A stretch of DNA of 64,000 bases, taken from NCBI RefSeq assembly GCF_000150955.2, contig NW_002238035.1, forward strand, positions 1-64,000. Reading direction: 5' to 3'. Within the stretch, counting starts at the first letter, position 1, and the number at the start of each line of letters is the position of its first letter. Origin of the DNA: Phaeodactylum tricornutum CCAP 1055/1 (lineage: Eukaryota > Bacillariophyta > Bacillariophyceae > Surirellales > Neidiaceae). The notes under the pieces are model-generated. The model did not search any database and had not been told where the DNA came from. It saw only the letters and a list, made by a program, of their open reading frames with translations. The position numbers were made by a program, and so were the translations under genes. Positions 1 through 64,000 of this stretch are shown piece by piece.

Positions 1-290
1 CTCTGGGATATCATGTATTCCCTCTGGGATATCAAATAGGGTTAGAGCTACTGCTCTGGGATACCTAACCTGCGGACGTCCGGCATACAGCTTTCACATT
101 CACAGTCAGCTGTTCTTCCGCGAATTGTTTGTGTCGTGTATTTCCTCTGGGATATCATATCCTTCCTCTGGGATATCACATATTCCCTCTGGGATATCAA
201 ATAGGGTTCGAGCTACTCCCCTGGGATACCTAGCCTGCCGACGTCCGGCATACAGCTTTCTGTTGTTATTTGCGAATTGCGTTTGCGTCA
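1..290. repeat. Direct repeats built on CTCTGGGATATCA
   Basis: A segment of about 75 bp starting at 20 returns at 185 with few changes (offset 165 bp). Inside it the 13-mer CTCTGGGATATCA occurs at 1, 22, 145, 166 and 187, mostly 21 bp apart, with a degenerate copy near 53. On the minus strand the array would read as repeated Asp-Ile-Pro-Glu, but I see no convincing gene. The array is cut by the window edge. Confidence 0.7.
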
Positions 291-362
291 GCACGTTGTG
301 TGGGTTTGTCGGCCATACGTACAGCCGTTTTCTGACTCTGGAGTACAAAACTTGCTGTCAAT

Positions 363-693
363 TGATTTGATAGAGCCATACTGACCCGGATATGGGGAAG
401 TAAGGTTGAAGACAAATGACCTTAGAGGACATCTCAGGATGAGATGCTAGGGTCATCACTTTAGTCTAGTCTTGTGCACATTGGATGATGTGCTCACTTT
501 ATTTTATTCTAAAGCACTTTGCAAGCTGTACTACTAGTCCTCTTGTGTGCTTTGTTAGACTTCGCCATGGCCATGCATTAGATGGTTTCCGCCGCAGCGG
601 AATCATTGGTCAAGCGACAGGACAACGATGAATGGAATCATAGTCCGAATATCGTAGTGCCGATGAACAGAGCACCACGTGGATATTAAAAGA
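363..693 (+). repeat. 5' LTR of element 1
   Basis: It begins TGATTTGATAGAGCC and ends TATTAAAAGA, and matches 7450-7784 apart from about ten differences, including a few extra bases in the 3' copy. The end with GA rather than CA is shared by both copies. Confidence 0.9.
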
Positions 694-1280
694 GTTTATC
701 AGAAACCCATCGCATACACCATGCGCAAAATTACCCACACAGCTCTGTGCGAGTGGATTGGTACCAGGCGCTAGACTGCACTGAGTTTTTCATCGGATCT
801 GTAAAACTTGACAGTAGTGTCGCGCGTTTCGTAACACCTACCAGTGTGATCCGTGCAGTGGGAGAAAAAGAACCAGAACAGATCTTGGTTCGCGCCCAGT
901 AGCGGCTTTTAAATCCGCGGGTACGATCAGTTGACAATTGATCTTGAAATCAGTTAAGTAAAATTCAGGTGGTTTCAGATGGTCACCTGTGGTCAATACT
1001 TCGTTAATCTATCTCACGAGTTTTCCCCTCCTTCAAAACGATTATACGAATCACAAAAGTATCTTAACCGATGCGTTCCTATTTGATTTATGATAATTTC
1101 AGTCACAATGACTGGATTACAGGGTCGGAATGACCTGTGTACTTATCGATTTTGTCACCAGTCATTCGCAATTTTCAGTTTTGTTGTTCGAACTTGTCAC
1201 TTTTCTGAAAATTCATCCGAAATTTTCCGAAATACCGTATCCTACCGTTTACTCAATTCCCACCGTTTCCACCGTTTACC

Positions 1281-3026
1281 ATGGCTGATGCTGATGCTCC
1301 CAACGCTCCCGAAGCTGGTCTTGCTCCGGCTGTTGCTGCCAATGCCCCGGGTATTGTTGGTGACGCCCAAGCTGCCGCTTACGCTGCGTTTGCCGCTGCT
1401 GAAGCTCAAATGGCAAACGCTCTCGCTGTTCTCGCGGGGGAAGCACCCCCTGATGCTCAACCCTTTCCTCCACCTCCGGGAGTGGCCGACATTCCAGTTG
1501 GCCTCCCTCCGGCTGTGGTGGATGCTCCTCTCATTGATCCGTATGACAGTCTTCTCATGAGGGCTGGCATGAACTACGGAACTCGCAAGGCTTTTTCTAA
1601 GGAGGGCTATGGTTTGATGTCTGACTTGGTTACTCTTAACCAGAAGCAACTTGAATCCCTCATTGATATGATGAACAAGAAGCATTGCGGTAAATCTTTT
1701 CAAGGCGCAATTCCGTTGGGCCTGAACCTTGTGGCTGAAGACCTTGAGATTGATATTGGCCACAAAACCAAGACCACTCTCAAGGTTATTCTCCATTGGG
1801 CGGACCTCCAGAAAAGTCTTGGATTAGACGTGAATGCCGAGGATTATACCGATGTTGTTGGTCAGCTTGCCCGCGAACGTATGGATGAAGAGGAGAAGAT
1901 TCTTGAGGCGGCCAAGAAGCTTACGCCTTCTAAGCCAACAACCCTCAAGGATATGACCAAGTGGCGTTCCTTCTTTGAAAACTGGAACTCGTACATGAGT
2001 CAGTGTCGCGGTGCTGCGGCTATCCCTCTTTCGTACGTTTACCGTACCAACAAGCAGCCCGAGACCGCTTTGGTCGGAACCTATGTGAATATGGATGCCT
2101 ATTTGGTTGCCCAGACAGTACTGTCTGGTTCCAACTTTGAGATCGATAATCAACGGGTTTTTGACGAATTCAAGGAAGCAATCACTACAACCGGACCTGG
2201 TTGGTCTTTCATCAAGACGTACAACCGAAGCAAGGACGGTCGTGCTGCCATTTTGAAATTAAAGGAACAGGCGGAAGGAACATTAAACGAGTCCGTTTGC
2301 CGTGATGATGCCATCAAGATCCTGTCAACTACGACATACAATGGTCCGAGTCGTAACTGGAATATTGATATGCTGTTGCAGAAATTTCAGTATGTTATCT
2401 CGGAATTGGTCGAAATTGACGGAGTCGCGTTGCCGGATGGGCAGCTTGTGACTTATTTGGTCCAGGCATTGAAGGACCCAAGTCTGAGTTATGTTCGTGA
2501 CACAATTCGCACCAATGCAACTTATCGGAACAGTTTTCCGGAAGCGCAGCTTTTTGTGAAGACTTTTGTGTCTTCGTCCACGAGCAAATCCGAAAACACG
2601 CCTTGACAGGTCAATGATGTGCAAACATCAGGTAGTGGGGCCTCCGGTGGGAGTATGAAAGGAGGTACCGGGAAAGGAGCCAGCAAGCCGACTCCCTTCA
2701 AGGGTGCAGTCACGGCTCGCAGTTATACTCCGGGAGAATGGAAAAGTTTGTCCAAGGACCAACAGGAAAAAGTGCGATCGCTGCGTAATAAAAAGAAGCA
2801 AGGAGGGAAACCCGAGGAATCAGAGAGGAATGTTGACAGTGTAGCACGGGATGAGCCTGTGGACACTAAGGAAGTCCATACCAGCCGTGAAATGGAACCA
2901 ACTTCAGATGCGGCTGGCCTGCAATTTGGCCGTGGTGCGTATAAGAAATCGGTCGGATTCACTGCAGACACCGCTTCTCCTTCCGAAAACGGAACGAAGA
3001 AGCAGAAAACGCATCACAATGCGTGA
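1281..3026 (+). other. Gag-like region of element 1
   Basis: The region opens with an Ala/Pro-rich N terminus, followed by a helical capsid-like part, and ends in a basic Gly/Lys-rich tail. A tail segment with a TPGEW core has a counterpart (TPNEW) in element 2. No CCHC zinc knuckle is obvious. Part of a fossil element; broken about once internally. Confidence 0.75.
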
Positions 3027-3083
3027 AACGCGGCACCCAATGCCAGTGTTTCGGGGACTAAGCAATGCATTTTACCAGATTGA

Positions 3084-6000
3084 GTGATATTGAGCCTCAC
3101 CTCTACACGCAGCATTTGTGATCTCAACGCATGCACTCATCTTGGTGAGGGCCGCTGTGAGTTGGATTCACATGCAGACACATGCGTGGCTGGGGCAAAC
3201 ACTGTCTTGATTGGTGAATCGCAGAAGTCCGTAACTGTGCGACCTTTCTCCAGTGAATATTCTGCACTGAAGAATATCCCCATTGGAACGGTTGCCACAG
3301 CTTACACAGTACCAGAAGACGGGAGAGTGGTGCTTCTTATTATTAATCAGGCCCTATTCTTTGGGGACAGATTGAAAAACACCCTATTGACCCCCAACCA
3401 GATGCGAGACTTTGGCATTGAAGTTGACAATGCCCCTCGGCAGTACGTCGCCAACTCCAAGCACTCTTTGTATGTTCCTGACTCCCAACTTCGGATTCCG
3501 CTGCAGCTGCGCGGTATATTCTCGTTTTTGGAGTCGCGGAAGCCCACGCAACAGGAACTTGACGAGTGTGAGCACATCATACTCACCTCTGATGTGCCGT
3601 GGGAGCCTTGCTCAGCGGACTTTGCCCGTCGAGAAGAAGAGGCCGCTAAGAGAGACCGGAGCGTATCATTGGTAGACACAACGGGACTTTCCACTGGCCA
3701 CGCAATCCTATCAGCACACCCATATGGTATACGAACTGTTGCGGCTTCGCAGCGAATACTTGAGACTTTTTGTTCCTTGACAGAGGTTGAATTGTGCGAG
3801 ACAAATCTGGCGGACCGCCTTATTGCCTGTGTTAATGTTGCGTCGGATGATTACTGTGGAGACGGGTTGGACGGTAGAGCTGACTTGGATGTGTACCCGG
3901 ACTCAGAAGACTTCACTCGTGTCGTCTCAGGTATGACATCAAGCGAAAGACGGTCAGCGTTGACAGCTGAGGTTTTGTCGAAGCCTTGGAATATTGGCCT
4001 GGATTCGGCCAAGCGGACTCTGCAAGTAACAACGCAGAAGGGTGTGAAAACGGTGATGCATCCCTTGACCCGACGGTATCGTACTCGCCAATCGCATTTA
4101 CGATTTCCCACCATTCGGACCAAGGTTTACACCGACACCATGTTTTCGTCCGTGATTTCCATCCGCCAGTACAAGTGTGCCCAGGTTTTCACAACCAACA
4201 TGGCCTATTCGCGTATTTACCCTCTGCAGACCAAGCAGCAAGCTCCTGATGCACTAATGAAGTGGATACATGATGTTGGGGTAATGAGTGACCTAGTTTA
4301 TGATGGGTCTAAGGAGCAGGGAGGTGGCAAACATTGGAAAGAGATTGAGCAGCGTCACCATATCCATCGCCATGTAACGGAGCCACACAGTCAGTGGCAG
4401 AATCGAGCTGAAGGAGAAATTCGTGAAATTAAGAAGGCTGTTCGGCACCAACTGCAGGTTTCTCGTGCACCACAGCGACTATGGTGTTTTTGTTGTGAAT
4501 GGGTGTCGGCTATCCGTCGATTAACTGCTCACGACATTCCTGCACTAAACGGTCGAGTTGCCACAGAGCTTTTGGAAGGGGACACCCCCGATATTTCTGA
4601 GTACGCGCAATTTGACTGGTATGAGCCTGTCTGGTTCATTGACCCAACTTCTGCTTTCCCTGAAATGAAGAAGAGATTGGGCCAATGGGTCGGAGTTGCA
4701 TCAGATGTGGGACAGGCAATGACTTTTTGGATTCTTCCAAAATCATGCATCCCAATTGCACGTTCCTCTGTTGCTCGCGTCTTTCCAGACGTAGCCGCTA
4801 CCGATGAATTTAAGGCTGACCTTGCTGAACTTGATCTAGCCATCGAAAATAGAATTGGAAACAGTAAAACTGCAGAACAAAACCAGGTTATTGATGGTCA
4901 ACTTGCAAATGTAATTTCGGGTCCGACTGATGACCTGTTTGAAGGGTATGCCGATGAGGACTTCCACCCTCTCGAAGAGGCTGCCGAAAAGGCCGAAGCC
5001 GACGATTATACGCCCGAATCTCTGGACGAATATCTGACTGCTGAAGTCTTACTACCAACTGGTGGTGAATTGTTGCGTGGTGTTGTAAAGGCTTGGAAAC
5101 ATGATGCTGATGGCAATCCTGTGGGGACCCGTCACAGCAATCCGATCCTCGACACACGTGAGTATGAGGTAGAGCTTCCTGACGGTTTGATCAACGTGTA
5201 TGCGGCCAACATAATTGCAGAGAATATGTACGCGCAAATTGACCATGAAGGTCGTGAGTTTCTCTTGATGAAAGAGATCACAGACCATAAAGTTGATGGT
5301 AACGCGGTTCGCAAGGATGATGGCTTTACCACTGGTAAGAACGGTGAACGGAAACCTCGCATGACAACAAAAGGTTGGAAACTTCTTGTATCATGGAAAG
5401 ACGGATCGACGACTTGGCTTCCGTTGAAGGATCTGAAAGAATCGAACCCAATTGAAGTAGCCGAGTATGCAGTTGCAAACAAAATTGTTGAAGAGCCTGC
5501 ATTTGCTTGGTGGGTACGGCATGCACTTCGTGTTAGAGACAGGGCAATTAAAAAGGTCAAGTCGAAATACTGGAAGCGGTCGCACAAGTACGGCATTGAG
5601 TTACCTCATTCTGTCGGAGAAGCACTTCGTATCGATAAGGAAACGGGGACCACATTCTGGCGCGATGGAATTGCGAAAGAAATGAAAAATGTGATGCCTG
5701 CGTTTGAATTTCGCGACGATGACCGGATGCCGGTTGGCTACAAGGAAATCAAATGTCACATGATTTTCGATATCAAGGCCTTTTCACTACAAAGGAAAGC
5801 ACGCCTAGTAGCAGGAGGGCACATGACGGATCCACCTAAAGATCCGACATTTGCTAGTGTTGTTTCTAGGGACAGTGTGCGAATCGCGTTCCTATTGGCG
5901 GCGTTAAATGACTTGGACATTCTTGCGGCTGACGTACAGAACGCATATTTGAACGCCAAAACAAAAGAGAAAGTCTGGACGCGCGCTGGAAAGGAGTTTG

Positions 6001-7286
6001 GATCAAACGCCGGACGACCGGTGTTGATCGTTCGCGCATTATATGGATTAAAGTCGAGTGGAGCTAGATGGAGAGACCATATGGCTGCAACACTACGTGA
6101 GGCGGATTATGTCAGCAGTAAGGCTGATCCTGATGTTTGGATGCGTCCCGCGACCAAACCAGATGGTTTCAAGTACTGGGAGTACGTTCTCGTGTATTCT
6201 GACGATATTCTCGCCATTAGCCATGACCCGAAAAGTACGATGGACTACCTAGAGTCCAAGTACACTCTCAAGAACGGTACCGTTGCGGAGCCAACAACTT
6301 ATCTTGGAGCTGAGATCAAGAAGTGGCGCATTGAGGGTTCCGACGACCCAGCGAAGATTCGCTGGGCGATGTCTTCGGAGACCTACATCAAGTCGGCTAT
6401 TGCTGATGTTGAAACGGAATTGGCGAAAGTTGATAAATGCCTTCCTACGAGGGTAACAATGCCTCTCAGTGCTGGCTATAGGCCAGAACTAGACCAGAGT
6501 CCGGAATTGGACGCAAGGAGGGTCACGTATTATCAGGGTCTAGTGGGGGTCCTAAGGTGGATGTGTGAATTGGGCCGGATCGATATTCTGGTGGATGTTG
6601 CAATGATGTCTCGCTTTTTGGTACTACCACGCAAAGGGCAATTGCAGCAGCTGTTTCATATTTTCGCATATCTGAAGGCTCACAAAAGGTCGACCTTGGT
6701 TTTTGACAATTCAGTTCCTACGTTTGATGCTGAACGGTTTGTTCAGAAAGATTGGTCGGAATTTTACCCGGGTGCAGCGGAGCCGATTCCGCCTAACGTA
6801 CCGGAACAACGAGGTAGATCAGTGTCAATGACGTGTTTTGTTGATGCGGATCATGCCGGGTGTCGGTTGACTTGCCGGTTGCATACAGGAGTATTGATTT
6901 ACGTAAACCGTGCGCCGATTTTGTGGTACTCGAAGCGGCAGAACACGGTGGAATCAGCAATGTACTCGTCAGAGTTTTGTGCAATGCGGACGGCAATTGA
7001 CATGATTGAAGGATTGCGGTATAAGTTGAGGATGCTTGGAGTTGGACTGGACGGACCAACCCATGTGTTATGTGACAACCAGTTGGTTGTTATCAGTTTG
7101 ACTGCGCCGGAGACAGCATTGAAGCGGAAGCACAATGCGATAAATTATCACAGAACGCGCGAGGCGCAGGCAGCAGGAATTGTCTCAATTGCTAAGGAAC
7201 CAACAGAGACGAATCTGAGTGATTTTCTGACGAAGAGTGTTCCTGGTCCGCGATTGAGAAAGCTGAGTGGTACAGTTCTTTGGTAA
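3084..7286 (+). other. Pol polyprotein region of element 1 (about 1400 residues)
   Basis: One long frame holds the copia order. A retropepsin-like DSHADTC is near residue 28. An integrase core follows, with a typical HSQWQNRAEGEI segment near residue 435. A chromo-like WKLLVSWKDGSTTW segment lies near residue 765. The reverse transcriptase box YSDDIL is near residue 1038, and an RNase H CDNQLV is near residue 1330. The order integrase before RT places it in Ty1/copia. The frame is long and open, so the copy is relatively young or constrained. Confidence 0.9.
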
Positions 7287-7449
7287 AAGACCAAAGGCCA
7301 ACAACGGGTGTACTAAGGTATTCCAAACCCCTGTGGAAGTTTCCAAAATGGATTCTGAAGCCAGCCTCTGGAAGAGTGTGCTTTATTGGGCTAGACGCGC
7401 AAGAGCTTTTGCTGTGTGCGGAGGTATTGCGGTTCTAGCTCAAGGGGAC

Positions 7450-7784
7450 TGATTTGATAGAGCCATACTGAACCGGATATGGGGAAGTAAGGTTGAGGAC
7501 AAATGACCTTGGAGGACATCTCAGGATGAGATGCTAGGGTCATCACATTAGTCTAGTCTTGTGCACATTGGATGATGTGCTCACTTTCCTTTATTTTATT
7601 CTAAAGCACTCTGCAAGCTGTACTACTAGTCCTCTTGTGTGCTTTGTTAGACTTCGCCATGGCCATGCATTAGATGGTTTCCGCCGCAGCGGAATCATCG
7701 GTCAAGCGACAGGACAACGATGAATGGAATCATAGTCCGAAATTGTAGTGCCGATGAACAGAGCACCACGTGGATATTAAAAGA
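7450..7784 (+). repeat. 3' LTR of element 1
   Basis: Preceded directly by the purine run AAGGGGAC. It matches the 5' LTR almost throughout. Twelve bases after it the duplicated LRAT block begins, so the retroelement sits at or very near a duplication breakpoint. Confidence 0.9.
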
Positions 7785-7796
7785 ATCCCAATCGTA

Positions 7797-9498
7797 GATC
7801 GACTCCCGATTCGATTGTTGACAGAGCTGATCTGCTTCCAGTTAGTGCGCAACTCCAGTTGCTAGCGTTAAAAACAACCTAATGAGCAAAGGGCTCTTGC
7901 AAGAGAGAGTCTCGTCGTGTTGAAACTGTTGCAAACAGATTACTTTTCCCTACCAGTGCTACTGCTGCTGCTACTTGCTACTGTTACAGTTGCTCGCTTG
8001 TGCGACCGGACATGAGAGTATGCAATTCTCACCAACGCCGCTGGAAGAGCCGCGGTGGGATCGCACGGTGAAAGTCGTCGTCTCTCCCGCCACGGCTACG
8101 GTCTCGAGACCTTCTACAGATCGCGCGACGGAACACGACAGCCATGAGGGCAACGGGGACACGCCCATGGATAGGCCGCTAAATCCGATAGTCGGTTGTT
8201 TGAGCATGGAAGCCGGAGAACCTACTCAACAAGCAGAACACGCGGGAGTTGGCGAGGAGGTGTTGGAAAAGACGGCCTATGTGGAGGAAGGAGCATCAGT
8301 GCTAGGAGCCGAGACGCTTGTTCCGGATGCTGCCTCTGAAGATGAGCGCGATGTTCCGATGATCACGACAACAATTCCAGCTTACGCAATTCCACCAATA
8401 TCCGTGCCGAGCAACCAAAAGAACACGGACGTTGATACGAACACGACTGAAGTACCGCCCTTTGCCATGGGAGATCACGTGTATCGCTTGACGGGACCGT
8501 TTGGATTCTCCCAGCATCACGGCATCGTACTGACTGTGGCACGGAACGAAACGACTCCCCTCGAGTGGATCTTGGAGATTGCTGACTTTGATGCTTTGCT
8601 GGGAGCCCAGTCGGATCTTGATTAGAATGAAATGAGACAAACGGATTGTACGTCCACACCGCAACATGCTGGTACGGTTGAAGCAACGTCACAGTCCCCC
8701 CACACAGCCGAACTCGAAAAAGCCGACGTGGAGGCTTTGGAGTCCGTCGATAATCACGAGACGCCCAAAAAAACTGACGTCGCACTCACCTCACAGTACG
8801 TTCGAGAGTATCGCACGTCCGATTCCACGGTGACTTGGCACAAGGTACAGTATCACGCACGCTGGCTGCGCCGTCATTTCGGTCGTAGTGGAACGTGTAC
8901 CGCAGCCGCAGCCGACGCTCCGGGTATGGTTCGAGCCCGGGTGGACTTTCTTTTGCATCACCCCGAGGCCTTACCGCTTTATCACATGCTCCAAGCCAAT
9001 ACGGAGTGTGTCGCGGTTTGGTGTCGAACTGGTACATGGGCTACGTTGCAAGCCACGTCTTGGTTAGCCGTGACGGCGGCGGGACAAGCCAAGTCGGCCG
9101 CGACGCTAGCAACCGTCGCCGCGTCCACCACCGTCACTGTTCCTGCGGCCGGACTCTGGGGTTGGATGGGCTACACCTCCCAGGCTAGTTTGGCCGTCAC
9201 CTAACCGCACCTTCTACCGGCCATTGCCGCCTACGGAGCCGTGACGGTGGGACTCCCGCTGTTGTTTCTCCAAAAGGCCAAGCAAAAATGGAAAGACGTC
9301 ACGGTTCAACTCAATACGGCCTTTTGGGACTGGGCTCAGTCGTCGGAGGACTTTGTCGAGTCTCTGCTGCAGTGGAGCAGCCAACACGATCCTGTGGTTC
9401 TTGTCGACTAAAGAGACAGGATCAATGATGGCAATTGAAAAGTCATGTTGGGACCGTAACGTCGGAAGGTTAGTCATGGACGTTTAGAGGTGCATCTA
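7797..9498. repeat. Segmental duplication block 1, copy A (pair of 30977-32680)
   Basis: About 1.7 kb is shared with 30977-32680 at roughly 98 percent identity by eye. It covers the LRAT-like gene and some 220 bp upstream. Homology starts at GATCGACTCCCG and stops at GTGCATCT in both copies. The outer sequences differ completely, so the edges are true breakpoints. Confidence 0.9.
8020..9411 (+). pseudogene. Decayed copy of the LRAT-like gene
   Basis: Same gene as 31200-32591, with the same length and frame. Two single-base changes create in-frame stops: a CAG-to-TAG change at about 8623-8625, and a CAA-to-TAA change at about 9202-9204, close after the LRAT core. The first stop falls after the His-containing half of the LRAT fold, so the catalytic Cys half would not be made. 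The rest is nearly identical to the intact copy, so inactivation is recent. One short peptide of about 200 residues could still be translated. Confidence 0.85.
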
Positions 9499-9529
9499 CC
9501 AAAGGCGCGGTGGACACCAGGGTGCACGC

Positions 9530-9650
9530 GCGAAGTGTCAGATACGCGCCGGAATGATCAAGAACGGTCGCCGGTAGCAGCAGCACTTCCTTGTACTCGT
9601 ACTCCGTGTCGTGAGCCTAACCGTGGACAACCGTATCTTCCCTCTAATCA
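9530..9650 (-). pseudogene. Decayed JmjC gene fragment
   Basis: On the minus strand a short stretch reads EVLLLPATVLDHSGAY after EYEY. This lines up with AEYTEVLLLPGDALFIPAR of the two other JmjC copies at 10142-10475 and 33033-33366. Nucleotide similarity is only about 70 percent and the frame drifts, so it is an older remnant. It lies just past the end of the LRAT block, the place where a JmjC gene follows in the intact copy. Confidence 0.55.
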
Positions 9651-9659
9651 AGATGCAAG

Positions 9660-10140
9660 TAGCTTCGGCTGGCAATTGTTCAAACGGGCAAAGTGGCTTA
9701 TAACTACACTACAATATTTTCACGACCTAAATGTCTCTGTATCTACAAAGCTTATGTATTCTTGACAGTGAGAATCAGACATCCGCCCCATGGCTGCTTT
9801 GTGGGCAAATTCCCTATCGCAATTTCAATTGATGCAAATGCTAGAAACGCCGTAGGTAAAGTGTCAAATATGGCGGTACATTGCTAGATGATTGCCTGCT
9901 GACACCTGCCCACACCCAAGATTGATAATCATTGGAATGATTACCAAAAGTAATATGGGTCGCTCACGGTCGATGATAACAAAACAAAAAAATAGAAATC
10001 CTCCTACACAACCTAGCAGCTTGAGTACAGGATGATCCAGAGGTTGCTCAGTAAACAGTACAATAGCTGTGCTCTCTGTTACTGTCAATAAAGATTCTTT
10101 CCTGGCCCAAGCTAGGGTAGTGATACTATGTAGGTTCGCG
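9660..10140. other. Intergenic, nothing recognised
   Basis: About 480 bp without a supported gene. It separates the decayed JmjC fragment from the second JmjC piece. No counterpart is seen in the gap at 32681-33031. Confidence 0.5.
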
Positions 10141-10475
10141 TTCAAAACCAGTTGTTGACACTGAGGGACGTGCTCAAGGCACGAACGTACTGCCACGTAC
10201 GAGCGGAAATGAGCAAGGCATCACCTGGCAGGAGCAGCACTTCTGTATACTCGGCGTCCCGAGCCTTGCCGTGCACTGCCCAATCTTCCCGCTCACAGTC
10301 CAGGTCATTCATGATGCCTTGCAACCCATATGCACCCGACGTGCTCACGTATAGCTTAAGCGTTGCGTCGCGAGGATACAGGCGCACATACTTCGCTCCC
10401 ACCAGTTGCATAAACAGATTGTCGTACGAATCAAAATGTAACGGTGTGCAGGTACCGCCCGTGCCCATCCACACG
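10141..10475. repeat. Segmental duplication block 2 (pair of 33032-33366)
   Basis: About 335 bp of JmjC coding sequence is shared with 33032-33366 at roughly 90-92 percent. It stops abruptly at CCATCCACACGTA, after which the kinase sequence starts. It is more diverged than block 1, so the two blocks did not arrive in one step, or evolved at different rates. Confidence 0.8.
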
Positions 10476-12089
10476 TAAAAGTCAAAAGTTGGCATAAATC
10501 CTTCTGTCTTGCGCCAGGTTGAAAACGCTCTCTTGACTTCGCGGTCCACACTTTTCTCCGTCAACAAGTCTGGTAGGTGGCGTGTCCATCCGTGTTCCTC
10601 TGGAATGAGTTGCGCCATTCCGTACGGGCTCTGGCGGTTGACGACGAGACCGTGGATCAAAACTGCTTCGTTTCCGACTGCCTGCATCTCGAGCAGACAA
10701 GTGAAGAGGCCGGGGCGACGAAGAACGTCGGAGGTTGTTTCCTTGATGTTGTTGTTGCTGCTGCGGCGGTTGATTGACGGTTCGCAAGTCAACCACGGTT
10801 CGATCGGCCAAAAGGTCAAAATCTACCAGTCGGGCCAAACCCCGATCCAAATCGAACGCCGTCAGCTTCGAGTTGTTACTGTGATTTCTTGAAAGTGAGT
10901 TCCACCCGTGTACCACTTTCTGTAACAGCTCTAAAGACCGCTCGTGCATGTCGCGAATTACCGACACGGGAACGTACCGACCGGAGGTCAGCAATCGATT
11001 CACGTTCCGATCTATGAGCTCTGGCAGTGTTGCCTGAAGCCCAAAAAGTTCTTGCGGAACCTTGTCCGCCAGGTCCATTTCTGAATTGTTCAGAATACGG
11101 AGTAGCGCCTTTTTGTCACTGTAGACTACAAAGCGGACAGGTCGGCGGGTGGAGGCTGCCATAACGAGAGCCATCCGGTAGTCACTCGGCCGCGTGTTGG
11201 TGTTGCCCCATGCCACTGGTCGGTCGATTGGGCATGCGTATAGCGCTTTTTCAGACGATTCCAGTCCAGTTGTAGAGTGGGTTCCGTCACGTCGGAATAT
11301 GCGCTCCCGCACAAAAAGGTCTACCGTCTGTGGCAGCAGTGCCACCATAGTCTGGTCCTGCATACAGCGTTCCACTGCGTTGACTAGTAAGGTTTGTACA
11401 GATTTCGATGTAGTAGATTCGCAGTGATCCATCCCCACGATATTGCCGATGATGGCATTGCGAAATTCCGATTCTGTCAAATTCCCCGCTACTCTTTGAA
11501 GCACGGTTCGGAGCTCTCGTTGATCATTTCCCTGGATTCGTTCCGCCAAAGACTTGCCACAAATACAGTGCGTACGTAGCTCTTCGGGATAGGAATTGGC
11601 TGTGTTGGTGAGAAAATATTCCGTATTCAGTGGTACATATGTGTCTGGCTGGTCATCCAGCGACACATCATCAATGGAGACTTGCGAGTAGTCCGGACTG
11701 TGCCTTTGTTGTTGTTGCAGCCAGGTAGTCTTGCCGGCGCAGGGTGGTCCAATCGTAATATACAAGGGCGCCGGTTGGTCCGATTTTGAAAAACTCAAAT
11801 CACAGTCAGTAGTCGCAGTGCTTTCCGTTTGCATTGCAACGTGGACCTTGGGCTGCGTCAACAAAAAGCTACGCGCGAAAGGAAAGAGTACCACGAAAGA
11901 AAAGGTCAGGTAGCCAGCTTGTCGCTTGCTAGCAAAAGGCATGAAAGGTCGTCCGCACCAACAGTCAATCCTTCTCTTAGAACAGATTTGCATTGACGCT
12001 GCACTGGGGACCTCAAAGAGCGAGTCACAGTCCGTGCAATCGATTACGATCGTGAATGGTGTTGCCCGTTTACCGGCCCTTTCGTTCAT
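10142..12089 (-). CDS. P-loop kinase fused to a JmjC C-terminal half (chimeric gene)
   Basis: The N-terminal part has a clean Walker A, GPPCAGKTT, near residue 112 if translation starts at 12089, or near residue 25 from a second Met at 11831. The layout is like polynucleotide-kinase or zeta-type P-loop proteins. The C-terminal part (10142-10475) is the second half of a JmjC/cupin domain with HFDSYDN and LLLPGDALLI, about 92 percent identical at DNA level to 33033-33366. The two parts are in one frame at the junction near 10475. Upstream, the frame changes once within a CAG/CAA-rich linker at about 10740-10790: before it the kinase frame, after it the KETTSDVLRRPGLF frame. This may be an indel, an assembly error or a missed intron. 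The normal His of the cupin end (TWHYV) reads TWQYV here, so the JmjC part is probably inactive. Confidence 0.6.
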
Positions 12090-12209
12090 CGAAATCGGGG
12101 TCCCGGAGTTATGCTCGATCCGGATTCGCCACGGACCCGGTAGTTTCGTTTTACAGTTAGCGGAACTTGGAAAAATGAAGACTACACTTATTACAATTAC
12201 TGTGTAACC

Positions 12210-12690
12210 TTTGAGTCTTTAAAATACAAACTGGACCAAGATAGTCAAGGCGCTCCTCCATATACAGTCAGGATCCAAGGAGTTGCATCCCGTACGTACT
12301 CTATCCCTCTAAGCGTCTCTATACAGTCGATTTTAGAGCTAAAACAACGTCATATCATACTTGGTGTTGTGCTGACCTGTCAACGGGGTACCTACGCCAG
12401 TAGACCTTCATTGTAGCTAGGTTATCATTCCAGTTCAATCACACAGAATCAATGCACGTCCATTTTGCGGTATAGACCACCAAAGAGGTCAAGAGAGTCA
12501 TAGAGGAAATCCTCGTATGTAGGAGCATTTGCAGTCAAAAGGGTCGCCAACGCTGAGCAAAGAACAATACCTCTGTCACTCCTACCCGAAAAAGTAGATG
12601 CTCGCGCGAGCCTCGCTGAGAAAATTCATAAAAAAGTAGAACGGTACGCATGCTTGGTGTACATAAATGTGAAACAATGGAATTATGTGA
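12210..12690. other. Intergenic, nothing recognised
   Basis: Shared upstream or downstream space between the kinase gene's 5' end and the membrane protein's 3' end. No open frame of note on either strand. Confidence 0.5.
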
Positions 12691-12691
12691 A

Positions 12692-14839
12692 CTAGCCCAT
12701 TTTGCCGTTACTGCTTTGAGGCCGACTTCGCCTCCGCAGTTTGACACGAAGAGATCGCCAGTAGCGCCTCAGGTAGAACAACAAGATTGCACGATACCTT
12801 GAAACATGAGGGCCTGCCGTCACCATCCCGCAACCAATAATTACACTAACAGGCGTGTATGCAAGCATCACCAGTGCCAAATGTCGACCATAGAGGTAGC
12901 CAATGGACATGTAGAAACCGTAAATGTCGCCGAAAAAGCCGACTATCGCATAGTACAAGAGAATACAAACCGATAAAGGCGCTCCGATCCACCCACCCAG
13001 CTGAAGTACAGGATGGTCCAGCGCGAGGCCCATACCTAGTCCAATAGTCCCCATTACCGGAAATTCTCGATTCACAATAGCTAAAACCAATTGCACCACA
13101 ATGACGCTATACATTCCCCATAGCAACATCTCTCGGACGGCAAGGCTGAGTGATGCCGTGCACAAGCATATGAATGTAAAAACAAGCAATACTGGACTCA
13201 GCATGTCTAGCCAAGTTTCGTCTAGCCAAGTTTCTTCCAGCCAAAGTCGGACTGCAAAGATAGACAACGCCAAGCAACCTGCTCCCGACTTTGTCTTGAT
13301 GAATAGTAGGAGCACCAGCGCCAAAAGAAACAGAGATATTACGGCAGCAAGGTACCCAATGCCGCTAGTCCAGCAGAAGCCTCTGCTATCTTCGATCATC
13401 AAGGGTTGATGAAAATCGTCAAAGAGAGTTGAATTTGCAATTATAGTATGGACCATCGATTGCGGGTTCAGCTGTATGATTTGCAAAACCTCTTGATAGA
13501 ATGTCCCGTTCTCAAAATTTTCATACTTGAGCAGCCGAATCCAGTATTTTCCATCGTGAGCTTTGCCAGTGGACGATCCAATCCCACTCCATTTGTCACT
13601 GGTTAGAAGAGTTGTGTTTCGAAATCCCTGACTTTTATCTTCATCTGATGTCACACATGCAACTGCTTGCTTTTTGTATTCATATCTTTCCTCGTCGTCG
13701 TGTCCAGCAAACTCCGTATAGAGGAAACAGAATGAACTGGATCTTTCACCAGGCTCTTCCGAAACGCTAACAAAGCTATGGAGTGTGCTGAATTGACCGT
13801 ACACGGTAACTTTTCCATCTGTGTTGGCCGCAATCAGCGTTTCAAAGTCAGAATATATACAAAATTCACTATCATCGTCTTCTTTTTGGGCCGTTCTACC
13901 GAGAAAGTAAGTAGTTCCGTCACTCATATGAATGTATGATGGGCCAGCACATTCTGTAAGTCTCTGGCTTGCCCATTCCTGTAACTCTTGCGGGATATTT
14001 TCCATCCAGTCGGTCTCAAATCCCACTGTGTCAAATTCCACTGTATCATTCGACTGTGAGGTGATGCTCTCCGAGTATATGTAAGATCCTTCGGAGCTGT
14101 ACAAAAATATTAAAAGTGATAGTGCAGTCAGGCAAGCCGTCACTGCGAGTGCCGTCAGTAGGTACAACAGGCTGACCAAAATGGGGACGGTCGGTTGTCG
14201 CGCCGGGTCCCGAAGTAGATATGAGTCTATCTTTTGGGCCACTCGAGCGTGCACCAGGTCCAGTTCGTTGCAGCCCCAGCCCGAATTTGGCGACGGTGCC
14301 GTTCTTGTCCTACTCGGATTCTCGATTGCAACTGGCAGTCCATGAGGCTCTTCTTGTTGAGCTTTTTGCGCAAGCAATTCCATGTCCTTCTTGAGACGTA
14401 CTGTGAACCAGTACAGAACAACAGCATTCAGGCAAGCTATGAGGGCCGCCATCCCGTGTTTGATCATTTTGAGCGCTGTGAACAGCACACGCCAGAGATC
14501 CCTTCCCTCGTCGGAACTAAAGTCGTCGGTCAAGTTTCCCATGAAACTCGACGCAAAGTATTGTGGATTGTATAGGGTGATTAAAGCGAGAAGGATTGTG
14601 TTAACGAGGAACAGACCCAGCGGAAACCTGGCAAAGATCCACCAGAATCTCCATCCGGCAACGGGCGCCGGAGCTTCTTCGATATCGTTCTCCTCCTCTT
14701 CCGCATCGTTTTCGACTGGTGTGTTCATGATTTCCAAGGTTTCCATCCGGCGTTCTTCTGCCTCGGAAGAAATTCCCGTGGCGCGTCTGTTGTGGCGGTC
14801 GGCAGCAGTTGACTCCGGTCCCGTAGTAAACGCGTTCAT
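12692..14839 (-). CDS. Multi-pass membrane protein with large extracytoplasmic loop
   Basis: About 715 residues from the Met at 14839 (MNAFTTGPES). An earlier in-frame Met at 14908 would add 23 unremarkable residues. The N terminus is acidic and cytosolic in character. Three hydrophobic segments follow, near residues 65-90, 125-145 and 220-245. A polar domain of some 230 residues with several Cys and N-x-S/T sites then precedes another series of four to six membrane spans near the C terminus. The C-terminal tail is Arg-rich. I recognise no family; it may be a diatom-specific receptor or transporter-like protein. No intron is needed. Confidence 0.7.
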   Translation of the reverse strand: MNAFTTGPESTAADRHNRRATGISSEAEERRMETLEIMNTPVENDAEEEENDIEEAPAPVAGWRFWWIFARFPLGLFLVNTILLALITLYNPQYFASSFMGNLTDDFSSDEGRDLWRVLFTALKMIKHGMAALIACLNAVVLYWFTVRLKKDMELLAQKAQQEEPHGLPVAIENPSRTRTAPSPNSGWGCNELDLVHARVAQKIDSYLLRDPARQPTVPILVSLLYLLTALAVTACLTALSLLIFLYSSEGSYIYSESITSQSNDTVEFDTVGFETDWMENIPQELQEWASQRLTECAGPSYIHMSDGTTYFLGRTAQKEDDDSEFCIYSDFETLIAANTDGKVTVYGQFSTLHSFVSVSEEPGERSSSFCFLYTEFAGHDDEERYEYKKQAVACVTSDEDKSQGFRNTTLLTSDKWSGIGSSTGKAHDGKYWIRLLKYENFENGTFYQEVLQIIQLNPQSMVHTIIANSTLFDDFHQPLMIEDSRGFCWTSGIGYLAAVISLFLLALVLLLFIKTKSGAGCLALSIFAVRLWLEETWLDETWLDMLSPVLLVFTFICLCTASLSLAVREMLLWGMYSVIVVQLVLAIVNREFPVMGTIGLGMGLALDHPVLQLGGWIGAPLSVCILLYYAIVGFFGDIYGFYMSIGYLYGRHLALVMLAYTPVSVIIGCGMVTAGPHVSRYRAILLFYLRRYWRSLRVKLRRRSRPQSSNGKMG

Positions 14840-15317
14840 CCTTTTCGTGTCGACGACGGGTGCGTGTATGCGATACGTGTATTTGATACGTAAATGCGAT
14901 ACGTGCATGTATGTTCCTTCCGTCCGTCGATAGATCCCGACAACTCACAGTCGAAAGTGTTCTGCCTGGAAACGGAGCTATTACAGATTGCGTAGCAAGC
15001 GCTTCTCTGTTGGAAGGATAGAAACGTAACCACCAAGAGTGTTTCGTAGGGGACAAATGGAGGATCTTTGGTGAAATGCTGAAAGCTTCAAAGCCGAAAA
15101 CGGACTCGGAAGTGAACGATCGTCGATGACAGATGCTGACAGCTACCGTGACGAACGCGAGATTGTTGACAGAATCCTGCACGAACGAGGGTACCGCAAA
15201 TAGACACGTTGCAAAAGATACCTCTTTGGGGAAAGAAAGATCCACTTGCCAATTATAACACATTTTGACAGAAAGAAGAGCGGCAAGAGTTCGATGGAAT
15301 CACAGGTCTCTCTTCTC
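14840..15317. other. Promoter-side intergenic region
   Basis: About 480 bp between the start of the membrane protein gene and the 5' LTR of element 2. Small open frames here look like shadows. Nothing recognised. Confidence 0.5.
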
Positions 15318-15468
15318 TGAGCAAATCCAGTGGTAGTGGATCTGGTGATGTGATATAGGTAGTATGTCACAACCCCTATAATTTAACCTTGTGTTGCGTA
15401 TCATCACGTCCTGTATGGAATGTACTGTAAATATGGACCTACGTATCCACTACGGTGAGATTAACAGA
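15318..15468 (+). repeat. 5' LTR of element 2
   Basis: Starts TGAGCAAATCC and ends GATTAACAGA, immediately before the putative primer-binding site GTTTATCAGA. Its first about 112 bp recur at 21950-22061. Confidence 0.85.
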
Positions 15469-16171
15469 GTTTATCAGACCCAATGCATACACGGATGTGT
15501 AGGTGATGTTTCTTGCCTTCGTGGGGAGAAACGGGTGAGAAAGTGGCTTGTTTGATACAGCTTTCATGGGTCTTCCCCATGGTCGCGGAACCGTACGGAT
15601 CGAAACGATCGCACGGGTATTGAGCCGCTGTGGTCGGAATGGCCGGAACTAGCCTTAAATGGCAAGAATTTGCCGTTGTATACGGTGTGAAAGTAGACTG
15701 TTGTTTAGGTTATATACACACCCAACTGAGTGTGTCTTACAACAGACGGCCATTGTGTATGGTTAGGTCATAAGTTATGACTGGTAATTTCGATATTTGT
15801 CGTTGGGTATGACACCGAAACCATAACCAATTTATTGGTGAGCTATGCTGGATAGCGTATAATACTAAGGCCGCTGTCCATAAGCGTGCTAGAAAAGTTA
15901 TGTCATTGTGTATGACTCCCTTTTATTTAGCCAAACTATTGGTGAGTTACATTGGATGATGTAGAAAACTAGCCAGCTCCACTGGTGGGCCACTGGATTT
16001 GCTCAAACACGGATATGTGTGGCACTTATGGCCTGGAACGGAAGGTAGCCAAGCCTGGAGGCTTGTGTTGGCTCCTGCGGTCCGTGCGGCTTTTCCGATG
16101 GCGTTTACTGCTTTTGAATTGCGTTACGTTGTTTCGTTGTTCTTTCCTTTGTTGAAATTGTTGTTGATATC

Positions 16172-17476
16172 ATGGCTGCTGACGGTGCTAATGCGTTTCG
16201 TGGTGCGCTCGGGCGGATCGGATGGTCTGTTCCTGCGGCAAACGCGTTTACGAACGAAGGTTTTGATGCGATGGACTCCCTTGGCTTGGTTACTTGTGAC
16301 CGTCTCAAGGATATCTGCAAGATCATTCGTCGCGGTACCGATGGTGTGGCCGCAGTGCCAGCTGCTGGTGGAAACGCTGCGGTGGCGGCGGCGCCTGGCA
16401 TCCCTGGGATAGCGATCCCCATGATGTGGGAGTACAAGCTAAGCGGAATGCATCTCTGGGTGTCTGAGCGTCTCCAACAGGGGACTCCGGTTGTTGCGGC
16501 GGACTTTACTGCGGCTATCGGAAACCTGTACACCAGGAAGGTGCGTGAACTAGAAGAAGCGAAGGATGAGGAGGATGTCCAAGTCAAGCCTCCGGCTCCG
16601 TTCTCGAAGCAAACGAAGTGGATTCCGTTCTTCAAGTTGTTGGTCAACTATTTGAGCTCCGTGACGGGTGTTAACAAAGTGCCGTTGGATTATGTTGTCC
16701 GGAAAGATGACGACGTCGCTGCACCGGATACCGAGTTTGAGATGGAGCACGAGAAGTTGGTCTTGTTGACTCCCCATACGGGGACGGCGTTCGACAAAGA
16801 CAACGGAAAAGTTTGGATCCAGGTGAAGCAGTTGACTGTGAACGGTCCGGCCTGGACCTACGTCGCTCCTTTCGAGAAGAAACGCGACGGTCGTGGAGCG
16901 GTCTAGGCTTTGAATTGTCACTATGAAGGTGATGCGGTGATGTCCAAGTCAAAGGCGGCTGCGTTCGATGTGCTCGAGCACACCACCTACACTGGCGAGC
17001 GTCGTCACTTCGGGATGGAAAAGTACACAAATGCTTTGTCAACGGCGTTCCAGACTCTTGACGAGTATGGCGAGACATTGACGGAGTCCAGGAAGGTGGA
17101 TGTCTTCTTGCGCAATAACCATTGCACAGATCCTTAGATGCTCTCGGGAATTGCGGTAATTCAAGGCGACGCGGACCGCATGTCTAATTTTGCAAAGGCG
17201 GCCGATTATTTGGCCTTGTTTACTAACACTGATACCTCTCAGAAGACAGGTCGGTCAATTTCAAGCGCTCAGCGGACTAGTAACAACAAGAAGAAGCCGG
17301 CCATTCGAGCTGGCAATTATACTCCAAATGAATGGCATCAACTTTCAGATAAGGAAAAAGACAAAGTCCGAGCCAAGCGAGCGGCCGCGAAGCCTCTCGC
17401 AACAAGAACAAGCGCTCAGCTGCGGCAATCACTCGTTCGAGTGAGAAACCTGACAAGGGGAGTGCGGATGGTGTAA
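16172..17476 (+). other. Gag-like region of element 2
   Basis: Ala-rich N terminus followed by helical segments, with a basic tail holding TPNEWHQLS, comparable to TPGEWKSLS in element 1. Fossil, broken about twice internally. Confidence 0.65.
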
Positions 17477-17577
17477 CCAATGCAGGTGATCAGTTTGCTC
17501 TCTCGAACAAGAAGAAGAAAAGAAAGACAGTTGGTTTTGAAGGCGAAACGAGCGATTGACTCGTTGGGGTTGACGAG

Positions 17578-20500
17578 ATGTTGTCAGCCACCCTAGTTCG
17601 AGGCCTCATGAAGCTTTCAATTGCTGGATTGCGGTCTAGTAAGAGATGGACCAAAGTTTGTGGCGACCGTGGCATTGGTCGAATGATTTCGGGATCTAGA
17701 AGTTCAAGATTTGAAGGTCAAGTAGATCTTGACTCCCATGCAGATACATGTATTATGGGAAAGGTGTTCCACATATACAGTGCAACCGGGCAGAAATGCA
17801 CGGTTATGCCGTATTCGGATAAGTACAAACCAAGAGTTGTTGAGGTTGCAGATGGATGTACTGCATTTGATGACCCGGTCACCGGTGAGACGTTCATTTT
17901 GGATGTGTTCCAGGCATTGGACATGACGGGTGACTTGCAGGACCCTTCATTGTTGTGCCCGAACCAATTGCGTGCGAATGGTTTAATTGTGGACAATGTT
18001 CCCAAACATTTGTGTCACAACCGCGAATCAACTCACTCTATTTATATTCCTGAGATGAAATTGCGTATTTCTTTGGAATTGCAGGGAGTTATGTCAGGGT
18101 TCCAGGCACGGTTGCCTACCCAGACGGAGATTGAGACTTGCGTTCATGTCAAACTCACTGCACAGGAAGCGTGGGATCCTAGTTCTGACGAGCTAGAACA
18201 ACAAGAGCGTTTGAAGGAGACTCGGTTGTCTAACGTAGCTGGCACCGTGTCTACGTTATTTTCGGGTCGAAAATCAGAGATCTCAGCAGTCTTATCGTCC
18301 GTCAGCTCTATGCTTGTGGATGATGACTTTGTTTGTGGAATGGAACAGTCTGTTCGGATCACATTGGCTGTGGCTAGTAGTACTGTGTGTACCAAGTCGC
18401 GGCACTCAACGATGGAACCGATGGAACTATCTTGTCGTTGGGGCATCGGCCTCTCGACGGCACAGAAAACTTTGAAAGTGACAACCCAGAAAGGTTTGCG
18501 GACTGCTGTTCATCCGTTGCATTGCCGGTATCGCACGCAACAGCAGCAGCTTCGTTACAATCGTCTGAACTCCAAATTTTACTCTGACACCATGTTTTCT
18601 TCATCGGTTTCTCTGCGAGGCAATACTTGTGGGCAAATCTTTGTGAATGATTTGAACTATAGTAAGTTTATACCAATGAAGAGCAAGGGTGACGCTGGAA
18701 TGGCGTTGGAAGAACTCTTTCAGGACGTCGGGGTGCCAACGCATATGCACACCGACGGAGCAAAAGAGCTCACCACTGGGCACTGGCGGAAAGTTTGCCA
18801 GAGCTACGGTCCGGTGAAGCAGACCATGTCTGAACCACTGACCCCGTGGCAAAACCGGGCGGAATCGGAGATCCGGGAACTCAAGAAACAAGTGCTTTGT
18901 ATTATGTCCCATGAGGGTATTCCGCAAAGATTTTGGGATTATGTTGCCGAGTACGTTTCGGAGATTCGGTCTCGGACTGCTCACCCATTGTACAATCTCA
19001 AAGGTAGGACACCCATTGAGCATGTCACCGGGGAGACCCCGGATATCATGGAGTGGCTGGAGTACAGGATGTACCAGCCTGTGTGGTACTTGGACCCTGG
19101 GGACTTCCCAGAGGAGAAGAAATTGCTTGGCCGGTGGTTGGGTCCTGCACACAGAGTCGGACAGGCGTTCTGTTGCTGGATCGTTCCCAAGTCGGGACGA
19201 GTGATTGCACGGTCTACGGTGCAGCCAGTTTCAGAAGACGAGCGTGGATTGGACAGTTTCAAGACTAGGTTGAAGGATTTTGACAAGTCAGTCCAGGACT
19301 TCCTCAACAGGGGCGACACACATGTACCGGATGGTGGCATTAGCTGGAAAGCTGACCGTGTGTACGCTGCAATCGATGAAGATATCGACCCCGTAGAACA
19401 GGAGTCCACCATGCCAGAGGCTGATGAATACACAGAAGAATCCTTTGATAAGTATCTCTCGGCAGAAGTAGTGTTAGCATTGGGGGACGGAAAGCAGCGG
19501 GCCAAAGTTACCGGTCGAAAGCGGGATACGGATGGAAACCCCGTTGGCGTTGCAAATTCTAACCCAATTTTGGATACCCGTGTTTACACAGTCGAGTTCC
19601 CGGATGGGACCGAAAAGGAGTATTCCGCTAACATTATTGCAGAGTCCCTGTACTCTGAAGTTGATCAAGATGGACGGCAGTTCCAATTGATTGACGAGAT
19701 CATTGACCATTCTTCCGACGCGTCTGCAGTCTCTCGGGACAACATGTATGTGGACAAAGATGGTTCCAATCGGCATTTGCGTCGGACGACCAAAGGTTGG
19801 AAGCTTTTGATTCAATGGAAAGACGGGACGTCCACGTGGGAGCGCCTTGCCAACCTTAAGGAATCAAACCCTGTGCAAGTTGCTGAATATGCAGTTGCTA
19901 ACAAGCTTGCAGAGGAACCGGCGTTTATCTGGTGGATCAAAGACGTTCTACGACGTCGCGATCGGATTATTTCTAAGGTAAAAGCTCGGTACTGGAAACG
20001 CACTCACAAATTTGGTATTCGTGTTCCCAAGTCTGTAAAGGAAGCTTTGGAGATTGACGCGGAAATGGGGACCGATTTCTGGAAACGTGCAATCGAGAAA
20101 GAGATGGCAAACGTTATGCCAGCATTCAAGTTCCTCAAAGGGGACGAAAATCTCCCGGTTGGTTGCCAGAAAATTGATTGTCATATTATATTTGATCTGA
20201 AACTCGATTTGACTCGCAAGGCACGGTATGTGGCTGGGGGACACATGACGGAAGCACGGGCGGCGTTGACTTATTTGTCGGTAGTGTCTAGAGAAAGTGT
20301 ACGGATTGCATTTATGGCGGCAGCGTTAAACGGGTTGGACATTTTGGCGGCGGATGCGCAGAATGCTTATCTAAACGCGGATTGTCGGGAAAGTGTGTAT
20401 ACCATTGCGGGTCCGGAGTTTGGTGCAGCTAGACAGGGGCTTCGAGTGTTAATTGTTTGAGCACTATATGGTTTAATGAGTTCCGGCGCGGCGTGGCATG

Positions 20501-21714
20501 CGCACTTAGCGCAAACAATGTCTGATTTGAAGTTTCGACCCTGCGTGGCGGATCCTGATGTTTGGTTGCAACCCGCTGTCAAAGGTAATGGGGACAAATA
20601 CTATGAATATGTACTCATTTATGTTGATGACATTTTGGCAGTTTCAGAGAAGCCGGCTCGGATTATGGGAACGTTATCAGGTCTCTATAAGTTTAAAGAA
20701 GATCCAAAGACCCGGAAGAAGTATGGTCCTCCCAATCGTTATTTAGGTGCTAACGTTGGAAAGTATAAATTGCCAGGAGCTACCAAAGAGCATTGGTATA
20801 TGAGTTCGGACAACTACGTGAAAGCTGCGGTAACTAATGTTGAAAATGAGCTTTTCAAAGTTGGGCAGAGGTCTACCACGCGGTCGGGACACACCGTTAT
20901 GTCGCAATTGTACTGTCCGGAATTGGATGTGTTGCCTGTGTTGGGAGCGGACAAAGCTAACTATTACCAGAACCTAATTGGATAGCAATGGGCAGTTGAA
21001 TTGGGGCGGATCAATATCTTTGTGCAAGTTTTGATGTTGTCGCAATATCTCGCTCAGCCCAGGGAGGGACATTTGGATCAAGTGTTCCACATATTTGGAT
21101 ATCTAAAGGTGCATGGACAATCTAAAGTTGTTTTCGACAATACGTTTATTTTGTGGAAAGACAAGTTTACTCAGTGTGATTGGCAGGATTTCTATCCCAA
21201 TGCAAAGGAACCGATTCCAGGTAATATGCCGGAGCCTTGTGGAAAGGAAGTTCAGTTGAATGCTTTTGTTGATGCTGATCATGCGGGCAATCAGGTGACG
21301 CGTTGTTTGAGAACGGGTGTTTTGATATTTGTGAACAAGGCACCGGTGATATGGTTTTCGAAACGACAGAACACTGTCAAAACGTCTACATTTGGTTCGG
21401 AATTTGTTGCGATGAAGATTGCAACGGAGCTGTTGATTGGTTTGCGGTACAAACTTCAAATGATGGGTTTGCCTCTGGATGGACCGGCGAACATTTTCGG
21501 GGACAATCAATTGGTAGTTACCAATGCGTCGCAATTGGAGTTGGTTTTGAAAAAGAAACATGTTAGCCTTTGCTATCATTGGGTGAGAGAAGCGTGTGCA
21601 GCCGACATCATTTGGATTGCTCATGAGAGTACCAAAACAAACTTAGCGGATTTGCTAACAAAGAATTTGGATGGTCATCGGATTCAAGAACTAGTTTTGA
21701 GGATCTTGTATTGA
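17578..21714 (+). other. Pol region of element 2
   Basis: Same domain order as element 1: a protease core DSHADTC, an integrase segment TPWQNRAESEI, a chromo-like WKLLIQWKDGTSTW, an RT box YVDDIL and an RNase H GDNQLV. Protein similarity to element 1 runs along the whole length. About two breaks lie in it. Confidence 0.85.
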
Positions 21715-21949
21715 CTTTATTTGGGTCCCTTGCTTTGGAAGAAGCATTGTACCTCCCACCGTGCGGAATTGCATTACAAGAGTGGGTTTCTGTGAGCATT
21801 GTTACAACGTGGATATGATTTTTTATATTTGTTTTTAAAGACGGTTGTTGATTTGGTTGTTGATCATGGATTTGGTCGTGATCCCAGGAGCTGGACGGAT
21901 TGTTTGGTCACCTTATCATTCTGAGTTACAAATAATAATGTGAGGGGAC

Positions 21950-22061
21950 TGAGCAAATCCAGTGGTAGTGGATCTGGTGATGTGACATAGGTAGTATGTC
22001 ACAACCCCTATAATTTAACCTTGTGTTGTGTATCATCACGTCCTGTATGGAATGTACTGTA
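21950..22061 (+). repeat. Shortened 3' LTR of element 2
   Basis: Matches the first about 112 bp of the 5' LTR with about two differences, then switches to unrelated sequence after TGTACTGTA. The lost end is not found at the far side of the island near 28.9 kb. Confidence 0.8.
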
Positions 22062-22217
22062 TCAAGGTCATAGGAGTCTTTGGCATATTTCTGGAGTCCA
22101 TTGGAGTCCCTCCCCTCAGCGCAAGCTTGCATACCCTGTAACAGCAATAATGGTAGTTTGTAAAACAATCTTCAACTTCAACTTCACAAAATCACTTAAG
22201 ATTCCGATTCCAAATTA

Positions 22218-22334
22218 ACTTCTCAACGTTCCATGAGAAAAGAATTAAGGACTTCTCAACGTTCCGTGAGAAAAAGAATTAGGAGTTCTTCCGTGATAGG
22301 TCACGTCTTGTTCTTCCAGGATAGGTCACCTCTC
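22218..22334. repeat. Two sets of tandem repeats, 33 bp and 25 bp, with palindromic core
   Basis: A 33-bp unit (22218-22250 and 22251-22283) contains TTCTCA, 8 bp, TGAGAA, a perfect 6-bp inverted pair, at 22220-22239 and 22253-22272. A related 25-bp unit with TTCTTCC and GATAGGTCAC follows twice (about 22285-22309 and 22310-22334). The arrays sit directly upstream of the recombinase gene. They resemble recombinase binding cores or iterons; this role is inferred. Confidence 0.8.
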
Positions 22335-22361
22335 TCAAACAACCGCTGGTGAATCATCAGC

Positions 22362-24890
22362 ATGCCACCAACCTCTCATGCGATATCCGGAGGCGGAGCA
22401 AAGTTGCTCCACCACCTCCTCACTCACCCACATGACGAGATCAGACGGATAACATCTTCTCGATCAGAGCGGGTAACATCTTCCACCATGTCAAAGACTA
22501 TCTTTAATGGTGATTCTAATGACAATGAATCCGTTTTCTATGCCAATGCCCGTGATGACCTCAATGCGTCAGCTGCGAATAAAGAAAGACAAGCCCTCAA
22601 GCATTTCAATCATTTCCTCAAGACCTACTGTGTTCAAATTGGAATCCAAATCATTGAAGCTGCAACCATACCATACCATGGCATCCCTTGCAAGGCATCC
22701 AAGAAGGCAGTGTTTGAATTCTGGGATTTGATGACTGGTGCCTTTGTAACCTACATGGGAAATCATGCAAAAATTGGATGTGATCCTGAAGCCGAACGTA
22801 TCAAACGCGGCACGGCAGCCCAGTACTGTTTGTCTGTCAGAGGCTACTTCAACAACAAGTTCCGTAATGAGGATCCCATTCCCATTCTCCACAATGACAA
22901 GCAGTGGAGTAAGCTGATGACCAAGCTACGCGGGAAGTATTGCGAGGCTAATCAAGCGTCAGGAAAATCAGCCGTCGAAGGTAACAAGTCAAGCACACGC
23001 AAAGATCGTGAATGGTTGGCAACAGGTTGTATTTGGGACGGCACTGCGGAAACTTCGGAATTTTGGCACCTGCTCAACACCACATACCATTGCAGTGGTA
23101 GAGGATCAGAGGTTTCATTGATCAAGCCTAAGGATATAAGAGCTGTGGAAGTTAACAAATGTATTCACCAGTATCACATCCTTCAAGCTGAAGTCCAAAG
23201 ACAGAAGGACCAACCGCTCCAGAACATCGTGATATATCCACATTGCGATGGCATACTCGAAGACTATTATTTCAGTCTCATCTACTTGCTTGTAATGACC
23301 GGATGCAACAAACGGTTTGTATTACCAACATTTGCCGTTGCTGCATTGAAGACCAAGTCAGGAAAATCCAACAGCCAGGTCTCTTCTCTTTGGTCAGGTC
23401 TCTTCAATGACATTAGAAACAAGTTTGAATTGTTGAACACCTGAGTCAATGGCCCTCTATCCTCCCATTGCAACAGAGGAGGCTCCAATCAAGTGGTGGT
23501 GGAAACCCCAGGTCTGTCGCTAGCAGCCGTATTTCGTACAGGTTGGGCAAACCGCCGCTGTGATACCCTCTGGGAATACATCTCAGATTCATTTGTTTTA
23601 TCCAAGCAGGCTGGAAAAGCCTTGTCCAAATGGACACATCGGATTGGAGATACAATATACGGCGGTCAACCCCCAGCCTTTGATGATATTGGTGGCTATC
23701 ATGGAGACCCATCCCCTCCTTCCTTCTTGCAAGACAGTGACGCTGGTAAAGCCGTTGCAACCGCTTTAGTTGATGGAAACCGCAGCAAACTTCAACAATT
23801 CTCGGACGTTCTCTTTGAAGATGACACAGACAGACGCTGGCATCCTCGTGTCCGGGAACTGCTTGTGATGACGTTGTTGCTACGTTACGACCAATTCTTG
23901 GCTGTGCTAAGAAGACACCCGGATGCATACATCTCAGATTCATTCAAGTCTTACCCGCGATTCGATCTTGATAAGTCCTGCAACTACACAACAATCCGAA
24001 ATCATCTTTTCGTGTGCCGAGTTGAGCGGGCATTAGAAAAAGCAGGTGTGGACAAGTCTATATTTAACGACTGGTGTAAGTGTGCCCGCAGTGCTTTCAT
24101 TGAACGCAACCTCATTGCAATTCCGGATCTCTCGTTGTATGGTGGAACCAACAAAAGGATAATGTTAGACCCGCGCTTTTTCATTGACCACATGAACAGT
24201 ATTGCTTCGCTGGCCCAGTCAAATCACCACGTTGTCCAACAGCTACGTCGTCAACTGAACGACATGCAGGAACTCATGACTCATGGTTTGAACCTGAACC
24301 ATCGGCTCCACGTGGATCAATGTACCTTGTTGACTTCTGTTCGAAGAATGGAGACTCATCTCCTAGGCAACCGTCCGGAAACCGTATCGCCGTCACCTTC
24401 CTCTAACGTTACCCCGTTCACTGTCAGTATGAAAGGTTTCACCAACCAGAAGTCAATGTCTGATGTCTTTGTGTCCTTTTTCGATGAAGATTACCGCGCC
24501 GGTTTCGAATTGGATAAGAAGAGTGAAGCTTGGAAAGAGGATATGGATGCACCTGAGAAGAAACGTTACAAGAATTTGTTTACTAAGATCAAGCGTGCGA
24601 TCAAAATAGCCTTGATGCATGTAGACGAGTTTCCGTTGATCCCTGATGATCCATCAAAATACAAAGAAGTTCTCCGAAGAACAGCAACTGTAGCAGAAGA
24701 GCGTATCCGCAACAGTCTCGATTACGGAGACAAAAAGATCAGCATCTATACGCTGGTGAACCTTCCTGATATCAAAGACCGGGAGAAGACGTTGAAGCTT
24801 CCAGACGACACACCAGAGGAAATGCGTAAATTCTTTACTAAAAAATACTTAAAAATCATTACCGCCCTTTGTAGCGAAAATAGTCAGTGA
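22362..24890 (+). CDS. Tyrosine recombinase, Crypton-like, interrupted once
   Basis: A single reading frame over about 840 codons, interrupted once near its middle. The N-terminal part has a helical core-binding-like domain. The first catalytic Arg is probably in HCSGRGSEVSL, which matches the A-R-x-x-E box of tyrosine recombinases. Further on, HCNRGGSNQ fits the H-x-x-R box, and GWANRRCDTLWEYIS fits the final box with its nucleophilic Tyr. A C-terminal domain of some 200 residues follows (YRAGFELDKKSEAWKEDMD) and may bind DNA, as the GCR1_C-like domain does in Cryptons. The protein would cut and rejoin DNA through a 3'-phosphotyrosine and could integrate circles. An unrelated phage-type integrase origin is possible. 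Start at the first ATG (22362); a Met at 22491 is an alternative. Confidence 0.6.
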
Positions 24891-25140
24891 TCAATTCCTG
24901 GTTACACAATTTAACCCTTAGGTTAGGTGGTCTCCTAGGCTCTCGTCTAACCAGCCGCTGCAAGTCGGGATGAAGCCCAGTAAGGCAATAATAGTCTACG
25001 AAAAGAGTGTACTTATTCATGAAGGATTTCAGCAAACTAACGGAAGATAGTTTGGTATTACTCAAGCTGGAACCTCCTTTCAGTATAAGTTTAATCGATT
25101 TCTTCTTAACAGTAGATTTATCACCGGAGTTAATCATCAT
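24859..25140 (-). CDS. Small basic protein, unknown
   Basis: 93 residues, rich in Lys and Arg, opening MMINSGDKSTVKKKS. I recognise no domain. Its start codons overlap the stop of the upstream gene in the string ATGATGATTAA (25130-25140), which argues that the two are expressed as a pair. Its 3' end overlaps the end of the recombinase frame by about 30 bp. Confidence 0.4.
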   Translation of the reverse strand: MMINSGDKSTVKKKSIKLILKGGSSLSNTKLSSVSLLKSFMNKYTLFVDYYCLTGLHPDLQRLVRREPRRPPNLRVKLCNQELITDYFRYKGR

Positions 25141-25462
25141 CTAGGATCAATACATTCACTCCATTCTCTACGATGTATTCAATGATTGTCAGTCCATAAC
25201 CTGGAACAAAATGCCGGTCACCTATGACAATACCCATTCCGCGATCTTCACAAACCGATACAACATGCCCAGTATCTTTGACGTCATACTCGTGCATCTC
25301 TTCGCAGTAAGGACACTTCACACTAGTTGTACCTTGTTGCCTCAGTGCAATCGGCCTCTCGTAATATTCCTGCAAATACCGCTGCATCTGTTCCAAACTC
25401 ATGGGGAGGCCTCCCCCAAGAGCAGCTTCATTCGCACATACAACTTTTGAATTGTTCTTCAT
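25130..25462 (-). CDS. Small zinc-ribbon-like protein
   Basis: 110 residues. The middle carries CPYCEEMHEYDV followed by GHVVSVCED, so Cys-x2-Cys, His and a later Cys could bind one zinc ion. The C-terminal half (GMGIVIGDRHFVPGYG) is neutral and compact. No family recognised. It starts about 140 bp from the origin-like hairpin and is transcribed away from it. It overlaps the next minus-strand gene by 11 bp, in the style of viral or bacterial gene pairs. Confidence 0.5.
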   Translation of the reverse strand: MKNNSKVVCANEAALGGGLPMSLEQMQRYLQEYYERPIALRQQGTTSVKCPYCEEMHEYDVKDTGHVVSVCEDRGMGIVIGDRHFVPGYGLTIIEYIVENGVNVLILDDD

Positions 25463-25601
25463 GGTTTCTTTCCCAAGTTATGATCAAATCAGATGCCAAC
25501 AGACCCCAACTACAAATGTAAGGCCGTGTCTAACCTCTGCGCCCAACAAGTCAAAGTGTTATCACCGCGGGGTATTTTGCGCGCGTTTCCCCCGAATGAA
25601 A

Positions 25602-25662
25602 ATGGACGGGTTGGACAGGAGTGGGAAAACCATTATTACCCCACTCCCGTCCGTCCGTCCAT
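25602..25662. other. Hairpin with CRESS-type nonanucleotide (replication-origin-like)
   Basis: Two arms of 23-24 bp (25602-25625 and 25640-25662) pair almost perfectly: ATGGACGG plus GGAGTGGG on the left and the complement on the right, with about one mismatch and one bulge or two. The 14-base loop ends in CATTATTAC (25631-25639). This fits NANTATTAC, the loop motif nicked by Rep in CRESS-DNA viruses. It sits between a leftward gene and the rightward Rep gene, the usual place for such an origin. Confidence 0.75.
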
Positions 25663-25722
25663 GTTTGGAAACTTTCCGAAAACACGTCAGCATCATTTAA
25701 GACCCCAAACATGGACCCAAGC

Positions 25723-25752
25723 CCTGCCGGCGATTGAGGCCGGCGATTGAGG
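25723..25752. repeat. Short direct repeat GCCGGCGATTGAG
   Basis: The string GCCGGCGATTGAG occurs twice in a row, ending at the start of the AT-rich minisatellite. It may mark an insertion or slippage edge. Confidence 0.6.
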
Positions 25753-25754
25753 CT

Positions 25755-26226
25755 CCCTCATCATATGACATCCTCGCCTTCATTCTCGTCCATCCGTCAT
25801 CCCTCATCATATGACATCCTCGCCTTCATTCTCGTCCATCCGTCATATACTCATCAATATACGTCATATACTGATCATCCCTCACCAATACGCCATACAT
25901 ATCATCATACACTCATTCATATAACGTCAATATAACGTCGTCATTTACCTATCGTTGTTCATTGTTGTTCATTTCATCATACGCCATATGTCATTCATAC
26001 GTCATATACGTCATACATCATCCCTCACCAATACGCCATACATATCATCATACACTCATTCATATAACGTCAATATAACGTCGTCATTTACCTATCGTTG
26101 TTCATTGTTGTTCATTTCATCATACGCCATATGTCATTCATACGTCATATACGTCATACACTCATTCATATAACGTCAATATAACGTCGTCATATACCTC
26201 TCGTTGTTCATTGTTGTTCATTTCAG
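25755..26226. repeat. Minisatellite with about 46-bp and 143-bp units
   Basis: A 46-bp unit starting CCCTCATCATATGACATCC is present twice (25755, 25801). Then a 143-bp unit starting ATCATCCCTCACC occurs at 25874 and 26017, with a third, partial copy ending at 26226. The string ACGTCA occurs eight times in the array, mostly as TACGTCAT or AACGTCAA. The array lies between the hairpin and the Rep gene, so the repeated hexamer could be an iteron-like or CRE-like site, or plain satellite growth. Confidence 0.85.
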
Positions 26227-26352
26227 AATTTAGGTGTCAGAATTGCGAATTTTCTAGCTACACCCATAAAAAAAACAAAAAACAAAGCCTCTTCAAACCT
26301 CGAACAGTCTCATTATTTTAAGTTAAAAATTACCCGGCATTTAAACCAAAGT

Positions 26353-27102
26353 GTGGAATACTGCAAGAAAGACGGTAACTGGACTGAAGTAGGAGAATGT
26401 CCTGCTGAGAAACCAACCCAATGCGACTTAGAAGCTTTCAAGCAATCCGTCTGTGTTGAAGGCATATTTGACCATCATGAACTTCAAGAACTTCACAGCA
26501 CAGTCTGGGCTAATTATCGAGACAAGTTCTGCATAGACTACATTTCCCAGCATCTTCCACGAGATCCCATTCCGACTCATCCCCTCCGTGATTGGCAGTC
26601 CAAATTATATCAAAAGCTCATTCTAGCTCCACATCCTCGTGAAATCATATTTGTTGTAGATTCCGTTGGTAACCAAGGGAAGAGTTGGTTCTCAAAATAC
26701 TACAGATCTCTTCATGAAAAAAACACTCAAATAGTGAAACCATGCAAAGCAGCCAATATGGCTTATATGATCAAGGAAGCGTCAAGAGTATTCTTCTTTG
26801 ATCTTGTGCGTTCTCGAAAACTCTACCTCCAATACGACTTTGTGGAAGAACTGAAAGATCGTGAAGTCGTGAGCCCTAAGTATCACACTCGTTTGGTTCA
26901 GTTGTGCACCACTCCGCATATCATGGTCCTCATGAACCATTACCCTGATATAACCCGCCTGTCACATGACAGATACGTCATTTATAAAATTTGCGATGAG
27001 AACCCTAATTTTGACCCCGTTGGTGTTTCTATTGAAGAACAAAAAGCCGCGGAACTTCGAATGTCGAACCTCCGTGAAGAACAAAACCATCGTGAATATT
27101 AG
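26353..27102 (+). CDS. CRESS-type Rep protein, helicase part (virus-like fossil)
   Basis: About 250 residues. It opens with EYCKKDGNW, which matches the third HUH-endonuclease motif of CRESS Reps. A superfamily 3 helicase follows, with Walker A SVGNQGKSW, Walker B RVFFFDL and motif C IMVLMNHYPD, then an Arg finger region LSHDRY. In known systems Rep nicks the origin and unwinds DNA for rolling-circle replication. No ATG opens the frame and the 5' portion is not recognisable, so I regard the gene as broken. Similar Reps occur in bacilladnaviruses of diatoms, in other CRESS viruses and in plasmids; which is closest cannot be told here. Confidence 0.8.
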   Translation: MEYCKKDGNWTEVGECPAEKPTQCDLEAFKQSVCVEGIFDHHELQELHSTVWANYRDKFCIDYISQHLPRDPIPTHPLRDWQSKLYQKLILAPHPREIIFVVDSVGNQGKSWFSKYYRSLHEKNTQIVKPCKAANMAYMIKEASRVFFFDLVRSRKLYLQYDFVEELKDREVVSPKYHTRLVQLCTTPHIMVLMNHYPDITRLSHDRYVIYKICDENPNFDPVGVSIEEQKAAELRMSNLREEQNHREY

Positions 27103-27107
27103 TTAGC

Positions 27108-27566
27108 CTAAACCTTATCCTTCTGGTGATGATGCTCAAAATCCCTTCCCTCAATTGCATCGACCAGAAGCTTGATAATAAATTTAGGATCTTTGGTAAA
27201 CGTTTTCGAATTACCTGCCCGAGACAGGTGACCCACCGTCACCAATTGCTTATCAACACAGACCAGACGACCTAGATTAATTGCGTCTCCAAAACTTGAA
27301 GGATAACAAATGCAGCATTTTCCTAGCCATCGCCTAATGTGAGGTAGCCCGCAAGGAGACTTTAGACTTACATACCCCTTCAGCATCAAACAGGGTTTAT
27401 CCCAATTCACGACCTTGGAGATGCATGCAAATCGCGCCACCCTTTCAAACAACCGTATCAGGTATGTAAGCGACTCCTCTCTCGTGCTTTTGGTTTTAGC
27501 CCTATCCCCGTGCCGGCTGTAATTAAAGAAGAGACAGAAAACATAACGTTTCGCCGATGTTGTCAT
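27108..27566 (-). CDS. Small protein weakly resembling a Rep HUH domain
   Basis: 152 residues. FCLFFNYSRHG lies where CRESS Reps have motif I. LKGYVSLKSPCGLPHIRRWLG resembles the motif II stretch (HLQGY), without its first His. VCVDKQLVTVG aligns loosely with the motif III stretch, without the Tyr. If the likeness is real, the protein is a non-cutting relative of the Rep nuclease and may bind the origin. Otherwise it is an unknown basic protein. It is convergent with the Rep gene, 5 bp apart. Confidence 0.4.
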   Translation of the reverse strand: MTTSAKRYVFCLFFNYSRHGDRAKTKSTREESLTYLIRLFERVARFACISKVVNWDKPCLMLKGYVSLKSPCGLPHIRRWLGKCCICYPSSFGDAINLGRLVCVDKQLVTVGHLSRAGNSKTFTKDPKFIIKLLVDAIEGRDFEHHHQKDKV

Positions 27567-27653
27567 TTTACCTTAATTGGCAATCCTCTCTGTTAACACC
27601 AATTCTTTCCGGTTTTTATGAGAGACCAAGACTAATATAATCTTTATCTTATT

Positions 27654-28196
27654 CTAAGGTTCTGGTCCATAGAACGTCCTAACTTTGATTCTGGTACCGC
27701 CCTCATTGCCCCGTAGCTTGTAAACCAGTAGCTTAACGACCTGGCTATCGTCATGAAAGACAATACCCTGCATTGCATCTAACGTGAACTTCGCCAAATT
27801 GTCAATATCCGGTTTAACTGTCTCGAAAGGATTAGCCCTCCCCGGTTTCAATGCATTAATTCGCTTATTCCCATCGTAGTCGCTGTTAGGCCTTCGAATA
27901 TAGAAGAACAAATTAACCTCAAGGCATTCACCGCGTGGAAACACAACACCATCTTCAGGCAACAGAGCTTGCAACTTCTTAGAAAACTCCTTCAATTGCC
28001 TCGTCGCAGGGTTGAACCAAATTCCACGCCCCAAACGAGGCCTCGGCATAGGGATAGGTTTCCCTTCGATGTAGACGTCAATAGGCCTTCCAGTGTCCCT
28101 CGTCAAATCAATTACTGAAGGAGCCATGATAGGTGATAATCCCATTGGATACAACATGTCACATTTGGACCCAACGTTGTTTGGACCCATCCTCAT
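27654..28196 (-). CDS. RusA-family Holliday-junction resolvase
   Basis: 180 residues from the first ATG; a later Met at 28127 would give 157. An N-terminal strand IEGKPIPMPRPR precedes a block with KPDIDNLAKFTLDAMQG and FHDDSQVVKL. These are the RusA signatures with the three acidic residues that bind metal (D-x-D-N and the later Asp). RusA cuts four-way DNA junctions and is mostly known from phages, prophages and bacteria. Here it sits upstream of the small Rep-like gene on the same strand, 87 bp away, so both may come from one transcript. The frame looks whole. Confidence 0.85.
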   Translation of the reverse strand: MRMGPNNVGSKCDMLYPMGLSPIMAPSVIDLTRDTGRPIDVYIEGKPIPMPRPRLGRGIWFNPATRQLKEFSKKLQALLPEDGVVFPRGECLEVNLFFYIRRPNSDYDGNKRINALKPGRANPFETVKPDIDNLAKFTLDAMQGIVFHDDSQVVKLLVYKLRGNEGGTRIKVRTFYGPEP

Positions 28197-28553
28197 CTCA
28201 CTCCAAGAACCCCAATGCAGTTTGGATCATTCGCGCCAATTACTGTACCCCGAAATATCTGGATTATGATCGGTTTTTCTGGACGCCTCCGGACACGGGA
28301 CCGAATGAGGAATGAGTCCCATTACGCAACGCACGTCCCCGCCTGCCGACCCTCGCCCGGTAACATGAGATGCCCACGACCAAGTCACCGGTACCCACAT
28401 GATGACTCCTTTTCGTTTGGCAACCGGGATAGTTTTTTCTTCAACCCAGTCAAGCTGAAACCGAAAGGCTCCTGCTCGCCAACAATCAATCCAATAAATA
28501 CAAATCCAAAGCCATTCATCTTGTAAAACGTCCTCATGTTGTAGTCATGACAA

Positions 28554-28847
28554 ATGGTTGGCCTCAAAAGACACCCAATGACGAAGTATCTGCACCTCAC
28601 CGGGAATGATTTCAAATGGAGTCACGGTTATAAAGCTGACGAAGGCGGAGCGTTTGCACCAGGATTTCACCTCCCAGCATTGACGCCTCAAATGTCACGA
28701 AAGAAACCCCGGCAGCTAGACGAAGATAAAGAAAATCTAACAGCCGCTGACAAGTACATTAAGAAAGTGCAAGACGGCGCCGGTAGCCGTAAATTCAAAA
28801 ATTTCCTAGGTAACAAACCAATGGAACAACACACCCGCAAAACCTAG
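28554..28847 (+). CDS. Small Lys-rich protein, unknown
   Basis: 97 residues. The N-terminal half is mixed, the C-terminal half is Lys/Asp-rich (SRKKPRQLDEDKEN). No domain recognised. Upstream, 28197-28553 holds only weak open frames. The gene could belong to the island or be a chance frame. Confidence 0.3.
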   Translation: MVGLKRHPMTKYLHLTGNDFKWSHGYKADEGGAFAPGFHLPALTPQMSRKKPRQLDEDKENLTAADKYIKKVQDGAGSRKFKNFLGNKPMEQHTRKT

Positions 28848-28966
28848 TCGAAAACGTTTTTTTTTAGGGTTAGCTAGTTTACAGTTAGTGTAGTGTAGTC
28901 CTCTCCTCAATTCCTCTTCCGAGCTTAGTACAGCATATGAATCCATAAACCGGTACCTTCTCGACC

Positions 28967-30529
28967 CTAACTTATCTCTCGGTCCCCGCTCGATGGTTCA
29001 GTGTATTCTTTCCCAACGTCCGGCGGTGCTTTAGCATACTTGCGCACGGCCTTGAATGTCAAAAAAATCGAGAGGATACTGGTGATGGCCAACAAAAAAA
29101 GAACGGCAATCGATGCACCATGGTCCAATGACCAAGAGCCATAATCACTATCCTCATCTGCAGCATAGTTGTAACCCACATCACTGACGCAGCTGGACGA
29201 CAAGTATCGGTCAGTCACAGTGTCAGTATAAGTGATACATTTGGTGTTACCATCACAGCCACGGCCGCTCAATCCGCAGCGGTCCAACCCATTGTGCGTC
29301 AATTTACGGTAGGCAACACCAAATTCCTGGGCCAAGAGGTCAGGGTCGGTGGCAAATGCCTCAGCGTGCGGGCGCGTCATTGGATTAGCTTTAAGGAAGA
29401 AGTCAGACCTAAGGCGCATCTTCAACAGCTTAACATCGCAAGGGGAATCCGACGTGTTGTAGACACCATCCGCAAAGTTACAACCACGCATAGCCTGGGC
29501 TTCGCAATTAAGCGGATCCTCGGACAACTCGGTTTTACAGGTTGAGGGGGGCGTAGTATCTTCCACAACAGCGGGAATGTCACTGGAAAAGGGGTCCTCC
29601 ATGGACATATAGGATACAGTACCGTTCTTGTAAGTGCATACTTTACGCCAGAGCCAGTCATCCTTGAGCAAGTCGACGAAGAACTCAGGCACTCCTGTCT
29701 CTGGATCGGACCAGGAGAGAGGATCGGTTGTCCATTGTCCTTGATATCCAGAGCACATCCCATGGGCAGAGCCAAAGTTGTGTCCACCCCCAATAACGGC
29801 AACCAGTTCGGAGACAGTGAGGTTATACATGGTCACAAAGTGCATCATTGGATCGTTATCAGGCGATGCCATTGATTGGGTATAGGCCAACTTCTCCAGG
29901 TCCACACGGCCGCCCTGGACCCGAATGAGGTCCATGCGAGGAAAGCCCATAGAATCAAGCGCGACAACTCCGGCAATAATGACAGCGTCGGCAAGGGAAA
30001 CAATAGCGGAATTGTTAAGTCGACTGTTGATCTCGTCTGTAGCAGTCTGGATACAACCATTCATGTCGTCGTCGAGCTCTGCCTGGTTGAAGATCGTTCC
30101 TCCATTGGACCCGCCAGAACCGGAACCGTGGTGATAGGACCCACTGGAGTGGAAGGACGTACGGAGAAGGAGTGGAGCGAAACCACGATAACTGTCGTCG
30201 GGATTGGAGTCAGCGCCGCTGTTCAGAAGATCATATACTTTCTGAGCAACGTAACAGTAAGCAATTTTTTCCTTTTCCTGAAGCGTGACGAACCAGGGAG
30301 CGTGAAAGAGCTGACTGAGCTTTCCCTTTTCCTGTATCGAGAGAGTAGCCCACCAAGCTGCTTCTTCCGAAGGCAACAAGACATCGGTTCCTTTGCTCGG
30401 GCTCAGAACAGGATCCTGAGCAGACAAGGGCTGAGCCGACAAGGGTACAGCGACCCAAAGTAGGGCAAAAACGAAATGCACGGAAGGGAGAATCATCATT
30501 CTGAATTCATCAATTATTGTGAGGTCCAT
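28967..30529 (-). CDS. Secreted or membrane-anchored haem peroxidase
   Basis: 520 residues from the first Met (490-510 from later ones, for example 30499, which starts right at the signal peptide MMILPSVHFVFALLW). The plant-type peroxidase fold shows a distal pocket LLLRTSFHSSGSY with the catalytic Arg and His near residues 121-126, a helix LADAVIIAGVVAL, and a proximal haem-ligand segment VIGGGHNFGSAH near residue 250. A Cys-rich extension follows. One membrane span (AVLFLLAITSILSIFLTF) close to the C terminus gives a type I topology. It probably reduces hydrogen peroxide at the cell surface or in an organelle lumen. No intron is needed. Confidence 0.85.
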   Translation of the reverse strand: MDLTIIDEFRMMILPSVHFVFALLWVAVPLSAQPLSAQDPVLSPSKGTDVLLPSEEAAWWATLSIQEKGKLSQLFHAPWFVTLQEKEKIAYCYVAQKVYDLLNSGADSNPDDSYRGFAPLLLRTSFHSSGSYHHGSGSGGSNGGTIFNQAELDDDMNGCIQTATDEINSRLNNSAIVSLADAVIIAGVVALDSMGFPRMDLIRVQGGRVDLEKLAYTQSMASPDNDPMMHFVTMYNLTVSELVAVIGGGHNFGSAHGMCSGYQGQWTTDPLSWSDPETGVPEFFVDLLKDDWLWRKVCTYKNGTVSYMSMEDPFSSDIPAVVEDTTPPSTCKTELSEDPLNCEAQAMRGCNFADGVYNTSDSPCDVKLLKMRLRSDFFLKANPMTRPHAEAFATDPDLLAQEFGVAYRKLTHNGLDRCGLSGRGCDGNTKCITYTDTVTDRYLSSSCVSDVGYNYAADEDSDYGSWSLDHGASIAVLFLLAITSILSIFLTFKAVRKYAKAPPDVGKEYTEPSSGDREIS

Positions 30530-30976
30530 GAGAACAACCTGGCTGCAAACTAACCGTGACAGTGAGTTAACTTGAGTAAGTCGTACTAGAGTACTAGTTT
30601 CACGATCTTGAACTTTTACGATTTGGATCTTTTACCATCATCCGGAACGCATAGCATACGTGCGTACACACGTTTCCTTCCGTATAATCAATCGTACCAA
30701 ATCTCACCGGTTAACACAAACCATGAATAACCCGCACTGTTGGATAAGCAAGAAACCCGAGCGACGTGAAATTCGGCAACCAAGACACTCTCCTGGCAAG
30801 ATACTTCACATCTACCAAATTAATGCACGTCTAACAAACTAATTCTACTTACAGTTAGAGATCATTTTCTACCATCATCAGGGTTAGGATCAATAGCCTG
30901 GTATACATCCGGCAAGCCAGCACCGTTGCAAGCAAGGCGTCCCGCTACTTGCCCAAGTCCCCACATTCTCTCCACG
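30530..30976. other. Intergenic, upstream of peroxidase
   Basis: About 450 bp up to the start of duplication block 1. Nothing recognised; likely peroxidase promoter. Confidence 0.5.
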
Positions 30977-32680
30977 ATCGACTCCCGATTCGATTGTTGA
31001 CAGAGCTGATCTGCTTCCAGTTACTGCGCAACTCCAGTTGCTAGCGTTAAAAACAACCTAATGAGCGAAGGGCTCTTGCGAGAGAGAGTCTCGTCGTGTT
31101 GAAACTGTTGCAAACAGATTACTTTTCCCTACCAGTGCTTTCTGCTGCTGCTACTTGCTACTGTTACAGTTGCTCGCTTGTGCGACCGAACACGAGAGTA
31201 TGCAATTCTCACCAACGCCGCTGGAAGAGCCGCGGTGGGATCGCACGGTGAAAGTCGTCGTCTCTCCCGCCACGGTTACGGTCTCGAGACCTTCTACAGA
31301 TCGCGCGACGGAACACGACAGCCATGAGGGCAACGGGGACACGCCCATGGATAGGCCGCTAAATCCGATAGTCGGTTGTTTGAGCATGGAAGCCGGAGAA
31401 CCTACTCAACAAGCAGAACACGCGGGAGTTGGCGAGGAGGTGTTGGAAAAGACGGCCTATGTGGAGGAAGGAGCATCAGTGCTAGGAGCCGAGACGCTTG
31501 TTCCGGATGCTGCCTCTGAAGATGAGCGCGATGTTCCGATGATCACGACAACAATTCCAGCTTACGCAATTCCACCAATATCCGTGCCGAGCAACCAAAA
31601 GAACACGGACGTTGATACGAACACGACTGAAGTACCGCCCTTTGCCATGGGAGATCACGTATATCGCTTGACGGGACCGTTTGGATTGTCCCAACATCAC
31701 GGCATCGTACTGACTGTGGCACGGAACGAAACGTCGCCCCTCGAGTGGATCTTGGAGATTGCTGACTTTGATGCTTTGCTGGGAGCCCAGTCGGATCTTG
31801 ATCAGAATGAAATGAGACAAACGGATTGTACGTCCACACCGCAACATGCTGGTACGGTTGAAGCAATGTCACAGTCCCCCCACACAGCCGAACTCGAAAA
31901 TGCCGACGCGGAGAATTTGGAGTCAGTCGATAATCACGAGACGCCCCAAAAAATTGACGTCGCACTCACTTCACAGTACGTTCGAGAGTATCGCACGTCC
32001 GATTCCACGGTGACTTGGCACAAGGTACAGTACCACGCACGCTGGCTGCGCCGTCATTTCGGTCGTAGTGGAACGTGTACCGCAGCCGCAGCCGACGCTC
32101 CGGGTATGGTTCGAGCCCGGGTGGACTTTCTTTTGCATCACCCCGAGGCCTTACCGCCTTATCACATGCTCCAAGCCAATACGGAGTGTGTCGCGGTTTG
32201 GTGTCGAACTGGTACATGGGCTACGTTGCAAGCCACGTCTTGGTTAGCCGTGACGGCGGCGGGACAAGCCAAGTCGGCCGCGACGCTAGCAACCGTCGCC
32301 GCGTCCACCACCGTCACCGTTCCTGCGGCCGGACTCTGGGGTTGGATGGGCTACACCTCCCAGGCTAGTTTGGCCGTCACCCAACCGCACCTTCTACCGG
32401 CCATTGCCGCCTACGGAGCCGTGACGGTGGGACTCCCGCTGTTGTTTCTCCAAAAGGCCAAGCAAAAATGGAAAGACGTCACGGTTCAACTCAATACGGC
32501 CTTTTGGGACTGGGCTCAGTCGTCGGAGGACTTTGTCGAATCTCTGCTGCAGTGGAGCAGCCAACACGATCCTGTGGTTCTTGTCGACTAAAGAAGACAG
32601 GATCAATGATGGCAATTGAAAATTCATGTTGAGACCGTAACGTCGGAAGGTTAGTCATGGACGTTTTGAGGTGCATCTGA
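30977..32680. repeat. Segmental duplication block 1, copy B
   Basis: The intact partner of 7797-9498, about 98 percent identical. It includes about 220 bp upstream of the LRAT-like gene, so promoter elements were copied too. Confidence 0.9.
31200..32591 (+). CDS. LRAT-like (NlpC/P60-fold) protein
   Basis: 463 residues from the ATG at 31200, the first in-frame ATG after a stop at 31062. The frame is open 45 codons further up and reads like a signal peptide (YLLLLQLLACATEH), so an upstream exon is possible. The N-terminal 150 residues are low-complexity and acidic. The LRAT fold follows: GDHVYRLTGPFG and HHGIVL give the catalytic His, and NTECVAVWCRTG gives the catalytic Cys in the LRAT NCEHF-type box. 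The C terminus is hydrophobic (AAAGLWGWMGY and AAYGAVTVGLPLLFL), suggesting membrane anchoring. LRAT proteins are acyltransferases or thiolases acting on lipids or proteins; the substrate is unknown. Confidence 0.7.
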   Translation: MQFSPTPLEEPRWDRTVKVVVSPATVTVSRPSTDRATEHDSHEGNGDTPMDRPLNPIVGCLSMEAGEPTQQAEHAGVGEEVLEKTAYVEEGASVLGAETLVPDAASEDERDVPMITTTIPAYAIPPISVPSNQKNTDVDTNTTEVPPFAMGDHVYRLTGPFGLSQHHGIVLTVARNETSPLEWILEIADFDALLGAQSDLDQNEMRQTDCTSTPQHAGTVEAMSQSPHTAELENADAENLESVDNHETPQKIDVALTSQYVREYRTSDSTVTWHKVQYHARWLRRHFGRSGTCTAAAADAPGMVRARVDFLLHHPEALPPYHMLQANTECVAVWCRTGTWATLQATSWLAVTAAGQAKSAATLATVAASTTVTVPAAGLWGWMGYTSQASLAVTQPHLLPAIAAYGAVTVGLPLLFLQKAKQKWKDVTVQLNTAFWDWAQSSEDFVESLLQWSSQHDPVVLVD

Positions 32681-33032
32681 AGTCCTCCCGTTGTTGTCTT
32701 TGCTGTTGCTTTTGATGAACTAGTCTTGGTCATGCTGAAGAGTTACGGCAGTACGGCTCAAACTGACAGCGTTAAATTACTTGAAGAGCACTAACACCCA
32801 ATCATTCACTCAAAGCTATTTGTCATTGAAGTAATGGCAATGCGATCGATTGTCGGAGTAGCTTGGATGACTAATGTCCGTGACTCCTCGTGAGCAACAG
32901 GATGAGGGCACTATCTATCGAGGTATCGCTCACGAGCTTCAGCAACTCACAAAATAATATTACATACGTCCAGATTGACATTGATGATGCCGATACCTTA
33001 GCAATGGACGTTGGACATCTACAATGTCCTCT

Positions 33033-33920
33033 TCAAAACCAGTAATTGACACTAATAGATGTACTCAAGGCACGAACATAATGCCATGTACGAGCGGGAA
33101 TGAACAAGGCGTCGCCTGGTAGGAGCAGCACTTCTGTGTACTCGGCGTCCCGAGCCTTGCCGTGCACTGCCCAGTCTTCGCGCTCACAGTCCACGTCACT
33201 CATGTTGCCTTGCAACCCGTATGTCCCCGATGTGCTCACGTATAGATTGGGCGTTGCGTCGCGAGGATAGAGGCGCACATACTTCGCTCCCACCAGTTGC
33301 ACAAACAGATTGTCGTACGAATCAAAATGTAACGGTGTACGGGTACCGCCCGTGCCCATCCACACGTAGGTGTGGGTTGGTCCATCCGCACCACACAGAG
33401 TTGGCGGGGTACCCAGATCTCCTTGCAAGGTAGGTATTTGGTCCAGTACGGCGTGTTGGGCCAAATACGCAACGTGTGAGGTGTCCAGAGATGCGTCCAG
33501 ACTCCAAACTTGACGTCCAGCACTCTCTACTAAGTATGACTGTACAAAGTCACGTATAGTCATCATGTTCTCTTTCATTCCGACTGTACTCATCATTGAC
33601 CCTAGCTCAATAGGTATTATGCGGTGCCCGTGGTGCTCGACAAAGTAGCAAAAGTCGCGCCATTTCGAAACTGCGGGGTAATGGGACGCCATTCCAGGTA
33701 CAACAAAAGGTTTCGACCGGGACGTATAGAGGGACACTAAGTGGTCGTTGGACACAGTGTAGTCCAAAGATTCTACGGGGTATTGAATTGCTTTAGAGAG
33801 TCCTTTCGTGTGCAACAAAGCCGTCAATACTGATAGCCGATAGGTCCGGCACTCGGCACTCCAACGCCGGAGGGTACGGTGCCGAGGCCATTTCTGCCGC
33901 GTGCGTTTCCACGTAACCAA
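33033..33920 (-). CDS. JmjC/cupin-8 domain protein (JMJD5-like)
   Basis: 295 residues in this frame. The JmjC domain begins near residue 45 (VESLDYTVSND). It holds TPLHFDSYDN with the Fe-binding His and Asp, the GAKYVRLYPRD strand typical of the JMJD5/cupin-8 group, and TWHYV with the second His near the C-terminal end. Such enzymes hydroxylate or demethylate proteins using 2-oxoglutarate and Fe(II). The first 40 residues lie over the last 128 bp of the SET gene in another frame and are probably not real. So this may be a separate gene starting further in, or the second part of a spliced SET-JmjC gene. A duplicate of its second half is fused to a kinase at 10142-10475. Confidence 0.75.
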   Translation of the reverse strand: MVTWKRTRQKWPRHRTLRRWSAECRTYRLSVLTALLHTKGLSKAIQYPVESLDYTVSNDHLVSLYTSRSKPFVVPGMASHYPAVSKWRDFCYFVEHHGHRIIPIELGSMMSTVGMKENMMTIRDFVQSYLVESAGRQVWSLDASLDTSHVAYLAQHAVLDQIPTLQGDLGTPPTLCGADGPTHTYVWMGTGGTRTPLHFDSYDNLFVQLVGAKYVRLYPRDATPNLYVSTSGTYGLQGNMSDVDCEREDWAVHGKARDAEYTEVLLLPGDALFIPARTWHYVRALSTSISVNYWF

Positions 33921-35913
33921 AAAATTCGGCTAATCGATCGTCCTTGCGAGACAATCCCAGGACCATGCCTTTATCGAGTACGCGCATAGCGTGCAGAAAG
34001 TAACAAACATGGGTCAAGCCAACTGTAGCTGCCAGGACGGCGCACCAGTACGCCTCGCGGTAGTTCGTGTTTGGCCACGCCGAGTTTGTTTGGAGTAAGG
34101 AAAACAAACAGTCTTCCAATTCAGTTCCCACGATACGGCACATGCAGTAATCGCGGTCGCCCAAGGCTACGACACATTGGCGTAACAGGTTTGGCAAGGG
34201 TGTATCGTCCGGCAACGAGATGGAACGAGCCGTTTGTATCACAAAGGCGGATACCAAGGCCGAGATTGAAAGGGGAATAGAACCAAACGTGGAATGGTTG
34301 GCGGCTGAATCTAAACGCTCCAAGCGTCGTTGGAGGGCAACCTCTCCATTGCTTGGTTGATTGTATTCCTCATCCGCATCTTTTTCGTCATCTTCGTCAT
34401 CATCCGAGGTCCCGAACAGCTCATCCGGGTCTACTTTATTGGTTTCTGTGGAAGGATGATGCGTTTCGCCCGCCTTTTCACACTGACATTTGGGACATTC
34501 ACAGACAAAGCCGTAGTTTTCCAATGCCTCTTGTCGTTCCGCCCACGGTACGTTGGCGTCAATGTACGAAATGGTCAATTCCTCTCCGGCTTGAATGTCC
34601 CGGAGGGCCACACAGTAGGCGACCAGCGGATGCAGGGCTCCCCAACCGGTGCGTTTGTAGAGAACAATAACGTTCGGGTCACAGGAATGGTTCATTTTGC
34701 AGGTTGTCGCGTACATGGCTGTCCCGTCCAGTGGTGGGAATATGTAATCCAGGTCGTCTCCGGTCGTATCCCGCTCTTCCAAGGATTGGTCGGCCTGGTC
34801 ACGGACCGCTCCGTCTTCGTCGAGAAAGAGTCCCGCCAAAAAGGTGGCAATTTCGTCGACTGAATAATCCCACTCGCCATCGTCCGACGGTATCGACGAG
34901 TGGGATCCGGTGGTGTCGTGGACCTTTTCTACACTGTCGTGGTCGTCATGGTCATCATCAGTGTCGTCATCACTGTTTGAGTCGTTTCCAATGAACCCGG
35001 CTTGTACCAGACACTGTACAATATCGTCGTGACAGTCTCGACGGACTCGGTCACGAAAGATATCCCGCGCGAGGACGTGACGTTGGCGAATGCCCATGGC
35101 GTTTTGTTCGCAGGCGCCGATTCGTCGGGCCACGTCGAGTGCCGTCAGTGGCGGGATGGGCGTCTCGGCCAAGGCCGCGTTCAAACACCCGGCCGCGTCA
35201 TCGCAAAGGCGACGGAGGGTGACGGCGTCATTGGTAAAGTTCCCGGGCTGCTCCGACGCGGAAATCACGTCCCACCAGGGTGTCATGCAAAAGTCGAGGT
35301 AGCGCGACGATGCGGTAGGATTGGTGGTAGTAGTAGTAGTAGTACGGGATTGTACGGGTACGGATTCCGTCGTGTCGGGTAGTGTCCGAGTGCGCGTGAC
35401 GTCCAGATGCTGTGCGACCCACCAGGTGGCCACCAAGAGTAGAATTTCGTTGGTTTGAACCGCCAAGGTTTTGAATTGCACCAGGGGATGATCCGGTGCG
35501 CAGTGTCCGGTACAGAGATACCGATGATGAGCCGCCCAGACATCTCGTTCGCAGTCTGCGGAGCAGTACACGAATCCACAATTTCGTCGACACGGAACGG
35601 TCCGGTATTCTTCGGAATGGTCGTCGTCGTCGTCATCGTCCAGTGTAGAAGACGCGGACGACGGCGTGGGACTCCGCGACCAGCGGTGTTGGAGTGCACG
35701 GACGGGTCCTCCGAGAAAGGCGTGACACGCCGCACAGGTCCAAGCGTCCGGTCGGTTTTCGAGAGATGGTAGTGCGAGTAAGGGGCGTTCGATCCAAAGC
35801 AAACGCCCCCGGGGTTGTGCTTTCGTCGCCACGAGGTGACGACCCCGCGTCGGTGACTCCGCCCGCACGTGACTGTGGCGGGAGGCCGTACCATCCCACG
35901 GTACCGGCATCAC
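33793..35913 (-). CDS. SMYD-like protein with MYND-type zinc finger and SET domain
   Basis: 706 residues. After an N-terminal SET-N-like strand (RHLVATKAQPRGRLLWIERP) comes a split MYND zinc finger: CAACHAFLGG, then CRRNCGFVYCSADCERDVW and HHRYLC. The SET core follows near residues 405-470 with KMNHSCDPNV, the AdoMet-binding NHSC motif, and GEELTISYID. The post-SET CECPKCQC binds another zinc. Acidic runs interrupt the domain (DSNSDDDTDDDHDDHD). It should methylate lysines in histones or other proteins. The 3' end overlaps the JmjC frame by 128 bp. Confidence 0.8.
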   Translation of the reverse strand: MMPVPWDGTASRHSHVRAESPTRGRHLVATKAQPRGRLLWIERPLLALPSLENRPDAWTCAACHAFLGGPVRALQHRWSRSPTPSSASSTLDDDDDDDHSEEYRTVPCRRNCGFVYCSADCERDVWAAHHRYLCTGHCAPDHPLVQFKTLAVQTNEILLLVATWWVAQHLDVTRTRTLPDTTESVPVQSRTTTTTTTNPTASSRYLDFCMTPWWDVISASEQPGNFTNDAVTLRRLCDDAAGCLNAALAETPIPPLTALDVARRIGACEQNAMGIRQRHVLARDIFRDRVRRDCHDDIVQCLVQAGFIGNDSNSDDDTDDDHDDHDSVEKVHDTTGSHSSIPSDDGEWDYSVDEIATFLAGLFLDEDGAVRDQADQSLEERDTTGDDLDYIFPPLDGTAMYATTCKMNHSCDPNVIVLYKRTGWGALHPLVAYCVALRDIQAGEELTISYIDANVPWAERQEALENYGFVCECPKCQCEKAGETHHPSTETNKVDPDELFGTSDDDEDDEKDADEEYNQPSNGEVALQRRLERLDSAANHSTFGSIPLSISALVSAFVIQTARSISLPDDTPLPNLLRQCVVALGDRDYCMCRIVGTELEDCLFSLLQTNSAWPNTNYREAYWCAVLAATVGLTHVCYFLHAMRVLDKGMVLGLSRKDDRLAEFFGYVETHAAEMASAPYPPALECRVPDLSAISIDGFVAHERTL

Positions 35914-36547
35914 GGAGGTTGTGTGCTGTATGCTGGGGGGTTACGAACTGTCGTGACCGTGTGACTCGGATACAGTCTCTGGTCGAGAGTGACTACCTTT
36001 TCGTCGTTGGTTTCGTCGCCGGATGCCCGGAACAATTAGTGTTCGTACCTAGCTTCCTTTATTGGATTTATTGGATGGATTATTCGATGGATTATTCGAT
36101 GGATTATTCGATGGATCGATGTTGGATCGATTGATTTGTGACAGGAACGGAAGGGATGGAACGGGAACCGGTCAGGCGAATATAGGGTTGGGGTTGCAGC
36201 AAGAACACTCCGTTCCGTTCCTTGACACTGTGACTGGTAGTTGTCGGTGCTCGTCCTCCGCCCGTAGGGGTCCACCGCGCAACCAACACCGTTCCCTTTT
36301 CACACTGAACGAACCGACTGACTGACAGACTAGTGGGCTGGACGGATCGGACAGGTTCGTCTTGACATGGCTGGAAATGGATGGTATCCAGTTACCGGTA
36401 GTAGTTACCTAACGCGCATCGTCAACTCTCATTGACTGTTGATTGATTGCTTACAGTTATTCCATCTCCTCCCTGCAAGTACGTCTCTTCCTATCGACGC
36501 ATTCCTACTCATACACACAGTCCCACCACTTTTTGTTACCCGTCGTC
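35914..36547. other. Divergent promoter region
   Basis: Lies between the SET gene (leftward) and the trigger factor gene (rightward), about 630 bp. Contains the minisatellite at 36062-36125; nothing else recognised. Confidence 0.6.
36062..36125. repeat. Minisatellite ATTATTCGATGG
   Basis: Repeats of TGGATTATTCGA in 12-bp steps, three times, with flanking degenerate copies (GGATTTATTGGATGG and GGATCGATGTTGGATCG). Confidence 0.8.
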
Positions 36548-38622
36548 ATGCCATTGGGTCGATACGGAGTCGTCCTCCTCGCGGCGGCGGCGTCGTCGCA
36601 CTGGGGCGAGACGTCGGCCTGGGCCCCGTTCGTATCCCACCGGACACGTCCCCACCGCATCACCACTCCCCGTCTCATGTCCACATCTCCCTCGAATGCC
36701 GTCAAGCGTTTGCCGGATTCGGCCGTCGAACTCGCCATTCCCGTCCCGGCGGCGGCCACGCAGGCCGCCTACGACAAGGTTTGTCGGGAACTCGCCCGGA
36801 CGGTGCAGATTCCCGGATTCCGCAAGGGATCCCGGATTCCTCCGCCCGTACTGGAACAAGCCTTGGCCGCCAAGGGGGGACGCAACGCGCTCAAGACGCA
36901 AGCGATTAACGAACTCGTCGGGACGCTCGTGGAACCCGCGCTCAAGGACGCCAACCTACAACCCATTGGACAACCCACCTTGCTCGTGCCCGCCGAAGAA
37001 CTGGCCAACGACTTTGAAGCCGGCAAGAGTGTCACTTTGACGGTCCGGTGCGATGTATGGCCGGATGTGGAATGGAAACGGGATCCGGACCGGGCGGACG
37101 ATCCCGACGCCAAACCCTATTTGGGTTTGACCGGATCCTACCGCCGCAAACCATTCAATCAGCCGAAACTCGATTTGGCGCTGAACGATTTGCGGGAGCG
37201 CTACGCAACCCTCGTACCCATCACCGACGCCGAGTATCGGTTGCAAATGGGTGACGCCTGTACGGTCAATATGGTCGGTTACCTCGCCACTCCCCAAGGC
37301 GACAAGGGAGAACCCTTGCCCAACGCCGCCTCGGGAGACCGCGTCGAAGTCATTCTCGGTACGGGACGATACATGGAAGGACTCGTCGAAGGATTAGTCG
37401 GAGCCAAAGTAGGCGAAACCAAAGCCGTGCAAGTTAACTTTCCCGAGGTAAACGATCGAGACACAAAACCAAACAACGAGGAAAAGAAAAACACATTCCT
37501 CGTCCGTTGCAACGTATGGGACAGATGACAAACTCACACACTTTGTCTTGCTTTTGTTCTCGTTACGGCAATGCCTGACAGAAACTCCGCGACAAGTCTC
37601 TGGCGGGCAAACGGGCTATTTTCGATGTGGAAGTATTGGAAGCGTCCGAACGACAGGTCCCCGAAGTCACGGACGAATTCGCCGTCCAAGTCAAGGCAGG
37701 GTTAACCGCGGACACCCTCCTGGCCGAGCTCCGTAAGGCCATTGACGCCGAAGACGCCAAAGAATTCACTCCCGCCCGGAACAAGGCCCTCGGACAAGCC
37801 TTGGCCGACGTCATGGACATGCAAGTTCCGGATACCCTCGTTTCCAACCAAGCTCGCGAAAAATTCGCCGTCATGATGTCCGAAATGCGCGACAGTGGCG
37901 TTTCGGACGAAGAAATCAAACGACAGATCAATCCGGAAAACTTTGCCAAGTACAAGGAAATTGTCAAGGACGATATTATCAAAGATTTCAAAGTGTCCAT
38001 TGCGGCCGACGAAATTGGACGTTTGGAAAACGTGCAGGTTCCGGACTACCAGGTGGAAGAGCAGATGGAAGCGATTCGCAAGGACGCGGCCGAGTCCAAA
38101 CAAGAATTGGACGAAAACATGATTCGCGGAAAGGTTGAGGCTACGCTGCAGCGTCAAGCTGTCTTTGATTGGCTGGCCGAAAGGTCCCAACTGCAAGTAG
38201 AATTCGAAGACGATTACTTCGACGAAGCCTTGATGGAGAAGCTGGCCAAGGAATCGTTGGAACGTGAGGAACAGATTGCGGCCGGAAAAGCTGCAACCCC
38301 CGAATCAGGTAAGCTCGAGCCCGTGGGTGTAGAGGCTCCCGCTGCCGTGGATGCTGCTGTGGAAGAAAACGTAGTCCCTGTTCCGGCGGAGACCGAACCG
38401 GAACCCAAGGCGGAGAAAAAGGAAGACGAAACCGTCGTGGAAACAACGGCTCCGGAGCCAGTCCCGGAGGAAGAACAAAAAGATCCGGTAGTCGCCGAAA
38501 CGACGGAAGACGAAGAGGCCAAAAAGGAGAGATACGCCAGCATGACTCTGGAAGACCGGGCGTTTGCCATTTTACAAGACATTGGACTTGCGGGAGGCGA
38601 CGAGACCACTACGAAGAAGTAA
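36548..38622 (+). CDS. tig: Plastid trigger factor (two exons)
   Basis: Ribosome-bound chaperone and peptidyl-prolyl isomerase. Exon 1 is 36548-37513; the intron is 37514-37581 (GTATGG...GACAG, 68 bp, phase 0); exon 2 is 37582-38622. The protein has 668 residues. The ATG at 36548 starts a signal peptide that ends in TSAWAPF, an ASAFAP-type motif of diatom plastid pre-sequences. The N-terminal ribosome-binding domain has the signature IPGFRKGS near residue 78. A PPIase domain follows, with LGTGRYMEGLVEGLVG. The intron removes a short stop-containing stretch and leads into KLRDKSLAGKRAIF, which fits the end of the PPIase domain. The C-terminal helical arms are clear. A Glu/Pro-rich extension of about 100 residues ends in a conserved-looking LEDRAFAILQD. 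This extension is unusual for the family. Confidence 0.92.
37514..37581 (+). other. Intron of the trigger factor gene
   Basis: Donor GTATGG, acceptor CTGACAG. Splicing keeps phase 0 and joins the PPIase domain to its end. Confidence 0.85.
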
Positions 38623-39081
38623 TATGCTAACACAGTCTCTTGTCCTTTGCAAATTATGCCTTTTCCAACCACTCTACTTGCCGACCTACCTACCTGTATT
38701 TAAAGCAGCTTCCGGTTAGTGCGGCACCAATACCAGCAATCGCTATTGACATGGATAAATGGCCTTGTGGAACTGTAGGATTTCTTTTCCTGTCAAAGTA
38801 GGCTATGTCCAGTAGGTAGTGAATGATAGAAATTTGCAGTGGGTAGTTTGCATAGTTCGAATTCATTGTGTACGGATCAATTGACTGACAGTAACAATAA
38901 ATTTAAAATTCGATTCATGGACGGTTCGTAGCATCCCTCGGTTTACCGTACGTTTTACAAAACCGGTTTCGGTGCACGGGACACATTCCTTTTGGAAGAT
39001 GTGTCACATCAACAACACGGAAAGGCGAAATTTCGTCTCCAGCGTTTTTGAGTTCTTGATCAACCGTGTTCATGTCTACAG
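38623..39081. other. Intergenic, nothing recognised
   Basis: About 460 bp between trigger factor and tRNase Z, on the same strand. It holds the 3' end of one and the promoter of the other. Confidence 0.6.
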
Positions 39082-41085
39082 ATGGAGCAAGTCGAGTGGG
39101 AGACGACTACTTTGTCGAAACGCCCTCGTACCGAAAGTCGAAGCCTCCAATACACCATTGATGTCTTGACCGATGGATCCGAGTACACCGGCGACGGGAC
39201 GCTTTTCCTTTCCGTCTGGAAACCAAACTCTACCGCCAATCTTCTGGATAGAGAATATTATTCCGCGGGCTTGCCTTTGGCACGCTATGCCATTGCGGGC
39301 CTCGGTGACGCCACCAGTCGGCTGGCTACCGATCAGCGTTTCAAGCTTTCTACGGTTCGTGCCGTGCTGTCGGTCTCGGAGAAATCCCTGTGGGGGCTGC
39401 CCTTTCTACAGATTGCCCTCCACGACGCTGGTGTAAGCAAGCTTTCTGTCATTTCCACCGTAAGCGAACGAGTCGAGAATATTACAAAATTGCTGGAATC
39501 CCGGCGCCCATACCCAACCGTACGGCTTTGTCAAATTCCGGATTTGGTGGAGACCCAAACACAAGACTACAAACCTTCTTGGTGGCAAGTCTACGAGGAT
39601 GAATTTGTTCGAGTACACGTCCGTCGGTATGATGCAACACATTCTATTTACGTGGTTAATCTGCTCCTGGATGGCGATGGCTGCGACTGCTTGCTGATAT
39701 CATCCCCAGGCAGTGATCCCACCCGAATAGATACCTGGATATCACATTTGCCAGTCTGTACCAATGATTTGACAACAACTTTGAAACTCCGATACAAAAT
39801 CGCTATTCAGCCGAAACGTCTAGCGAGGGAGGGCTGGTACTACACTCAGCCATGCAATGATACAGTGGATCCAAATCTGCTGGTACGTGCCCAGGAACAG
39901 GGTCGTGCCTGGCACGACAGACAGGCATCAAACTTTCCCTGGAATCTGAATCAGCGACCCTCCACGGCGGACAGTCCCTATCACTTGCGCACAGGATACA
40001 CCCTTTTGTTACCGAAGTGTGATACCGAAGCGCAAGTGATAAACCGTGTGGCAGGGACAGCACAGCTAGATCGTGTCGCAAAACACGATTCCTGGCCAAA
40101 TTTTGTACGGAATGTCTTGGAACATCATGAGGTACAATCATCCGATGACAACGAAATTTGCCTGATCGATTCAGATGAAGAAGCTGAGTCCAAGCGACCA
40201 TCACAAAAGCTTTGTGAGCTACTCGTGTTGGGTACAGGCTGTGCCTCCCCGTCACCTTTCCGTGGCTCTTCAGGTTACGCCCTTCTGTTCCCTCAAAATG
40301 TTACTGTGTTGTTCGAGGCTGGAGAAGGCGTGGTCACACAATGGCACAGGTACGCAGACGACCGCAATCTTTCTTCAATTCAAATCATCTGGATATCGCA
40401 CGCTCATTGGGATCACTACGGCGGGCTTGCTCCTTTGCTACGCGCGATTCGGGACGAATTGGAAATGCTTCCGAAACATATGAATCTTTCGGTGAGCAGG
40501 AAGCCGGAGAAACGATTGAGGCCGACTTCGTCTGTACCATGGGTTCTTGCTCCGCGGAAAGTTCTCAAATACCTACATTTGGCATTCGATAACCCGACCT
40601 GCTTCTTCAATGGCGTACCGCAAAATAACACGCTTCAGGTGTCCAAGGTCTTTCAGAATTTGGAGCTTCCCAGAACAGGCAACCGACTTGTGGCGTTCTG
40701 GGAAAACGTACCAGTAGAACATTCCTGCGGAGACGCCTACGGCTTCGTTGCTGGTTTCCATGCTCCTAGCAGGTTGCCTTTCACATTTTGCTTCAGCGGT
40801 GATACACGTCCATGCCTTCGTCTGCTTCAAACTTGTCGACGAGCGACGCCAACAATTGATTTTCTGTTACACGAGGCGACCTTTTCGGAGAAGGAAAAGC
40901 AGATGTGCATCGCAAAGAAGCATACAACCGTGGATGAAGCAATGAAAGTTCAAAGGGACGTCCGCGCGACACGCCTATTGCTGACGCACTTTTCGCAGCG
41001 ATATGATATGCCTCCGGACGTTGATCAGGCGTCTTTGGAGCGAACAGGGTTTGCTCTAGATGGACTTAAAGTTTCTTTATTCTAA
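39082..41085 (+). CDS. tRNase Z, long form (ELAC2-like)
   Basis: 667 residues in one exon. Cuts the 3' trailer of tRNA precursors. The N-terminal half is a degenerate metallo-beta-lactamase domain. The C-terminal half holds the active domain: LLVLGTGCASPSP near residue 375, the metal motif SHAHWDHYGG near residue 438, CFSGDTRP with the bridging Asp near residue 572, LLHEATF, and the closing His segment LLLTHFSQRY. This double-domain arrangement is the eukaryotic long form; at 667 residues it is shorter than the human one (826). No clear targeting signal at the N terminus. The start at 39082 fits the open frame. Confidence 0.92.
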   Translation: MEQVEWETTTLSKRPRTESRSLQYTIDVLTDGSEYTGDGTLFLSVWKPNSTANLLDREYYSAGLPLARYAIAGLGDATSRLATDQRFKLSTVRAVLSVSEKSLWGLPFLQIALHDAGVSKLSVISTVSERVENITKLLESRRPYPTVRLCQIPDLVETQTQDYKPSWWQVYEDEFVRVHVRRYDATHSIYVVNLLLDGDGCDCLLISSPGSDPTRIDTWISHLPVCTNDLTTTLKLRYKIAIQPKRLAREGWYYTQPCNDTVDPNLLVRAQEQGRAWHDRQASNFPWNLNQRPSTADSPYHLRTGYTLLLPKCDTEAQVINRVAGTAQLDRVAKHDSWPNFVRNVLEHHEVQSSDDNEICLIDSDEEAESKRPSQKLCELLVLGTGCASPSPFRGSSGYALLFPQNVTVLFEAGEGVVTQWHRYADDRNLSSIQIIWISHAHWDHYGGLAPLLRAIRDELEMLPKHMNLSVSRKPEKRLRPTSSVPWVLAPRKVLKYLHLAFDNPTCFFNGVPQNNTLQVSKVFQNLELPRTGNRLVAFWENVPVEHSCGDAYGFVAGFHAPSRLPFTFCFSGDTRPCLRLLQTCRRATPTIDFLLHEATFSEKEKQMCIAKKHTTVDEAMKVQRDVRATRLLLTHFSQRYDMPPDVDQASLERTGFALDGLKVSLF

Positions 41086-41227
41086 GCGATCACCGAAATT
41101 GTTATTTCTGTGAAAATTTCAACAATAAATTGACGAAGCCAAGCTTGGCAGTTGTGATTAGTTTTCATAAATGTTCAATAGGAATGAATGCTTAGTTTGG
41201 TGAGCGCACACGGGGTTCTTTGACGGC

Positions 41228-42480
41228 TCACGCCATGGAGCCATCCTGGCTGGATAGAGTCACGCTACCTCGCTTGATCTTACGGTATAGAAAGTAGGAG
41301 TATGCACCAAATAGTAAAGTGGTCAAAGCAAACAACCAGGCAAACGCGTTGCCCGTTCCACTTCGTCTTCCCGTTGTGATCGCTAGCGACGCACTTTCAA
41401 GACGGGGAAGGATATTGTCGATAAATTCACAGCCACTAGTATCGGGAGATTGAGACCCACTCATTGCTGATTCACATTTAGCGGCGCTTTGGTAGACTTC
41501 CTGGCAGAGTTCGCTCGGCTGGTCGCTGTTGTTGTTGTTGTTGTTATTATTGTTGTTGTTGTTGTTTTGCTGATCCTTGCAAGAAATGCATCCCGAAACC
41601 ACAATGGATTCTTTGGAAAACGGAAGGGTCGCACCAGAGTTCATGTTAGCATAGACATTTGTATTGGCCCTGCTGGAGCACTGATCATCGTAAAAGACAC
41701 CGAGGTAAATGGATTTGCTATCCTTGGAGGAGCAGTAGGGTCCAACGTAGTAGTTGTTGTACGTATACTGACCGTTGTTACTGTTGTCGTTTCCATTCTG
41801 GTTCCCCAGCTCTACAAAAGCGGCGAGGAACGAGGTTAGAGCACCATTACAGATCACAGGTGTGAGCAATGCGCTTGCGACTACTTACGACGGCACTCCA
41901 GGTATTCCTGGATTTCGAAGACATCTTGTCCTTCGTATTGATCGCACTCGGTGGCACCCGCGGCCGAGTAGCAACTGCTTTCATCGTCGTTGTTACAGTT
42001 TTCCCGGATCTGTTCGCAATTGTATTCCGTTTCGGTCAACTTGGCCTCGGTGTAGGCGTCCACAAAGTCCACCATGTTGACGACGTATTCGCCGCCGCCC
42101 GAGCACGACGAACAGGAACCAGATGGGCAAAGAGCGAAGCGCACCAAATTCTGAGTATAAACGATGCTTTGTCCACCGTTCCCGTCCTTCTGGTCATTAC
42201 CTTCTTTCTGTCCGTTACCTTGCGTGTTCACCTGCACTAAACTGCTACATCCCAAGTATTTGATGGAGTAGTTGGCAATGAACGTGGTATCGCGACTGTT
42301 TTGTTCGAGGTGACGCGACGGTTCTACGACGGTGGCCCTTTTGAGGAGAGAAGAACCCAGCTTGGAATCAGCGGGAATGTCCCCCGAAGGAACAAAGCTT
42401 GAGGCCGAAACCAAAGAGCAGAAAAGAGCGAACGCGCCGACACGGAACATCATGGTGGGTTTGGACAACCAGTTTCCCAA
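41228..42480 (-). CDS. Secreted or type I membrane protein, N-rich (two exons)
   Basis: Exon 1 is 42480-41889, the intron 41888-41812 (GTAAGT...TTGTAG, 77 bp), exon 2 41811-41228. Phase 1 is kept and the protein has 391 residues. A signal peptide follows a second Met (MMFRVGAFALFCSLVSA). The body has Cys pairs (SGSCSSCSGG, SCYSAAG, GCISCKD) in two parts that look alike: each has a YLGCSS- or YYVGPYCSS-type element followed by strands. An Asn run of 13 separates the second part from the stalk. One membrane span (FAWLFALTTLLFGAYSYFLY) lies before a short basic tail. I recall similar proteins in diatoms but cannot name a function. Confidence 0.75.
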
Positions 42481-43302
42481 TGGGCGAAGTATGGGCTTTT
42501 CAAGTGACTGTGAGCGTTTACACGGCCTTCTGATATTATGAGCGGAGGCGCACGGGAGTGCTTCTTCTTACATTATTTTCAATTCGGTCTCGATTTATTT
42601 CAATTAATTAGAAATCAGGAGCGAAATTTTGGCGGGGAAAGTGATATATCATTGAAATATTTTGTACGTGACCTTGGAAGAATTATCTGGTCTGGAAAGA
42701 TTATTTAGTCCAATCGATCCGTTGAAATGATAAGCTTCGAAAAGAGATACGGCCCCGGGCAGTTGCGAGGCACGCGCCTAGTTCATGGAATCTTCGCCAA
42801 GTCGCATCTTTGGGAGCTCAACGGAAAGGTGTGGATTTTACCTAGTGTCATGACGCGGCATGCGGCTTCGTAGACACGACACGAAACCCTCCGTGTGTTC
42901 GTTTGTCCCCTCACAATTCTACCCTATTATAGAAGCAGCGGTCTGGACTCCTAACGAAAAGTGAGGCAAACTGCTACGGACTCTTCAACTCGATTGTTAT
43001 TGTGCTTAGCGTGTACAGAGCAGTAGTCGAGCTAAAGCTGAACCCGATCCGCCGATGCTGACAAACGAAAGCACCTTACTGACACTGAATCAAATGCTGT
43101 CCATCCTCACGATCACTTGCGTCGAAGGAAACGCTACAAAAGATAGTACGAAATGATAGTCGGTTCCAATTGCTAGTTTCTCGGCTCTCGCTCCCGTTGC
43201 TTTCCGCGGCTGAACTATGTAATTTCCCCCCGGAACCCAGCCTTCGGCATTGCAGTTTCACAAACGCACCTAAGGCAGAGACACACAAAAAGGGTGTCGG
43301 CG
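42481..43302. other. Intergenic, nothing recognised
   Basis: About 820 bp between the secreted protein's 5' end and the HSF gene's 3' end. It probably holds the promoter of the former and the 3' UTR of the latter. Confidence 0.6.
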
Positions 43303-44530
43303 TTAGAACGATTTTTTCAACAATTTGCGGGGGCTGTCTTGTTCCGGCGGTGGTGCCGATGTCTTCGCCAGCCGGACCGGGGACAACTGTGGAATTTTCT
43401 TTGGCCTCTGGACCGAATCGGACATGTCTGAAGGTCCATATGGATAATACGCATACGTCGGATACGGAACCGGATACGAAAAAGTTGGATACTAGCTCGC
43501 GCAGAGAGTAGGAAAACAAAGTGAGAAAGCCAATCACCGCAAACACAACCCACGAGTACGCGTCATCCGCCACCGCGTACCGATCCGTAAGCGGAGAATG
43601 GTGCCAATCCCCAAGGGCTGGGGACGTAGCCGTACGGCGCCATGGCTGGATAGGTGTGTAATGGTAGTAGTGTAGAGGGGAATGCGGCGCTAGTAGTGTT
43701 TTTCAATTCTTCCATGGGAGGCATGCTATAAAAGCTAACAACGACAAAATTCCAAATTGTGAGCGTACACGATACATACACAAACACATTCACACCCGTA
43801 CACACGCGTTTTTGCGAATTGCTAGACATTCTCGAGCCAACAACGACTAGGGCAGTTGTGGTCGATAAACGTACTCGGGAAAGCGTTCTAGTTGTAGGGC
43901 AGCCTTGGCTTTCCCCTTGACCGTAACCCGCTTCAAAGCGGCCGCCAATCCCGGTCGACCCCGAAGAAAGTGTTCGTGATAGTATCCGCCGTGATCTGGT
44001 CCGTGTGGGATTCGCTGAAAGCCGTATAGATTGAGTTGTCGTTGAAAGCTGGTTAGTTTGGATTGTCGAAAGAACTGGGGCATGACTTCGGTAACGAACC
44101 GATGCGGTTGATGAATCGCAAAGGCACGTCCGTGCGGATAAAAGGACGCCACGTCTTGCAGCTTTTCCCTGGCGCAGTAGGCGAGCATTTTGTGAAGCTT
44201 TTCCGGAAACGCTGCGGCGACTCCGCCATGATTCTGCCGGTGCCGCCAATCGTTGAGCGATTGTGGGTCCGGCACACCCGAGAGATCCGGATAGGTGGAA
44301 CCCAGAGTACTACTCGGTGGAACGGAAAGATGCATTGGTAGTAGCGCGGGCGGATGATACATCGAATAGGGAAACGCGTACGGCGCCAGCGGGACGGACC
44401 AAGCCTCGTCGGGTCCTGCCGTCGGACTTTCTGCCGGTAGAATTGGACTCTGGTGTTTCGGTTCGTGTGCCACATCCTTCGCTGCTACTGGCTGCTCGTC
44501 TTTGGACGATTCCGTCGGTGGGAACGTCAT
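43303..44530 (-). CDS. Heat-shock transcription factor (three exons)
   Basis: Exon 1 is 44530-43875, exon 2 43725-43581, exon 3 43491-43303. Introns are 43874-43726 (GTACGT...TATAG, 149 bp) and 43580-43492 (GTACGC...GCTAG, 89 bp). Phases agree (2, then 0), giving 329 residues. The HSF DNA-binding domain begins near residue 112 with FPEKLHKMLAY and carries the recognition helix KLTSFQRQLNLYGFQR and GGYYHEHFLRG. After exon 1 there is no clear heptad coiled coil; exons 2 and 3 encode a Tyr/Pro-rich tail (FSYPVPYPTYAYYPYG) that may activate transcription. Start: Met at 44530; an upstream Met at 44647 is possible. Diatoms have many HSFs, and the next one lies 570 bp upstream in the same direction. 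Confidence 0.8.
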
Positions 44531-45097
44531 CAGGAAAGCGTGATGACAATGATCTCGACCTGCTCCTTCGCCGACGCCGCTGTCGTTGCCTCCCTTTCCA
44601 TGGTGCGGGGTTCGGCCGGAGCGTCCGACAAGACCATGGACGGGCAATTTGCCGTTATCTGCCGAGTAGATCGAAACCGTCAGAATACCCTACGAATTGG
44701 TAGGGTTGTTCAACAACGGTCCCGTTCGATTAATTCGTGGGGGTCCGTCAGTCCTGCATACCTCCTGGATAGGAAGGGTACTTTCCGAAAAAACGAACAA
44801 TTCAACAGATTTCTGCCAGAGAATTGCGGTTTGTGCAGTTACCAAAAATACTTATCGGGACAGTCGGTGTTCGCATTTGCAACCCCGAAACGGCCGAATT
44901 CGCATTTGTTACATTTCCGGGTACGACAAATCGAAGACTCTACCGGTCTCTGCCGAAAGCGAGCACCCCAGTTTGGTCAACGGCAACACGCTAGCGAAAA
45001 CTATCGACCATGGTAAAAGAGTGTTTTTACAGTAAATATAGTTTAATGGAGGAAGGGGGTGCGAGTGTACAACAGCGGCAGTAACGAGGTGTATGAG
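44531..45097. other. Intergenic between two HSF genes
   Basis: Promoter region of the downstream HSF gene. I saw no clear run of inverted nGAAn heat-shock elements, though I did not scan it exhaustively. Confidence 0.5.
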
Positions 45098-46351
45098 TTA
45101 GTCCTCAAGTAGTCGTTCCAGCATCATACCCAACTGGCAGTCGTCTTGTAAAGAATCCAGGTAGGCCTCGTTCCCTTCGTTGGACGGATCCCAATCATGG
45201 ACAAAGTCGTCGAGGCTGTCACTAGCAATGGCTTCGTTCAAGAAGAGTTCCTCCACGGCTTCGTCGAGGACTCGGTCCGCGTCGTCGGCTTGCGGCAAGC
45301 ACAAAGGCGCAAACGCACCGCGGGGCTCGAACGATTGAACCGCGTGCGAAATGTTTTGCGGCACAGCGGCATAGTTCGTCGCAAACATATCAAAAGAGGG
45401 CATTGTCGTTGGTTGGGTAGGGAGAGACGACACACTTTCGCGACTTCCCGAATCAAAGGAACTTTCTTCGTCACTCGTGTTCGCGGGGGTCACGGCTACC
45501 GGAGGCATGGTGTAAAAGTCTGGTTCCTGGTCGGGGCTAGAAGCCGCCTTAAAGCGGGTTCCCTTGACCTTGGTGCGGATCATCTTTTGGCACAGAAACA
45601 CCTTGTTACGCAGGAACAGCTCATGATAGTAGCCGCCGGAATCGTTGCCGCGGGTTAGACGGCAAAAACCGTAGAGATTCAGCTGGCGCTGAAAGGATGT
45701 AAGCTTGGTCTGACGAAAGTATCTGGAGGAAAAGTAGAACGAACGCACACGTGTGAGTCGATAGTCAAGCGTACTCGCATAATAAGCCAAAATGCAACCC
45801 GAACCGGTTTTCCCACGATGTGTATTCGTCTGGACTTACTTGGGCATAACGTGATCGACAAACTTTTTGGGTTCGTGAACGACAAAGCATCGTCCGTGGG
45901 GCTGCCACGAGATCACGTGCGCTAGTCCATCCGCCTCCACCTGATCAAGCACAGCGTGCAGCTTGAGCGGGAAGGCAACCGAGACACCGCCCCGTCGGCG
46001 TAGGCTGGCGTCCTCGGGCTGCTGTTCTTCCGCAGCGTGATCGTCCATATCATCCACGGTATCCATGGCGTGATCGTGATAATTGTGCTTGACGAAGTGG
46101 CGTTCATTCATTTTGGCCGTCTTGCCCGGTTTCTGAGGCTTGCGACGACGTTTGGGACGAGGCTTTTCCGTCACAATCGTTGTGGCGTAGTACTGAGGAG
46201 CTGCCGGAGACGGGGATGCCGGAGCGCTCACGGTGGCCGCGGCGTACGAACCCAACAGTCGCTGCGAAAGCATGCTGGGGCAAGCCCCGTACTGGCTCGG
46301 TGCCAGAGAGATTGGCTGCGGGCGACGGTGGGTAGTGTTGGTAACGCACAT
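45098..46351 (-). CDS. Heat-shock transcription factor (two exons)
   Basis: Exon 1 is 46351-45840, exon 2 45722-45098; the intron is 45839-45723 (GTAAGT...CTCCAG, 117 bp, phase 2). The protein has 378 residues from the Met at 46351; an earlier Met at 46567 would add 72. Upstream of the DNA-binding domain lies a Lys/Arg-rich stretch (KPRPKRRRKPQKPGK), probably a nuclear signal. The domain runs from FPLKLHAVLDQ to YYHELFLRNK. The intron falls inside it at HVMPK|YFRQTKL, while the neighbouring HSF has no intron there. The C-terminal half is acidic (DDADRVLDEAVEELFLNEA), typical of an activation domain. Confidence 0.85.
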
Positions 46352-47475
46352 GGTCGTATCGGAAGGAAGTGGTGCTGCGAACTCAGGAAATGATAAATCA
46401 AGGATGCTTGGTTGAGAGTGGAAATGGACCCGAAGCGGGAGAGTGAGAAGAACGAGAAAAAACGACGCTTGCGGTGCCTCGGCACCGCCCGATGGGTTTC
46501 GAGTCGTTCCGTCCGGTGCTAGTGATGTTTGCGTAGAAATTGTACTGGGATGCACGGGGATTCCCAATGACTGATGGCGAGCTGAACCGGTTGTTCCTTC
46601 GAAGTTTGTTGTTTAACGGGTTGGGACAGGCGCTCGTCACGGCATCCACAGGGGATTTCTAAAACGTCATCCACGAAAGTAGAGATTTCTGAATATCGAA
46701 CTTGTGCCATAAGACATCCGTCAGCAACTATCTGGAAAATCAGAAAGCCATATGGCCACTTAGCTATCATCGTCCTAGCGTACGATATTTTATACGGAGG
46801 GGACGATTTTGGATATACAGGATTTCGTACGCCAGATCCCAGCGACACCTGCCTTTGTTTCTGGAACAAAATCACTTCGTTTATGATACCGTACCAGCAG
46901 ACACTAGGAAAAGCTGGTCCACGGTTCGGGAAGCTCTCCATGGGGTTGAAGTCTACCGGAGAAGTATCTGCACTCGCTATGATACGTTGGTGAGAGGGAC
47001 ATTTTCTCTGTAGCTGACACCAATACACTGGCACGTGTCTACAACCGGCTAGTATACAGCTGATTTAGGGTCCGCGATACATAATCCACCACGTTCAACA
47101 ACAGAGTTGGCAAGGCCCAAAAACTGGTGAAGTCGTTGCCTTTGACAGAGTTCTTTCTCCTTTTTCATCGCGGGTTGGTTGCGCAAAGAAAAAGCAATGA
47201 TTGGTAGACACAATTTGTATTGACTGTAGTGCCAATTCAGTGAATGGAGAGAATTTGTCTGTTCTCTTACCTTATTCTAATTATTTACTTGCTTGATAGC
47301 AGAATGTTTGTGAGAGAGCATTGATCTTCTAGTATATTTTGTTTGCCTCCCTCCTTGCTTTTGACTATTAGGTTTCTTCATGTTGCTTTGGTTTGGCAGT
47401 TTTTCCAGATTTTGCTTGTATTGCATTACGCACCAACCATTTTCGTAATTGAAAAAAGTGAAACGCAAAAAGTTG
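46352..47475. other. Intergenic, nothing firm
   Basis: About 1.1 kb between the HSF start and the tRNA. A minus-strand open frame (46519-47034) has no recognisable domain and odd composition; I do not call it a gene. Confidence 0.5.
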
Positions 47476-47548
47476 TGGAGAATGCCGGAATCGAACCGGC
47501 GACCTCGTGCATGCTAAGCACGCGCTCTACCAACTGAGCTAATCCCCC
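47476..47548 (-). tRNA. tRNA-Ala (AGC anticodon)
   Basis: 73 nt on the minus strand with all four arms. The acceptor GGGGGAT pairs with ATTCTCC through two G-T pairs. The D arm AGCTCAGTTGGTAGAGC is standard. The anticodon arm CGTGC-TTAGCAT-GCACG gives AGC, decoding GCU (GCC by inosine). The T arm is CGCCGGTTCGATTCCGGCA. No intron and no encoded CCA. Confidence 0.93.
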
Positions 47549-47704
47549 TCCACCTTTACTGGGCTTATGCTAAGTTATATAGATTGTATAACGGATCAAA
47601 TTAACTCAGAACGTATACCTAATATTTTATACGTAGTTCGTTTGCCACAATTACAAGCAGTAAGTTTACAAAAGTTCAAAGTGTTTTGTTGGATTTACGC
47701 ATCC

Positions 47705-48658
47705 CTATAGCTGCATCATTTGGTCAATAAAGTTCGAAGGGTGATCGGGATCGCAACATGGACAGCCAGCTCTTCGAATACCTGGGGCGTGCTCTCGCTC
47801 CACCAATCGCTGAAGTGTACTGCTATTGTCCCTGCTATTGTTCAACATCCGGTCGGCTGCCGCTTGTTGCCTTCGTTTACTGACGGAATTGACTGTCGAT
47901 GGTGCAACTGCTGCTGTAAACTTTGTTGATATCTGCGGTATCGCGGCAAGTGGACCACTAGTTTTTGCTATACCGTTGGACTGGCTTTCTGGTTGCGGAG
48001 CAACGGTAGCGGAGTCGACTGGATCCATTTTCCTGCGTATTACCACATTTCCGGTGGTTCCAAATAGCGTTGCAGCTGAATTTGATGTTATTTGGTTGAA
48101 TTGGTCGTTCCCGTTTCGCGTCTTCGACGAGGGTTGTACCGGTGCCGGCGCATAGTCTTGGCCAGGCTCAGGCGGAACACAGCCGTGGTCCATATAAAGT
48201 TGCAAGGATTCTTGCAAATATTGTGCCATGAGTTGCTTTCCCTCTATCGCATCTCCACCATTCTCGTCATCTCCAAAGAGTTGCGTGATCTGCCCCAGCA
48301 TAACATCGCGAGCTTGTAGGTACATGCGCTCCATGGAGAAGAGGCCACCCGCAAAACTTGGCGGCAACGCTTCTAGTACATCTTGTTGCGTAACTTCCGC
48401 CATTGGTTTCAGAATTTTCGTTTTAAAAGACCCACCGTTGCTTTCGGGCAGACCGGGCAGCAGCTCGACGGACGATTTGGGAAAGACAACAATAATGGCC
48501 GTTTCCAAGGGAACGCATCCCGGTGCCTTGCAGGAGACTTGCATCACCATGACGTTGACACCCAAATCAAGGACATCCTCGCTCATCGTGGATTCGATGT
48601 GTTGGACGATGGCGCGTTTGTGCGCACGGAGCGTCAAGTTTTCGTTCGCGGAAAACAT
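47705..48658 (-). CDS. Uncharacterised protein with Cys-containing N-terminal segment
   Basis: 317 residues, one exon. The N-terminal 60 residues look conserved (GVNVMVMQVSCKAPGCVP followed by ETAIIVVFP), with two Cys that could bind metal. The middle is helical. The C-terminal half is Ser/Asn/Thr-rich and likely disordered, ending with GCPCCDPDHPSNF, a second Cys cluster. I recognise no family. The gene is divergent from the transporter at 49247, sharing about 590 bp of upstream DNA. Confidence 0.65.
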   Translation of the reverse strand: MFSANENLTLRAHKRAIVQHIESTMSEDVLDLGVNVMVMQVSCKAPGCVPLETAIIVVFPKSSVELLPGLPESNGGSFKTKILKPMAEVTQQDVLEALPPSFAGGLFSMERMYLQARDVMLGQITQLFGDDENGGDAIEGKQLMAQYLQESLQLYMDHGCVPPEPGQDYAPAPVQPSSKTRNGNDQFNQITSNSAATLFGTTGNVVIRRKMDPVDSATVAPQPESQSNGIAKTSGPLAAIPQISTKFTAAVAPSTVNSVSKRRQQAAADRMLNNSRDNSSTLQRLVEREHAPGIRRAGCPCCDPDHPSNFIDQMMQL

Positions 48659-49246
48659 GGAGGACGGGGGTGCGAGTAATTGGGACGTTTGCGTTGCGCC
48701 AACGGGTCCGGTGCGTTTCCTCTTTCGTGGTTTCGAGAAGTGTGCAACGCCAATGCCAATACCTAAGGTGCGGTCAAACTACCGTGCGGTTATGACGGAC
48801 CCGAACAAAGATGACTCTGACTGTTGTGCCGTCGATACTGTCTTTGCCGTGGCACAATTTACCGCCGATGGATCGTATTTCTTCTATTGTCGACAACCGA
48901 CTTCGTGTTTACATTAGGGGAGCATTCTTGCTTTGTCTGTCATCCATCCATCCTCTTCATCTTGGATCAACAAAGGCTCGGGATTTCGGGTGCTGTCAAT
49001 GTTGCAGCGAAAGCGGTTACCGCCGCGACAAAATACACCTATCATATCATTGAAAACGATAGATATCGCAGTGAGCCGGATTTCCATTAGATTCCGAGGC
49101 GCAACTGCAAGGAGAATTTGAAACACTTATGTAAATGTAAAGGAACGAGAACAGCTTGATTTCATGCCTCATTTTTGTACGGCACGAACGACCCATTCTC
49201 TACACCGTTATAGGAGTGTTTACTGTGACTTTTATTTGTATCCACC
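48659..49246. other. Divergent promoter region
   Basis: Lies between the uncharacterised gene and the transporter gene. Open frames here are weak; nothing recognised. Confidence 0.6.
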
Positions 49247-51547
49247 ATGCAGTGCCTCGGGTTCTCCCCTCGGCTATTGGGTATGGCATTGCTGACTGTT
49301 ACCTTGCTAGCGCAGGTAGACGTAAACGGTTTCGCTTTCCCTAATCATCTGCGACGGTCATCCCAACAAACAAGCATCACGGCGAAAAGTGGCAACGTAG
49401 CCAATATCCTTCTACTGCAACGTCAGAAGCGTACGTGCAGGGATCAATCCATGTTCAACATATCGACACGATCCACACTCCGCTACAGTAGTGTGCGGAG
49501 AAGCAAGGAGGACCTCGATGCATCCGGAACCGATCCCTTGACACTTGTAACGAGACAACTCTCCTGGATGCTTCGACGTCGTTTTCTCCAAAGATACCGT
49601 ATACTCCGTCCGTTTCAGCAAAGAAGTCAGCGATCAAAGACCCTTTTTTCGTCAGCAAAAAGATTAATAGTCTGCGCAGTCCCAACGATAACCGCACTGG
49701 CTACCTTGTTGCTCATGACCAGCTTCACGGGACCCGCTGGGGCGACTGTCGGAGCCACTACGAAGAGAACGATCACCGCTTCCGCATCAGCAGCAGCGAC
49801 ATTAAACACTTTACCGGCGGTCCTATCGTCCCGCCAGGTACTTTGGGCTGCAGGCTTGGTCACATTGTCTGGCGGTGTTGGATTCGCGGCAAGAGGCTTA
49901 CCCGATTTAGCGGCTAGTTTGTTGCAAGCCTGCCTGCGCTGTACGGTACAGCTCTACCTTGCCGGTGGGTTCTTGCTGACGCGAATCCTATCAACTCAAC
50001 ACCCAGCATTCGTTGTGGCGTGGATTGCGCTGACAGTTCTCGTGGGAACTTTTGAAGCGGCATCGCGGGTTGGCGACTACACCTATCGTGATGTGCGTCG
50101 TCACTTATGGATCGCCCTGGCCACGAGTGGAGGTATGACGCTGACTTTGACGGCAGTACTGCGGATTCTTGGTACTTTAGATCCGTGGTTTGCTCCACGC
50201 ACTTGGATTCCCGTTTCCGGTATGCTGTTTGGAAACGTCCTTACAGCCGCCACTATTGCCGCGTCGTCCCTGACGAGTCAACTCGTCACGCAACAAAACG
50301 GTATTGAATGGCAATTGTGTCGTGGAGCGTCCGTTAAGGAAGCCTTGCAAGAGACGCGTCGAGTCGCTGCCACGAATGCGCTGACGCCTGTCCTCAACAT
50401 GCTGTCCGTGGCTGGGGTCGTCCACGTTCCCGGTATGATGACGGGACAACTATTGGCTGGTCAAGCACCCTATCAAGCTGCCGCCTACCAAGTCGTCATT
50501 TTCTTTCTGATTGCTGCCACGGCGTCAACGACGGTCCAAATTTTGCTTCAGCTTGGACTCCAAACATTAGTGGACAACGAAAATGATCGATTACAACTTG
50601 CCACAGTCGAAAGGATTCCACAAAGGAATATGGGCAACCCATCCTCGAAAGTAATCAATTTGTTGAGAGATACTGCTTTTAGTGTGCGCAAGATGTTTGG
50701 TAAATACGTTCTCCGAACCGAAGATGCTCTAAGTAGTCCCACAAGCCCACCTCAGCGAAGATCCTTGATACTCGCCCCGGTGCTGGCCACGTGCTCCGCG
50801 AGCGGCAACAGCAACCCGCCGATCCTCCGTTTGATAAACACAACATGCCATCGTGCCAATATTGTTGTATCCTTAGACTTGCACAAAGGCGATCGGGTGG
50901 GTATACAGGGTTCGTCGGGTGTCGGAAAAAGTCAACTTTTGCGAACGATTGCCGGTTTGGAGCCAGTCGCGCGCAATACAGTGACATTGGAAGGAATTCA
51001 GGCATCTCACTTTGGTATGCCGAATTGGCGACGGCGTGTGGCGCTGGTGCCCCAAAACCGACTGCTTGTCACCTCTAGTAGCGCTAGCACGCCGCGGGAG
51101 TCATATCAAGAAGCGTTGCGATTTCGTTCGCAACGTCGTTATTTTGCCAACGCTACAACACCCAGTGTCGAGTGCGGCGTAAATGGTGATTTACACAAGG
51201 ATCCGACTGAAATTGCGGCAGCCTGGGATTTGCCGTCGTCTTGTTTCGACCAGTCCTGGTCGACCCTTTCGGGTGGTGAAGCTCAGCGAGCAAGTTTGGC
51301 CATAACTCTTGCTTTGCAGCCCCAGGTACTCCTTCTAGACGAATGCACGAGTGCGTTGGATGCCGAAACCTGTGCAAAAGTTGAAAACACGTTGATGCGG
51401 TCGCAAATCCCAATCCTGTTGGTGTCCCACGCCCAAGCGCAATTGGATCGGTTTTGCAACCGTCACTTGGGCTTGGGATTTCGAGTGACCAAAGCCCACT
51501 CATCAACTGAACAAGCAAGCAAGCCAACGAACAGCTTTCGAAAATAG
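49247..51547 (+). CDS. Plastid ABC transporter, FetB-FetA (STAR2-STAR1) fusion
   Basis: 766 residues, one exon. The signal peptide ends in NGFAFPN, an ASAFAP-type motif of diatom plastid pre-sequences. Residues about 185-445 form the FetB/UPF0014 permease with six to seven membrane spans and TRRVAATNALTPVLNMLS near its cytosolic loop. Residues about 525-755 form the ATPase: Walker A GSSGVGKSQ, Q-loop LVPQN, signature LSGGEAQRAS, Walker B VLLLDECTSALD, and the His switch LLVSHA. In bacteria the two halves are separate proteins (FetA, FetB) exporting iron. In plants STAR1 and STAR2 handle aluminium tolerance, possibly moving UDP-glucose. Here the permease precedes the ATPase in one chain. The substrate is unknown. 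Confidence 0.85.
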   Translation: MQCLGFSPRLLGMALLTVTLLAQVDVNGFAFPNHLRRSSQQTSITAKSGNVANILLLQRQKRTCRDQSMFNISTRSTLRYSSVRRSKEDLDASGTDPLTLVTRQLSWMLRRRFLQRYRILRPFQQRSQRSKTLFSSAKRLIVCAVPTITALATLLLMTSFTGPAGATVGATTKRTITASASAAATLNTLPAVLSSRQVLWAAGLVTLSGGVGFAARGLPDLAASLLQACLRCTVQLYLAGGFLLTRILSTQHPAFVVAWIALTVLVGTFEAASRVGDYTYRDVRRHLWIALATSGGMTLTLTAVLRILGTLDPWFAPRTWIPVSGMLFGNVLTAATIAASSLTSQLVTQQNGIEWQLCRGASVKEALQETRRVAATNALTPVLNMLSVAGVVHVPGMMTGQLLAGQAPYQAAAYQVVIFFLIAATASTTVQILLQLGLQTLVDNENDRLQLATVERIPQRNMGNPSSKVINLLRDTAFSVRKMFGKYVLRTEDALSSPTSPPQRRSLILAPVLATCSASGNSNPPILRLINTTCHRANIVVSLDLHKGDRVGIQGSSGVGKSQLLRTIAGLEPVARNTVTLEGIQASHFGMPNWRRRVALVPQNRLLVTSSSASTPRESYQEALRFRSQRRYFANATTPSVECGVNGDLHKDPTEIAAAWDLPSSCFDQSWSTLSGGEAQRASLAITLALQPQVLLLDECTSALDAETCAKVENTLMRSQIPILLVSHAQAQLDRFCNRHLGLGFRVTKAHSSTEQASKPTNSFRK

Positions 51548-51797
51548 CGATCCATGCCTACTGCTTTCGTCTACGTACAACAAACAAAGAAAAGAAGATT
51601 CAAGCTAACAACGTAAGAATTTTTTTTGACTATGATGTATATTAGTATTTTGAATATTTGTAGCAACGCTGAGTATACAAGCCTCGCATTGAGGTCGCAA
51701 CAGTGTTCAGACCAACGCATGGCTGAGAACTAATTGAGTAGGCTTGGACGAACCGCAATCCTCATCCTTGCGTATTGACAAGGGATTGTATAAGGAC

Positions 51798-54700
51798 CTA
51801 CTTTCCGAATAGGCCGCGACTAAAATCACCAAATTTGTATCCGTCCTTTTCTGATCGCCCCGCCTTCTTTTTGCCGTTGGCCATAATTGATCGCGAGATA
51901 TTTCCAAATTTGTAGCCTTTCTTCTCTTGAATTGGTTCTTGCTGGTTGCTTGGTCTTGACGCCGCGTGGGTAGGATAGGACTGTCCATGGGTTGGTACAG
52001 ATGGAGTTCTCGACTTTGTCGCGGTCGCCCCCTCATGAATACAAAAGTTGCTCTCCGCTTCTGGCTGCCCGGCAGTATTTGTCGAACTGGAAGATAGGTT
52101 GACGTCTGCTCGGTGGTCGTGCGTAATGAACACCTCGTGAAGGAGGGACTGGGCAGGAGGCGTAGAAATGGGCAATTGAGAAATACTTTCTTCAGAGACC
52201 GTCAAGTAGAGATGCTCGCTTTTTTGAAGGTCTAAAAAAATTGAATTCGGATCGGCGCTTAGACTTGGTTGCTGTTCTGCTACCATAAAGGCTGGCGGGA
52301 CTGTCTGCTGAGAGGGTGAGGCAGGAAGATGCCCGCGGCTCAGCAGGGGGTCGAAAATGACTTGCGAATCATGAACATTCCGTTGTTCAATTGAAAAGGC
52401 TTGGCTGTTGCCAACGTCCACGACAGATGTTTTAATATTCCCGCCCGGCATAGATGTCCCTCGTTGATGCTCGGTGTTCCACGAAGCGCCAAAGAAGTCC
52501 TCGAACTGCACCGTCGTCTCACCATGGGTCAAACAAACCTTTCTCTCACCGCTCTGGACTGGTTCAGAACCTATACTGTCCAGAGCCGACTGTACTTGGA
52601 TCGAGCTATTCGATGAAAGGGGTTGTTCATGTGTACATTGAAGCTCGCATAACGGTGTCTCAGGAGTTGGCCCGTAACTAGGTGCCGTGTCGTATTCTTC
52701 TCTAACCTTGTGGTACGATTCAACGCCTCCATATTTGTCACCAGTGGCTCCCTTGCAGAAGCCTCGTTCTTCCTTCTGTAGCTCGCAATATCTTTGACCG
52801 CCAGTAGTGATTTCGCACTGCGGTGTGTTCATGGCCAGTTCTTGCCCCCCAGAAGCTTGCGCAAGTTCCGGAGTCGCCGTATTTTCTGCTCCTCCGTCTT
52901 CATTCGATTGAAACGCTCTACCCCCAGCCAACCCCCCTAGATAGCTTCCGGCAAAAAAACCAAGAGGTCCTGCTATCACTGTTCCGACTGCCATGCCGAT
53001 ACCGGATCCTCCTGCTGCGCTAAGCCTTGACTTATTTCCTTCAGCGTAATTTTTAACCGACTGGGTGGCTCCGGTAGTAAAATCCCCTAATTTATACGAA
53101 TCCGAAGAGCCCCTTCTTGATTCGGCACCCGATTTTGCCGCATGCGATATCGATCTTATCGATCCACGAGTGAAGTCTCCAAACTTGTATCTGTCGTGTT
53201 CAGTTCCATTTCGGGCCTTTTTACCAGACGAAATGGCACCTTTGACACTGTCAACGACTACCAAGCCAGCAATAGATCCCGTCGCGGATCCGGTCACAGA
53301 TGTGCTGAGTGCCATCCTTCCGATATTTTTCGCAGTTGACTCGGTTAAATTTTCACCGAGAATCTCAACATTTCCAAAAAAGGAAGGCATCTCTCGTACG
53401 ATGGCTTTGATTAGATGTTTCGCGAGCTCATCGGCTGTTGCCTCTGGCCCACAAATGAATTCCGGCAGGCGGATGTTAGTCCCTGACGACAGAATCTTCC
53501 CACGATAGCATACTCTCGAGCTGAACGAGCTAATTTTTGCATTTGGAAAGCGAGTAGGCCGACACTTGGAGTGTTTTGATTCCAAAACAGACGCCCATTC
53601 TATGGACGAAAATCCTGCTGTAATACTGGCAGGCCCTGGTCGAATGACAAGATTGTTCACTGTCTGCATTGAGCTTTCTACCACTCCTGTCATGTGTATT
53701 TTCTCAATTTCATAGAACTTGTTCTTGACCTTCTCTGATGAAATAACGAAAGAAACTTCCTTCTCTCCGTGCGGAGCCAACCGTGCCTGGACATCAGCTA
53801 TGGTCGTGGTGTCTGATATGGTTGCTGCATTGCTGACGATGACCTGCCTAAGAAGAAAGTTAAGTGGAAATGGAATTACCAGTTCGACATCGCTTTCTAC
53901 CGCATTGTCCTGCTCGCTTAGAACACACGCCACTGATTGAGCGCTGAAAGAGAGGCCACTATCTGAAAAAGCCAGATTCACATCTTTCACAGGAGAGCGC
54001 AGCACACAAAGTCCGACTGCACTAAATTTGTCAATGCTGCCCACCTCCATAGTTATAGCAGAGCTGTTCACACACTTGATGTTGCTCATCTCAGCAGTGG
54101 AACCGTCTGAGGTATTGGCGGCCGCTCGAGAGCATCGAACTGTTGTTCCATTCAAAAGTATATCGGTTGCGAGAACCTGAACTTGCTGGTCTCCCACCTT
54201 ACAGTCAACTCGAAGTTCGGGAATGTCGATCATTAAAGAGGCCGACGATGTCCGATTCTTTGATACATTCCGCTCAGTTGTTGTACAAGAGAATGCTTCA
54301 ATAAGCGGCATCAAAAATTGCTTTTGTGCTTGGGCGACTTCATATGATACCAAGTTGGCTCGTAGTGCATCATTTGCGATAAGTCTGTTGCTCCCGGATA
54401 GCATTTTAGCCGGCGGAACATGGCAGAAAACGTCCTCAAACAAGCTAGGACCAATGGATATGCCACCACAACTTAACTCATCAAGAACCAAATCTGAGGT
54501 CAGCACGATTACTGTGGGATTGATGGAGAGTTCCATCCAGCCCAGTTGGCCTTCACTGGCTTCCAATCGACACCAAAGCGACTTTGTGCTTTCCAGTCGC
54601 AGCTTGCCATCTTTCTCGGGAGAGGCCGATAATTCCATCGCTGTACCAGAAAGCTGAAAGAGCCGTCTTTTTTGTTTGGATGGAACACATATGTGGACAC

Positions 54701-56930
54701 AATCGCTTCTGAATCTGATCTTATAAAGATAAGAAAAATCGGCGTCATTGCTCCCTGAACCGTTTTGTGTGGACTCAATTTCTAGATCCTCGGTTGGTAG
54801 TGAGAAGGGTTGACAGTCAAACTCAACTGACAAGGATGGGGCGTAAACATCAATCGTAGAGTCCACAAAGCAAACTTCCAAGTTTTCAATGGATTTCCTT
54901 AAGCCACCAATCGAAGCCGCACGTAGCTCTTCCAAGTGCCTTATTTTAAGACCGACGCGCGACTGAATCTGATCAAACATCATGGAAATGCCCTTTGCTT
55001 GTATCGCAAACTGTTGTTCCCCACCATGACACCTGGAAGATCCAATAAAGAGGGAGCAGTCTTTCTTCATGCAAACTTTTTTCATCGAAATGAAAAGCGG
55101 CTTGGGACCGACCACAAAAAATTCGATATCCGGTACAGAGAGCTTTACTGCCGGGCAATATACTTCCGCTCGCCCAATAGAGCCAACGGTTGTACTTGGA
55201 ACATCACTTCCACCAACTGTCCACGCAAAAGCCACGAGTTTGTTTAAGAGATTCATTGACGCGATGCGAACAAAGATTGCCCCACTACAACCAAGGTCTT
55301 GAGCGTCAGACCTGAAAGATATCGCAGGAACGCAAATGTCTATTTCACCCATAGAACTTGGGCCCAGCGTCATACGCCCAAAGTTCAGTTTTGTAAACCT
55401 AGAGTCGGGAAACTGAAACGAAAGAGAGCTTAAAGATCCTTCGATCCAGTTGCCTTGTCTATCTCGAACAATCAATGAAGTAAGTCCATCAAGGGTTACA
55501 GACCAAGGAATAATAGGCTTTTGAAAATACGTAGTGTTGCTGTAAAGTTCGGCACCTCGATTCGTGGTCGCTTGCACGATGTTCTGAACAACGACCAGGG
55601 CTTTCAGCAACAGCGTAAACTCCATCTCCTCCCAAACAAAATTAGCAATGGGTGCCTGCGAATCATCCTTGTTCTCTGTTGTCTCAGCTGTCTCAGTTGC
55701 ATCATAAAAATCATCTTTATCATGACCGCTTGACACTTTTCGGACCGTAAAGTTGGAACGTATTAGGTCGATGGACCAGGTGACGTCCGGAAAAAATGTC
55801 AAGAGTGGTACACTTTGGTTGATTGTGATCCCTTGTGCGCTGTATAGCTCGAACTGCGACCCATCCATGCGGTAACGAACAGCGCACCCGGGAAACTGGA
55901 TCTTTGCATTGCTGGGTAGACATAACTCAATTACTGGAAAAGGCAACACAAATTGGGTCGATTCTCCAAGAGCTACTGGATGCGGCTTCTCCACCATGCG
56001 TGCATGTGAAACACAAACTGCATCTTCCTTTTGAAATTGATTCACCATGCCATCGACTAGAGTTTGTAAAATTTTGAGCTGACTCTCTTGTAGATGTATC
56101 GACCATCGATCTTTGTCTCCCAAAATAGATTCGCCTTTGACGACGAGTCCTCTCTTGAAATTCAGGAAGCGCCGACCCGACACGCGGGATGCAAGAGCAG
56201 CATAGCCAACTGGCTCCCAGAAGTCGTGTATGTGTCCGTCCGCTCCAACAAGGCAGGCTGACAAGGAACCTAAGGTGAGTCGTTGTGACAGCGGAGAAGA
56301 ATCAGGGGCCTCTGCAAAAGAATCTCCTCGGCCCATGGATAAGAGTTGCAAAGACTGCGCTTGTAGTAAGAGCTTCTCCGCACTTCGTGCCGTTTCGACC
56401 GAGACCTCTATATCCGTCAGATTAAGAGTCAAATGGTCCAAAACTTGTAGAATATGACCTTCCATGTAGCCGAGTTTCTCCCCTCGTTTGGGATCTGAAT
56501 CTTCCATCATGTCATCGCCGCTTGACATCCCAAACGATTTGGTGAGCTCCGGGGCCATAGCACAATGTAGTTTTGCATGTTCTTCGTAGGCTTGTTTCGT
56601 GAGGACGCGAAAGCGTGCACCTCGGATCGTCAGAAGCGTCTCACGGACAAAGGAGGTGGACCCGTCCGCCGCTCCTCCCCATTTCCATGAAAATTCGATT
56701 TCTTTCACACTTCCCACCAGAACCAGTGCCGTTGCTGCGCTTTCTTCCAAGCCACCGAGGAGTACCTGAGGCTTGAGGGTGACATCTCGTAGAATAATTT
56801 TGGCATCGTGTACGAGATTCGTTTCAACAGTACTCGGGTCCACGACAAAGTAGGTGGCTAGCGCCGACGCCAAGCGGGAGGCCAACATAGATTTGGGGGA
56901 CTGAATCGAAGACACGATACGCGAGAACAT
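51798..56930 (-). CDS. Large chorein-like (VPS13-type) lipid-transfer protein
   Basis: 1710 residues in one frame. The N terminus (SRLASALATYFVVDP, then IILRDVTLKPQVLLGG) resembles the chorein_N domain of bridge-like lipid-transfer proteins, which channel lipids between membranes along a hydrophobic groove. The middle is beta-rich and long, as in that group. Near residue 1320 a Gly-rich hydrophobic stretch (GIGMAVGTVIAGPLGFFAG) could insert into a membrane. The motif YKFGDF(T/S)RG or a variant occurs four times: two copies flank residues 1245-1280 and two are at the extreme C terminus. The C-terminal 350 residues are Ser/Gln-rich and disordered-looking. No yeast VPS13 C-terminal domain was recognised. 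Confidence 0.55.
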   Translation of the reverse strand: MFSRIVSSIQSPKSMLASRLASALATYFVVDPSTVETNLVHDAKIILRDVTLKPQVLLGGLEESAATALVLVGSVKEIEFSWKWGGAADGSTSFVRETLLTIRGARFRVLTKQAYEEHAKLHCAMAPELTKSFGMSSGDDMMEDSDPKRGEKLGYMEGHILQVLDHLTLNLTDIEVSVETARSAEKLLLQAQSLQLLSMGRGDSFAEAPDSSPLSQRLTLGSLSACLVGADGHIHDFWEPVGYAALASRVSGRRFLNFKRGLVVKGESILGDKDRWSIHLQESQLKILQTLVDGMVNQFQKEDAVCVSHARMVEKPHPVALGESTQFVLPFPVIELCLPSNAKIQFPGCAVRYRMDGSQFELYSAQGITINQSVPLLTFFPDVTWSIDLIRSNFTVRKVSSGHDKDDFYDATETAETTENKDDSQAPIANFVWEEMEFTLLLKALVVVQNIVQATTNRGAELYSNTTYFQKPIIPWSVTLDGLTSLIVRDRQGNWIEGSLSSLSFQFPDSRFTKLNFGRMTLGPSSMGEIDICVPAISFRSDAQDLGCSGAIFVRIASMNLLNKLVAFAWTVGGSDVPSTTVGSIGRAEVYCPAVKLSVPDIEFFVVGPKPLFISMKKVCMKKDCSLFIGSSRCHGGEQQFAIQAKGISMMFDQIQSRVGLKIRHLEELRAASIGGLRKSIENLEVCFVDSTIDVYAPSLSVEFDCQPFSLPTEDLEIESTQNGSGSNDADFSYLYKIRFRSDCVHICVPSKQKRRLFQLSGTAMELSASPEKDGKLRLESTKSLWCRLEASEGQLGWMELSINPTVIVLTSDLVLDELSCGGISIGPSLFEDVFCHVPPAKMLSGSNRLIANDALRANLVSYEVAQAQKQFLMPLIEAFSCTTTERNVSKNRTSSASLMIDIPELRVDCKVGDQQVQVLATDILLNGTTVRCSRAAANTSDGSTAEMSNIKCVNSSAITMEVGSIDKFSAVGLCVLRSPVKDVNLAFSDSGLSFSAQSVACVLSEQDNAVESDVELVIPFPLNFLLRQVIVSNAATISDTTTIADVQARLAPHGEKEVSFVISSEKVKNKFYEIEKIHMTGVVESSMQTVNNLVIRPGPASITAGFSSIEWASVLESKHSKCRPTRFPNAKISSFSSRVCYRGKILSSGTNIRLPEFICGPEATADELAKHLIKAIVREMPSFFGNVEILGENLTESTAKNIGRMALSTSVTGSATGSIAGLVVVDSVKGAISSGKKARNGTEHDRYKFGDFTRGSIRSISHAAKSGAESRRGSSDSYKLGDFTTGATQSVKNYAEGNKSRLSAAGGSGIGMAVGTVIAGPLGFFAGSYLGGLAGGRAFQSNEDGGAENTATPELAQASGGQELAMNTPQCEITTGGQRYCELQKEERGFCKGATGDKYGGVESYHKVREEYDTAPSYGPTPETPLCELQCTHEQPLSSNSSIQVQSALDSIGSEPVQSGERKVCLTHGETTVQFEDFFGASWNTEHQRGTSMPGGNIKTSVVDVGNSQAFSIEQRNVHDSQVIFDPLLSRGHLPASPSQQTVPPAFMVAEQQPSLSADPNSIFLDLQKSEHLYLTVSEESISQLPISTPPAQSLLHEVFITHDHRADVNLSSSSTNTAGQPEAESNFCIHEGATATKSRTPSVPTHGQSYPTHAASRPSNQQEPIQEKKGYKFGNISRSIMANGKKKAGRSEKDGYKFGDFSRGLFGK

Positions 56931-57566
56931 GGTGTTTTAATCAATCGACAATGAGAGTCCCACGTCTAGTCTCGATTCCTTTCAGAACTTGTTGTGCATC
57001 GAGAAAGATGTGTTCGAAGCCAGCACTGAAGGTTACCTTTCGATCACCAACCCCCTTTCTCTTAAGGATGTTTAGATTTCGTACTCTCTAGTAGTTGTCT
57101 CTTGTACCGCCGGCTCCCGCTGGCATTTTTAACGCATTCGGAAGTAGATTAGGAAGAAACACTGCCCCCTGTAGGTCGCATCCACTGACTGTTAACGAGC
57201 TTTTCCTATCGTTTCGGGATGGGTGCAATAATACCTGTGCGGGAAGGTATCTTGTTTGCGTTTCTCACTCTAGCCAGAAGAATAAGCAAGGGCCTATCCG
57301 CCCTTTTGACTCCAAATTAAAGTAGTTAACTGTTGACTGTAAAACGGTATGGCACGACTTATTGTATTTATTTACAGAAAAAGGACGGCTCGGTGTCTAT
57401 ATAAATGTATGATGACATTGAATACCGGTGGCGAATTATAAACAATTGACCGAATATTCGGTGATGGTTTGGATTTCCTTTCCCAAAAAGATATTTGGTC
57501 ACGTAGCAATCCGATCGGCGTTCCTCTAAAGATCGCTCATCGTTTCGCTATGAATTGCCGCGCTCC
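56931..57566. other. Intergenic, nothing recognised
   Basis: About 640 bp upstream of the chorein-like gene and downstream of the flavoprotein gene. Confidence 0.6.
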
Positions 57567-59241
57567 TCATCCGTGTACGGGGCTTTCTATAGTCTCGTGC
57601 TCGGCAGCGTGCGCCAGGACATCGCGACGATACGAATCGTCGGCGGCCATTCGTCGGAGTACGCTCTGGGCGACTTGGAAATCCACGTCGTCGTCCGTTC
57701 TCCGCAACAACGCGGCGGCATCCATGGCCGACAATCGAACTTTTTCTTTTTTGCTTTCATTGTCGTCATCGTCATCACTATCGTCGTACTGCCGGGTCGG
57801 GGACGCCGCCGCATCCGATCCGGTTGTGTCGTCCCGTGTCGGCAAGTGCGCCACGTCAAAGAGCTTCATGAAATTGCGATCAATTTGGTCCTTCATTCGA
57901 AAGACCCATGATCCGTAGAGCGCCAAGCCGAAGCGGAATCCCATGGCCTGATGGTCGCCACAGACGAGCAGTTTGAGAAAATCGTCTTGCGGTGTGTAGG
58001 GGACGAGTGCGGAAGCGCGGTCGGCCGGATACGAGTAACGCATCAAATTTTCAATCAGTACGGGTCCGGAGCGGACGGCGTAGACGCCCGCCTTGGGCGG
58101 TGAGGGTTGATCTTCGGGTAAACCGACAATGGTGTTGCAGTCACCGGCGGCAAAGACAAAGTCGTGTGAGGTGCTCTGTAGAGTCGGGTGTACCCGAATC
58201 CATCCGTATTTGTCCACTTCCAATCCGCGTTGGGCCAAGGTGGTACGGGCCAAGGTGTGCGCGCCGGCCCCGGTCGCCCAGACGCAACACGTAAAGGGAA
58301 TGCGATCGCCGGAAGTCAAGACGACGGCATCCGCCGTGACGTGGTCGACGTGACAGTCGTGTCGGACGGTAATATGCTTGTCTCGGAGAATCGACTGGAG
58401 TTTGCGTCGGGCGGTGGGACTTTCGTGCGGTACCAGTTGCGAGCCGGCGTCGAGGACGGTACAGTCGACGTTTGGGGTAAAGTGTTTCCAGCGGGTGGTA
58501 ATGGCCATGCTCAATTCGATACCGGCGGCTCCACCGCCCACCACGACGAGTTTCGGTGGAGCCGTGTTGTTGTTGTGTGTCGTCGTCGACACTAGCCACA
58601 CGCGCGCGGACCCCGTCTAGAGCGGCGTCGAGTCGTCGGACCAATTGATCAATAGGCCGGGTGGGGATCGTAAACTCGGCGGCACCGGGCACGTCTTGCC
58701 AATCCCGCGACGTCGACCCGATATCCAAACTCAACACGTCAAAGGACAACGCGTCCGAGTCTGGCTGGTCCGTGTAGAGTAATTTCCGTTCGAAATCCAC
58801 GTCCACGACCTTTTCCTGGCGAAAGTCGATTCCGGCCCACTCGGCGAGCGGTCGTAGACGCAGGAGCGTCTGTTCCGGTGTGTAGGCGTCGGCGATGCAT
58901 CCCGGAACCATGCCGGAATAGGAAGCCGCATCGGTAGCGTCCAAGAGCGTGACGCGGAGGTTTGACGGGCGATTCCGTAAGGCCTTGATGACCTGGACGT
59001 GGCCGTGTCCGCCTCCGACCAGTACCAAGTGTTGGGAATCGGCGTTGGAGTGAGTTGTGTCCGTTGATGGTGCATTCGATAATGACGACGACGACGATGA
59101 TGATAAGGTTGGACGGAGCATGGTGACGGAGAGAGCAGCAGCACGTCTGATTGTGAGAAACAGTGCGGTGCCGAGGAACGAGAAGAACGGTGTTCGAGAG
59201 CCAAGATTCTGCTGTCCCATGCTGGAACGACGAAGTTCCAT
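57567..59241 (-). CDS. NDH-2-like pyridine nucleotide-disulphide oxidoreductase (one frame change)
   Basis: A flavoprotein of about 550 residues. The N-terminal half (59241 to about 58590) has the FAD-binding LVLVGGGHGHVQVI, a GMVPGCIADAYTPE segment and a hydrophobic N terminus that may be a signal. The C-terminal half (about 58600-57567) has the NADH-binding LVVVGGGAAGIELSMA, CCVWATGAGAH and the FAD-closing FVFAAGDCNTI. The two are in different frames; the switch lies in a CAA-rich linker near 58560-58600. No GT-AG intron of normal size fits, so this is a one- or two-base indel, either a sequence error or a lesion. GHGHVQV and GMVPG suggest the subgroup found fused to or next to selenide kinases, but no SelD domain is present. 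Confidence 0.75.
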
Positions 59242-60034
59242 CCGATAGCGACGATTCGTACGGAGGTTCGAAGAATGCGGGTAGCTACACGCACCGGTGA
59301 GTCAACAGTGCAAGTGGTCGTGGCGTAGTGGAGTAGGTAGGTAGGTTGGCGAGTTGGACGGACGCCAACGATGGGAACCGATCCGAACGTTGCGTTTTCG
59401 TGGGAGAACGAAGAGTCCAGTCCGGTCCAACCTGACACGACTCGACACCTCGCGGCCCATGCCGAGTGTCGATTGTGACGGACGACGACTGCGTCAGTCA
59501 CGGGAGCAAACTCCGGTGGACCTTGGCACTCTGGTCGTTGCGTGAGTCCGATCGCCAATCGTGGCAAACCGTCCGAATAGGATCCCACAGAATGTCACTA
59601 TTATATATAGTATGTCTCCAGTGGTACACGCTTCGAGTAGGGACTCTAGACGAGTGTCGGGTGGATCCGGTACCATTGACGGTATGGTAGAAGCGATTGA
59701 CCGTGATCAAACGCTCATTTGGAAACTGGAAGGGTTTGGACCGTGAGCGTCGCCGAAAACCTGCCGAAGGGCGGTCGCCCGGAATATACACACACACACA
59801 CACGGCCTCGTCCCGTCTCCACGGTAGTAGTAGTAGCATTCTCCGTAGTCGAACGCAACTAGTTATCTAGCTAGAGAGCTAGAGTATACCAGTACACACA
59901 CACCGACACAGGCTTACTGTTAGTTCTACCAACCTATACCAACAATCAAACAACAACAATCAAACAACAACAATCATACACCACACCACAATACCAACAG
60001 ACACAACAATCATACATACACACACACAAAACAA
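59242..60034. other. Divergent promoter region with simple repeats
   Basis: Between the flavoprotein and the tepsin gene. Holds a CA run (about 59785-59803), a GTA run (about 59824-59834) and a CAA-rich leader (59940-60034) with two copies of CAATCAAACAACAA just before the tepsin ATG. Confidence 0.7.
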
Positions 60035-62576
60035 ATGGATCGTCAGTTGCTCGCTCGCGCGACGGAAGGCACGGACGCCCCGACCCCGGGCTACCTGTAC
60101 GTGGATCTCGCCAAGGCCGCGACGGCCAATCCTTCCGCGGCACAGGAAATGGGTCGTTACTTGACCCGCAAACTGGCCACCAAGCAGAACCCTCACGTCA
60201 AGTACAAGTGTCTCCGCGTCTTGACCCAACTCTGCGTCCAGGTCCCGCGGAACGCCTTTGCCCGGAGTGTCGCGCAGGATCCCTCCGGCGTGGCCGCCGT
60301 CAAGGAAGCCTTGCAATTTCGGGGACCGCTCGATCCGGTGCACGGTGACACGCACAACGAGAAAGTACGGACTGCCGCGCGGGAATGCCTCGATGCCGTG
60401 TATACGGAACGACCCACGTCCGCCGTGACGGAACACCCGTCACAGCATCACGGGGGGAGCAGCGGCCATGGTCACCACCATTACCAGCCCAACGGCAGTA
60501 GCAGCAGTAGTAGTCGCATGCAAGGCATTGGCAATCCTCGATTTGCGGATCCCCGGCAAGACCCGCGCGCTGCGAGTGGAACCGCGAGTGGACTCCAGAA
60601 TGCCGTCAAGGAAGCGGGAGAAGTCGTCCTCGGTATGATCAAGGATCCCTTGGCACGGAACGTGGGAGTCAATCATGCACACGCGGCGTCAGTGCCCCGC
60701 CAGGGACATTCCGGGAATCTACCCGGATACGGTGGACCACAGGTACGTTACTGTCGACCTCTTGACGTGTTTTGGTGTATCGTCTAGAGCCTTTACACAT
60801 AGTTCTATACACACACACACACACACACGAAATGGAATCGAGTCTCACGTGATCCCTATTTACTGATACCTATTTACTGTTACATTAGTACGGTCGCCCT
60901 CCGCCCGGAGCACAGGAACTCTCACGTCAAACCGGTGGACAGTGGACCATGGCTTCCAATCGTGGACCCGGTGCGATTACTCCCCACGGTGCACCTTCGG
61001 ACGAGTATTACCGAGCCAAAAATCAATCCCAGCAACCACCACCATCCAGCACTAGTGCTAATGGTATCCAGAACAACTACGGATGGACGCAACAACATTC
61101 ATCGAACCAAGGCAACGACTCCACGAACCACCACAATAGTGCCGCGGGAGGTGTTGGCGGGTCCTGGGCGCATGCCAGTGTCACGCCCTCGACGGGCGAG
61201 CCGTCCTATAATCACGAAGGACACTCCACCCCGAGCGTGACCGTAACAGCGGCACCACCCCGTACAGGAGGATCGGGTGGCACGGCCGTCACGGACGGTT
61301 CCTACGAAAAGAACTTGGTGCTGGAATTGTGTCCCCCCGGGGGTATGAAACCCGTTCCCCCGCCCGACAAACTCGCATCCTTTGCCCGAGCGGCTCCCAG
61401 TCTCAACGCCGATTTGATCTGTCCCGTACTCTTGGATTGCATCGAAGATGGTCAGCCTTGGATTATCCATGCCAAAGCTCTGTGTGTCATGGAAACCTGT
61501 TTGCAGTCGGATCAACCTGATCGTCACCCCTACCGGAACTTTCTGTTCGCCTGTCACGAAGAAGTAGCCCCATTGGCCGCCCACGCCCGGAGTGCCATTA
61601 AAGAACCCGCCCGGCGGGTCTTGAAATTGCTGGGCGTCACGGCGTCGACCACAGCGTCATCGGCCCCACGGCCACCGCCACGGCCAATCTGTTGGATTTT
61701 GGCGAAGACAACGACAACGACCACCAACAAGGCAGCGCTCCGCCACCGGCGGTTACCACACCCGCATCCGACGACCTGTTTGGGGGGATGCAAGTCAAGG
61801 CCCAATCGTCACCGCCGGTCCCGGTTGCCACAGCCACCGCCACGGCGTCCGTCTTTGATTTTGTCAACGACGACGGAGCCACCGCCGCGCCTTTGGCAAC
61901 GGCTCTGGCCGCTGCACCACCGGCGTCCGTGTTTGATTTCGTAAACGATAACGGCGGCGCCACCACTGTCGCTTCGGCACCCGCTAACGATTTGTTCGGC
62001 AGCGATTCCCACACCACCACGACAACGACCGACATGTTTGGCGGCATGAGTTTGAAAGTCAGTGAAGGAGGCGGAGCGGAGCCGGCGACACCCCACGACC
62101 CCGCGGAAGAGTTGGCCGCCGTGCACACAAACGGCTCGGCGTTTGGATTCATCAACAGCAGTAGCAGCAACTCCTCCAAGGCGGGTGGAGAATCGAATCT
62201 GACTACTACCCAGCCATCGTTCGATCCGCTTTCACAAGCCTCACCAACTCTGGCACAGAAAAAGGCCATGCAAATGAGTCCGGAACAAATGCAAGCCGTG
62301 GCCTACCAACAAATGATGATGCAACAACAGTACCAACAAATGCAAATGGCCATGGCTATGCAACACGGTGGCGTGGGGATGCCCCACAAGGGGGGGATGC
62401 CCATGCAGCGCATGTCGTCGGGTGGGAGTATGTCCCACACGGGCGCAGGTGGCTTACCCATGCCGGTGGCTGGTGGCGGCATGCGCTTGTCCATGGGTGC
62501 TCCGCTCCGACCCCAACGCGTAGCGGACAACAAGTTTGATTTTGTTAAGGATGCCATGAATGCGAGTAAGAAGTAA
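60035..62576 (+). CDS. Tepsin-like AP-4 accessory protein (two exons, one frame change)
   Basis: Exon 1 is 60035-60742, the intron 60743-60888 (GTACGT...CATTAG, 146 bp, phase 0, with a CA run), and exon 2 starts at 60889. The first domain is an ENTH of the tepsin kind: PTPGYLYVDLAKAA, KYKCLRVLTQLC and GPLDPVHGDTHNEKVR. A linker follows, then a second helical VHS-like domain (KLASFARAAPSLNADL, ALCVMETCL). The frame changes once at about 61640-61700 inside a CCACGGCCACCG-type repeat, and the tail continues to 62576. That tail carries LLDFGE, two LFxGMxL-like motifs (LFGGMQVK, MFGGMSLK) and three SxFxFxN-like motifs (SVFDFVND twice, SAFGFINS). In human tepsin such motifs bind the beta and epsilon ears of AP-4. 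It should act in trans-Golgi sorting. Confidence 0.8.
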
Positions 62577-62989
62577 GTAATTACACACACCGTATTCACA
62601 TCAAATACAACACGAAAAGGAGGTAAAAAAACTGTTTTACAAACGCGAGGTCGGACAATCCGGTTATGACCACCCGGATGTATACCTGTCCATCGTTACT
62701 CTTCTATTGACTGTGAGGTACTCATAATAGTGGTTCTGGTAGTGCGATGTGTGCGCCCGTGTTCGGTACTAGCCACGAGTATCGGAACGGCAACATACAC
62801 GAGACGCTAAACCGAATGAGCGCGAAGCCACGAGGTGGGAACCACAAATTAGATAACCAAGGAGGTCTTTCATCCGTTTTTTTTAGAGACTGTTCAAAGT
62901 TGCCTTTGCCGAACATTTAAAGTCGTTGCTGGATAATCTTTTTCAAACTAGGTTTGCAAATCTCGCAGATTCTCATTTTTGTGAATAAA
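62577..62989. other. Intergenic, nothing recognised
   Basis: About 410 bp with the tepsin 3' UTR and the promoter of the TLC gene. A short minus-strand frame is not convincing. Confidence 0.6.
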
Positions 62990-63895
62990 ATGGGTCGCCG
63001 CCGTGTTTCCTTCGCAGACGACTCCAGTATCCCGGCCCTTTGTCGGTTTTGGGGGAACCTGTCTCAGTCGTTGCCCTGTATTCAAGTGTTCGGTCTCGAC
63101 ATTGCCTTGACGCTCTGTAGCATCGTTTTCTTGGCGTGTGTTCGTGTCGCGGCGGAATACACGCTGATCCACAAGTTTGGCTGGCCCCTCAACGACGACG
63201 GCCGAGGCACCACGCAATGGGCCTCGGCTTCCTTGGCAGCCATCTTGCATTCCATCAACCTATGTTTTGCTTTGTGGGCATGCTTACGTTCGCAACCCTA
63301 TCAACCGTCTCAAAAAATGTCGGAGGCCCCGGAATGGTGGCAAGAATCCGTGACGGCTTTGTTGCAGTTTTGTACCGGCTACATGGTGTACGACTCGGTT
63401 TGTAATATTCTGATTCCCAAATGGGGGCATCTCAACCTGGAAGATCTCCTTTTCTTCGGACACCACCTAATAACGACCTTTTACATGACTTCGACACGAG
63501 TATACGCAGCGGGGCACTTTTCCGCCATGGCCTGCATGTTTCTCGGGGAATCCACCAATCCATTGCAAAACGGTTACCTCATTGCCGAAGCCGCCATGAA
63601 GTTGGATTGCTGCAACGGTGATCGCATGGCCTTGTTCTATACCGTCATTCAGTTCCTTTTTGCCTCGTGCTATTGCGTAATGCGCGCCATTGTCTGCCCG
63701 CTCGTGGCGGTGCACGTGACGTACGACTTTTGGACTTTTGGACGGGCCCACCTACCCAAGACCTTGTTGGCGCTGTGGACGGTGCTCATTTGGGCCATTT
63801 TGATCGGTAGTATTCCGTGGATTGTGGATTGTTGGAGTATGCTCACGCCGTATTTACCGGAAAGTATAAGGCAGAGCGTGGGCAGTGAACTGTGA
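62990..63895 (+). CDS. TLC-domain (TRAM-LAG1-CLN8) membrane protein
   Basis: 301 residues from the Met at 62990 (MGRRRVSFADD). Upstream codons lack an ATG. Six to seven hydrophobic segments are present, e.g. DIALTLCSIVFLACVRV near 35 and VLIWAILIGSIPWIVDCW near 275. The TLC signature LEDLLFFGHHLITTFYM with paired His lies near residue 160. TLC proteins include ceramide synthases and CLN8/TMEM56-like ER proteins. The short length and lack of a Lag1 motif of the ceramide synthases favour the TMEM56/CLN8-like group, but the role is unknown. No intron is needed. Confidence 0.75.
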   Translation: MGRRRVSFADDSSIPALCRFWGNLSQSLPCIQVFGLDIALTLCSIVFLACVRVAAEYTLIHKFGWPLNDDGRGTTQWASASLAAILHSINLCFALWACLRSQPYQPSQKMSEAPEWWQESVTALLQFCTGYMVYDSVCNILIPKWGHLNLEDLLFFGHHLITTFYMTSTRVYAAGHFSAMACMFLGESTNPLQNGYLIAEAAMKLDCCNGDRMALFYTVIQFLFASCYCVMRAIVCPLVAVHVTYDFWTFGRAHLPKTLLALWTVLIWAILIGSIPWIVDCWSMLTPYLPESIRQSVGSEL

Positions 63896-64000
63896 TTCAC
63901 ACTGTGATCCATGGCGCGTGGCTAGCTATAATATCTAGAAGTATCTGTAAGGTGATGTGTGAATGCGGCTTTTACCCGTAGATGGAGAATTATGTACTAT

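What the first reader, a model, noticed from the sequence alone, without database searches (positions are those of the whole stretch)
22062..28966. Candidate new mobile element: tyrosine recombinase, CRESS-type Rep and origin, RusA resolvase, no capsid
Genes are tightly packed on both strands around an origin-like hairpin, unlike the host genes beside them. The set suggests a plan: Rep makes DNA circles from the hairpin, RusA resolves four-way junctions, and the recombinase integrates the circle. I know of no described family with this set. It may instead be two layered elements, a Crypton-like transposon and a CRESS virus fossil.
Basis: inference. Interest (0 to 1): 0.9.

Follow-up and report, generated by a model that had tools for sequence, protein, structure and literature searches.

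The report
Transposon with resolvase plus viral debris
A diatom genome carries a family of jumping genes that pair a recombinase with a junction-cutting enzyme, and in one old, broken member the remains of a small virus-like replication system lie between the two genes.

Summary
The co-occurrence test was run in the window's own genome (27,450,724 bases, 88 contigs; by size and contig count the Phaeodactylum tricornutum reference). YR and RusA travel together: at C17 and C22 they form a 4.67/4.83 kb block, about 99% identical, with the window's convergent layout and a 7-bp CTTACAG repeat at both ends; nine exact copies of its YR-side end exist. Rep was found at one place only, not in the seven other YR/RusA places read. 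A decayed second Rep piece lies at 28433-28606. Best reading: a decayed member of a Crypton-type YR+RusA transposon family, with CRESS-derived DNA as a second layer. A true YR+RusA+Rep element is not excluded; no second locus supports it. The window copy's ends and empty site were not found. Cryptons in this species are in print; one with RusA was not found in my searches.

The parts
15317..22061 (+). Copia LTR retrotransposon directly left of the locus; LTRs 15317-15429 and 21949-22061, 98% identical. Not part of the element
   Evidence: LTR copies at many places in the genome (40 scored)
22362..24890 (+). Crypton-type tyrosine recombinase gene, one frame with a premature TGA at 23442-23444; GRGSE 23097-23111, HxxR in SSHCNR 23460-23477, FRTGW 23532-23546, tyrosine in LWEYI 23568-23582
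   Evidence: 24-27% identical to the C17 YR
25130..25462 (-). ORF, 110 aa, CPYC zinc-ribbon-like by eye, unknown
   Evidence: weak phrog_13474 match 0.0019; one place in genome
25613..25652 (+). CRESS-type origin hairpin, loop with CATTATTAC (fits NANTATTAC)
25754..26225 (.). Direct repeats (46 bp x2, 143 bp x2 plus a partial copy) between hairpin and Rep
26353..27102 (+). CRESS Rep, 5'-truncated: motif III (EYCKK 26356-26370), Walker A GNQGKSWF 26668-26691, Walker B VFFFDL 26788-26805 (motif names recalled); HUH motifs I and II absent
27108..27566 (-). ORF, 152 aa, unknown; resemblance to an HUH domain tested and not supported
27654..28196 (-). RusA-family Holliday junction resolvase, intact ORF; PDIDNLAK 27789-27812, FHDDSQ 27741-27758
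28433..28606 (+). Frame holding a decayed C-terminal piece of a second Rep
   Evidence: profile E 1.8e-5; P0002 8.9e-4; the window's own Rep gave no hit there

Best explanation
The locus is an old, inactivated member of a Crypton-type DNA transposon family whose unit is two convergent genes, a tyrosine recombinase at one end and a RusA resolvase at the other. CRESS-replicon-derived DNA (origin hairpin, a truncated Rep, a second Rep relic) was inserted into it or captured by it. Shown: the YR+RusA unit at C17 and C22, its 7-bp CTTACAG ends, the near-identity of those two copies, and the same gene layout in the window at about 25% YR identity. Inferred: the YR recombines the two CTTACAG cores to release a circle and joins it to a CTTACAG-like site elsewhere; RusA cuts the four-way junctions left by the YR or by replication. 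Inferred: Rep and the hairpin once served rolling-circle replication of a separate CRESS replicon and do nothing in this copy, because the nicking half of Rep is missing. Rough odds: YR moves the C17-type element 0.85; RusA acts on YR-made junctions 0.4 (otherwise on replication or repair junctions); CRESS DNA is a separate layer 0.6-0.65.
For: RusA paralogs at C17 and C22 sit within about 3 kb of YR paralogs. The C17 and C22 blocks match at 98.8-99.2%, C22 having about 150 extra bases, and stop at the same two points, each CTTACAG. In all three places the two genes point at each other from opposite ends. YR C17 vs C22: 15 synonymous and 9 non-synonymous changes, pN/pS 0.17, no stops. Nine exact YR-side ends, control 0, with eight distinct flanks; three RusA-side ends. 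Window RusA, C17 RusA and P0065 group together, support 0.845, apart from the chromosomal RusA gene at C2. Rep: 1 place in the genome; in 12 stretches at 7 YR/RusA places the best Rep match is E 8.5. Two Rep pieces lie on either side of RusA.
Against: The ends of the window copy were not found; shared words between its two sides are at chance. So it is not shown that YR, Rep and RusA here lie inside one pair of ends. No insertion scar was recognised around the Rep-bearing interior, so its later insertion is not shown either. The RusA grouping is only moderately supported. The window YR and RusA are far from the C17 ones (24-27% and 41%). The C22 RusA frame holds two stops and RusA changes between C17 and C22 are 3 synonymous, 5 non-synonymous, so RusA is not equally kept. 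Four YR-side ends (C7, C13, C26, C29) and the C5:1041850 RusA-side end were not read inward.
Confidence: 0.6

Rival explanations
1. One three-part mobile element: the YR integrates and excises it, Rep and the hairpin copy its circle by rolling circle, and RusA resolves junctions; C17/C22 are a reduced lineage that lost Rep, and the window copy is a decayed full-length one.
For: All three genes and a non-random origin hairpin lie in 6.9 kb; Rep lies between the two genes that bound the element elsewhere; YR+RusA is a bounded pair.
Against: Rep is found at one place only and not in the 12 stretches read at 7 YR/RusA places; of 93 viral-contig loci with a RusA match none has this Rep or YR (these are a capped list, 80 of 522 plus 13, and presumably mostly phages); a second Rep relic suggests more than one CRESS insertion.
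Confidence: 0.22
2. Unrelated neighbours: a Crypton, a CRESS integration and a RusA gene ended up side by side in a rearranged, repeat-rich scaffold.
For: The scaffold is rearranged: the left flank of the neighbouring Copia continues at C11 into DNA unlike its right flank, and 7797-9497 is duplicated at 30976-32678.
Against: The same YR+RusA pair in the same layout is a bounded unit at C17 and C22, so chance adjacency of YR and RusA is very unlikely.
Confidence: 0.1
3. A capsid-less remnant of a larger CRESS-type virus that itself carried RusA, next to a Crypton.
For: Rep of this family occurs in viral contigs of 12.5 and 22.4 kb with many other genes; CRESS pieces flank RusA on both sides.
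Against: No significant RusA or YR match in those contigs (16.9 of 22.4 kb of the longer one was held); RusA pairs with YR, not Rep, elsewhere in the genome.
Confidence: 0.08

Closest known systems
CryptonS transposons (Kojima and Jurka 2011, PMC3212892; passages and section 5 read)
   Same: Tyrosine recombinase DNA transposon of stramenopiles, reported from P. tricornutum itself; short terminal direct repeats; Cryptons lack terminal inverted repeats, as does the C17 element
   Different: The paper gives 5-6 bp repeats, mostly TATGG, and a C48 peptidase as extra protein in some; 'RusA' does not occur in its main text (supplements not seen). Here 7-bp CTTACAG and RusA. Whether the C17 element is the authors' own P. 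tricornutum Crypton could not be checked (Repbase not held)
CRESS-DNA replicons and their integrated copies in diatoms
   Same: Rep helicase, motif III, hairpin origin; a Rep of this family is annotated in Seminavis robusta ('Para-Rep C7', P0049); an integrated virus fragment in Chaetoceros tenuissimus is reported (PMC8613185, search listings only)
   Different: HUH half missing, no capsid found, lies between two transposon genes
RusA resolvases of phages
   Same: Same Pfam family and conserved residues; 37 phage records match, the top row 32% identical
   Different: In a diatom nuclear genome, paired with a YR; N-terminal [VI][VI]DL in 11 of 16 aligned proteins of this group
Mariner/Crypton composite MarCry-1_FO (passage in PMC3212892)
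   Same: Precedent for a Crypton layered with another element
   Different: Partner is a Mariner-type transposon, not a CRESS replicon

Membership tests
Crypton (CryptonS) | YR with R-H-R-Y catalytic residues | tested here: met
   By alignment only: window has GRGSE, HxxR, tyrosine in LWEYI, the frame being broken by a stop. In the C17-type proteins the HxxR arginine is lysine in 7 of 7, so for them this feature is met only in part
Crypton (CryptonS) | Short direct repeats at both ends, no terminal inverted repeats | tested here: met
   Met for C17 and C22, 7-bp CTTACAG; C17 ends show no inverted repeat (9 of 30 positions). For the window copy the ends were not found
Crypton (CryptonS) | Conserved CryptonS C-terminal region and YR-tree position | not tested
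   Repbase sequences are not held here
Crypton (CryptonS) | 5- or 6-bp repeat, usually TATGG | tested here: not met
   CTTACAG, 7 bp; the source says 'majority' for TATGG. So filed as Crypton-type, not as a CryptonS member
CRESS-DNA replicon | HUH endonuclease motifs I-III | tested here: not met
   Motif III only; no match to motifs I or II upstream
CRESS-DNA replicon | SF3 helicase domain | tested here: met
   Profile of relatives, E 1.1e-108 (the profile contains this protein); 52 other proteins match it
CRESS-DNA replicon | Hairpin origin with nonanucleotide | tested here: met
CRESS-DNA virus | Capsid gene | tested here: inconclusive
   None among 14 ORFs or frames scanned; decayed remains could be missed
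RusA family | RusA domain with conserved acidic residues and lysine | tested here: met
Three-part YR+RusA+Rep element (proposed) | All three genes inside one pair of ends, at more than one locus | tested here: inconclusive
   One locus in this genome; window ends not found; other diatoms not searchable by context here

The most novel reading that the evidence does not exclude
A eukaryotic mobile element that moves by a tyrosine recombinase, copies its circle with a captured CRESS Rep and hairpin origin, and resolves junctions with RusA, without a capsid: a bridge between Crypton transposons and CRESS replicons.
Probability: 0.2. Interest if true: 0.85.

Novelty: new variant of a known kind. 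Interest (0 to 1): 0.55.

Why it matters
A tyrosine recombinase works through a four-way DNA junction and normally resolves it itself (established knowledge). A transposon family that carries its own junction resolvase at its other end, with lysine in place of the catalytic HxxR arginine in the C17-type recombinases, suggests that resolution may be shared between two proteins. That is testable in a laboratory diatom that holds near-identical copies of the element. If the CRESS module proves to belong to it, it would also show how circle-making transposons and CRESS replicons can fuse.

Tried and rejected
Ends of the window copy: shared words between 22062-22361 and 28200-28966 are at chance (7-mers: 18 seen, 14 expected; longest a 9-mer, 0.9 expected). 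CTGTAA occurs 29 times in the window, 23.6 expected. TTTACAG|TTAG at 28878 looks like the family's core and flank but has the wrong orientation and no partner on the left. Rejected as evidence.

Empty site: C11 holds relatives of window 7.8-15.3 kb, but what follows there does not match 22062 onward; host flank 28967-30975 has no second place. No empty site found. None was searched for at C17 or C22.

ORF 27108-27566 as an HUH domain was my first guess from its look. hhalign probability 2.7%; of 1000 shuffles, 792 were scored and 16 did as well. Not supported. Its structure prediction never finished.

Pfam does not recognise the YR catalytic part. Phage_int_SAM_5 matched 1 of 7 family members at E <= 0.1 (best 1.9e-4), 2 of 8 rows at E <= 0.5, and the C17 N-terminal piece at 0.01, below its cut-off. 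A PDB sequence search with the family profile gave no recombinase.

Context elsewhere: YR profile in viral contigs, 80 stretches, none confirmed; Rep sequence, 4 stretches, none confirmed; Rep profile in GTDB genomes, 22 stretches, none confirmed; Rep profile in viral contigs, 3 loci, no RusA or YR in them. One search scored only the 8000 candidates sharing most words, so its 6 YR relatives are a lower bound.

Literature: 'crypton' with 'rusa' as whole words, 0 papers (the plural 'Cryptons' would not match); RusA + tyrosine recombinase + transposon + eukaryotic, 2 papers, on jumbo phages and a bacterial genome by their listing; cryptons + rolling-circle + Rep + tyrosine recombinase, 17 papers, 10 listed, none of the titles or abstract starts telling of such an element; CRESS + endogenous + diatom + stramenopile + Rep, 0. 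Broader listings also showed none: 20 of 235 listed, mostly off topic; 15 of 1,953; 12 of 39; 8 of 8. Subscription papers, preprints and Repbase are not covered.
Full report
What is there. The window lies in contig C60 (178,654 bases) of a genome of 27,450,724 bases in 88 contigs. That fits the P. tricornutum reference as described in PMC8147415 (27.4 Mbp; 33 chromosome scaffolds plus 55 unplaced 'bottom drawer' scaffolds; passages); the species name rests on this match. C60 is presumably one of the unplaced scaffolds (inference). On the left the locus abuts a Copia element ending at 22061; on the right lies a host peroxidase-type gene, 28967-30529, minus strand.

The recombinase. ORFs 22362-23444 and 23493-24890 are one frame with a single internal TGA at 23442-23444. 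The box expected of a YR, H-x-x-R followed by the tyrosine region, lies just after the stop (SSHCNR, FRTGW, LWEYI) and aligns with the same box in six metagenomic relatives and the C17 paralog. Pfam does not recognise the catalytic part. The claim that this is a YR rests on the family profile, Phage_int_SAM_5 matches in a minority of family members, the residue pattern, and a weak structure model whose top rows in the VIA second look are Cre, Ndc10 DNA-binding domain, Flp, lambda Int and XerA, with no significant plain Foldseek match. I take it as established to about 0.9.

The pair YR+RusA is mobile. RusA has five places in the genome: the window, C17, C22, a relic at C5 that shares 1.1 kb with the RusA side of the C17 element, starting about 8 bases inside its end, at 86%, and a longer chromosomal gene at C2 (407 aa). 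The YR first half has six places at E <= 1. At C17 and C22 both genes lie in one block of 4,673 and 4,826 bases bounded by CTTACAG at each end with unrelated DNA outside and no terminal inverted repeat (C17 tested). The YR-side end exists nine times exactly, the RusA-side end three times, backward-pattern controls 0. Eight of the nine flanks are distinct, since C24 and C29 share theirs; TTAG follows the core in 4 of the 8. Of the copies read, only C17 and C22 are complete; C3, C5 and C24 are cut or interrupted, and C7, C13, C26 and C29 were read for about 100 bases only. YR changes between C17 and C22 are mostly synonymous (pN/pS 0.17), which suggests selection on the protein across transposition; for RusA the ratio is 0.56 on 8 changes and the C22 frame holds two stops.

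The CRESS part. The protein search gave 53 Rep proteins among 187 candidates, one being the window's own; nine of them form with it a clade of support 1.0. Relatives listed with Viral_Rep (PF02407) keep the HUH half; the window's frame enters homology only at about 26269-26332, after motif II. So this copy should not nick by the known mechanism (established knowledge of HUH Reps). The origin hairpin is real by control and lies on the Rep strand 0.7 kb upstream. A second Rep piece lies in frame 28433-28606 (profile E 1.8e-5), outside RusA. Its best single match is P0002, 50% over 28 residues at 8.9e-4; other Rep proteins reach 56% over 25 residues; the window's own Rep gave no hit there at E <= 10. 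So it is not a fresh copy of the window Rep, but its clade is unresolved.

One element or two. For layering: Rep at one place only, no Rep match better than E 8.5 in 12 stretches at 7 YR/RusA places, two Rep pieces. For one element: the position of Rep between the two genes that bound the element elsewhere. Neither the outer ends nor an inner insertion scar could be found, so the question stays open; I put 0.6 on layering in a YR+RusA element and 0.2 on a true three-part element.

How it likely works. By established knowledge of tyrosine recombinases and the circle model for Cryptons (cited in PMC3212892, passage), the YR exchanges strands at two identical short cores; CTTACAG is the obvious core here. 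RusA cuts four-way junctions (established for phage RusA). That it acts on YR intermediates is inference; the lysine in place of the HxxR arginine in 7 of 7 C17-type proteins makes it worth testing, while the window YR keeps arginine, which speaks against a general rule.

Comparison. Cryptons in P. tricornutum are already printed (PMC3212892). RusA as a second gene was not found in print (limits under Tried and rejected). Hence 'new variant of a known kind'. The headline of a new three-part family is not shown.

Noticed in passing
L068 (12,495 b) and L069 (16,900 of 22,438 b), IMG/VR contigs; Rep at 5127-6035 and 7998-8915: Unusually large contigs with a CRESS Rep of this family and SET-domain and RNase T-type exonuclease genes in both; L068 also has a Shotokuvirus-type capsid (4.1e-35), an Erv1-type oxidase and a collagen-like protein (by its Gxx repeats). 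No exact terminal overlap in L068. Far above the usual size of CRESS viruses (recalled).
   Followed up: partly
28101-28118 and relatives in alignment A4: RusA proteins here carry [VI][VI]DL near the start in 11 of 16 aligned, resembling a SUMO-interacting motif (recalled), a possible sign of nuclear function.
   Followed up: partly
C17-type YR family (alignment A2): Invariant lysine where YRs have the second catalytic arginine (HxxK in 7 of 7); the window YR has HxxR.
   Followed up: partly
L022:3752, 8424 and the other YR-side ends: The element core CTTACAG looks like a 3' splice site (recalled); insertion into such sites might be silent. Not tested.
   Followed up: no
7797-9497 and 30976-32678; C11:908014-909714: A 1.7-kb stretch is duplicated in the window at 98% and also present in C11.
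   Followed up: partly
15317 and 22061: The Copia has near-identical LTRs but no matching target duplication; its left flank continues at C11:904214 into DNA unlike its right flank: rearranged.
   Followed up: partly
25754-26225: Tandem 46-bp and 143-bp repeats between hairpin and truncated Rep, rich in ACGTCAT by eye; iterons or a scar of the truncation.
   Followed up: no
L029:4765-5988 (-), C2: A 407-aa chromosomal protein with a C-terminal RusA domain and no YR match in the 10 kb read: possibly a host gene.
   Followed up: partly
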